Assembly: GCA_963965975.1 (NCBI GenBank)
Contig: OZ014411.1
Span: 9,921,501 to 9,985,500, forward strand
Origin: Xestospongia bergquistia
Lineage: Eukaryota > Porifera > Demospongiae > Haplosclerida > Petrosiidae
Direction of reading: 5' to 3'
DNA: 64,000 bases
A model generated the notes under the pieces. That model saw only the letters and a program-made list of their open reading frames with translations. It did not search any database and was not told where the DNA came from. Position 1 is the first letter of the stretch. Every line of letters starts with the position of its first letter. The position numbers and the translations under genes are program-made. This document shows positions 1 through 64,000 of this stretch, in pieces.

Positions 1-318
1 AACTGTATTATATTAGTAATTAAAACATAGTGGTGTTTACTATACTTACACAGTGTCACATTATGTAGTATTTGAAATAAATCTGTCAATGGATTTGTTA
101 AATTACAGGTATAATTATATTGAAGGTTTAATAATATATGTTGATCATTAAACAATTAATTGAAACTACCTATTTTTGAAATGCTATGAAAAAATTATAC
201 ATTGAAATTATAGAAATTCTTTAAGTTATACAATGTATATTACATATACACTTATTACACTACAGTATATATATTTTATTATTTTAACATACTACAAATC
301 TTATAACAAAACTCTTAC

Positions 319-3300
319 ATTTTTTGTCTTCACTGCAGTAACAATTTGATTCAAGGTTTGTCTAGATGAGATGAGAGATGTGGGTTTTTCCCTGAAGTGT
401 ACTTTTAATAGACCAGTGATAATGTTAGGATCTCGTATTTCACTTAAGTCTACTTCCTCACCTAAAATAATGGATGATATTATAATCAAAGATATAATTA
501 TATAGTGTCATGTTCTAATTGACAATATAATTGTGACCTGATTTGCCAAAAGGGACCACTTCTGTCAAAACCTTTGTGACCTGATTTGTGAACAAACTAC
601 CTTCAAAACATATTGAACATATTAGTTTTGTATGCATACAGTTGCTATATAAATGCATAACTATTCTACATGTATCCAAAACTGTTTTTCATATGTTTTA
701 ACAGTGCTTTTTTCAAAATCAGGTCCCAAATGCTTTGACAGAAGTGGTCTCTTTTTGCAAATCAGGTCACAATTGTATGCCACACTTCTATTATTATTAT
801 AATGGCGCATATTACAATAGATATTGTCAAAGCATGTGAATGTAAATAACAGTTTCTTTTAAGATGAAACTTTAAATGTAAAATTGAAGTCATAAAACTT
901 CATATGGTTTTAAATATAGACCATAGAAAAAAGGTTTCATAAAACAAGAAAGTACTCTATGATGTAATCACATCATACAATGTTAATTTATTAAAAACAT
1001 ATTTACATACCAACAATAAACTGACTCCTAAGACGTTTAATAATAGTGATATCACCAGGGATACGAAATAGTCCAGGTTCTTTAAGAACTTCTTCTTTAT
1101 TTAAATAGCTAACACATTGTAACAACAATGGATCAACAACACCAGTAGGAAGTTTATCTATTAACAAAATCAACATATAAATGTATTAAAGGAATATGAA
1201 CATGAAAATGATATCTTTAATAGAAAAGACAGTTTACATGTATTTAGAATAATCAAGTGACAATTTCCTCTCATCATATTGTACATATATGGTAATACAT
1301 GTGGACCCTCAGATAATACTAGCTATACAATAATACATTATATAATTATATAAGTTGTCAATATAAACAAAACCTGTGACTTATATATATATAATCATTA
1401 GTGTATATAACTTACCAGGATATCTATCTTGATCATACTCAGGAATAACTGGAGTTGTATTTGTTAATGAGTTATGACCTCTAGATGAAAACCCTCTTCT
1501 CCACATCTGTGATGACTGACCATTTGAATCAACTCTGTACAATATAACATGAAAATTACAATGAAGTATAGTCAAAGTAGACAATTAAGACCTTTAATTA
1601 GATATTGTTTATATAATAACAAGATATAAATAATGAACTATGTATCATTGGACAAGTACTACATGTAGCATTACAAGTGTCACAGCTGTATATGTAATCC
1701 ACTAGGAAAGGTTTAGCTATATATGTAAGACACACTAGTATCCTTCATTAAAATAGTTAAAGTACATATAATACAGTAACTAGTGATATACAGTGACACT
1801 ATTAGTGTTATATGTAAATATATATGTACCAGTACATGTACACTTCACTTTATAAATACTACATACTATAACTGTGTGTACTAACCTGTTATTTCCATGT
1901 ACTGTTCTGTTGCGTCTCTTTGTAAATGATCTAAAACTCTCTTTCATTTTACCAAGAAACTTTCTCCTTCCAAGAGGCGATTGTTCCAAATCAGGTTGAG
2001 GAGAGGCACCTTCCCTGATTTCTATTGGTGGAGAACTAGATACCTTTATCTCTTCTTCAGGTACACTGTCCTCATTCATTGTGCGTCTACCATTAATATG
2101 TACATGTACATCTGCTTTGTCATTGTCCTGATCAGGGATAACAATCATAGGATTAATGACATTACTTTGTATTTGTTCTGCGTTTAGAGATTTAGAACTA
2201 CTGCAAACATCAGTCCTTGTAATGTCTTCATCAGTATTATGATGGATATACATTGGACTTTCAGGAACATCATTATCTTGTGTGACTAAACTTGGTAGTG
2301 GTGGTCTTGGTGGGAGTTGACTACTGGAGTTAGTTTTATTAGTTGAACTTTTTGAAGGACTTGTAGTATCAGTAACTTTTAAAGTTCTCTGAGAATGAGG
2401 AATATGTTGTGGACTATTTCGTGAGTCAATAATCAAGGGAGGTGTAGGTGGAGGTCGCTTTTTAACTAACATAGCTTCATTAATAGGAGGAGGAAAAGGA
2501 CGAGGAGGTCTGGTAAGAGGAGGAGGTGGTCGCTGAGGCATTGAAGGTCTGTTTATTTTAGAGCTTTGAATACTATTGTGAGTAGATGCCTCTTGTGTAG
2601 AAGGAGATATATGTACAACTGTGTTAGGTAAACGAAGCTCATTAATAACTGAAGGAGGAGGTCTAGCAGGTATAGGAGGCACCACTCTCTGGGGAGATAC
2701 AGGTATATCATCTACAGCATTAACAGTATCGACTGCAGATTGTTCAGATGAAGTCAAGTCAGTTTGGTCAGATTTATCATTGCTAACATGAGCTTGATGT
2801 TTGTCATATGATGATACTTCTTTTTTGTCCTCTGTAGGTATTTTTTCAGTAGTAGATGGTTCTTCTGAGGAATTAAAAGTAATAGTTGAAGAATCTTGTT
2901 TGACTTGAGTGCCATTAGAGTTGATTAATTGATTACTTAGTGAGTGTGGCTTATCTCTTGCCTTAAAAACAGCATTTTGAGCTGACATAGGTCTTAACCC
3001 TGATGAATAGGAGAGAGATTTTGAAGGAGGACGTGGAGGCAAGGAAGGTCGACTTTTCAAAGGTAGTGTCTGTGATTTTTTAGCTAAAATAAATGAAATA
3101 TTGACTATAAATAAACAGTCTTTAATTTGGTTTCAACATGTCTATCATAAAGAAAATGAAGGAAGTATACAACAAAGGAAGATAGTATACTAAACATGTA
3201 ATAGCTACATATTCTTTCATTTCTTTAAAGCTAACTAATATGTGGACTTTATTCTGCTCCTTAATACTACACATTGTATTAGTATTACTATTATATTAAC

Positions 3301-3618
3301 CCTTTATGGTAAGAGTGAGTGGAGTATATTACCAATGAAAAGAGCAATGTAAAGTTAATTTACTAATTAAATAAAGTCAAGTCACTACATGTATTAAAGT
3401 ATGGAAATAATCACTAAGTCATTAAGTCTATATTGTTTACAAACAAGCTCTGAAAAGTATGTAGGAAAGACTGATATTGATTAAAATATGACATTCCTCT
3501 TTTCATTGGTAATGTACTGTTAAAAACACCTACTTTTCTCATCTTGTAGATATCTTTGCTCTCCTAGGTCATCTTGTGAAGAGCGGCGAGGTAATCCTGT
3601 AGATGCTAGTTCATCCAT
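319..3618 (-). CDS. Proline-rich RhoGAP-domain protein, 3' end beyond the window
   Basis: Likely a GTPase-activating protein for Rho-family GTPases, with an SH3-binding N-terminal region. Exons in transcript order: 3618-3534, 3083-1886, 1534-1416, 1157-1011, 461-319; phases agree and give 564 codons before the left edge. The second exon encodes about 400 residues rich in Ser/Thr and Pro, with repeated PPRPP-type SH3 ligands, then a basic patch (GRRKFLGKMKESFRSFTKRR). The last two exons carry the start of a RhoGAP domain: GLFRIPG, whose Arg matches the catalytic arginine finger, then DPNIITGLLKVHFREKP, matching the helix after it. The rest of the domain lies off the window. The start ATG directly follows an acceptor-like AG, so a 5' UTR exon is likely further up. 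The gene is head-to-head with the TBC gene. The family is clear; I cannot assign a specific ARHGAP orthologue. Confidence 0.85.
529..774. mobile_element. MITE-like inverted-repeat element in a RhoGAP intron
   Basis: Two arms of about 60 bp (529-588 and 714-774) are reverse complements with a few mismatches. The outer ends read AATTGTGACCTGATTTGC and its inverse, and both arms contain the reverse-complementary core ACCACTTCTGTCAAA. The 125-bp middle has no coding potential. TA-rich flanks would fit TA-target insertion, but I cannot fix the target-site duplication. It lies wholly inside the intron between the last two visible RhoGAP exons. This is the layout of a non-autonomous DNA transposon. 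Confidence 0.75.
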
Positions 3619-4804
3619 CTATGAAGATGAAGAATGGATATCTTAAAGAGATGATAATTATAACGACAAAGTTGAGGTGTTTATTTTGTATGTGTTAAAT
3701 AAAGCTAATAGATTAGGAATAAGTGTTAAAAGAGAATAGTGTTAAATACCCCTGTTACTTGCTCGACAACATACTACATCAAGTTACATTCACAATTTAG
3801 TGTTATTTCTCCCAAGAATAGTCCACATATGCTCATAGCTCAGAGACAATCATTTTAAAATGCAAATGCTCTGAGGTGATTCATACTAAATACATCATAT
3901 TGCAATACAATTAACACAAGATAAAAATTTTCAAAGTGAGTGAAAAACTATTATAAGCAAACAAAACAACATTGTAATTGTTGATATATTTAGTGAATTT
4001 TGTAATTTCTGAAAGTCAACTCACCAAATTTATATAAACACACACAATACCAAACCTAACATGCTATGTGATCAAGCACTACACTCTATTACTACTATTA
4101 TTTGGCACTAAGAAAGCAACAATCTCCTTTCAGAGCATAATGGTATTTTAACAATTGACACAGGATATATGCCTAATAAGGAAATTGCCTTAATATAAAT
4201 GCATTTAGCAACATTATCACATGATAAGAGAAAAACCAACGGTTACCATTGCTATAGTAACTGTTGGATAAGGTGCCAAAGTTAATCTATAACGGTACAA
4301 AAACAATTATTTTTAACTAGAGAATTCTAAGATCATATTACTAATTGCAAGTTTGGGATACATGATCACACTGACACGCCCTCACACACCCATGGTACAA
4401 AGAACTGTACTTAAACTCTTAGCCATCTAACAATTACAGCTATTGCATAACTATATTTTACTATATGCTCTAGCCTCCCAGTGCATCACTTATACAGTCA
4501 GTTTAAGCAGTAAGCAGGTAAGGTCTAATAAACTAGAGCATGTGATATGACTAGAATTGCTCATTCAAACCAGTTGACTAGCACTTAATCTTTAGCTGAC
4601 AATACAAGCATTTGTTACTTTACACTTGGCAAACTCACATTATAACATCAGCCAGAGAGAGAACGTACAGTCAGTTATCAGTTGCTGAGAAGAAACACAG
4701 GAAGCAATATTATTAATGTTGATTAACATAGGCGTGACATGAGCTTCCCACGCAATCAAGAGGGCGTTGTTACTCCGCCCAGAGAGCTTTACTTTTTAAC
4801 AGCG
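3619..4804. promoter_or_regulatory. Shared 5' region between two divergent genes
   Basis: About 1.2 kb separates the RhoGAP start codon (-) from the TBC1D8/9 start codon (+). It should hold both promoters and the RhoGAP 5' leader exon. A more GC-rich stretch with GGGCGTTG and TCCGCCCAG lies at about 4745-4790, just before the TBC start. No TATA box or other clear core element stands out. There is no other gene here. Confidence 0.45.
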
Positions 4805-7800
4805 ATGTGGGTCAAACCTCAAGAAATCCTGATCAGTGGCAATCCGTTATGGTTAGTGAGTACAGGATTCGCTGTGTGGTAGAATAATAGTGCCATCAAC
4901 TTAGAGTATGCTTTCTAGAATAAACTATTGCCCTTCAATGTCTTTTTTATAAGAAACATTTGGCTTTGTGGAATACAATTATTAGATTCCTAATTAGTTG
5001 CTAAGACAACAAATAGTTGCCCTACATGATTAGTCAGATTAAATGATATCTTACTTTGAAATTTAGAATTTTGATTTTCGTAATAACATTCACTTAAAAT
5101 TTGATAATGATACTGTTAATCTGTCACTATAAATAGAGTATTTTTTCATATTTGAAAAATATAGTTTTCTAAAATGTTTATTTTGTAACAGCATATTTAG
5201 AGTTTATAGTTCAATATGACATTTATACACTACAGTTACAAAGTTTGATATATAATACATACACTTCATATTAAGTACATTATTCTCTACCTGGACTGTA
5301 GATACAGCATACATTATAATAACTACCTAGCAGTATAGATCCTTACTTTAAGGAAATTGCATAGTGTATTGTTACACCTGCTATATGAAACCAGTTATAG
5401 CTTCTATAATTGAGATATTGTGGTCAGATATTATATGACAAATTCTACTTGTTTGTTTCACCTTTTTAGTGTTTCATTTCATTGTTTATCTTTATCCTCT
5501 GTGTACATTGTATTGACATACACACACTCACTTATCATCTGTGTAATATAATTTATATATAATATTAACTGACTAATACGACTTATATATCAGTGTCCCT
5601 GTGTATTATAATTTATATGTAACATTAACTGACTAATACGACTTAATATATCAGTGTCTGTTATGACATACTTTCCTTGTACATTTATACTTATAAGTTA
5701 TTAATTATTGCCTTATTTATTTAATTATTGTCTAGTCTAAAGGAAATGTTATAATAAAATATTTACTATTAATTTAATTTTGTGGTCATAGCAAGAACTG
5801 ATTCGCTAAACTAGTCCATTATAATCCATTGTGGTTTATATATGTTATTTATTGACAATAATAATATGCGTGAGTTTCTTTCTTGTCACAGGGTCACTGA
5901 GAAATATAATGATTTCTTCACATTTCAAGTAAGGAGAGGACATGGTGATGCATCCAAAGGCTGGGCTGCAAAATTTATTGGTACTTTTGACAATATTAGA
6001 GACTCTAAGGTATCTTACTGTCAATGACATAAACTATATATCGCTGTAAAATGTTTCTCACGTTACATGTAGTTTAATTTGAAATGTTATATAATAACAT
6101 ATAACAAGAGAATCTATGTACATGTACATTATATAATATTAATAAACCTAGTTGTATAGTATTGTAATAAAATATGATATGACTGATAACCTGACTATAA
6201 TGACTAATTACTTTGATGTTTCTCTTTGTCTTTCAGCCCTTACCCTATAGAATTTTACTCCATAATGATGTCTCTGACTTTAGTTATAGTAAGATACCAT
6301 ATATTAAGTGATGTTGTTGTTATATTTGTAACTCGTTCTAGTAATATCAGTAGCTGCTACTTTAGAAGAAATCACTGAAGATTGGAAATGGCTTATTAAA
6401 AATCTATTACCTATTTTAGGTAAGTGTCTAATCACTTTTTAATATATAGCACCTGCTAATATTAAATTGTCCTGAATTACAGTATATTACTATCCAGCTG
6501 TATTAATATTAAATTATTTTCATGTTCACTTACTACAATGATAATGTACAATATGATAATATACAGTTAGTTGTATAGAAGTATACTTAATATTGTCAGT
6601 TTCTGTACTTTCAAAACTATTGTGATTATTAAAATGGATAACTTTATATTGAATTTGTTACATTTATCAAAATAATCTAATTATACACAAAAATAATAAT
6701 CACATTCATTCATCAAATTTAATGATCTATATTAATTATAAATTATATCACTATTAAAATCATAATTAATTATTTTTTATAGTTACTTTTGATGACCCAT
6801 TACAAGCACTAGACTTTGCACAAGCTAAAGTAGAGAGTCTTGTAGCATACTGTGCTGAATCAGATGAGGAAGGCAAAATAGGTTAGTACAATTATATAAT
6901 CACTATAACAATCTTATACTAAAATCTTAACAAATACTATAGCTATGATACATCATTTCTAATATCTATAAGTTTTGTACAATTTTTTAACATAGATCCT
7001 GAGGCACTCAAGTTCCGTGATGTTGAGAAGAGATTTGTTAAACAATTTAACATGCCACAAGAAGAAAAGTTGGTCAATTGTAAGTAATTTTTTTTATTAA
7101 TTCTAATATAATGCTTGTTTGATGTGAATTAGATTATGCCTGCAGTTACTGGAAGGGTAGCCTCCCACGTCAAGGCTGGATGTACCTGTCTGTAAATCAT
7201 TTGTGTTTCTATTCATTTCTGATGGGTTCAGAGACAACTCTCATTGTTAGATGGAGTGACGTCACTGTAAGTTCTGAGTAATAAAATATTACATTATATT
7301 ATATGCAGAAGTAGTACATGTACATATATGGACATATACACATACATATTATATGTATTGTATACTAAGTCAGAATTACATAATACAATATATACAAGAC
7401 AATCAAGTCATGTACATGTACATGTATTATACATGTACATGTGCATGTACATGTACATGTATTATACATGTACATGTGCATATACATGTACATGCTTAAG
7501 GACTATTCCTACATTGAAATCAGTATGTATAGATCGATAAAAAATGAGATTGTGTTTTTCAAAATTGTTCTGAAAGATTTTAATGTTGTTGATGTAGGAA
7601 TGAATACTAATCATTCAATTTAAAAAGCTAGATATGACTACCACATGGAATGCTGTTGGTATCAAAACTCAGAAGCTTGTTTAGTCACTCTCAAAAATTT
7701 GATAATTAGTTATTGGCATATAGTTGTAGATAAATATTATATATATATAATATATATTGTAGATAAATGTTGTAGATATTAGAACATACTAACACAAGAC

Positions 7801-9428
7801 TGGAGATGAGTAATACTCTAGAGTCAATCTATATTATATTATATATCAATTGTTATTTTATAAGTTATGAATGATATAGCATAAAATAATGCTGCTTGTT
7901 CAAAGAGTGAGTTTTATTATCTTATTATAGGCCAGTTAGTTACAACCTACAACCAATATATATATATATATATCCTACTCAATATTGTAATAATATAACT
8001 TCTCTTTACTCATTAAATTAAGTTGTACTAGTTCTTGTTTTGATAAAGGTATACAAAATGAATACTATATAATTTATCTATATCTAAGATTTCTGAAACT
8101 TTGTCAACTATTTTGTTATTATTTATTTTCAGTTTTTGATAAACTATAGACATTAGAGTATTGTATGACAATACATTTATATTATCAATAATAAGACTGC
8201 AATACTATTGATGTTAAACAATAAGGTTTTGTACAACCTCTATAATTGAGAAAAACAGAATACTCAACTGATTTATGTATTATATTTGCCTTAGAAATAT
8301 TATTAAATATTTTTTTCTAGAAAATTCGTAATCAATCTACCAAATTGGGAGAAGCTGTTGTTGTAGAATGTTCTGGAGATAAAGAACATCATTTTAGTAT
8401 GTTTATCAACGTCAAAGAAACCGTGTCACTCATGGAACAGCTGTCTAAAATTGCTATCACAGAGTGTGTTCACATGTAATATAGATAATAATACTGTATA
8501 TACGTCTTTGTAATACTTTCTCATACGAAAAATTTGGTAGTTAAAACATTTAAAGTTGGATGCATGAAATAACAATTACAGTGTTGATAGTAAAGATTTA
8601 ATTTGATCTGTCTGTCAAGAAAACAGATATCTATATTATAAGTATATTCATAGTTTGTCTCATGTCTGTTATATATAATAGCAAATGTCTTATTCTCTAT
8701 AGAATACTGCATGGCTCAATGATCCCTTCTCATGAATCTTTTCTAATATTGTTACGAGAGGCAAGAGCCGCAAAGTCATCTCTCAGTAAACTATTAGATG
8801 ACAGGAAACTAACAGAGGAAGTTTGGTAATGTTATACATGTCATTGTAGTAACCACATTACCACGTTGATAAATATTTAATTTTGTCTCTTTTTGTGCAT
8901 GTCCCTTTTAATGTCTGATTTGTGTATTATGTCTGCAATAGCTATATTTCATTGTCTCATAAATTATCTGTTTTTTAAAACAATACTACATATACATATA
9001 CATGATTACAATATCATTGTTATATATCATGTACAGATTATTATACTATTTGTTATGTCTTTTCTAGCTCTTTTTTTCGATTGTCTCAGAGTGAGAAAAG
9101 GGATGGTTCGTGTGAATGCTCTTCATGGAGTCCATCAGCAAAAATGCCCATATTTGGAATGTTGTATTGCTTTCACAGATACCTTTGTTTTACTAGCAAA
9201 GTAAGATACTTGAATTGTTTTCAATAAAAATGACATCTTTTAATACCAATCATTTGCTATAATGAGTCTAGTAACATGTTCTATATACTTTGTATGTGTT
9301 GTAAGAGAACAAAATATATTTACCTATCAGTAAAACTAAAGAATAATGGTACATAGTTTATACCCCCTCTCTCTCTCTCTGCCTCTCTGTCTCTGTCTGT
9401 CTCTCTGTCTGTCTCTGTCTGTCTCTGT

Positions 9429-9522
<94 letters not shown>

Positions 9523-12500
9523 CAGGTCTATTGTGGATTGTAATACCAATAAGGGATATTGAAATTATTGAAGAAATGCCTGATGGAGGTGCTCTGAAAT
9601 CTGCCATTCTTATTAGTACATATTCAAAGGTAACTCTAATTTTTTTTCACATGTATGTCTTGTCATTAATTAATTATGAGTATTGGCATTAGGTATGCTT
9701 TAATGTACCAATACAATTTGTTTCACATGGGAAGTATGTTGATGTTGTATGTTAGACTACAAGCAGGAGGGCAGGCCTGGCATTCCCTGGTAAATAATTC
9801 CTTTGAATGCTAAGCCTCTGCTTTAGTTAAGTAGGTAAAGTAATGAAGTAATAACCCACAAGGCACACCTACCTTATACATGATACTAGCCCAATAGCTC
9901 CCTTTTTAGATAATTGAAAATCAATAATTAATGAATGAGCTATATCAACACATACAACAGATGACTTACATGTTACATTTCCAAGTAATATGTGTACATA
10001 AGAAGTCATTAACCAAAGACCACATATGATAGCTATATGTTGAAAGTTTATAAATGTTATCTACTAATGGCAAGTTCTTTATTACAACTACTAACAAATT
10101 TATTACTTAATAACTTCCATTTTTAATCAGAATTGTGTACTAAACAATGACATGCTTTGACTCATGTTTTATCTTTCAGAATACTTTAATGTTTGCATCA
10201 ATAAATGATAGAAAGGTGATCATTGATCGTATTAAAACATTTATGGAAGAAATCAAATCATTAATGTCTTCCATGAAGAACATGTAAGAAAAATCGACTC
10301 AGTATGAGTGAATGCTTCCTTTCTCTATAGGAGTGACACTAACTTTCAGTTTTCTCTAGCCCTCAAGGACTATGACACTTCTCCTCTCTCTCCTCATCAT
10401 GAAGCTAAACAGAAAGTTAAAGAAAATCTCTGGGATATTTACTTTGCTGATAACGGATGGTCAGTTAAACCTATAAGATACATTTATCATACCTAACTAT
10501 TACTGAACTTTATCAAAAACAACAATAAATATAAATATATAAACAAACTATTAGTTAATGTTGTCAATATACACTGTATTAAAGTACTGAATGTATATTT
10601 GAGTTATAAATATATATACTGATATAGTTATTAAGGTTTTCTGATTACTGTGGTTGATTTTCTAGTGGTATCTCCATGCTCCGTACACACGACTTGGTTG
10701 ACTTAACTCTTAAAGGTATCCCTGACAAATATCGTGTTGATATATGGATGATATATTCTGGTGCATTAGATCTACAAGTAAGTGTTGTCATAATACATTT
10801 ATACTGTAAAACTACTTTATAAGTAGACTATTGAAACAACTCATTGCATATAACTTTAAAGTATTGTTTGCATTTCTTTTTCAAATAGTCAGGACATTAT
10901 AAGAGCCCTCATTATAGTTGTATATCTACATTTTGTTATAATTCTACATGTACTTGTAGGAATCAAATCCTGGACAATATGCAGATCTTGTTGAGAAAAT
11001 AAAGAATGTCAAATGTTTCGCTTTTGAGGAAATTGAAAGAGATTTGAACAGGTACTATTAATATCACAAATGAACTCCAACCTCTATTGTTAAAATTGAT
11101 ATTTCACAATAGATACTATGCATACGTAATTACATGTACTTATATTGGTATGTACTATTGTAATGTACTATTGTAATACTATAGGTCACTACCAGAACAT
11201 CCTGCTTATCAAAGTGATGTTGGAATATCTACATTGAGACGAGTACTTTGTGCATATGCTTTAAGGAATCCTTTTATAGGTAGGGCTGTCCTGTTCTAAT
11301 AAATTTTAATTATATATTAATCTCTTATTGATTGAACTATAATTTGAAACTATTGTATTGTTATAGTAAACATCCTTGTGTATCACTATCTACATTTGTT
11401 ACTGTAGGGTATTGCCAAGCTATGAACATTATTACATCAGTATTTTTATTACATGGCAATGAAGAACAAGGGTTTTGGTTGTTAGCTGCCATCTGTGAAC
11501 TACTTCTTCCTGAATATTATAACAGTCGAGTTGTAGGAGCACAAATAGATAGTGGTTAGTTATTATATTACAAGAAATGTATATATGAATCAGACTACTA
11601 TATAGTAACATGTAATATCAACTTAGGAATTCTGTAGGGTTTCCTAAATGCATTTCTTGAGTAGGCAAGAATACATTCAATTTAATTGCTATAATTACAC
11701 ATATACTCATGCTAAATTGTATAGGCAATTCCCTTGTGCACTAATATGGTTATTAATTATTGTTTCTCTAGAGGTATTTTCAAGACTCTGTCATGAACAT
11801 TTACCTGAAGTACATGCTCATCTTGAATCTTTACAAATATTAACAATGTTAAGTGTGTCGTGGTTTTTAACTCTATTTATTACAGTCATGGATCACAATG
11901 CAGCCACTGATATTATTGATTGTTTCTTTGTTGATGGATCAAAGGTAAGATATATAGCAGCTGTTTATATAGTAAGAAAACACACGGCATTTACAGTTCT
12001 CAAACATTTATAAGTAGAATTTGGACAATATTTGAATTATAGATATTTATGTCATTCATTTGACTCTATTATTACATGAACCATATTACTGACAACTTTA
12101 CATATCATTCTTTGACAGCTTGTATTATATGATATCATGTGCACACTGTGTGTATCAGTATTGAAGTACATGTACTATATATAATATAGGAATCTACACT
12201 GTGTGTATCAGTATTGAAGTACATGTACTATATATAATATAGGAATCTACACTGTGTGTATCAGCATTGAAGTACATGTAATATATATAATATAGGAATC
12301 TACACTGTGTGTATCAGCATTGAAGTACATGTAATATATATAATATAGGAATCTACACTGTGTGTATCAGCATTGAAGTACATGTAATATATATAATATA
12401 GGAATCTACACTGTGTGTATCAGCATTGAAGTACATGTACTATATATAATATAGGAATCTACACTGTGTGTATCAGCATTGAAGTACATGTAATATATAT

Positions 12501-15500
12501 AATATAGGAATCTACACTGTGTGTATCAGCATTGAAGTACATGTAATATATATAATATAGGAATCTACACTGTGTGTATCAGCATTGAAGTACATGTAAT
12601 ATATATAATATAGGAATCTACACTGTGTGTATCAGCATTGAAGTACATGTAATATATATAATATAGGAATCTACACTGTGTGTATCAGCATTGAAGTACA
12701 TGTACTATATATAATATAGGAATCTACACTGTGTGTATCAGCATTGAAGTACATGTACTATATATAATATAGGAATCTACACTGTGTGTATCAGCATTGA
12801 AGTACATGTAATATATATAATATAGGAATCTACACTGTGTGTATCAGCATTGAAGTACATGTAATATATATAATATAGGAATCTACACTGTGTGTATCAG
12901 CATTGAAGTACATGTAATATATATAATATAGGAATCTACACTGTGTGTATCAGTATTGAAGTACATGTAATATATATAATATTGAAATCTACACTGTGTG
13001 TGTATCAGTATTGAAGTACATGTAATATATATAATATAGGAATCTACACTGTGTGTATCAGCATTGAAGTACATGTAATATATATAATATTGAAATCTAG
13101 TTGACTTCATCATTATGTGACTGATTATGATAACTATTCTTAGTAGTTATTTTATCCTCTATTCCCTTGTTATTCAGTACACTAAAGTCAATGTATGTCC
13201 ATATACATGTATTGAACATGCTGTTAGTTGATAGTATCTCTAATGATATTATGTGACACTAGAAATGTGGTGTGTTTCTTAGTCGAGTAGTCTCAATAGC
13301 AATTGTAGTGTGCGCTTTGTAACTCATTGACTAGGTCATGTAATAAGAGAATTAGGGACTTCTCAAGTATTATGGGAAAGAGACTAGAGTATGTACTCTT
13401 ATCAATTGGCTATCATATTCAAGACAGGATTTACTATCTATAGTACATATTGTTAACTACAGTAATAAGATTTGATTAAGATAACCTTTAGATGTCAATC
13501 TAATTCAAAAAAGTAATTACATTATTATATTCTGGGATACATTGATGACATTTAATAACTTATCTAATATTATGTGACCTTATACGTGATAGTGTGACAT
13601 CGTACATTGTATGTGTGTTTTGATACATAAATGTAGTCCATTCATGTATATAATGTATCAACGTACATAAATTCTGTGAAGCATATCTTCCTGTAACCAA
13701 ATGTATTAGTGCTGTGGTTAGACTGTGAGTACAAGACCACATACCATACATGTACCTACACTGTACATAAAGCTATTATATGTACAGTATTTTAATAAAC
13801 ATAATACTGTAATATATATACCAATTATATTTTATACTGTAGGTATTATTTCAAGTTGCACTTGCTATTTTGAAGTATAATGAGACCCACTTACTGAAAG
13901 CTGGTGATGAAATAGAAGCAATGACAGTGCTATCAGATTTTTTGGCAGCTGTTGGGCAAAAACCACAACAACAAGAGAAAATTATTAGAATACCAAGTGA
14001 CCAACCACAAAAGGTAGTACTTATGAGAAATCTCAATATTTTTGGCTTATACCCATAATGTCATTAAGTTTTGTTTTCAAACAATTTAATTATGAAGAAA
14101 GGCGACTTATGTCTCACATGTAATTTGACGATAATTTGATGTATCCAGGATCTTAATAGGAAAAGATGCATGATAAACACATGCATACTTATAAGTAGGA
14201 GAGCTATTCGTTTTTAGACAATCAATGCCACACAGGATATCTCCTGTATAACACACTACTCCCCTTACAACATATATTTTGTCTGGTCTTGGTTATGCTG
14301 AGAATTTCCCTAAAATAGTGTCTGTTGTGTTAGTACATATACTGATGCTACTCTCATGGGATTAATACTTGTCTTATTATGTAAACAATATAAACATTAA
14401 TTTCATTATGTAGCCTGCACCAATATCTGTCAATGAGATCATTAATCAAGGCTATCAAATGTATGGGTTTATTACTAATGCCTCAATTGAAAAGATGAGA
14501 AATTCAGCTCGCTTAGTCGTAGGACAGGTATGTAATGAACAGATTGATTTTGATAGAATTAAAATAATAGATAAAATTTTGTTGCCTAATTCTTTCTTAT
14601 TTTAACATTATCTTTTGTGTTGTATTTTGTATGATATGCAGACATTAATGGACACCAGTAAAAAGTCCATACTCCGTGCAATGATGGAAGAAAGTAAATT
14701 TTCAAGATCTGAACTAGAGCAGTTGTATTCATGGTTTCATGAAGGACATCGCCAAGTAAGATATAACAATACTTACTTACTTTAATTTGCTTCACAGTAA
14801 ACACAACATAAATATAATCTTATTAATACATGTACTTTTAATGAAATAAGATTGTCACACATAAAAATTATGCTAATAAAGTTATGTGTATTTATATAGG
14901 CATCATATTGGGGCTCTAAGGCTGTATACAAATTAGCAGGACCTTCTGAGAAACAGGAACCAACTGTTGACAGGGAAAGATTTTCCATGTTATTTCGATA
15001 TCTTTCTCCTATGAGTTTTGGTGACCATGTCAATGTCATTGCTGAGCGTGTGTTCACTGTAAGTACAAATGTACTATATCAATTTCACATGTCTTTGTCA
15101 TAGCTATTGGATCCTACAATGTCAGGACAGATGAATTTTCGTGACTTTTGTCGCCTGTTTTCTACAATGGGGAAAGCAGCATTACAAGACAGACTGAAAC
15201 TCTTGTTCTGTCTCCATTGTCAAAAGTTACTAACTCACACTAAAAAGGAGCCATTAGGTAATAACATATTGTGGTTTGTGTACAATCAGTCAACTATATC
15301 TAATCTTTATTGTCGTGTTTTTGAGATATAAAAACTTTACGATCAGGCAGATTTCATTTTGTTTAAGTACATTACATTACATGTATCTTTTGTTTCAATA
15401 ACTCCGTTCTGCTAGTACAGGTCTGTGCCTTTTGAAATATCATAGATAGCCCAGCTGCTATGTGTATAAATGATAGTACATCGTATTTAACAAATTGGGA

Positions 15501-17197
15501 TATTGCTTTTTTGCGTATCAGAGTATGATGGGAAAATTATATCCAATAAGGGTTAGAGATAGGTAATAGAATGTGTGGTATCTCTCTGTCAGTTGTATAT
15601 GTACCTGACAAAATGTCTTAAGTTAATAATCCATGTATACAGACCTGACGTCTGAGGTTGGATGTTCGCTCAAGAATGTTTAAGATTGGTAGTAAATGTT
15701 CTATAATTCTTCTCATCATGTTAGTAGTATAAATCTTCACATTGTACTGAAGGTCATGTTGTGGGAAAATATGTGTTCCCACTGTGTAATAAACTTATTA
15801 GGTTTCTTCCTGGCAATGGGAAATTCATCTTATTGTATAAACAGAAGCCAATTGAGCCTGACAGAACAATAGTATTGTAATTCATTTGTGTCCTTTCTCT
15901 TTGTAATTTAATCATAGCCAGAGTCTGTGGCCTTCTTACAGTGCTAACTGTTATCATAATAAACTCTTGACCTTTTGTTTATAATATGTGTAGATATCTT
16001 AAACTCTGATCTCTAACATACCCTTTTGTGGTACAGTGGCATGGTTAACTTATAGAGTTGACCTCAACTTTAAGATGCCATTTAGCATAACAGTTTAGCT
16101 TTTATGAAGTCTTGTTGTCTATATTCAATATCTTCAATAGTTGTATTAATCAATACGGGGTACTATGTGAGCAGATACACATGTACAAATTTTCATGTAC
16201 CACAGAGTCAAAACACTTCTACAACCATCTACCAATAAGTATGTACTAGACCATAAAATCTGTGTACAACTAACTACATGAAACACAATATGTGTATCAT
16301 ATTTTCTAACACAACATTCTTATCTACATGCATATAATTGTATTCATTACCATTACAGAAACTGATGAACCAACTAGGCAATCTCCACTTAATCCTCACT
16401 TCATACCTCCAGAATTAAATCAGGTAAAAATAACTTATATTGTTAAGGTATATAACTGAACATACACATGTACATCAACTCTACTTGTCACTTAAGTAAA
16501 CCTATACAAAAGGAGATAGTGATATTATGCAAAAGAACATGTAATGTTCTTATAATTATAAGATACATACATTTCAACATGTATATGTTCTCTACTTATC
16601 TTTGTAACGTAGGATGAGTTTGTGGAACTAACTAGAACTCTGTACAGTCTATTACAAGACTCTGCTAATGAGGAAGGTCTATTTAAGGCTATGAATCAAG
16701 TAGCTTATTATCTGTTAGACTTGGGGACAGAGAATGCTAAGAAGCATGGTGTGTGCAATGATGTTTCATCTTCCACAACTGAAAGAGACCCTAACGTTGA
16801 CAGAGTGCTTGACCAATCAAGTGAAGTAAGCATTGTAGCTAAGGAGAAGAGTACAGACACTGATGAATCTCATCAATGTAATCATGAAGAAGAAACTAGT
16901 AGTGATGATTCACAGACAACTTCTCTTACAGACCCTAATAATAAGCAGCAGACAAACTCATCTTCAGATAATGATCATCAAATGAGCGCATCTTCAGGTG
17001 CTAACAATGGTGGGGAACCTGATCGTTCTGATAGCAATTGGACCATTACTTTAGAAGATTTTATATCTGCAATTCAGAGAGAACCTGACCTATGTCAATT
17101 TTTTGCTGAGCAATATATACTTGATTTGAGAGGTAGCTGTGTTGACCCATTGCTAAGTTCATATACAAGAGTATTTATGCCAGGACGCAGAAAATAG
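4805..17197 (+). CDS. TBC1D9: TBC1D8/TBC1D9-type RabGAP (two GRAM domains, TBC domain, degenerate EF-hand)
   Basis: A Rab GTPase-activating protein acting in membrane traffic. Exons: 4805-4851, 5892-6009, 6237-6288, 6342-6419, 6783-6881, 6996-7079, 7133-7266, 8321-8475, 8703-8825, 9068-9200, 9519-9629, 10180-10283, 10331-10459, 10666-10777, 10960-11051, 11185-11279, 11408-11554, 11772-11944, 13843-14013, 14414-14527, 14642-14755, 14900-15058, 15104-15257, 16359-16423, 16613-17197. They sum to 3348 nt (1115 aa) with consistent phases. The start MWVKPQEIL matches the family N-terminus. GRAM domains lie near residues 142-205 ([16 protein letters not shown]) and 300-378. The TBC domain is about 470-690, with the arginine finger in IERDLNR (R524) and the glutamine finger in GYCQAMN. 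The EF-hand near 850 ([14 protein letters not shown]) has lost most calcium ligands. The C-terminal 195 residues are acidic and Ser-rich, ending in a conserved [12 protein letters not shown] motif. Human TBC1D8, 8B, 9 and 9B are all co-orthologues, so the symbol is approximate. Confidence 0.95.
5539..5658. repeat. Two-copy 60-bp tandem duplication in TBC intron 1
   Basis: Two neighbouring copies start at 5539 and 5599, each beginning CTGTGTA and sharing ATTAACTGACTAATACGACTTA. They differ at a handful of positions. The repeat is wholly intronic and I see no function. Confidence 0.8.
7405..7495. repeat. ACATGT palindromic repeat cluster
   Basis: Overlapping (TACATG)n units interrupted by TATTA and TGC form an almost continuous self-complementary stretch in TBC intron 7. 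Isolated TACATGTA hexamer runs occur all over the window, so this is a dense patch of a common local motif. Confidence 0.8.
9361..9516. repeat. (CT)n then (TG)n microsatellite forming an intron 3' end
   Basis: A CT-rich tract (9361-9431) runs into an uninterrupted TG tract of 85 nt (9432-9516), followed at once by AG and the next TBC exon at 9519. The pure dinucleotide run therefore sits exactly where the polypyrimidine tract of this acceptor should be. The exon start is firm: phase 0, and its translation [13 protein letters not shown] matches the second GRAM domain. Confidence 0.95.
12140..13099. repeat. 53-bp minisatellite, about 18 copies, in a TBC intron
   Basis: Nearly identical units containing ACACTGTGTGTATCAGCATT and AAGTACATGTAATATATATA follow each other every 53 bp (for example GGAATCTACAC at 12189, 12242 and 12295). 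Variants are GCATT/GTATT and GTAATAT/GTACTAT. The last units end in TTGAAATCT. The array lies in the 1.9-kb intron between the exons ending at 11944 and starting at 13843, inside the TBC-domain coding region. No coding function. Confidence 0.97.
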
Positions 17198-17758
17198 TTC
17201 TATCATTTACAATGGCTAGTTTGTTCAATTTTTATGTATTATATTATTGTAATTGGAAGTTGTGCATGTTCTGCTGAATACAGCCATTTCAGTTTTTATA
17301 GATAATGTCTAAGTGAAGTGTCAAAAATGAGAACTTTGAACGTGACCATACCTTTTTCCATCACAGCACAATGTTAATATATATGTCGCTATTTCTTAAG
17401 GTGCCAGAAAGCTGTAGTAACGATTAGCTACTATGGCATAATGGTGTGAGAACAGTTGTGATGGTGACAATGCGTGTTGTTGACATTAGTAAATTCTATA
17501 GTTAATTTCAAAGTATACTTGGACTGTGGGATCAACTTGGCCATAACATGCTCTATCGAGTACAACTTTCCCACGGTAAAATATGTCAAAAATGTGGTTA
17601 CCGTATTAATTGACATTGGCGGGTGGGTATGTTACGCCCACTTTGCTTTCAACATTCATAAAGGGGTGTAGGAGAAAAGTTGACTCAGTGTTTTTAAGAT
17701 AACAAAGGAGAGATAGCGCATTTAGTAGCCGACTCTCTATCACTGACGGGTTTTCAAT
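17198..17758. other. Intergenic region, TBC 3' UTR to CSL promoter
   Basis: 561 bp between the TBC stop codon and the CSL start codon on the same strand. The half nearer CSL is less AT-rich (GGCGGGTGGGTATG at about 17619; GGAGAGATAGCGC at about 17708) and is the likely CSL promoter and leader. No open frame here looks real. Confidence 0.6.
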
Positions 17759-22502
<4,744 letters not shown>

Positions 22503-22642
22503 TAAATACTTTTTTGGATAATTTAATTTACTTTTTGATATTGTTGTAAAATTATTTTATATTTTTAAAAATTGATATTATAACAATAAATATTAATAAT
22601 TTAGTAGGGTGGAGCACACTTTTAATAACTATTACTTAGTTG

Positions 22643-22650
22643 TGACGTCA
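22643..22650. promoter_or_regulatory. CRE-like palindrome upstream of the PHD gene
   Basis: A perfect TGACGTCA octamer, the CREB/ATF consensus, lies 99 bp upstream of the PHD-protein start codon in the 246-bp gap after CSL. The position suits a proximal promoter element. An octamer can occur by chance, so this is only suggestive. Confidence 0.4.
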
Positions 22651-22748
22651 TATCCTAATTACGACATAATAATTACTGCCTCGCCCAGTTTGTTGTGGAA
22701 GCCAAGAAGTGAAGAGAGGAGGAAAGTGGGCATAGTTTTTCTACGACA

Positions 22749-24532
22749 ATGTCGACTGTAGAAAGTAAGATTAACTACTTTTTTGACTTATAATGTGTAT
22801 AATTTCATTGGATGTTGTAAGTTGTCTTATAATATTTAGAGTATTAGTCTATTTATTGAAGGATAGTGTTGTTTTTCACAAGTTGTTCTATTCTCATATA
22901 AATACCCTTTACTAAAAGCGCTACTTTGTTAACAAAAGCCTTATCTAATGCTTGATTATAACATTCATTTATCAGACTCTTGTTTAGTAAATCAAATAGC
23001 TTTTTCTTGAACTTGTTATATGTGTGTGTGTTGTATTTACTAAACCCTAATAAGAAAGAGTAATTATAGTACCAAACTGTATTAATAACATTTGGAAAGT
23101 TTGAGTTACACGAGTTATACATTGTGTAGACTTACTAGACAACCTTGTCAGTTAATAGTCTATTGTCCGAGTAGAGTAGTTCTTAATACATCAGGCAATG
23201 TTTTGATATTGTTTGTAGCTTAGTTTTAGCTTTTCTCTCTATCCCTCCCTCCATCTCTCTCTCCCTCTTCCTTTCTCTCTTCCTCCCTCTCTCTCCCTCT
23301 CTTCCCAACCCCTAATATTCTTCTCCTTTGTAGAAAAAACAAAAGAATCAAACAATTTGGTAAGTTTTGAAAACTATTAAATTCAGCTTTATTAATTTTG
23401 TTAAGGATATTGTTTTAAATGGTGTAGACCAGTTGCTAGTACAATAATAATATTATCACTTTACTTTTCAGGAAGTAAAGAAAAGCAATACATTCAATGA
23501 CTTCTATACATTTTGTAGTTTTATTTTGGCATATGAAGAACAAGTGGTAAGTGTACACATGTTAGAATGGTTACTGACTGACACTGTTACATGTACTGTG
23601 TGATTGTTGATATAGAGCTTGAGGTGATATAATTATAATGTCATTGGACTTTGACACCCTTTCCTTCTAACTAAATTTTTATCACTATTGATCTTAAATA
23701 GTGTGTGTGTTCCATTCTCATTGTTTTCTATAGTTTTACTCTGTTCAATGTGTTTTACTTGAAGGATCTTTTAACACACGGGATATACATATGATGTTAT
23801 ATTTTACTACTGAGCTTTGATTTATTAGAATTTATTAGTGATATAAGTCAAATAGTATTTACTAAAATGACAATTTAATGTAAATACTATAATTTATAAA
23901 TTTGTGACAGTTATTGTGTATCATTCATTTGTTAAATGTAACTTGACTAAATGACCAGACTCACATATTCTTTTTGTCTCATATAGGCATCTGGTGGTTC
24001 ATTGAACTTAGGTGGACTACTTGCTAGTGAAGGAGCAAAGAGTGGACTAGGGTCAGCTGGAGAAAGTAATTGTAACACATCATCAAGTAGTGATAGTGAT
24101 TCAAGTGATAATGAAAGTAAAAACACTAAAAAAAGAAAAGCCACACCCATACAATGTACTGATGAAGAGGGTAGCGAGTCGTCATCAGATTCGTCTGACC
24201 AAGAACTTGAATATTCATCAGGTACAATCTGTTACTTGTTGTCTGTACTTGCTCTTATCTCTCTTTATAATAATGATTTGAAATACATTAAATGTACTAT
24301 TGCTACTACAATGTACTATGTTTTTGCTATCTTTGTAGATGATGAGTCGTGGAACTTGGTCACATGTTTCTGTGGTCGTCCCTTTGCTGGTCGTCCTATG
24401 ATAGAATGTTCTCAGTGTTTAACATGGATACACCTATTCTGTGCAAAAATAAGAAAGGACAATGTACCTGAGGTCTTTATGTGTCAGTTGTGCAAGAAAA
24501 AAAATAAAACTGCTAAGAAAAGAAAACTATAA
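22749..24532 (+). CDS. PHF13/PHF23-type PHD-finger chromatin protein
   Basis: A small nuclear protein with a C-terminal PHD finger; PHF13 and PHF23 read H3K4me3. Exons: 22749-22764, 23334-23359, 23472-23546, 23987-24221, 24339-24532; 546 nt, 181 aa, phases close. The first exon encodes only MSTVE plus one base. Residues near 20-37 ([15 protein letters not shown]) match the N-terminal family motif. A Ser/Asp-rich acidic stretch with a KKRKA basic cluster follows. The PHD finger occupies about 118-172 with the full C4HC3 ligand set ([18 protein letters not shown], then WIHLFC, then MCQLC). The protein ends in a basic tail [11 protein letters not shown]. It is shorter than vertebrate PHF13 or PHF23 (about 300-400 aa). 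Single invertebrate genes often pre-date the 13/23 split, so I give no symbol. Confidence 0.92.
23235..23333 (+). repeat. Long pyrimidine tract before PHD gene exon 2
   Basis: About 95 nt of almost pure C/T (CTCTCT, CCTCCCT, CTTCCT motifs) runs down to the TTTGTAG acceptor at 23333. It acts as, or overlaps, the polypyrimidine tract for a 26-nt exon and may help define that very small exon. Confidence 0.8.
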
Positions 24533-26488
24533 ATCTACTACACATTCCCATTTTATTGTCTATAAACACCCAGTTTTACCATTTTTAATCCATTATCTGA
24601 TTCAGTTCTACAATCTATATTGTCTGTACATAATATATAGCAGTCATTAGATTTCTACATCATTCTTATGTTTGCTATTGAAATGAACTAAAACTACTTT
24701 TAACTACTAACACACAAAGAAGTGCATGTACATCAAGAAACTATCTGAGCAGTATAAATTATAATTTATTGCTACACAATTATGTAATAATAACTTAGCC
24801 TGGGTGGATCTAGTATACAGCAATGCTAGCTTGTGTACCAACAGTTACCAAAAGGCTTACAAATGGAGCAACAGATTCATCTAATTTTATATACATGGAT
24901 GGGCATACAAAGCAATGAAGAACAGTGATATGATTAAAAGATGATGAATTAATGGTGAAGGGACAATTCAATAAAATATGTATAAATCAAATGATGAACG
25001 GAGAGAAGAATAGGTCAGTGAACAGACAGTCAGATCAATAGAGATAGATTCCAAAAGAACATATCAGTCATCTGGAAATACTGGAATACATAACACTAAT
25101 GAATAGATTAATTAGAAGATGGATGACTGGACGAATGGAATGATACCTTGGCAATGATAGGTAGATATGTGTACAATGATTGGATGATGGATACATAATT
25201 GGATGACTAAATAAACATATGCCAGATAACAAGAACAAATAATAGAAAAGATATACAAAACATAATAGAGTTATTTGGAAAAGTACATGCACATGGACAG
25301 ACAGAAAGATAGAACAGCAGTAAAAAGATAAAATGCCTAATAATGGACATATATAAAGATTGATAGAAACATCGACAGTAGGATGGAAAGACAACACTAA
25401 GAAGAATGTGGTATCAAACTGAAAGTAAAACAAGAATTGACATATAAATTACTAGACAAAGAGACAAAGACAATAAATGTTATCTGGAAAAAATGAATTG
25501 TAGATGAATATACATATGAATAATAAATAATCAAGATGATGGACTGTAGCAAATATCTGTTAAGCATACAATGATCAATTAACAATAAACATACAACTCA
25601 ACTATTGCATTATATAGTATCATGAGCCAGAGATTCATTACTGAATATGTTAATCACAAGTTACAGTCACTTATATCTACCAGATAGTATACTATGAAGC
25701 TTATGCAGTGGAGTTGTATCTAGATACAATATCATTTTCATTGTACATGATTTATCTATATATTGGACATGGTAATACAATTTAATTTCATGGCAATACA
25801 AACAATTCTTTTGTGATACAGAAACAGCTATCTAAACATAAAAGTTGATAATGTATGTTGTATTAATAGTTAAATAAAATAAGGCAAAAGTTTGAAACCA
25901 GAGGTTTCTTTAAGAACAAATTTTGTCATTTCCTGACATGACTGTAGTGTTCATACAGCCAGGGATTAATTTACCTCTTATCTGCTGTTATTTACCTATA
26001 ATAGTTTTTGTATCTTTTTGTCAGCCATTTTTCAGCTATTTCACTCCGTGGCATGTCTGTTCAGTGATTTCAACGTCATTGTTCATTCGATTAATTTATT
26101 TGTATTGCAATATCTATCCAGTCATTATTCAGAATGTGTCTGTTTATCATTCATTCTGTCTGGTTTTTAATTCAACTATCAGTCTGCATATTAATAAAAT
26201 GTATAATTGACTTAACTACAATGAATGGCATCTGTTTGTCATGTCTTAGTCTTTCTCCCAATTAATCAATTGTCTGCTGTCCCTCCATCAATCATATGAC
26301 CAACTCTGTTTTCCACATCCACCCTTTTCTTCTTCCCCATTCATCTATCTAGTAACCTATCTTGTTCATTTGTCTATCTGGCTTTGTCTTCAATCCACCA
26401 CTTTTATAAAATATATACAGAGACTATGAAATATTAATTCATGGTAAATTTCTCAAAGACTTGTTAATATTGGATTTATTATAATGAC
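24533..26488. repeat. Decayed GATG/GACA-type simple repeats in two opposed blocks
   Basis: No gene is visible between the PHD gene and the duplicated 3' flank of gene A. From about 24.88 to 25.56 kb the + strand is purine-rich with scattered GATGGATG, GACAGACAG and GATAGAT motifs. From about 25.92 to 26.42 kb the + strand is the complement type, pyrimidine-rich with CATCCATC, TCTATCTAGT and TGTCTATC. The gap between the blocks is about 350 bp of ordinary AT-rich DNA. It looks like an old tetranucleotide satellite in inverted arrangement. Open frames in it are only its by-products. Confidence 0.55.
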
Positions 26489-27304
26489 ATCTAGTTAGCT
26501 CAAATGACAAACTTTGAATTCAAAGTTTACATAATACATAATTATGATATCTTAAACAGATTTTTAGCTATCTGTTATTATTACATTGAATGTAAGAATA
26601 AAACTGCAATGGTTCTCAGCTTGGCAATACATATGGGTATACTTCTGATGCCAAGCAATGAAAGATATTTAGGTAATTAACACCAACAATGTAAAGATTG
26701 AACTATGTTTTCTTAACAATTATCCCCAAAATAAAATTCTAGCATTATAGTGTATTTGAAACACTATATATATATATATGAAGAGGGTCTCAATGAAGAT
26801 TAGAATTAAGAGTCCTGTATTTCTTGAAAAAAACTTATATTTAACATTTAAAAAAATATATTAGGACACAGCAACTTCATGTGAAATATAAAAAAACATT
26901 AATAAAATAGTACTATATAAAATTAAAACAGAACAGACTTTAGCAAGAAAAGTATATAGTTTGTTAGTGTATAAAAAATAAACTTTGATATGTTAGCTAA
27001 TAGCTGTAAAGTAAACAATACAAAAAGTTAGTAGCAAAAATAAACCAAACTCATAAGTTTCATCACATAATTTTAGTACAGCACCAAAAACCTGTCAAAG
27101 AAATATAAATTATAAATACATAATATGTTTGATGACAATTAGTCAGTTTAGAATACTACTTGACAAATTTTTGTAAGGGTATAATAAATCCACTCAATTG
27201 AGAAACATTTAGTAATTACATAACTAGTTTCAGTAATTACAAAGTATAGAAAACTGTAAGTACAAGAAGCATTAATTATAAATATGGAAACAGTGACCAT
27301 ACCT
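26489..27304. repeat. 3' flank of gene A, duplicated at 53.18-54.09 kb
   Basis: This block (from AGTTAGCTCAAATGACAAAC) and the one starting near 53180 are highly similar, with small indels, up to and through the last exons of genes A and B. It holds the 3' UTRs. A spliced 3' UTR is likely: in gene A a donor (AAAG|GTATGG) follows the stop codon by only 2 nt, and a good acceptor (TTCTTTGACAG) lies at about 27092 in A and is conserved in B. Confidence 0.85.
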
Positions 27305-30300
27305 TTAAGTACTAGAAGTAGGTGTGGTCTCACCATCTACAAAGGAGACAAAAAAATCGGTATATAAGGCAGAAATGATAATTCATGTACTATTGATTTT
27401 AAAAAATTCTTATGTACTGCGAGCACAATGCTAGTAAAACATAATGTATATAATATACCTGGATATTCCTTCAAAAATTGACAGATTTCAATTGCTAGTG
27501 ATCTCTTCTGTAAGGGACCCTCTATAACTGTGATAAGATTATGCCATGTCACTGGAGTAGGCTCATTGTCCAACCAGCTCTGTAACATCTTAGACAACTT
27601 TACTTGGTCTGAAAAGTTGGAATAGCACAATCCTTCAATAGTGTCTGAATTAACACCAAGTAGATCACCAATCTCTTGCCATTTACTAGTGACAGAAGAG
27701 AACAGCCTTAGCATCACATGTTTCTGTGGCTTACTAACTGTAATAGAATAAGAATTAGAAACATGACATTATGACCAAAGTTAGAGCACAATTTCTATAG
27801 AAAACTATTACTAATATCTAAGTGGTTTTTGTGGCAAATGTGTACTAATATGTATAGTATATTTGTAAATAACAATACATAAAAAAAACTAATGATAGAA
27901 TTATCAAAGATAATGTAATGTTCATTAAGTCTCAATGTTTTCTTAGTAATTTTTATTGGCAACATCTACATGTAATAAAATACATCACCATTCATTTAAA
28001 ACTCTGACTTACAAAGTATAGAATTAGGTGGCATAGATAGCACACAGGCTTCTGCACTAGCTGTATGTGCTTCAGGAATAGAATCTAGCATTTAAGAAAA
28101 CAAAAGTAAATAAGATGTTACTATGTGATGAATGAACTCAGTCATACACACCTTTTAGCCAACAAAGTTGCCTCTCATCAATTACTTCAAAGGCAGCTAT
28201 CTCAGACTCAACTAGGCAATTTCCAAAAATGCAACCTTTATCATATTTAAAGGAGATGCCATGCAACTTGCCATCATCTTTTCGATGCTTCTGTTGACAA
28301 ACTAGAGTTGCCACAGGCTTCAACTGATCAACATCATATAGCAACAACTCAGTACATGTTGTCATTGCCTTTGTTATAGCTATGCGTACTTGAGGGCATT
28401 CTTTTTGAGGGCCAGTGAAGTAAACTTCGATACATTTAAAATTATCAACTAGGAGAACAGTGCCAAAGAGATCTTTTGAGTATAGCTTAACACCATAACG
28501 AAGTTGTCTTTCATAGGAACGGGATTCACTGTCAATAGAGAATTGAGGCGATCCTTGTCTTTGCAACAAAGATATCACAAGAGTAGGAAACATGCCCTAA
28601 AAATCAACATGTTTACTATTGTAAGTACACTCAGTAGATGTATGTTGTCAAAATGCTGTTGTCATAAAGTAGTTTGTAAATATATCTTTAGTAGTAGTAA
28701 TAATGTAACAACTGAAGACAAAACTTATCTTGGACTTGTATGAATTGTATAAGATAGAAATATGTGAAATAAAGTCATTACTTTGGCTTAAAAGTAACAC
28801 TGAAATCTAAATAAAGGCTTGGCATAATATTATACTTTAAGGAGGTAGGACTTTTACTAGGATTTATAAGATATTGAGAGTTAAAAATTCTTAATTGGAC
28901 CCAATAAGGAGAATGTAAACAATAGTGTGATTATGGCATAATGATGAGAGTAGCTCTCCTATTTGGCTCAATTACTCATTAGTTTTGATTTATAAATACA
29001 AATAAATCATGTGTAAATATGGCAAATGAATTGATAATATCACTATAAAAATTTAAATGAATAATGTTAAGGGTAGCTAAACATATTAAATGGAGCAATA
29101 TAATGGATTAATGCTTGCTTACACAATTATAGAACAAACATGACACTTAGCCATACCTGAGGGACAACTCGACCACTAAATTCAATAATCATTGGATCAC
29201 AAGATTTACCAAAGATCAGTTTATCCTCATCTGTCAGCTGACTAGGTGGCAACACAATAGGAATAAAATAACGGTTCAGAGAGGCTTCTGGAGCAGAGAG
29301 AGGAGCAATAATGCAAAGAGAACAAAGTAGCTTTAGAAAATCTTCTTTAGTGAAGAGTGGAGGTACAAAGGATAGAGAGAGATCATCAAGTAGAGAATCT
29401 TCAAATATACCATCTTCACGAAGGAGCCGTTGGGTCTCTGGAGATATAGAGTGACTACCAGGTAGTATTTCCTCCATCAAATCTACAAAGGAGACACTTA
29501 TCATACGAGAGAGCATGTCTAGAAGAAACTGAGGATCTGTAAATACAACATTCGGCAGCACTCTTGGAAAATGTAAAAATGAACTGAAGGAGTCGAGGTA
29601 GACAGCACACTGTAACACTTCTCTTCTATCCATTCCTAATTGAAAACCAATGTTGTAACAAGTCTCTAGGGAGATGATGCCATGTTGATTTTCTGTAATC
29701 TTGGTAACCTCTTTCAAAACACTTATTTCAAACACATACCAACGTACAGGTATAGGAACACTAAGGGCAATGCCAACTTTAGATGTAATTCGTTCACGAA
29801 TGGCAGAGGAGACTTTTTTTCGACTCCACCGGCAGAGATTATCAACAGGAAAGATCACCTCTTGAGAGTCGTTATCATGAAAAATAAACTGACTTTTAAA
29901 CTCATGCAGTGTTGACAAAAGCTGTGCATTTTTCTCTCTTAAAGTTTCATCAATCAGTGATTGCTTTTTAAGCTGCTTCTTTAACTTATCAAAATACGAG
30001 CCAACTATGACAAAGAGAGGCTTGGAGGCTACAACCATCTTTCCTGTTGATGCAACAATATTTTTAGATGACATTATGGAATGTACAAAACTTTCGATTA
30101 ACTCAAGATTGGTCATCTTTAACTCACTAGGCTCATGAAGTATTTTTCCATCAAGTGAATAGCAAAAACGAGGCTTATCAAAAAGACTTTCTGTTAATTT
30201 TGTAACAATGATATGGATTGCATTACCATGAAGGAAGAACCGAGATACATCAGCAAATTGAGGTTGACCACCACTATCGAGAACATGTATCCAAGTGGCT

Positions 30301-31705
30301 TTATGAAGCTGCTCAGATTTTTTGCGATTTAAGAGAAGGTCAACCATTTCTTTTGAATGAGAATTAACTTTTGTAGAGCTTGGCAACTGGGAGCTGTCGT
30401 CCATTGGAAATTCCATTTGAGATGGAGCAAACTTGGGTATGGTTTGCTGAGAATGAATATCATGATCACAAGATTGGGAATTGCTGTTGTCCATTGTAGT
30501 TATGGATATTGATACTTTGGCAACATTTTGCTTCTGCGTTAATGGAACAGATGGTTTCATGATATTATCATTTGATTTTATATTAATGTGATCTGGAGGT
30601 ACAGCTTCTTGGGAATTACGATCAAGATCTCGAACAGCATCTGAAAGCATCTTTAATAAATCAGGCCCAGTAATAGACACCCATATTTTGCCTTCCTTTA
30701 TATTTGCCACTCTTTCCATACCACGAATAGGACGGGTAGATATGGCTGTGCTGTGGTGCTTTTTTGGAGCAGGCCAATCAAAAAGAAGACTCTTAAATGC
30801 TGTTTTCCCAACACATGGTGGCCCAAGAAGAACCAATTTCAGACTTGTAATAAATACATAGCCTTCACGAAGACCACGTCTAAACATAAGCTGATATTCT
30901 CCTACAAAATAGAGATATTGCATTTATTTATTACTGTAATTAATACATAACTACTTTCTAAGGAACTACTACAAATGGCACTTACCTAATTACCTTACAT
31001 GTATATATAGCAACTCATAACCTATCTGCCTATCTTTTAATCATTACTACTGATAATAATTATGATTAAGAAAAAGTGATGGTAGAGTCTCTTAAGATGG
31101 AAAAATGTCTACTGACATATTATTTCTAATTTGAGTATGTAAAAGTTTGACATTGACACAGTTTCATTTAACAAGTGACATCACCCACTTATCTATCTAT
31201 CAAGGAATGTTTCTACTTATACATTCCTACACATTCCTTACTTCTTTCAAACAATGCTTTAAAATACTGCTCGTCTTTAATGTAGTCAAGTAAAGTTTTG
31301 CCATCCTAAAATTGAAAAAATGTTATTTGATACTTACAAGGTAAAACACTGCAAAAAATTAATACAAATATAACTCCTAACTTAAGGTATTTAGATCATT
31401 CTATTATCAATACACACAAAGTATTGTTTACTGAATAATTGGATTATATGCACAAACAGTGATATGCTACAAGTTATGTGGCATGTACCTGTCATATACT
31501 TAATTGTTTCCCATTGAAATCATTTTAATTTAGATATATTTAAGCCACAAATCCCAACCCAAGTATCAAGAATTTTGAATATATATTTTAATGGGTATCT
31601 GTCAAATATCTCATTTTATAAACATCTGCACTATATCAATAGGTAGAAACCTTATGTTTCTCATTAATATCAATGGGAATTATTTATAACATGTATGTAT
31701 GTATG

Positions 31706-31782
<77 letters not shown>

Positions 31783-31898
31783 GTATTTATGTATGTATAA
31801 TTTTGTTACATATATAAACATTCTTAGATAATATCTTTTACATATCCCTAGGCTGGCCAGCTTATATATATATATATTATATGCATGTATGTATAATA

Positions 31899-31934
<36 letters not shown>

Positions 31935-33616
31935 GAATATCTGAACCACGATATCTGTGATATAAATTATCATGAGACTCATTACTAAACTGCAGTTGCC
32001 ACTATCATACAATAAAATAGTATGTGGCGTAGTAATCAATATTCTTTTAAAATCATGAATATGTAATGTATATAGATCCATCAACAATGAAAGATCTGAC
32101 AAAGTTTATCATGAGATTCATATAAACATTTCATATTATAGAACTGACACCTGATTCAAAATAAAAGGACTATGAATAAAGAATAAGAAATGTATGTTGG
32201 ATTATGAGTGTACATTGAATATCCTATACAACAGAGCAATGGTATAATTACTTCACATAGACAGAAAATAACACATTGGGAATCCTTACAAGTGAGAAAA
32301 TGAACCTGCAGCAAAAACAGAGGATCCTAATAAAATCAGGAAATAATTTTTTTAGCAAGCTCATCGTCACAAAAACCAGTATATGACCATTTGTAAATCT
32401 TTATAAAAAGGACAAGATCAGTTCAAATGAAGAGGTGTGGTTATTAATTCCATCTAAGCATACTTAATGTATTTCTGTTAAGTTACATATTCATATGCTA
32501 TACTATCCTAATATACATATTAATACTATAATTAATTTGGTCTATTACTTTATTATAAAGATATCAAATTTGCAGTATATCAACTTGATAAAGTCATGAA
32601 CAATATTTTAAACAATATAACAATATATTATCTAATAGTGATTATCCAGTAATAGCTAAATAAATTACCTCATTAGCAATGTTGATATCAGCACCATTTT
32701 CTACTAAAGCTTCTACAATGTCTCTATGTCCTTTATAAGCTGCATAATGAAGGACAGCCCACCCATTCTATTGGAATATAAAATATATCTTCATTACACA
32801 CAACAAAGTATCAATATTATACATATTAGCTACACATACCTAAATCATATACTTATATAGTACATGTACAATATGACTGTCATTACACTAGGTATGACTG
32901 TGATGTATATATATTGATGTTAGTGTTGTAATATTGAGCAACTACATATAAATCTTTATATCTTCTATATAATTGTCTGTATAGGTATTACTACCAATAA
33001 AATCAGGTCAGCCAATACAAGATGCTTTTATGTATAACATTAAAACAACAAATTTAAAGGACTATTAACAAAACACTAACACAAAAATTACTTTGAATAG
33101 AAAAATACATTATGAAATGAATGGCTGAGTGTCTGAAAACAATTCTATTATGAAGCTCTTTATATCACTCATATTATTATAATGTCTATATGAAACAGTT
33201 CATTGCAAATAATCAAAGGCAATAAAGACTACATTAAATGCAGGTATTTAAAAGATAAACTTGTTGACTATAGAAATAGATTTACTAATGTAATAATAAA
33301 ACAAGAAGTAGTTGATATCACTACTAAAATAATTATTTGTCACAACAATATAATGAGCAATAACAACAGAAATATAGAACATCCAAGCATCGTAGTCTAA
33401 GTATTTGTGTGTTTTGTACACAGTCATAAGCTGGATCTAATAAGATTTAATTGTATTGACTGACAAAACATTTTATCTATGCCTTCAACTACATATATGT
33501 AGTTAAATGTGTAGTATATTACTGTCCTCCATTTCAGTTTGAATAACATCTTACTCATAAAGTTAGGTATACTAATAAATTATCTAATAAGTACACCATG
33601 TAATGTGTACTATATT

Positions 33617-33668
<52 letters not shown>

Positions 33669-36600
33669 ATGTTAATAAAAAAGTATGGTGTTTATCTATC
33701 TGTAGGTATATAATGAGAATAGCTATATAGAATATAGAAAATTGATTGATGTGAATGTTATAATGACACTTTCAGTAATATTATTTTATATATTATGTTA
33801 TAGCTTTGAATCAATAAGAATAATTTAATTCATTCTATTGGTATAGTCTTACAAAAATACAACAGATGTAGATAAGAATATGCCAAAAATACCTATCGTC
33901 AAAGAGGGAGGAACTACATTTTCAGTTACATAACGTTTCTAACACTATATACTAACAAACATATACATTCTTACTTTGTTAACAAGGTCCACATTAGCTC
34001 CTCTCTGTATTAAAAACAAACTAACATCTTTTTTTCCATTCATTGTTGCTAACATGACAGCAGTAGATCCTACCTAAACACATCATAATAAAAAATTAAT
34101 GTAAAAGAAAGCAGAGTTATAACAGTTGTAGATTACTGTACTAGATCAGCAATTATTATGCTACAATAGATATGTTTTACAAGCCTTCTATATCACAAGC
34201 ATTATATATATAACAATGGTATTTGATAGTCAGTAGTAAAAAAAGATACATTAATTTATTTGTAGGAGAGAAAAACCTGACATTCCGTTTAAAGAATCAG
34301 ATGTTTACAAAGCTGATATTTCTCAGATTCACAAAGAAACACATTTGAAGACTAGACTCTATACCATTAAAGTACATTTAAGATATACAACTACAGCTAC
34401 AGCTAAACACCATTAATGAACATCAGGCAAATAGAAACAAACTAGCCTATATTTACGTCATGTCTTTGTGAATAGTGGATTCACAGTGTTAGCAAATTAA
34501 CAAAACATTAACTCTTGTGTATTTATTAATTTAGTTTTAATAACACACACTTTTCATGATAATTATAGTTCAAGAAATTTGAGAGTAGGTTGTCATGTTT
34601 ATACAAAGAATTACATAATAAACCAAGAACCTACAATATCATTGATACAATCAATATTAATCAAAATTCACTAATATGTTAAAACAATAAAAATACTTAA
34701 AAGTTATACTACATTAAAATAAACTAACCGGCTATTAAATTATTTAAAGACCATGTTTAGAAGAAAGCAAATGCAACACCATTAAAAAAGAGACAAAAAA
34801 TAATAATATATTTTAAAGAAAAACAATACATTCAAAACAATACAAAATATATTACATTATATCATACTTACCTCCTATTATATTATGAAGATGAAATTTA
34901 GAAGACAAGTAGTCCCAACACCAGAAAAGTGGAGACAAAAAAATAAAAATGACAACAACACATTCAATACATTTATAAATTGTACCAGATTATATCATAC
35001 TTACCTCCTATTATATTACAAAGAAGACATTCAGAAGACAAGCAATTATAACACCACATAATTGAAGACAGAAAAGAATAATATATTACAAACAAAATCA
35101 TTACATTTGAAATACTTACAAAATATATTACATTATATCATACTTACCGGCTATTATATTACGAAGACAACATTCAGAAGACAAGCAATTACAACACCAT
35201 AAGAGTGAAGACAAAAAAAGGACAACAACACATTCAATACACTTATAAATTGCACTACATTATATCATACTTACCCACTATTATATTATAAAGATGATAT
35301 TTAGAAGACAAGCAATGAAAACAACATAAAAATGGTGAGACAAAGAACAATAATATATTACAAACAAAATCATTACATTCAAAATACTTACAAAATATAT
35401 TACATTATATCATACTTACCCGCTATTATATTATGATGACAACATTCAGGAGACAAGCGATTACAAACACCATAAAAGTGAAGACAAAAAACAATAATAT
35501 ATTACAAACAAAATCATTACATTCAAAATACTTACAAAATATATTACATTATATCATACTTACCTCCTATTATATCATGAAGACAACATTCAGGAGACAA
35601 GCGATTACAACACCATACAAGTGAAGACAAAAAACAATAATACATTACAAACAAAATCATTACATTCAAAATACTTACAAAATACATTACATTATATTAT
35701 ACTTACCTCCTATTATATTATGAAGACAACATTCAGAAGACAAGTAATTATAACACCATAAAAGTGATGACAAAAAACAATAATGTATTACAAACAAAAT
35801 CATTACATTCAAAATACTTACAAAATATATTACATTATATCATACTTACCTCCTATTATATTATAAAGATGACATTCAGAAGACAAGTAATTACAACAAA
35901 ATAAGTGTGAAGACAAAAAACAATAATATATTACAAAAAAAAATCATTACATTCAAAATATTTACAAAATATATTACATTATATCATACTTACCTCCTAT
36001 TATATTACGAAGGCAACATTCAGAAGACAAGCAATTATAGCACCATAAAAGTGAAGACAAAAAACAATAATATATTACAAACAAAATCATTACATTCAAA
36101 ATACTTACAAAATATATTACATTATATCATACTAACCTCCTATTATATTACGAAGGCAACATTCAGAAGACAAGCAATTATAACACCATAAAAGTGAAGA
36201 CAAAAAGCAATAATATATTACAAACAAAATCATTACATTCAAAATACTTACAAAATATATTACATTATATCATACTTACCTCCTATTATATTATAAAGAT
36301 GACATTCAGAAGACAAGCAATTATAACACCATAAAAGTGAAGACAAAAAACAATAATATATTACAAACAAAATCATTACATTCAAAATATTTACAAAATA
36401 TATTACATTATATCATACTTACCCACTATTATATTGTAAAGATGACATTCAGAAGACAAGCAATTATAACACCATAAAAGTGAAGACAAAAAACAATAAT
36501 ATATTACAAACAAAATCATTACATTCAAAATACTTACAAAATATATTACATTATATCATACTTACCTGCTATTATATTATAAATATGACATTCAGAAGAC

Positions 36601-39600
36601 AAGCAATTATAACACCATAAAAGTGAAGACAAAAAACAATAATATATTACAAACAAAATCATTATATTCAAAATATTTACAAAATATATTACATTATATC
36701 ATACTTACCTGCTATTATATTATAAAGATGACATTCAGAAGACAAGCAATTATAACACCATAAAAATGAAGACAAAAAGCAATAATATATTACAAACAAA
36801 ATCATTACATTCAAAATACTTACAAAATATATTACATTATATCATACTTACCTCCTATTATATTACGAAGGCAACATAAGACAAGCAATTATAACACCAT
36901 AAAAGTGAAGACAAAAAACAATAATATATTACAAACAAAATCATTACATTCAAAATACTTACAAAATATATTACATTATATCATACTTACCTCCTATTAT
37001 ATTACGAAGGCAACATTCAGAAGACAAGCAATTATAATACCATTAAAGTGAAGACAAAAAACAATAATATATTACAAACAAAATCATTACATTCAAAATA
37101 CTTACAAAATATATTACATGATATCATACTTACCAACTATTATATTACGAAGACAACATTCAGAAGACAAGCAATTATAACACCATAAAAGTGAAGACAA
37201 AAAACAATAATATATTACAAACAAAATCATTACATTCAAAATACTTACAAAATATACTACATTATATCATACTTACCTCCTATTATATTACGAAGGCAAC
37301 ATTCAGAAGACAAGCAATTATAACACCATTAAAGTGAAGACAAAAAACAACAATATATTACAAACAAAATCATTACATTCAAAATATTTACAAAATATAT
37401 TACATTATATAATACTTACTCGCTATTATATTATAAAGATGACATTCAGAAAACAAGCAATTATAACACCATAAAAGTGAAGATAAAAAACAATAATATA
37501 TTACAAACAAAATCATTACATTCAAAATACTTACAAAATATATTACATTATATCATACTTACCACCTATTATATTACGAAGACAACATTCAGAAGACAAG
37601 CAATTATAACACCATAAAAGTGAAGACAAAAAACAATAATATATTACAAACAAAATCATTACATTCAAAATACTTACAAAATATATTACATTATATCTTA
37701 CTTACCACCTATTATATTACGAAGACAACATTCAGAAGACAAGCAATTATAACACCATAAAAGTGAAGACAAAAAACAATAATATATTACAAACAAAATC
37801 ATTACATTCAAAATACTTACAAAATATATTACATTAAATCATACTAACCTCCTATTATATTACGAAGGCAACATTCAGAAGACAAGCAATTATAACACCA
37901 TAAAAGTGAAGACAAAAAACAATAATATATTACAAACAAAATCATTACATTCAAAATATTTACAAAATATATTACATAATATCATACTTACAAACTATTA
38001 TAATATGAAGGCAACATTCAGAAGACAAGCAATTATAACACCATAAAAATGAAGACAAAAAACAATAATATATTACAAACAAAATCATTACATTCAAAAT
38101 ATTTACAAAATATATTACATTATATCATACTTACTCGCTATTATATTTTAAAGATGACATTCAGAAGACATGCAATTATAACACCATAAAAGTGAAGACA
38201 AAAAACAATAATATATTACAAACAAAATCATTACATTCAAAATACTTACAAAATATATTACATAATATCATACTTACCAACTATTATATTACGAAGACAA
38301 CATTCAGAAGACAAGCAATTATAATACCATTAAAGTGAAGACAAAAAACAATAATATATTACAAACAAAATCATTACATTTAAAATACTTACAAAATATA
38401 TTACATTATATCATACTTACCGCCTATTATTTTATGAAGACAACATTCAGAAGACAAGCAATTATAACACCATAAAAGTGAAGACAAAAAACAATAATAT
38501 ATTACAAACAAAATCATTACATTCAAAATACTTACAAAATATATTACATTATATCATACTTACCTGCTATTATATTATAAATATGACATTCAGAAGACAA
38601 GCAATTATAACACCATAAAAGTGAAGACAAAAAACAATAATATATTGCAAATTAAATCATTACATTCAAAATACTTACAAAATATATTACATTATATCAT
38701 ACTTACCTCCTATTATATTACAAAGGCAACATTCAGAAGACAAGCAATTATAACACCATAAAAGTGAAGACAAAAAACAATAATATATTACAAACAAAAT
38801 CATTACATTCAAAATATTTACAAAATATATTACATAATATCATACTTACCAACTATTATATTATAAAGATGACATTCAGAAGACAAGCAATTATAACACC
38901 ATGAAAGTAAAGACAAAAAACAATAATATATTGCAAACAAAATCATTACATTCAAAATACTTACAAAATATATTACATTATATCATACTTACCTCCTATT
39001 ATATTACGAAGGCAACATTCAGAAGACAAGCAATAATAACACCATAAAAGTGAAGACAAAAAACAATAATATATTACAAACAAAATCATTACATTCAAAA
39101 TATTTACAAAATATATTACGTTATATCATACTTACTCGCTATTATATTTTAAAGATGACATTCAGAAGACAAGCATATATAACACCATAAAAGTGAAGAC
39201 AAAAAACAATAAAATATTACAAACAAAATCATTATATTCAAAATACTTACAAAATATATTACATTATATCATACTTACCCGCTATTATATTATAAAGATG
39301 ACATTTAGAAGACAAGCAATTATAACACCATAAAAATGAAGACAAAAAACAATAATATATTACAAACAAAATCATTACATTCAAAATATTTACAAAATAT
39401 ATTACATTATATCATACTTACCCACTATTATAATTATAAAGATGACATTCAGAAGACAAGCAATTATAACACCATAAAAGTGAAGACAAAAAACAATAAT
39501 ATATTACAAACAAAATCATTACATTCAAAATATTTCAAAATATATTACATTATATCTTACTTACCCGCTATTATATTATAAAGATGACATTCAGAAGGCA

Positions 39601-42600
39601 AGCAATTATTATATCATAAAAGTGAAGACAAAAAGCAATAATATATTACAAACAAAATCATTACATTCAAAATATTTCAAAATATATTACATTACATCTT
39701 ACTTACCCGCTATTATATTATAAAGATGACATTCAGAAGGCAAGCAATTATTATATCATAAAAGTGAAGACAAAAAGCAATAATATATTACAAACAAAAT
39801 CATTACATTCAAAATACTAACAAAATTTATTACATTATATCATACTATGAGACAAGGTATAAGAAGAACCATCCTTCAAATTTATCTCAGAAAGTTGTAA
39901 TTGAGCATTTGTAAGTCTTTTAAAAAAGGAAATATTTCACATAAAGAGGTGTGGCTATTAATTCCATCTAAGCACACTTAATGTATTTCTGTTAAGCTAC
40001 ATATTCATAAGCTATACTATCCTAATATACATGTTATTACTATAATTAATTTGGTCTATTACTTTATTATAAATGTATTAAATTTGCAGTTTATAAACTT
40101 GATAAAGTCATGAACAATATTTTAAACAATATAACAATATATTATCTAATAGTGACCATCCAGTCATAGCTTACACGTTACCAATGTATGGAATAAAAAC
40201 ACATTTATCTAAATTACCTCAGTAGCAATGTTGATATCAGCATCATTTACTATTAAAGCTTCCACAATATCTCTATGTCCTTCATAAGCTGCAAAATGAA
40301 GGGCAGCCCACCCAATCTATTGAAATATAAAATATATCTTCATTGCACACAACAAAGTATCAATATTATACATATTAGCTATACATACCTAAATCATATC
40401 CTTGTATAGTACATGCATAGAATGACTATAACTACACTAGGTATGACTGTGATGTATATATATTGATGTTAGTGTTGTAATATTGAGCAACTACATATAA
40501 ATCTTTATATCTTCTGTATAACTGTCTGTATAGGTATTACTACCAATAAAATCAGGTCAGCCAATACAAGATGTTTTATGTATAACATTAAAACAACAAA
40601 TTTAAGGGACTATTAACAAAACACTAACACAAAAAATACTCTGAATAGAACATGTTGACAATAGATATACCAATGTAACAATAGTAAAAAAAATTAGTTA
40701 ATTTGGTTCCTAAAATGATTAGGTTAATAGTTACAACAAAAAAATGAACAATAAAGCAGAAGTATAGAACATCCTAGCATTACAGTGTAAGAGCATTAGT
40801 GAGCTTTGAATAATTACATTCAAAGAAATCTGTAATTAACCTTGATGTGCGTGGGCTCATAGCGAGGGCTACTGTAGTCTTTCAGTGTGTGTGTTACCCG
40901 GGCAAATGGCTTGAATTGCTTTAACTCGGCAAACACGGCACTGGTAGCCACCAAACTATAGTGGACGGTAGCAAAACTTCTGTACTTCTTAAGAATACTG
41001 CCAAATGAACAAAAAGCTTTGAAAGTCTGAAAAACTTTGAAAAAAAGCACAGCTTTCAGTGAAGACTTAAGAATTCCTGAATACAGCTTATGGCATTTTC
41101 CAACTTTTTAAAGTGAGAATTTTGGAAAAAATATTTCTTTGGAAAGTTATGACAATTTTACTAACTTTTGGCAGTTATCTTTGTCGATACATTGAGCACG
41201 ATCTAAAAATACTAGCACCACAGCTGTCATTGGAGAATCACTGGGTTTTACTAAGAAGTTGGAAAGTATTGGGCCTTTTGTCAATTAGAGTGCAAAGTAC
41301 CCAGTAGACGCACTAAAAGGCAAAGCTTTTCTCCCTTTGATGAAGAAAAATGCCGAGTCATCAATAATCATCTTGCGCACATGTAAGATTACATCACTTG
41401 AGGAGGATAAGGAAGTCTCTGGATAATACCGCAGCGAGGTTAAGCACTTTAGTGCATTTCATTTATAACAGGATTCAGTTTTGTTTGACAGGGAAAACAG
41501 TTTGTTAAAGCCTTTAAATGCACATGTACTATGTGTAGTCAACTATGTGGCATATTACTATGTTTCATCTCATTTTGAACAGACAGAACTAATTTGTAAA
41601 TGCTTTTAACTGTATATGTGTAGTATACTACTGTCACTCATGGACATAAAATAAGATATATTAACAAAGAAATAACTTCTCTCGTGTACATTATATTATA
41701 TATTATATACAGTGGGGACAAAAATAATTGAATGACTCCTTTATATTACTTGTAATAGTTAAATATTTGTAAACCACATGCACATTTCCACTTAAAGCAT
41801 TTAAAGGATTACAACTGTACACTATTTTCAATGTAATTCCTTTTTAGCTGTATAATAACTGTTATATCTAGTCTCCTTAATTTTATCCATTTAACCTAAA
41901 GTCCATACTTTTTAGTTATGCATGGAGGCAAGCCAACTAATGAATACAAAAAAATAAAATTATTATTTTAAAAAAGAAGGCATGTCCTACAGAGATGTAG
42001 AGAAAAGTTCATTTTCCCAAGTCAACAGTTATTGATGTTTGGATTTGATATAATGAAATGTACAGTACTAAAATTAAGTAAAATTCCAGATAGACAATTA
42101 TCTTCAATATCAAGACAAATAGACTATAAACTAGGATGTCTCTGCAAAAACATACTTAACTGCTCCTCCACTTTGATTGCCTGGCAAGATGCCCATGTAT
42201 CTTAACAAGTAAAATTAAGTCTCAATTGGCATCTTCTAGGCTAAATGTTGCATTGCCAGACAGAAGCCCCTATAATAACACTACATCATTGGCAGTTCCA
42301 CCTTCAATTCACTCAAGAATAATTGTAATAACTGGACCATAGATGATTAGATGAAAATAATATGGAGTGATGAGAGTAAATTCAATCTAATTAAAATCAA
42401 TGAAAGGACATACATCAGGCAATTAGTGTCAGAGGAGTTCAGAGATGAGCTTGTATATATTCAAAGAAAATATTTTAAGATTGCTGTCACATTAATGAAA
42501 AAAGTATATAATTAACGAAACTAACTTACCAAAAAATCCATACTATTTACATCTTCCCCTTTTGAGATAGCATCTTTTACACCTGACAAATCCCCTTTCT

Positions 42601-44846
42601 TAACTGATTTAATCTATAGCAAAATGAATAAACACTCATTATAGTAACAAAAAATCCTTTTGAATAAACATGATCAGAAACTTGTTAAATGATTTACTTA
42701 TTATAAATGACAATTAAAAATTAAAACCTTTATTATCTATGTTACATTCTAAAAGATTGTACAACAATATTAATATTAATTCTCCCATAATATTTTAGTG
42801 ATTCTGATATAGCAGTGAACAACTAGCATTACCTTAACATTGAGGACAGCAAAAAATGATGTTGCTTCAGAGTGTTTTCTCAAATCACTTCAAGCTAATT
42901 ACTTCAACCAAAGTTGAAGCACTTGCAGTTAAAGTAAATTGGTTACAATATACACAGAGGTCAAATTATGTCATTTAATTTCACTATTCACCTTTGATAA
43001 TCCATTCAACATTAAAATAAAACTTTGTAAGTGGACATACGAATATACAAAATTATAACAGTTAATTGGTCCAAAACAATTTTAAACCTGTCTATCAAAG
43101 TTCAAATGTTAGGAAAAAAGGCTTCTTGCTTTAAATCTAAGCATGTATTGTGCCCCCTAGAATTTAAATTTAACAAAGCAGTACTCATAACTTGCAATGC
43201 TTTTACAGAGCAGTTTTAAAAGAAATGTTATTCACTACAAAATACTATTGTGTCTAATTTTCCCTAAGTGGTTATTGACTTTTCCACAATGTTGCTAATT
43301 ATTAACATTAACCACTCCTACATAATTTTTTACCAAACAGAAGCTATAATACAGCTTCATCCCTCAACGTTAGGTTTGTAGGTTTGAGACAAACATTTTA
43401 CATGTAAAATGATTATGTTTATAAATTTTCTCCTTGTATCCTATTCTATAGTTTTATTAATGAAAAGTGTGCTAACACAAAGCATCATATTACAATCACC
43501 ATGATTTCATGTTATTAACAACTTTCCTTGTACTAATAAATGGCATTAGCTCAATAAGGCAGCAATGTGACATGAATCAACTTAAACTGAGACTGACTTC
43601 GTTTAAAGTAGTGGCTTTGTTCTGAATGTATCTTTTTAAGAGGCACATCAAAGATTTTATTAATCTGTTTACTATTTATTACTTCATATTGCAATGTCTT
43701 TAAGGAAAGACTCCAAAAGACAAAAAAATTGACAAGTAGTAAAAGTTAACAAGAGGATTGATGAACAAATGCAAATATAAATAAACACCTGTTGTTTTAC
43801 TAATTCAAAAGTATTACAGTGTAAATAAATGTCCTATACTCTGTCCGAGTTGAGAAGAGCCCTTCATGGTGTTTTATGCATGGATGTAAGGTGAGGTATT
43901 TCCTTTCCTATTAAAAGCGATTAGCGCTGAAGTACATTTTAAGTTTATTCATTGTTTGTTCACGTGCATGTCATGCGAACACACCAAGTTTTCTCTCGTG
44001 TTTGTGAAGATGCCTAAGAAAAAGAGACTGAGATCACATACAAAGGAAGTTGTTGCAAGTGTCTATGACTATTTGAAGAACTCAGCAGGCGTAAACAGAC
44101 TCGAGATCTCTGAAAAAACGCCTGTTAGTTGATGATTTTGATCGTGAAGCCATCAGACGAAAAATCTACTACCTCTATCAGGCTTTCTCAGTCTTCCTTC
44201 TTCGTTGAAACTTTATTTTCATAACCTTGGTGGCTTTATAGCTGCCTTAAATCGCAAAAGACAATACCTAGTTATTATTTTAATGATAATAATATAACAT
44301 CCGTTCTGGACCGTTCATATGATTAGAATTGTAATTTAGAATTTTCACTTGACAGATGGCTGACTTCTCAAGGTGAAAATTGTTATTTATTAAATCCTCG
44401 AAGGTGCGAGTATGTAGTATGTCAAAGGTATGCCATTGAAACTGTATGGAGGTTTCTAGTTTGCTACTTTCTCGTGGCACTAGAGAGTCAAATCTTATAT
44501 ATAAAATGCGCGTTTGCAAGCTGAATCGATTGGTGTAAGTCCCATGTCGATAGCACGTAAAACGGCAAAGTTATTTACATGTCTGGGTGGCTCTTCTCAA
44601 CTCGGACAGAGTATAGAATTGAAAGCATTGGGCATTAAAGAGGCTGCCACAAATAAACTTGCCATATTCTCTAGATCAACATGTATCTATGTTATATTGA
44701 AGAGTTTTAAATTTGTCATTGGTCTGATAGAGGAGTCAAATATGTACTAAAATTACTACGTCTACCTGTGCCTTGCAATATTATTAAATAATATATATCT
44801 ATGCATAAAGATAATTATAGAAAGAAGATGACCTTACCAATGCCAT
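27305..44846 (-). CDS. Gene A: Ankyrin-ROC-COR-Death protein (ROCO family, DAPK-like without kinase)
   Basis: A predicted cytosolic GTPase scaffold with a death-fold tail; a role in cell-death or stress signalling is inferred from architecture. Exons: 44846-44838, 42613-42530, 40316-40218, 34073-33975, 32767-32669, 31305-31242, 30901-29157, 28596-28152, 28084-28013, 27737-27459, 27336-27305; 3027 nt, 1008 aa, phases close. Residues 1-151 are ankyrin repeats, with three 99-nt phase-0 exons each coding one 33-residue repeat. The ROC-like GTPase has its P-loop at 178-185 (GPPCVGKT), G3 at 360-364 (DSGGQ) and a degenerate G4 near 452 (GSYFDK). The P-loop-to-G3 spacing is about 175 residues because of a polar insert. 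The COR-like region follows (to about 880), then a Death domain (about 910-995). The first exon encodes only Met-Ala-Leu. The domain order matches DAPK1 minus its kinase. The 40316-34073 intron holds the 143-bp array described separately. Confidence 0.85.
31690..31935. repeat. (TATG)n/(TA)n microsatellites
   Basis: A TATG run, a (TA)n run of about 70 nt and more TATG runs, followed by a second TA-rich patch at about 31862-31935. They lie in the gene A intron between the 32767-32669 and 31305-31242 exons. Length is probably polymorphic. Confidence 0.95.
32340..33080. repeat. Segmental duplicate containing an ankyrin exon (partner at 39.90-40.63 kb)
   Basis: About 740 bp here and at 39900-40630 align along their length (for example AGAGGTGTGG...ATTCCATCTAAGCA, and GTGATGTATATATTGATGTTAGTG). 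Each carries a 99-nt ankyrin exon on the - strand: [21 protein letters not shown] here, [21 protein letters not shown] in the partner. The ankyrin repeats of gene A therefore grew by duplication of an exon with its introns. The array of 143-bp units lies between the two copies. Confidence 0.9.
33622..33666. repeat. (TA)n microsatellite
   Basis: About 22 TA units in the intron between the 34073-33975 and 32767-32669 exons of gene A. Non-coding. Confidence 0.95.
34720..39845 (-). repeat. 143-bp tandem array (about 36 units), each a candidate 3-nt micro-exon cassette
   Basis: About 36 head-to-tail units fill most of the gene A intron between the exons 40316-40218 and 34073-33975. Read on the gene strand, each unit has a T-rich stretch of about 105 nt with no AG dinucleotide, the acceptor-like TAATAG, three bases, and a donor GTAAGTATG (GTTAG in three units). 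One example: acceptor AG at 36570-36569, triplet CAG at 36568-36566, donor from 36565. The triplets are GAG x14, CGG x4, TGG x3, CAG x3, TTG x3, CGA x3, CCG x2, GTG x2, GCG, TTT. Elsewhere the units are close to uniform, except for a second variable patch just upstream of TAATAG (CGAAGGC, TAAAGAT and CGAAGAC types on the + strand). Seen directly: the array, the motifs and the variable slot. Inferred: use as exons. The edge units (34.72 kb and after 39.70 kb) are the most diverged. Confidence 0.9.
40800..41480. other. Unidentified less AT-rich insert in a gene A intron
   Basis: This stretch is clearly richer in G+C than its surroundings (for example GTGTTACCCGGGCAAATGGC, AACTCGGCAAACACGGCACT, ATACCGCAGCGAGG). 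It lies between the ankyrin exon at 40.2-40.3 kb and the Tc1-like remnant at 41.7 kb. Its composition suggests an inserted mobile-element fragment, but I see no terminal repeats and recognise no protein in any frame. Confidence 0.4.
41710..42490 (+). mobile_element. Decayed Tc1-like (IS630-Tc1-mariner) transposon remnant
   Basis: It begins after a TA with CAGTGGGGACAAAAATAATTG, a typical Tc1-family end. Broken frames downstream give recognisable pieces: [10 protein letters not shown] near 41980 (N-terminal helix-turn-helix region) and [14 protein letters not shown] at about 42356-42397, the conserved WSDESKF block carrying the first catalytic Asp of Tc1 transposases. Stop codons and frameshifts separate the pieces, so it is dead. 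The right-hand inverted repeat was not found. It sits in a gene A intron, in the opposite orientation to the gene. Confidence 0.75.
43834..44616 (+). mobile_element. Internally deleted IS630/Tc1-like element with perfect 27-bp inverted ends
   Basis: Positions 43834-43860 and 44590-44616 are perfect reverse complements (core TACTCTGTCCGAGTTGAG). Both ends can be read as TA target duplications flanking TACTCTGTCC, the usual IS630-Tc1-mariner signature. Inside, an ATG at 44010 starts [20 protein letters not shown], and a second frame gives [19 protein letters not shown]. Together these resemble the N-terminal DNA-binding part of an insect-type IS630-like transposase. The catalytic part is missing, so this is a non-autonomous deletion derivative. 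It lies in intron 1 of gene A. Confidence 0.8.
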
Positions 44847-46473
44847 GATAACAACTAATGCGTAGATACAAAGACAGTAAACGTTATGTAACTTCCAACC
44901 GATGTCCAAAAGACACGGATCACTAGAGCCCTGAAAGCTAGCTTGATAAGGTGACGTGTGTGTGGAGGAGGGTCTACAAAGTTGTCATAGTGGCTATGAA
45001 ATTGGTAAAATTTGATAAAACTTCAAACATCGTTTATGGAAGCTTGTGTAAACACTTCAGTTAGCTTGGATGGAAAAATTCTAGACCATGCAATAACTTG
45101 CAAATATTTGTAGAAATAATGATTTGGTATAATTTTTAACAGATTTGCTGATAAGATTCTATACCTATCTTGAAACTATATTAAGATGGACAGTATGACA
45201 TACTGCAGATTGAAAAACAACATAGGCAAAAATTTGATTGATATGGCAGCTATAATAACAAAATTTATAACCACTAGAACAACTTTACAGTACTGCCCCA
45301 CATTCCAATGCAGCAGTCTAGATTCTTGGCCTCCTCCATATAGCACTCCACTTGTAACAAAAGCAACATCAGGTAATATATACACTATAGTGTATATATT
45401 TTATGTTATAGTGCATGCATCTATAGAGTTTAGAGTTATAATGCATACAATACAAGTAAAATGCATGCACTATTACATAAAATGTATCTATTATAATGTT
45501 ATATTTATATGATATTACTTTTGTTACAAAAGGTGTGCCATACGCCCACCACTTATCAAAAATGAGGAGGGGCTACTTAGCCCTTATCAGGATACACACA
45601 GAATAATGTGCAATATTACAAAATTTCTATGGTCATTTGTCAGAGTTGGAGGTTTTGCAGATGTTGCTCTCTTGTAAGATGTCAAAGTTATAATATATAT
45701 ATGCTCACAGAAATGTTTAAAAATTGTTTATGTCATAGTGATTTGTATTTTGACATCTTTTCATATTCTATCCCTGAAGATTGGTGTCACAAGAGCACTA
45801 AGTAGGGATTATTCAATGACTATACTGTAAACACTAGATACACAGCTCAGTCCCATACACTACGCCATCTCTCTGCATGGTATCTGTGTTGATAGCAAGC
45901 ACATTTCAAAGATGAGTGCTTATTACATAGGATGATGATATACTCTCAGCAGTTCTTCTTGAGAATATAAGACTGTGTAACATCAACTGTTATAGTTGAT
46001 TAACTCAGAATTAAATAGACACTGTTGCATTATATAAATCATTAAACTCAATGTTAATTTCATTTTAAAGCTATTTGCATGAAATCAATCAACATTAAGT
46101 TTCATGAATTCACAGCATAACAACTATGTTGTGTGTTCAAAGAAATAGGAAGTAAGTGCAAGATTATTAATTAATCAGAGCTAATGCAATTTATTTGCAC
46201 TACTATCAAATTTACTATTTGTAATGTTATAGCATCTATTTGTATGTCCTAAATACAGTGGTAAACTACCTTGAAACATGGTACTAACGTGGTACCCACT
46301 TGTATGTACCAGTAAATACTGGCATTCTGCAGCACAATATACCAAAACTACTGATTCATATATAATAATGCATTATTATGTTATATTTCCAATAGTATTC
46401 ATGGTTCTGTACTACCATGCTAACTGCTGGGTGTTGCTAGTATCTAATAGTGCTGACTGTTGATATCTATAGC
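44847..46473. other. Upstream region of gene A, no gene seen
   Basis: 1.6 kb between the first gene A exon and the left end of the 4.1-kb transposon. The first 150 bp is less AT-rich (GATAAGGTGACGTGTGTGTGGAGGAGGG at about 44944-44971) and is the likely gene A promoter. The rest is AT-rich, with a small palindrome (ATACACTATAGTGTAT) near 45380. Short open frames here have no recognisable content. Confidence 0.5.
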
Positions 46474-49400
46474 CCACTCCAATAAGATTCATTGTTTCCT
46501 ATTACACGCGCGGGCGGCGGTATTATTCATTATTTTATTAAACATTAATTATTTTGTAACAAAAAATTCAAAGTGCACTGAAACCAACTTTTACTTTTTG
46601 ATGATTGGTTTGCCAACACAGCTGACACGACGAGGATAGCTGCTGGTACTAGTGAATGGTTCTTCTATACCACAATGAATACAAAGTGGTTCATACTGTG
46701 CTGAATAGTACAGCTTCTCGATTGTGTCATGACAGGAGTGGTCTCTAATTTCTATAGATTTGTTAGGAAGGTCAGCCAGTTTAGACCCACAGGTATAGGT
46801 GAAATCATCAAGTAACGACTGCAGCTTCCTCCGTTGCTCAGGTTTTAACTTGTTTTTCGAGAATACTAGCCTCCACATATCACATTCGCTGCACTGTATA
46901 ACGAGATCAGCATTCTTGACATGCTGCAGACAGCCATAAAATGGGAGACTATTTTTGCCTTTACTATTTGACTTGAAGGATGGACATTCCTCTATTGTTT
47001 CACTTCCAAAACCTTCAGAAAAAGGCTTGTAGTGATTATCTTCTCCAAGTACTGGATGAGGGATATGGTGCAGCTTTTGAAAGACATCAGCTGGAAGTTT
47101 AACAGGTTTGCAGAGAGTACATATTGCTTTCCCACATTTCAAAATATCGAACATATACTGAGTAGACTGGCAGCAATGTGAGATAAACTCTGCTATGGAA
47201 GAGTGTTGGTTTAAATTATCCTTACAATATCTTCCTCCTTCCTGTAGAGTTGCATCGACTGCAATAAAAGCAGACCAAAAATCATGCAGTTCATCTGGAG
47301 AAGCTGATGCAAAAGTCCTATATAGAGACTAAGTACTTTGACCGGAGAAAGAGAATCTTGGACAGCTAATTTAATTCCACTCTTGTGTGATGCAATTTTT
47401 CTCAGTTCAGTGAGGTTGTTACATTTTCCAACTTCTTTCTCGAAATCATCAGGCATTAGATCACGAGCTAACCCAACACATTGAAGCCCCAAGTTAAGCA
47501 CTGACATGATTCACTCGACCGGGTTCCTCCAACTATGGTATGGAGCTGTTCGTCCAGCACAGAGATAATCTAAGTCCAATTTCAAAAAGATACATATTAA
47601 GGAAAGCTTGACAGACACGTATGTGAGACGATGGTCTGGACCTCCATCTGTGTATAAGAACAAAACGGACTTTGAAAATGACTGAGATTGCATAAGCTGA
47701 TATAACTTGCATGTGTGTCTGAATGGTGATGACAGCTCAAATATTGCGTCTTTAAGTCCAAAAAAAAACAGTACCTACAATGTAAAATCACAGATTTATA
47801 ATAGTATCAAATTAAAAATAGTGTACATTATGTCAGTTGTTGTTTCCCCATTTCAAAAAAAATATCTGAAAAATGCTTACAAAAATTTCTGATAGTTGAG
47901 ACATGAAAACCAAGTGTAAATAGCAGTCAGGATAATGCTAGAAAGATTGCATAAAATTTTCATGCATAACATAAAATCTGAATATCGGCAAGGTCCTCAT
48001 GTAAGCGCATATCTTTTTATAAGCAGTCTACTGTAACAAATACTAGATATAGGCTTTTTTCACTCTACTGTCATTCGCCATTATACTCCAAGCCAGCATT
48101 TAACTACAATTCAGGGGTGCAATTCCTCCCTAGCCATGTACATGACTTAAGGAGCAAGAATTTTAACCTTATTTGTAATGGTATTTTGCCTGTGTAGTGT
48201 ACCACACCTTAAATCATTAATTTTATTACTGACTAGCATATAAGCGTGTCTTTCTTCTGGTACTGTGGAGACACGAGCATATGTGCTTTTATAATATTCA
48301 AGATTTAACAACATGGTTATTCATGGAAAAAAGGTTGCTTGAATACTACATGTGGCAACTTAATTGGCACATCTCGAAACATTGCAACATCAACATTATG
48401 TGAAATACTTATGCCTCAAAAATTACATAGAGCTTTGACAAATTAAGCCACCTTTTTATTTATACAAGCTCATAGATACATAATTACAGTACACATGTGT
48501 ACATCATACCTGAGTACCAAGAATCAGAGATTTGACGAGGTATATCGACAAAAAAGACAACTGAAGGTAGAAGGTATGAGTGAGAATTTTGTAAAATCAT
48601 GGTACCCAACAGTGAGAAATTCGTCTAGTCGGACAGGGACTCTCCTCCCTCTCTCAGCCTATGCAACTGAAAATCCTGGCTCACCTACTTTCACTTTATG
48701 TTTATCATCAAGACAAACGAAGGAATAGTGGTCCCTTACAGTAAGAGCATACTCCCACATATAACAAAACGAGGCTGCTGCATAATGAGAATCTGGATGT
48801 TGTTGGCGCCACTGTCTCTGTTGTATCATGAATTTCATCTCAAATCGTCCTGTGTATTGCAGAGATCTCCTGGCAGATGGTGTTTTGGGCCAGAATTGAA
48901 GGCGCACCCACTCTAATGATGGTATAGGTGTCCCAGGAGGGCAACGTACTTGAACTTGTTCCACCAGATCTCTGATAGAAACTGCTCTAGACAGGTGAGT
49001 AATTAGTCCATGGCGTCTATCGTCAACAGCTGCAGAAATATCTTCAGTCAAAAATTTTTGACACTCTTCCCAAAAAGAATCGTATTGACTAGCTTCATTT
49101 GTATTGAGAGATCGAAGGTCAAATATGATGCTAGGATCTTCCATGTCTATGAGTTCACGAACTCGAGTATCAATCTGAGCCTCATCCGTTGTTGTAGATG
49201 CAGATTAATCACCTGTAAATACAGTTACCAACCATAAAATAAGTGTACAATACTGACTAACCTGTAAGATCCTTATAAAAATAACATAAAACGGCTGGCT
49301 TAACAGATGAAGAAATGAGGCCAAACTTTCGGAACATAGCTATTTTCATAGCCCTACTATGGTAAACTAGAAAAGTTCTTTTTATTTCTACTATAACTGC

Positions 49401-50622
49401 TTGACTTCTTTCGAAAATTAGGCTTGGTTCGATGCCCTCTGGTACTTTCCAAGCAAAGACTTGATTACCAATATTGCTACCAGGAGAATAGACTAGTATG
49501 ACACATGGATATGACAAACCAATAGAAAATAAGGTGTCCATGAAACGATGCTTCTGAACAGAATCAGAGGGGAGGAAGTGCATCAAAGTCTCGTATTGAT
49601 AATCAGATTTGTCTTGAAGCAAATGATTGATATATTCCAATGAGGAAGATGCTTGTAGAAACAAAGCTGGTACAATGAACTTAAATTTTAGGTTACTGGA
49701 TAGTTCATGAGCAGAAGTGGGTGATTTGTGATAAAGCTTCATACGCTTTGCTTTCTTTGTCAAGTACTGGCCATAAGATGATAAACTTTCAGCGAGTTCT
49801 ACGAAATGTGGTTTAAGCTCAATCCATTGTGGTCTTTCCCAGAAATTATTACTTTGAAGAACAGTGGACATATTAAGTGCAAACTCATGCAGTTGATCAG
49901 CAGATATATTGCATGTCAATCTCTTGCGGTGTTTCGAGAGTTGGGGAGTGTTATACCCAGTGAAGCACGAAAAGATCGAAGGAAGAGCAAGGGCTCTGTT
50001 CTGAAATACATGATGGTGGCTGTTGACATACCATAGTATATCTCGCAAGATGTGTACTAGCTTTTTTGCTGACTTCAATTCACTCGAATCATTGAAAAAA
50101 GCACCATGCCTTGATAAGAAAGAGATGATATCATTAAAGAACTTGTCTTTTTTGTTTCTTTCTTGAATGAATTCTATGGTAATGCCACTGCTTGGCCAGC
50201 TGACATGAAACTTCCAGGAGACTCTTGACCAGTCAAGCATGCTGGTAAAGCAAGCATACTGTCCTCAACCATCACATGGTACTTCATGAAATGTCCAAAC
50301 GACTTGATCACAAGAACGAGTGACAAATTTTCATCACTAACACAATCGAGAGAGTCCTTGTTCGATCCGACGTAGACAGATAAAACACGACCACATTCAA
50401 ACGTCACCCTAGGCTTTACTGTGTTCATAAAAAATCACCAATACTGTGCGCTTCATCCTCCACTCGTAAGATAGTCCAATTCAACAAAATATGTTTCGTT
50501 TCAGCAGCAAGAACACACGTGTTAACCAACGCCATTGTCACCTCAGAAATAATTAAAATCTATTCATCAGAAGCGGTAGTATGCGGGCGGGAAACAGGAA
50601 ACAATGAATCTAATTGGAGTGG
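46474..50622 (-). mobile_element. Decayed 4.1-kb DDE-type DNA transposon with 27-bp inverted ends
   Basis: The left end 46474-46500 (CCACTCCAATAAGATTCATT...) and the right end 50596-50622 are inverted repeats with one or two mismatches, each next to a GC-rich subterminal patch (GCGCGGGCGGCGG at 46507; ATGCGGGCGGG at 50581). Between them lies one multi-exon transposase-like gene on the - strand (next entry). The flanks CTATAG and TCTAAA do not give a clean target-site duplication. The family is not one I can name. It is unrelated in sequence to the Tc1-like elements nearby. Confidence 0.85.
46591..50535 (-). pseudogene. Inactivated transposase-like gene (integrase-fold DDE motifs, Cys-rich C-terminus)
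   Basis: Reading starts at the ATG at 50535 (MALVNTCVLAAET) and continues in broken frames to the stop near 46591. A frameshift lies in the T run near 50430 and another near 50215. A long open part follows (about 50200-49260), then an apparent intron ending near 49210 with a stop just inside the next exon. Then come SFVCLDDKHKVKVGEPG (candidate first Asp), a stop near 48657, a frameshift near 48590, an intron to about 47780, YTDGGPDHRLTYVSVKLSL (second Asp), RTAPYHSWRNPVE (candidate Glu), a TGA at 47510-47508, and a frameshift near 47320. The C-terminal part has spaced CxxC pairs (CTLCK, CSECDMW, CIHCG). The TGA after NPVE fits CGA-to-TGA decay at a CpG. The TDGGPDH...NPVE layout recalls retroviral-type integrase cores. 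Clearly non-functional. Confidence 0.8.
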
Positions 50623-52215
50623 TCTAAATACTAATTACTGGGTCTTTCTGGTGTCCAAATGCTCACATTTATTTTCTACTGCTGCTTATTAATTTGTTAA
50701 ATTTGTCCACTTGTTTGTTTCATTATTTGGACCAAAACATGTTTATGTTGGACTCAGATCCTTATAACAATACAGTAGCAACTTGTGACAATAACAATAC
50801 TTGCTCCTAAAGTAGATTTAATTGTATATACAATATGTATAAATGCTTTGATTTTTGGAGTTTTATTAATAACAGAAATGTAATGCAATTGTACCAACTG
50901 TACCAACAGACAGTATTGTGTTCTCAGCTTTAACTTGACAGAAAGCATATCATAAATAACAAAATACTGAACTTAAATAGACCAAAGTACAATAGACAAA
51001 GTAAGGTAACCACATAACAAAGAAGTGCAAAGTAAATATGACAAGATTTATTTAACACACATACACTACTTAACAAGTCATTCAGTAGGACAAATACTGA
51101 TTAACAGGACATTCAGTAGTACAATCAACAAGGTGAAGTGTTGAGTGAACTCTGTTACAGAAACATAGGATAATAATATGATGAGTATGTATACCATCTT
51201 ATAGTATTGATATTACATGCTTGTAAGTGCCATTCATCAGTATATTTGTTCAGTACTAACTATATTACTATATATATATCAAGACAATATAATACATGGA
51301 GTATACTTGAAAATCAAGATTAGTTAAGGTAACTATAATGATTATGAATCCATGACAATAAATAATCCTTTTTTATTCCACTTAGAACATCTCAACCTCA
51401 ATGATAGTAAAGTCATAGACAGTGTTTTCCTAGGTATGAGACGTTATTAACAAAGTAAGAATACTATTATAGTTTTGGGCTTTAAATATATAAGTACATG
51501 TACATTAATAATATGTATGAAGATATAAATAAAGTATTTAGCAAACCTGATGTACATCATTTCATATCATCACCATCAATAAACAAAATAGTTTATAGTA
51601 TATATGAATAAATGATTCAGAAGTGACCATGTATTAACTACAGTAATAGTTGTAAATGATTACTACTAGTAATGTACTTTATAGTTCAATAAGTACTTCA
51701 GTTCAATTCATGATCTTCTGAGTACTATTATAATATGTTGTATTGTGCTATATATACTAACATATTATGTTGTATTGTACTATATTATACTATTATATAC
51801 CACACACATATATTATCCTTAAATCTAATCCATTAACGCATCTATTTTTATATATAATATATAAAAAATGACAGGCAGAATGACACACGTACACATATAC
51901 ACATTCTCACATGACATTACTCATTTATTGAATTTAAACATCAGCTAAAATTAAAGCATGACATATTTTTGTAAACAATACTTTTTTGACATTTTATTAC
52001 ATTTTTCTCAAAGTGATTCTCTTGATGAAAGAACAGAATTGTGGTTGATGTAGTTTGACAAACCTGAAGCTTTTGTTACAATTATTTTTCAAAATTTGTG
52101 AGATGATGTTGAAAAAAAGAAAACAAAAAGAAACACAACAAAATAAGGAAATTGTTCCAAAAGAAAGAAGATAATAACTAATTTATATCTCAACACAGTT
52201 CATGATATAAATACA
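50623..52215. other. AT-rich region without a gene
   Basis: About 1.6 kb between the transposon and the WDR5-like exon. It contains short TA and TTATAC runs (about 51720-51860) and no recognisable coding sequence on either strand. The last few hundred bases before 52216 would be the 3' UTR and downstream flank of the WDR5-like exon. Confidence 0.5.
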
Positions 52216-53180
<965 letters not shown>

Positions 53181-54095
53181 TAATTAGCTCAAATGACAAA
53201 CTTTGAATTCAAAGTTTACATAATACATAATTATGACATCTTAAACAGATTTTTAGCTATCTTTTATATCACATTGAATGTAAGAATAAAACTGAAATGG
53301 TTCTCAGCTTGGCAATACATATGGGTATACTTCTGATGCCAATGAAAGATACTTACGTAATTAACACCAACAATGTAATACATTTTCTTAAAAATGTATC
53401 ACCAAAATAAAATTCTAGCATTACAGTGTATTTGAAATGCTATATATATATATATATATATATTACTGTTATATATATATATAAGTAAATAAAGAGCTTA
53501 GAGAGTGATAGTTTACAGACTCATATTAGAATATCGTAGCAATACTGGAGAGGGGCTGAAATGAGGATTAGAATTAGGAGTCCTGTATTTCTTGAAAAAA
53601 ACTTATATTTAACATTTAAAAAAATATATTAGGACACAGCAACTTCATGTGAAATATAAAAAACATTAATAAAATAGTACTATATAAAATTAAAACAGAA
53701 CAGACTTTAGCAAGAAAAGTATATAGTTTGATTGTATATAAAAAATAAACTTTGATATGTTAGCTAATAGCTGTAAAGTAAACAATACAAAAGTTAGTAG
53801 CAAAAATAAACCAAACTCATAAGTTTCATCACATTAATTTTAGTACAGCACCAAAAACCTGTCAAAGAAATATAAAATATAAATACATAATATGTTTGAT
53901 GACAATTAGTCAATTTTTTAGAATACTACTTGACAAATCTTTGTAAGGATAATAAATGTATAGATCCACTTAATTGAGAAACATTTAGTAATTACATAAC
54001 TAGTTTCAGTAATTGCAAAGTATAGAAAACTGTAAGTACAAGAAGTATTAACTTATAAATATGGAAACAGTGACCATACCTTTATGGGATCATAG

Positions 54096-57000
54096 TTAAG
54101 TACTAGAAGGAGGTGTGGTCTCACCATCTACAAAAGAGACAAAAAGACAAATCAGTATACAAGGCAGGAATGATAATGCATGTACTATGAGAATAATACA
54201 TTGATCTTATGTACTGCGAGCACAATGCTAATAAAACAAAAGCATATAACATACCTGGATATTCCTTCAAAAACTGACAAATTTCAATTGCTAGTGATCT
54301 CTTCTGTAAGGGACCCTCTATAACTGTGATAAGATTATGCCATGTCACTGGAGTAGGCTCATTGTCCAACCAGCTCTGTAACATTTTAGACAACTTAACT
54401 TGTTCTGAAAAGTTGGAATAGCACAATCCTTCAATAGTGTCTGAACTAACACCAAGTAGATCACCAATCTCTTGCCATTTACTAGTGACAGAAGAGAGCA
54501 GCCTTAGCATTACATGTTTCTGTGGCTTACTAACTGTAATAGAATAAGAATTAGAAACATAACATTATGACCAAAGTTAGAGCACAATTTCTATAGAAAA
54601 GTATTACTAATATCTAAGTGATTTTAGTTGCAAATGTGTACTAATATGTACAGTATATCTGTAAATAACATTAAATACATTAAAAAACTAATGATAGAAT
54701 TATCAAAGATAATGTAATGTTCATTAAGTTTCAATGCTTTCTTAGTAATTTTTATTGACTACATTAACATGTAATAAAATACATCACCATTCATTTAAAA
54801 CTCTGACTTACAAAGTATAGAATTAGGTGGCATAGATAGCACAGAGGCTTCTGCACTAGCTGTATGTGCTTCAGGAATAAAATCTAGCATTTAAGAAAAC
54901 AAAAGTAAATAAGATGTTATTACATGATAAATGAATTCAGTCATACACTCACCATTTAGCCAGCAAAGTTGTCTCTCATCAATTACTTTAAAGGCAGCTA
55001 TCTCAGACTCAACTAAGCAATTTCCAAAAATGCAACCTTTATCATATTTAAAGGAGATGCCATGCAACTTGCCATCATCTTTTCGATGCTTCTGTTGACA
55101 AACTAGAGTTGCCACAGGCTTCAACTGATCAACATCATATAGCAACAACTCTGTACATGTTGTCATTGCCTTTGTTATAGCTAGGCGTACTTGAGGGCAT
55201 TCTTTTTGAGGGCCAGTGAAATAAACTTCAATACATTTAAAATTATCAACTAGAAGAACAGTGCCAAATAGATCTTTTGAGTAGAGCTTAACACCATAAG
55301 GAAGTTGTCTTTCATAGGTACGGGATTCACTGTCAATAGAGAATTGAGGTGCTTCTTGCCTTTGCAACAAAGACACCACAAGAGCAGGAAATATGCCCTG
55401 AAATAAAAATAGCATTTGTGTTATTGTAAGTTCTACTTATTACTGAATATGTAAAGTTAAGGTAAAGTAAAGCTATTATAATTCATTGATGTAGTATAAA
55501 ACTGTTACATGTCACACTTCCTCTGTAGTCTGCAGTTATGGAGTTAAATGGACAAAACAGAGATTGCTTCTAAATAGTTAACTAAAAGGTAAGGGCTATA
55601 GTTACAAGCTGAGATAACACCAATAATTGATGTAAGCTTGGGATAAGGATATTACGGGAAAACTTATTTCAGTACTCCAACTGCTGCCATCATGAAAATG
55701 CCTGTATTTATAGTTTTTAAAATTAATAGTGATGTGCCAACTAAAGACATAGCATAGACTTCTACATATGTAAATCTATTAACTAAAGTAATTACTCTAG
55801 AACAAAGGTAACATGATATCTGAATAATGGCCTAATACAGTCTTACATATTTTAAAGGAGATAGAAATTTCATTATTATTACAATCAGAATTAGCACATG
55901 GCTTATTTTTTTAACAAATTAAATAACCCATCTAATTGTACACAAATTACTAAAGTAGCATGATAATACAAGGATTAGCACTTACTCAAGCCAGTCAGGT
56001 AATGATCTGATCACTTTTTGACATGTAAGATTATCATATTTAACAATTCTCGCATTTTTGCATATTAAGAATATAATCACTGTATACAATCCTTTTGTCC
56101 TAACTTTACTCTTTGCACATCAATTCTTACGCATCATAAATCTTAATATGATAATCTGCTATGTTCTTTCATTTTCTTTGATACTATTATTGTTTTGTGA
56201 CATTAAGTTAAGAGGCACACCTTATAAATAATCATTTGTTACCCAAAAATTGCTCTTTGTTTTGTTCAGTGTATTGATCTTACTACTTTTTTAGCTTTCT
56301 ACAGCCCTGTGATATGTTAAAATAGCTGTGCTATTTGGCTTAAACAATCAATAACTTTTTTACTAAAATATATTGAGACAATTGGTAAGACAGTCAATAT
56401 TACAAATCTAAAAAATCATTCTAATTTAAAGGTTAAATGAATAATACTGAGAGTAGCTGACATCTTAACAAAGCAAGATAAATGTTTAATATACATGACT
56501 TTACACAATTACAGAACAAACATGACACTTAGTCATACCTGAGGAACAATTCTACCACTAAATTCAATAATCATTGGATCACATGATGTTGCAAAGATCA
56601 GTTTATCCTCATCTGTTAGCTGACTAGGTGGCAACACAATAGGAAGGAAGTAACGGTTCGGACAGGCTTCTGGATCAGAGAGAGGAGCAATGATGCAAAG
56701 AGAGCAAAGTAGCTTTAGAAAATCTTCTTTAGTAAAGAGTGGAGGTACAAAGGGAAGAGAGAGATCATCAAGTAGAGAGTCTTCAAATATACCATCTTTA
56801 CGAAGGAGCTGTTGGGTCTCTTGAGATATAGAGCAACCACCAGGTAGTATTTCCTCTGTCAAATCCACAAAGGAGACACTGATCAAGCAAGAGAGCACCT
56901 CTAGAAGAAACTGAGGATCTGTGAATACAATATTTGGCAACACTTTTGGAAAAAATAAAAATGAACTGAAGGAATCAAGGTAAACAGCACATTGTAACAC

Positions 57001-60000
57001 TTCACTTCTATTCATTCCTAATTGAAAACCAATGTTGTAACAAGTCTCTAGCAAGATGATGCCATGTTGCCTTTCTGTAACCTCTGTAACCTCTTCCAAA
57101 ATACTTATTTCAAACATATACCAATGTACAGGTATAGGAACACTAAAGGCAATGCCAACTTTAGACGTAATTCGTTCACGAATGGCAGATGACACTTCTT
57201 TTCGACTCCACCAGCAGAGATTATCAACAGGAAAGATTACCTCTTGAGAGTTGTGATCATGAAAAATAAATTGACTTTTAAACTCATGCAGTGTTGACAA
57301 AAGTTGTGTTTTTTTCTCTTAAAGCTTTAATCAGTGATTGCTTTTTAAACTGCTTCTTAAACTTATCATAATTAGTGCCAACAATGACAAAAAGAGGCTT
57401 GGAGGCTACAACCATCTTTCCTGTTGATGCAACAATATTTTTAGATGACATTACAGAACGTACAAAACTTTCAATTAGCTCAAGATTGGTCATCTTTAAC
57501 TCACTAGGCTCGTGAAGCATTTTTCCATCAAGTGAATAGCAGAAACAAGGCTTATCAAAAAGACTTTCTGTTAACTTGGTACAAATGACATGGATTGCAT
57601 TACCATGAAGGAAGAACCGAGATACATCAGCAAATTGAGGTTGACCACCACTATCAAGAACATGTATCCACATTGCCTTGTGAAGCTGCTCAGACGTCTT
57701 CCTCTTTAAAAGAAGGTCAATCATTTCTTTTGAGTGAGAAATAGATTCTGTAGAACTGAGTAATTGGGAACTGTCATCTTTTGTAATTTCTATATGTGAT
57801 GAAGTAAACTGTGACATATCTGGTAAAGAATGATCCACATTCAGAGTTTGTTCAGGTTTTAATTCTGTGTACAGTTCACTTGGTTTTGTAACAGGACTGT
57901 CTGTGGGTATAGCTTCCTGAGAATGAAGATCAGGATTGTAAGACTGGGATGTGCAGTGGTTTGGAATTTCCTTTGTAGTTATGACTTTTGGTAAAACATC
58001 AACATTTTCATACTGAACTAAAGGAACAGATTTGATAGAAGCATCATTTGACTTTATACTAATATCATCTGGAGGTATAGCTTGTTGGGATTTACGATCA
58101 TCAAGATCTCGAATGGCATCTGAAAGCATCTTTAATAAATCAGGCCCAGTAATAGGTAGCCATATTTTGCCTTCCTTTTTATCTGCCACTCTTTCCATAC
58201 CACGGATAGGACGGGTAGATATGGCTGTGCTGTGGTGCTTTTTTGGAGCAGGCCAATTAAAAAGAAGACTCTTAAATGCTGTTTTCCCAACACATGGTGG
58301 TCCAAGAAGAACCAATTTGAGACTTGTAATATACACATAGCCTTCATCTAGACCACGTCTAAATATGACCCGACATTCTGAAAAAAAAAATTGTAATTGC
58401 TGGATTGATCGGACATATCATTTTTTCTAAAGTACTGCAATTAGCACTTGCCTAACTATCACATATATATAACTCATGTAATGTGATAATGAATGAGATA
58501 ATAATTGAAATATCATCCTAAAATGGCTTTGAAAAAAATACATACTATTCAGTTAAATGCTGACTCTAGCTACAAAGATTGGACAATTAGTTGCAGTGTC
58601 ATGGTGTTTATGGTTAGGATTAATGAAATTTATAGTTGCTTTATGCATAAGTGGTTAAGGGATGCAATTTATTTTCATTAGATTGTCAAATTCAACAATA
58701 GAACAAAATGAAGCAAATAAAATTAAAAATATATATAACTTGCTGTTATAGGACTGCCGGGCATGCTTCATGAACCAGGCAAAAAGCATTGGTAAAGTTA
58801 TGTATCTTAAGATAGAAAACATGTGAGTAAAAATGTTTGGTGAAATATTTGATGTCAATGACTCATGTAGACTCATAATGACTCATATAGACATTGCTTT
58901 AAACTATTTAATATTAATTTTTTTAATATCTATTTTTATATTGATGATTCATATTCTTAAAATGTTTTGGTAGAATACAGATATATCTTTGAAAGGAATG
59001 ATTTAAGACTCATTACAGTTATTGTAAATTTTAGTAACACAAATTTGTAATCAAACTTTCAAATTCATTTCCTTGTAATTTAGCAAACAGAAACACGTTA
59101 ATAAATAAGTTCACATATTAAAAGCAGTTTATACAAAATTTCTAGTTTGCAAGTAACCTTGCCACATTAACAGAATTAACAATATAGATCAATGGTCAGG
59201 AGGTATCAATAAAGAAAATGTACTTCTCAAGTTTACATGTACACTGTAAGATATAGATATCCATAAACAAATTGTATTCACAAACATGTCAACACATATA
59301 TATAGTGTATGTGAAATGTGACATTGACATAGGCTCATTTCATAAGTGTCATTACTAACTTATATATCTATCTAGCAGTGTTCCTATCTCATCTATTCAT
59401 TCAACCATTATCACACATTCCTTACCTATTTCAATCACTGTCTTTAAAAATTGTTGGTCCTTGATGTACTCAAATGGAGTTTTGTTGTCCTAAAATGACA
59501 AAAACCTGATTACTGGGTAAATTCTAATTTGTATTAAATCATTCCGTTATCTTTTACTTAATGCTTTTCTCTTCCAATAAAAACATTTTCTAATGCAAAC
59601 CATATAAAATGTAATATATCCAAGCAACCTGACTCAATTAAATATTAATCTAATCTTTGGAAGTTAATTTTACATTGACAAGAATGAAATCATTCTGTTC
59701 ACATTGAGAAAGACCAATAACTCAGTTTTATAACTCTGGTTACGAATGAGGTAGATAGAAATGGTTTTCACCATTTAAAAGGCCTTTCAAGTCTGCAAAT
59801 CATTAAAAAACTAGAGCACTGGATAATTAGGAACATTACAAACCAGAAATAACATATAAAGTTAAGAGCATTTTTTGCATTCTACAATGACATAACATCA
59901 TGCAGACTTTCAATGTCATTAATGAACACTCACTCAAGTGTTCAGAAAAGTTCAGAAACTGTCAAACATACATTTAATAGTAAAAGTAGGACAGATTAAG

Positions 60001-62885
60001 AAGAGAGTGTGATAGAGAGCCACAAAATAACTCTTAAAAACATTGAAACTTTGACACTGCCACATCCAATGGTTTATGATTTTGTTATTTACCATATCTT
60101 TTATGTCGACTGATGCTTTGTTCTGAAGCAATACTTCTATTACATCAGTATGTCTCTTCTCAATAGCATAGAATATAGCAGTCTTACCAGCCTAAATTAA
60201 GAAGATATCATTTATTATTATATATGCACATATATTTGAAACTATTCAACCACCCAATGTGAGAGGGGTATACAGTTTGGCACCACGATAAGAACACAAC
60301 AAAGACAAACATCAATCAAGGTGTCAAACCACATTGCTCTCCTACCTTTTTAGTATAAATAAAATATCAGTTGGTTATTTCAAATGTAATTAAAGTTGTA
60401 ATTACATATAATTACATATCAGGAATTTTCTATGATTAGTATTTACAGTTGTAATCATTACAGACATTTATAGGACTTACTATAATTGCAACATCCCTGC
60501 TATATATCTTTAACTATAACCCCAATAACTATTAACAAAGGAATAGAACCATATCTCTGACATTGACAGTTTGATACTAGCAAGGTTTGATGTTACTGTT
60601 AGATAACATATAGTAACTTTATAGAACACATTATTGCTAGGGAAATTATTTAAAAATGCTGCACAGCAAGATTTGAAATTGAAACAACCTTTATATTTGT
60701 ATTGTAATTTATCACCAATTGCAATAAAATCACTTACAATTACCAATTACATTTACATTTAAAAACAATTTCAATTACTAAAGCAATTACGAAAAAAAAA
60801 TTTGTGAAAAGCTGCTCTAATATTTTTTGCTGGTACAGTTGTAATTGTGAAGGGCTGTTGTGACAAATTTGAAGACTGGAGGGGCTACAGCACAGTTTTA
60901 CACAGATGCTGAAGGCAATATCTGTTTCTATGCTTTCCAAGTGACTACTCAGTATACCTTTATACTGTTCCTAGATTCCATGCCAACTCATTACACTTAC
61001 TTCTATGCTTAAGAGTTTAGGTTAGGTGTGGTGTCTGCTAGGAATAATATAAAGTAGTAAAACTTCATCATTACAGGTTGGATGAGTGTACTCAGATAAA
61101 CTATGAAACAGAACATTTACTATAACTACTTCACTAAAGACAAAGTAATAATAATTTGAAGATATAAAAATAATAATTTTATAAATAAATTTTTAAATAA
61201 TCATCATTTGAGCATTTCTAGGCCACATGAAGAAAATGTGAAGAGCACATCAGAATCACCATCACAAAAAAATGCTAGACATGAAAAATAATTTTAAAAG
61301 AGAGAAATCACTCTGTAACTGTTTGAACCTTTTGAATGCTTGCCATTTGTGCCAATTGATTTTCATTTATCCTGCATTTTAATATTTGGAGTTGTGGTTT
61401 GATGTTGCTGGAATTATTTTGGATGTTAATTTGGGCTGCAGTAGAGACCATTGGTAAGTACTTAATTCCTTTCAAGTAACACATGCTGTCAGTTAATTGA
61501 TATTGAGGCACTTTGATCTTAATATCGTTAACTGCTACATAACTCTAACGATAATTCGTTGCATATGTGTACACCTAATATTATTGTCACTAAATATGAG
61601 TTTAAAGGCAGCCCAATTTTCTATTTTATTGAGGTCAGTCATCATTGTTGCTTGTTTATAATCATTAATAATAATGTATTATGTATGCATCAGAAAGTAT
61701 GTACAGATATGTAATCAAGACAAAATAGTTAATCTAACTAGCAATGTACTATAGGTATGTATGTTTCTTAATTGTTAGAAGACAAGATGAATCTGATCTT
61801 CTTAAGACACTGAAACGAAGAAGGAATTCAAGTCAACTCCACTTAAAATGGATCTCATGATAGAATAATCAATTTAACTGATCTCCATTTTTTGTTACTT
61901 CCTTATGAATATAATTACAACTTATTAACTTAATTCAAGCAAATAATGTCGTGTTTACAGGAAAGTCTATTTCCAAGCTCTGTAAAATGGCTACATTTAT
62001 TTGCTAAAGCATTCAAAATAAGACTTGTGAAAGTGGATAGATAAAATCATAAGTTTCAACATTAAATAATCCTTCTAGTTTTACAGTTATTGGAAGGTGA
62101 AAAGAATGACAAGAACAACATCATGTCAAATCTACGTAGGTACTGCTACCACCTCTCTGATATGTGTGTATATAAACATGTTGTCCAAAACATTAGAAAT
62201 ACCTGTCACACTGCACATGGCAGAGAGTAAAGACTATTGACAAGCTAAATAGCAAGATCTATTGGCTTGATAATGGCAAATGTTAGAGAACAGTGTCAAA
62301 TCTGCACTATCTGGCAAGAAAATAACCCATTTCTTAATCAAAGTTTCATTTACTACATTGCAATTGCTGTGGATACATCCATGTAATAATATGGGAAATA
62401 CATACCTTAATTATGTCAATTTACAATAGAAAAAAAAAAAAACAATATATAATAATAGTAGTTCGCTCTATAGTTAATAAAGCTAGTTAAGGCCATGTTG
62501 TCAACTTTCAATCAAAGCAAAAATGTAAAGACTGTTGCTGTATTGTGAACATTGTTATGTTAATGAATAAATTTCTGTGAGAATTTAATTTTGTGTCCTT
62601 TTATGGTCAGTAATTAGTTAATAATAAGTAAAAACAAGTGAGAATATTGTTTTTACATTGCACAAAGCTCTTTTGTACAAGTACAACAAATTAAAAATTG
62701 CTTGTATTTTTAAGGAAGAAGATATTACATTCTTCAAATATAAAGTGTTTCTAACACTACATATCAAAAAAGAAATAGATGCTTACTTTGTTAACATGGT
62801 TAAGAGTGGCTCCTCTCTGTGTTAAAATCAAAACGATATCTTTGTGTCCCTTCTTTGTTGCTAACATTATAGAAGTATATCCTTC
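54096..62885 (-). pseudogene. Gene B: paralogue of gene A (Ank-ROC-COR-Death) with a frameshift; 5' end beyond the window
   Basis: Exons in transcript order: 62885-62787 and 60191-60093 (one 33-residue ankyrin repeat each), 59489-59426, 58377-56539 (ROC-COR), 55397-54953, 54883-54812, 54533-54255 (Death domain), 54127-54096. Exon sizes of 99, 64, 445, 72, 279 and 32 nt equal those of gene A. The P-loop [13 protein letters not shown] and the G4-like GTNYDK are kept, and the C-terminus DGETTPPSST matches A. Near 57300-57320, after LREK, gene B lacks 2 nt relative to A. The frame then ends at a TGA at 57284, while the homologous frame resumes as [10 protein letters not shown]. The rest is open and well conserved. 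So B is either a recent pseudogene or an intact gene with a sequencing error at this A-rich site. Divergence from A is greatest in the P-loop-to-G3 insert. Confidence 0.8.
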
Positions 62886-64000
62886 CTAAACAGAACATAA
62901 TAAAACCATTAATGTACATAATGAATCAGAATTATGACTGCTATACATTATCTGTACTAGATCAATAGTCATTACACTACAATAGGTATATTTTTCAAAA
63001 GTCTTGATCACAATTATACATAATAAGTATAAAAGTTGACATTATCCAGTAGCAAAAGTGAATACACTGAATTTTTGGTAGAATTGACAAAGCTGGCATC
63101 CCAAGACAATGCAATCATATGTTTTAACTTTAACATACACGTCATGCTTAATATACAAATAAAAGGAATTTTAAAGACTATGTTTTTTATCATTACAATA
63201 TAAGACAAGTGTAGAACTACTGTCACAGTTTAAGTGATTAACAAACATCAGGACAATAAGACCAAATCACTGCTAACAACATAATAACAAAACAAAATAA
63301 AAAACACTAATTTTTGTGTATAGAATTGCAAACAACCTTCAAATATCTTATATTATACTCATAACAGTTATCATCTATTATGAAAAAAATCAAGTATACA
63401 TTTGTAAATACATAACTAATTATTCACACATGTACCAATATTAACACCTACAATAAACAAACAAATTCAATTTAGTAATACAGTAGTCTGGTAGTAATGC
63501 CATTAATATCACTGTTACAATCAATATTCATAACAAATTCACTACTACAATACAGTAATATATATAATTAGAAGTTGTACTATAAAATATTAAACTTACC
63601 ATCTATTAGTTTATAAATACCACATTTATAAGACAGGCGACCACAGCACCATAGAAGTGGAGACAAACACAACAATCAACAATAATGCATTGAATATATT
63701 TGCAAATTATGCTACATTATATAATACTTACCTCCTATTATATTTTAAAGACCACATTCAAAAGGCAAGCAATCACACCACCATAAAAGTGGAGACAAAA
63801 AACAATATAGTACAAACAACAATTGGAACATTACATTGAATACACAAACAAATTGTATTACATTATATCATACTTACCGACTATTAGATTATAAAGATGA
63901 CATTCCAAAGACAAGAAGTACAACAACATAAAAGTGGAGAGAACATATTATACAAACAACATTGCATTGAATCAGGCAAGCAGCGGTTATGTAGGGATGA
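62886..64000 (-). repeat. Gene B intron with diverged copies of the 143-bp cassette array
   Basis: From about 63590 to the edge, three units related to the gene A array are visible, spaced about 132-147 bp. On the gene strand they keep CTATT-class acceptors (TAATAG or CTAATAG), a three-base slot (TCG, GAG and ATG in transcript order) and the donor GTAAG. The bodies of the units differ a good deal from those in A. The array sits immediately upstream of the ankyrin exon equivalent to the one that follows the array in gene A, and it continues past the window. The 62886-63590 part is ordinary AT-rich intron. Confidence 0.8.

Follow-up and report, generated by a model that had tools for sequence, protein, structure and literature searches.

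A long intron of an ankyrin-repeat gene in the window, the whole stretch of 64,000 nucleotides of Xestospongia bergquistia DNA analysed here, carries a tandem bank of 36 candidate exons of one codon each, and the sequence of this and related banks makes it very probable that they hold translated one-codon exons diversifying the fingertips of ankyrin repeats, the number used per transcript apart. Still more probable is that at least some transcripts include the triplets as translated codons, which we infer solely from the selection seen on the triplets, and the odds are slightly better than even that the codons are included in variable subsets. To the most far-reaching reading, a codon-by-codon splicing assembler in which intronic banks would write variable peptide strings into the binding fingers of ankyrin receptors, we assign a probability of roughly 0.5.

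The array extends over positions 34690-39846 of the minus strand with a period of 143, 36.3 copies and 89% matches (TRF), and TAATAG, three nucleotides and GT(A/T)AGT follow one another in 36/36 units, so that the sequence-only reading, which had described about 36 tandem 143-bp units of TAATAG, three bases and a donor, is borne out. In each of the 36 units, AG and GT exactly flank the short exon and a pyrimidine-rich tract is present, as in a spliced micro-exon. The array and its setting are as follows.

34690..39846, minus: micro-exon array, 36 ~143-bp units with 36 candidate 3-nt exons
40218..40316, minus: upstream ankyrin exon, A type, 99 nt, phase 0, weak donor GTAATT
33975..34073, minus: downstream ankyrin exon, B type, 99 nt, phase 0, acceptor TGTTTAG
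32669..32767, minus: next ankyrin exon of the array's host gene, A type, donor GTAATT
29130..30923, minus: Roc/COR-like open stretch of the host gene, 598 aa
27340..27768, minus: Death-domain-like open stretch of the host gene
39707..39709, minus: candidate micro-exon 1, CGG (R), first of array
39565..39567, minus: candidate micro-exon 2, CGG
39422..39424, minus: candidate micro-exon 3, TGG
39279..39281, minus: candidate micro-exon 4, CGG
39136..39138, minus: candidate micro-exon 5, CGA
38993..38995, minus: candidate micro-exon 6, GAG
38850..38852, minus: candidate micro-exon 7, TTG
38707..38709, minus: candidate micro-exon 8, GAG
38564..38566, minus: candidate micro-exon 9, CAG
38421..38423, minus: candidate micro-exon 10, GCG
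38278..38280, minus: candidate micro-exon 11, TTG
38135..38137, minus: candidate micro-exon 12, CGA
37992..37994, minus: candidate micro-exon 13, TTT
37849..37851, minus: candidate micro-exon 14, GAG
37706..37708, minus: candidate micro-exon 15, GTG
37563..37565, minus: candidate micro-exon 16, GTG
37420..37422, minus: candidate micro-exon 17, CGA
37277..37279, minus: candidate micro-exon 18, GAG
37134..37136, minus: candidate micro-exon 19, TTG
36991..36993, minus: candidate micro-exon 20, GAG
36852..36854, minus: candidate micro-exon 21, GAG
36709..36711, minus: candidate micro-exon 22, CAG
36566..36568, minus: candidate micro-exon 23, CAG
36423..36425, minus: candidate micro-exon 24, TGG
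36280..36282, minus: candidate micro-exon 25, GAG
36137..36139, minus: candidate micro-exon 26, GAG
35994..35996, minus: candidate micro-exon 27, GAG
35850..35852, minus: candidate micro-exon 28, GAG
35707..35709, minus: candidate micro-exon 29, GAG
35564..35566, minus: candidate micro-exon 30, GAG
35420..35422, minus: candidate micro-exon 31, CGG
35275..35277, minus: candidate micro-exon 32, TGG
35148..35150, minus: candidate micro-exon 33, CCG
35005..35007, minus: candidate micro-exon 34, GAG
34872..34874, minus: candidate micro-exon 35, GAG
34729..34731, minus: candidate micro-exon 36, CCG, last of array
63878..63880, minus: second array, TCG micro-exon candidate
63732..63734, minus: second array, GAG micro-exon candidate
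63600..63602, minus: second array, ATG micro-exon candidate
62787..62885, minus: B-type ankyrin exon downstream of the second array

The triplets of the window array are GAG (14), CGG (4), TGG, CGA, TTG and CAG (3 each), GTG and CCG (2 each), GCG and TTT (1 each), with no stop among the 36; 35 introns, each of 124-142 nt, lie between consecutive triplets. An AG-free stretch of about 105 nt had been reported ahead of each acceptor; this length is right when counted after the extra AG, but 24 of the 35 introns have such an earlier AG, at offset 7, 18 or 31, the one at offset 31 being found in 22 of those 24 and lying nearly always within a second GTAAGT. Opposite-strand coding of the array was rejected; open stretches there reach at most 135 aa and recur every 143 bp, a period not divisible by 3. 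The second short array, with three triplets, lies at the right end of the window (63600-63880, minus strand).

Both exons flanking the window array are 99 nt long and open in phase 0, as the sequence-only reading had them. Of the 33 positions of Pfam Ank (PF00023), the exon at 40218-40316 matches 2-32 and the one at 33975-34073 matches 2-33. Because the flanking ankyrin exons are 99 nt and in frame, the frame is kept for any number of codons between them. That ankyrin exons of the same gene use AATAG acceptors also proved correct, CAATAG preceding the exons at both 40316 and 32767. Ank in the host gene scores above the Pfam cut-off, whereas the Roc-like stretch 29130-30923 (E 1.7e-4, 22.2 bits vs a cut-off of 27), COR-A in the same stretch (E 4.4e-4, 20.6 bits vs 35.3) and the Death-like stretch 27340-27768 (E 0.0075, 16.8 bits vs 22.6) score below theirs. 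Downstream of the A-type exon 32669-32767 no array unit was found within the window, despite its GTAATT donor. Forty-nine array groups of at least three profile hits were listed with their neighbours, and in 16/16 groups where both neighbours were read these are 99-nt phase-0 ankyrin exons, the finder having looked for this exon type only, so that other neighbour types would be missed. The upstream ankyrin exon was read in 27 of the 49 groups and is of A type in 21 of the 27; G at +5 is absent from 19 of these 21 A-type donors.

The same ~143-bp unit fills many other arrays across the genome, and the spacing between acceptor and donor is nearly constant in them. The pattern TATAATAG-NNN-GTAAGTRTG has 1769 exact copies genome-wide, compared with 3, 1, 0 and 0 for gaps of 2, 4, 6 and 0 nt, and the reversed controls of the 3-nt and 0-nt patterns give 0 and 1 matches, respectively; the gap-length series and the reversed control rule out chance splice motifs. 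Locally, ATAATAG-Nk-GTAAGT occurs 519 times for k=3, once for k=7 and never for nine other k (0-12). A profile of the intron body, built from units that the pattern had found and omitting their junction columns, located 748 junctions, of which 685 have the 3-nt spacing and 63 were set aside; zero-length AG|GT junctions number 5 of the 748. The listed groups hold 3 to 46 profile hits, and a scaled estimate puts the genome total at about 3000 one-codon exons. These spacings show that the length of the predicted exons is held at exactly 3 nt.

The triplets are also free of stops in the phase of the host. None of the 685 3-nt junctions found by the profile, from which the splice motif was left out, holds a stop, and the flanking exons are in phase 0. 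Among 528 units no stop occurs vs 38.4 expected by within-array shuffles (minimum 23 in 5000), among 266 distinct array-triplets none vs 16.8 (minimum 6), and among the 626 pattern-found units of the fetched sample none vs 55.7 expected from base frequency. Of the 1769 exact copies, 715 have a T-initial triplet and only two have TAA or TGA, one of these two (C1:9612268) adjoining array loci. Looser forms of the motif give 3 matches vs 6 in the control for W-AATAG-TAG-GTAAGT and 16 vs 13 for TAA/TGA, three of the looser TGA matches lying within 4 kb at C2:11.39 Mb. Avoidance of AG does not account for the lack of TAG, given how often GAG, CAG and AAG occur. Three apparent stops in L019 result from pattern overlap at ATA triplets. 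At array ends TAA was read twice, each time between a CAG acceptor and a GTGAGA donor, and both readings fail the acceptor filter: L037:4657 overlaps a CCA reading four bases earlier, and L038:5915 aligns with the L037 CCA unit and has lost its acceptor. Stop triplets are excluded from the banks, and at the level of sequence the triplets behave as translated codons would.

In the window array, with the unit cut at an arbitrary intron point, variability among the 143 columns is highest at position 2 of the triplet (pi 0.67) and next highest at position 1 (pi 0.64), the median column pi being 0.057. The same holds across the 528 of 626 units that have the required neighbour 100-165 nt upstream: within-array pi is 0.67, 0.67 and 0.40 at the triplet, about 0 at GT and AG, and mostly 0.02-0.25 elsewhere. 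Parsimony assigns 178-185, 181-189 and 91-96 changes to the three triplet positions, compared with at most 75, and a median of 20, in 134 held-out intron columns. Of 45 mutual-nearest pairs whose introns show no more than one difference, 29 have identical codons, as do 53 of 92 pairs from different arrays that show no more than two, and some units with 0-1 intron differences have triplets differing at two or three bases. Recombination was rejected as the sole cause of the triplet homoplasy, which is not mirrored in the held-out intron columns beside the acceptor. The splice signals are thus kept while no part of the unit changes faster than the putative codon. The exact length, the lack of stops and the hypervariability confined to the triplet together support the earlier claim of translated one-codon exons.

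In the explanation that we favour, each ~143-bp unit would consist of a 3-nt micro-exon and its own intron, made up of a T-rich tract, (T)ATAATAG, the codon and GTAAGT, and would have been amplified into banks at numerous genomic sites, in introns that interrupt ankyrin-repeat genes in phase 0, the host of the window bank being a predicted ankyrin-ROCO-Death protein. Splicing is expected to be stepwise, because a U1-bound donor would cover the entire 3-nt exon. The weak GTAATT donor of the ankyrin exon would join one acceptor, adding one codon and making a new strong donor, NNN|GTAAGT, which would in turn be spliced to an acceptor further on, either the adjacent one or one beyond it, and so forth until the downstream ankyrin exon is reached. 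The transcript would then carry a codon string of variable number and make-up at the beta-hairpin fingertip between two ankyrin repeats, a position that can contact ligands, so that receptor-like ankyrin proteins would gain diversity in what they recognise. Codon diversity would be maintained by selection, perhaps aided by codon exchange between units.

If all codons of an array were instead spliced in constitutively, each gene would make a single invariable loop at an ankyrin fingertip, 3 to about 45 residues long and evolving fast, with no combinatorial choice. The strong, near-invariant signals and short introns of every unit fit this account, and the near-total lack of stops needs strong selection on each triplet, most easily understood if the triplet is in most mRNAs. 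However, exons of 3 nt with strong sites on both sides are, to our knowledge, not definable by the usual exon definition, so that skipping is expected; array length varies widely among paralogous introns, a spread that is hard to reconcile with a fixed structural loop; and the residue order cannot be told from a shuffled one, with no periodicity at 60, 90, 100, 120 or 180 degrees (P 0.19-0.62) and neither excess nor lack of identical neighbouring residues in 19 arrays. A fixed structured peptide from all codons in order was rejected on the lack of periodicity, the residue order backs neither one fixed functional peptide nor, directly, combinatorial use, and constitutive inclusion is on balance unlikely. 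Exactly one codon of the bank might enter each transcript, as in Dscam, whose long exons encode parts of Ig domains and are selected one from each bank, with docking/selector RNA structures guiding the choice in some genes. The tandem bank, with its interchangeable units and their diversified variable part, resembles this arrangement, and one added residue would be mild, direct joining of the A and B exons giving the canonical ankyrin spacing. Such one-residue alternatives are nevertheless improbable, since joining a unit recreates a perfect donor facing the next acceptor and nothing seen enforces exclusivity, and since a stop in just one of about 36 alternatives should be selected against only weakly, which does not fit the absence of stops. 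For docking/selector structures a crude test gave flank-to-unit duplexes at background on average (mean z 0.0 for 22 upstream flanks, range -1.7 to 1.0, and 0.3 for 25 downstream flanks, range -2.5 to 1.8; 40 shuffles each), the three lowest downstream values, -2.3 to -2.5, belonging to L013 (twice) and L011.

Very improbable is a non-coding intronic satellite or a series of recursive-splicing ratchet points never present in mRNA. Ratchet points add nothing to the mRNA and serve to remove a long intron stepwise. The units are indeed tandem repeats within long introns, the pairing of acceptor and donor with stepwise removal of a long intron is shared with ratchet exons, and five zero-length AG|GT junctions exist, but here 3 nt under coding selection stand between acceptor and donor (1769 exact copies at 3 nt vs 0 at 0 nt), and stop avoidance, the 3-nt lock and the excess of change at the triplet, each of them observed, would not be expected from such an origin. 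Least probable of all is an origin of the triplet in events at the DNA level, with coding incidental: either target-site duplication of an intron-like element or the addition of bases at recombination junctions. Intron-like insertion elements are known from other eukaryotes, and triplet differences at two or three bases between nearly identical units would suit this idea; a target-site duplication would, however, repeat the triplet on both sides of a unit, while neighbours mostly differ, and stop exclusion and the phase-0 ankyrin setting would be left unexplained.

In the portions of the open-access PMC literature consulted, preprints aside, no tandem bank of one-codon exons was found. Arthropod Dscam1, in the sections consulted, likewise has tandem duplicated alternative exons varying a receptor-like protein (PMC1397879, PMC8042237, PMC6071210), and interchangeable duplicated exons between constant exons are found here as well, unlike Dscam with one codon per exon, well over a thousand of them in the genome, and no average docking signal. 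The MEGs of Schistosoma, as far as the consulted text describes them, are 35 genes for secreted proteins with 10-20 short exons, mostly of 15 bp, and introns of 0.1-5 kb, the minimum exon being 6 bp in the text and 3 bp in the abstract (PMC10526429). They share with the present banks runs of mostly in-frame very short exons and alternative splicing that varies a protein family, but their exons are dissimilar, whereas the banks are homogeneous ~143-bp tandem repeats in one intron, always of 3 nt, inside ankyrin genes. Splicing of exons as short as 1-3 nt is proved, according to the parts consulted, by 3-nt exons in mouse Ncam and Drosophila TnT (PMC8042270) and 1-nt exons in plant APC11 and VPS55, the latter with a conserved GTRAGT donor (PMC8831610); these are single exons and not banks, and the plant ones are conserved, not hypervariable. 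If the assembler is real, splicing would choose amino acids one at a time, a diversification distinct from V(D)J joining, gene conversion, Dscam exon choice and retroelement mutagenesis. An invertebrate would possess a recognition repertoire of a combinatorial kind, the window intron alone offering up to 2^36 codon subsets and fewer distinct strings, and it would become testable how animals lacking lymphocytes might acquire such a repertoire. Exon-definition rules on minimum exon size and on the processing of thousands of such exons would be challenged, and gene annotation and ordinary RNA-seq alignment will miss one-codon exons.

In raw counts, W (20 vs 10.2), D (17 vs 6.2) and E (46 vs 26) exceed base expectation, and A (5 vs 14.7), G (9 vs 18.8) and V (14 vs 25.3) fall below it. 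Self-folding of the unit lies within 1 of z 0 in 22 of 25 representative loci, with z of -3.3 in two loci and -2.1 in one. ROCO exon paralogues give at least 107 matches in the genome at E <= 1e-8; among the matches listed, only the window's two genes and the L012 gene lie near fetched arrays and no array was seen within about 160 kb of the other paralogues; ROCO was rejected as the general array host. Some arrays look decayed (L033 and the ends of L036 and L038), and a TGA in L035 sits in a unit with a lost acceptor. Two of 17 rows scored as having lost the donor (L036:4795 and L038:4621) are intact on a looser reading of the acceptor, with the triplet TAT.

The array inside the ankyrin-repeat gene was placed by TRF at 34690-39846 of the window, with a period of 143 and 36.3 copies, in agreement with the sequence-only reading, and on the minus strand TAATAG followed by three bases and GT(A/T)AGT is present in 36/36 units. 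The exons on either side, at 40218-40316 and 33975-34073, had also been taken to border the array in phase 0; both are indeed 99 nt long and open in that phase, and both match the 33-residue Pfam ankyrin repeat nearly end to end (positions 2-32 and 2-33, respectively). Because direct joining of these two exons already gives ordinary ankyrin spacing, an extra codon would fall at the hairpin tip between repeats, which we take from ankyrin-repeat structure to be the place of any such addition. Roc/COR-like and Death-like open stretches lie 3′ of the flanking exons in the host gene, with Pfam scores that are all below the cut-offs (Roc, 22.2 bits; COR-A, 20.6; Death, 16.8), and the ROCO paralogue matches, among those listed, point to both genes of the window and to the gene in L012, a fetched stretch of the same genome. 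Further AGs occur in 24/35 window introns, in 22 of those at offset 31, about 29 nt past each donor; nearly all of these offset-31 AGs are in a second donor-like site, TTTTGTAAGTATTTTG, the others being GTAAATATT. This second site could provide an alternative 5′ site inside each unit.

Such units are spread widely through the genome (146.46 Mb in 21 contigs, with the window at G000:C1:9921501-9985500). The unit query gave 164 matches, many of them on contigs other than the window's, and 28 stretches around unit matches were fetched as an array sample; at least three spaced motif units were found in 22/28 of these stretches, and at least three hits of an intron-body profile in 27/28. The exact motif TATAATAG-NNN-GTAAGTRTG matches the genome at 1769 sites, 886 on one strand and 883 on the other, and its reversed control pattern has no match genome-wide. 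In the window and the fetched loci this motif occurs 409 times as against 685 three-nucleotide junctions, and scaling by these counts suggests roughly 3000 such exons genome-wide, a rough figure from a sample of arrays selected for similarity to the unit in the window. The ankyrin family itself is very large: a first look gave 3976 candidates for one type of repeat, 150 of which were scored, and many of the listed candidates lie on the 28-Mb contig C1 at about 9.6-21 Mb.

The length of the candidate exon is nearly constant. For the junction survey, the profile used only intron-body columns and excluded the junction, and the sequence between adjacent hits was read. AG-3nt-GT was found in 685/748 junctions, whereas the donor was lost in 17 as classed (2 of the 17 are intact under a looser reading), the length was zero in 5, and 38 were other or decayed; the off-length junctions, one of 2 nt and two of 5 nt, are all in the decayed array L033. 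With the same flanks, gaps other than 3 nt gave three matches at 2 nt and one at 4 nt genome-wide, and gaps of 6 nt or 0 nt gave no genome match each. Zero-length junctions, ACTAG|GTAAGT, occur in two units inside a bank on the plus strand of another fetched stretch, L028, at about 3623 and 6829, and these units would act as true ratchet points.

We infer that the triplets are codons, not spacers. TAA, TAG and TGA are absent from all 685 triplets of the three-nucleotide junctions, and the 626 pattern-found units have 0 stops against 55.7 expected from independent base frequencies. Shuffling of triplet positions within arrays gave an expectation of 38.4 stops for 528 units in 74 array groups (minimum 23 in 5000 shuffles), and of 16.8 (minimum 6) for the 266 distinct array-triplets left after collapsing. 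Genome-wide, 715/1769 triplets in exact-motif matches begin with T, yet only 2 are TAA or TGA; the looser motif gave 3 TAG vs 6 in the control, and 16 TAA or TGA vs 13. Since other AG-ending triplets are frequent among the 685 (GAG 108, AAG 32 and CAG 13), TAG is absent because of what it means in translation, not because it ends in AG. The fetched stretch L035 has one TGA, and the acceptor of that unit is itself lost (AATAA-TGA-GTAAGT). Three of the 16 looser-motif TAA or TGA matches, all TGA, lie inside 4 kb at G000:C2:11390570-11394456 on the minus strand; these could be real units, possibly of a decayed bank.

The triplet is also hypervariable. Mean pairwise difference, taken over 21 arrays with 8 or more units, reaches about 0.67, 0.67 and 0.40 at the successive triplet positions; it is about 0 at the splice dinucleotides and lies mostly at 0.02-0.25 across the intron body. 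In the window array with its units cut at a point outside the junction, none of the 143 columns varies more than those of triplet positions 1 and 2. Among unit pairs within one array with 1-4 intron differences, which overlap one another, the triplet differs in 54-81%, at a per-site rate 17-39 times that of the intron; of 45 mutual-nearest pairs that differ at no more than one intron site, 29 have the same triplet. On intron-body trees, the triplet columns require 178-185, 181-189 and 91-96 changes; for the 134 intron columns, left out of tree building block by block, the median is 20 and the maximum 75. The triplet thus evolves faster than sequence expected to be close to neutral, which calls for diversifying selection, a local mutator or exchange of codons among units, together with strong removal of stops. 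The recent duplicate pair L013/L014 has two positional counterparts without intron difference that read CCG vs CTG and TGG vs CTG; for the latter, another L014 unit with an identical intron also has TGG. Among unit pairs of L024 and L025, units with identical introns can differ at all three triplet bases (GAA vs AGC), a hint that codons are replaced or exchanged en bloc.

The neighbours of the banks were surveyed in 49 array groups of at least 3 hits (48 distinct, one being in both the window and L011), only 99-nt ankyrin-like exons being sought on either side. Banks range in size from 3 to 46 profile hits. Exons were read on both sides of 16 groups: in 12 an A-type exon (as at 40218-40316) is followed by a B-type exon (as at 33975-34073), and in 4 each side has a B-type exon. 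The upstream exon is A type ('GW..LHYA') in 21 of the 27 groups where it was read; in the remaining six, the nearest one found is B type, 0.8-1.8 kb off, and the finder may have overlooked the actual neighbour. Downstream, 28/29 exons read are B type ('G.TPVMLA'), the single exception being an A-type exon 1.2 kb off in L038. Neither neighbour was found in 9 groups when 99-nt ankyrin-like exons were sought, most of these groups lying close to where a fetched stretch ends or next to exons of other kinds. Codon alphabets vary from array to array, for example K/L/N in L020, S/L/R/E/T in L021, and E, R, F and D for the most part in the rows from C1:9.61-9.64 Mb. Residue counts nominally exceed base expectation for W, D, E, F, N, L, S and P, and fall short of it for A, G, V, M, Q, H and stops.

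As the exon is too short for both of its sites to be bound simultaneously, sequential site use is the natural reading: the acceptor would be used first, NNN|GTAAGT would be re-created on the growing exon, and the next jump would follow. The A-type donors upstream lack G at +5 in 19/21 cases (16 GTAATT, 2 GTAACT and 1 GTGATT), unlike the micro-exon donors, which are mostly GTAAGT, and a first donor of conserved weakness ahead of strong internal ones fits such a stepwise walk, although the A-type exon at 32669-32767 in the window shares this donor and is not followed by a bank. On average, no docking complementarity that would force a single choice was found, and residue order in the arrays looks free; variable codon strings are therefore favoured, as far as sequence can tell, over inclusion of a single codon or one fixed loop. 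Exons of one and three bases are already described singly (PMC8042270, PMC8831610), and schistosome micro-exon genes have many short exons (PMC10526429). Dscam has tandem banks of much longer exons. Searches of the open-access literature, at the level of titles and abstract starts, found no bank of one-codon exons. We rate the putative system as categorically new in kind, yet made of ordinary splicing parts.

Other features of the window are as follows.
63600-63880, minus strand: second micro-exon array (TCG, GAG and ATG), starting at the window's right end
56512-58399, minus strand: Roc/COR-like stretch of the neighbouring gene, aligning to its paralogue piecewise, with stop codons inside
46594-50434, minus strand: long open stretches between the two ROCO genes
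12143-13099: minisatellite of 53 bp, 18 copies and 98% matches, unrelated to the arrays

The piecewise alignment of the neighbouring Roc/COR-like stretch may reflect splitting by introns or decay, and the open stretches between the ROCO genes give the impression, and only that, of a mobile element's proteins. The second array is adjoined in L011 by two further short arrays of 3 and 5 codons, and these short arrays are about 1/10 the size of the main window array.
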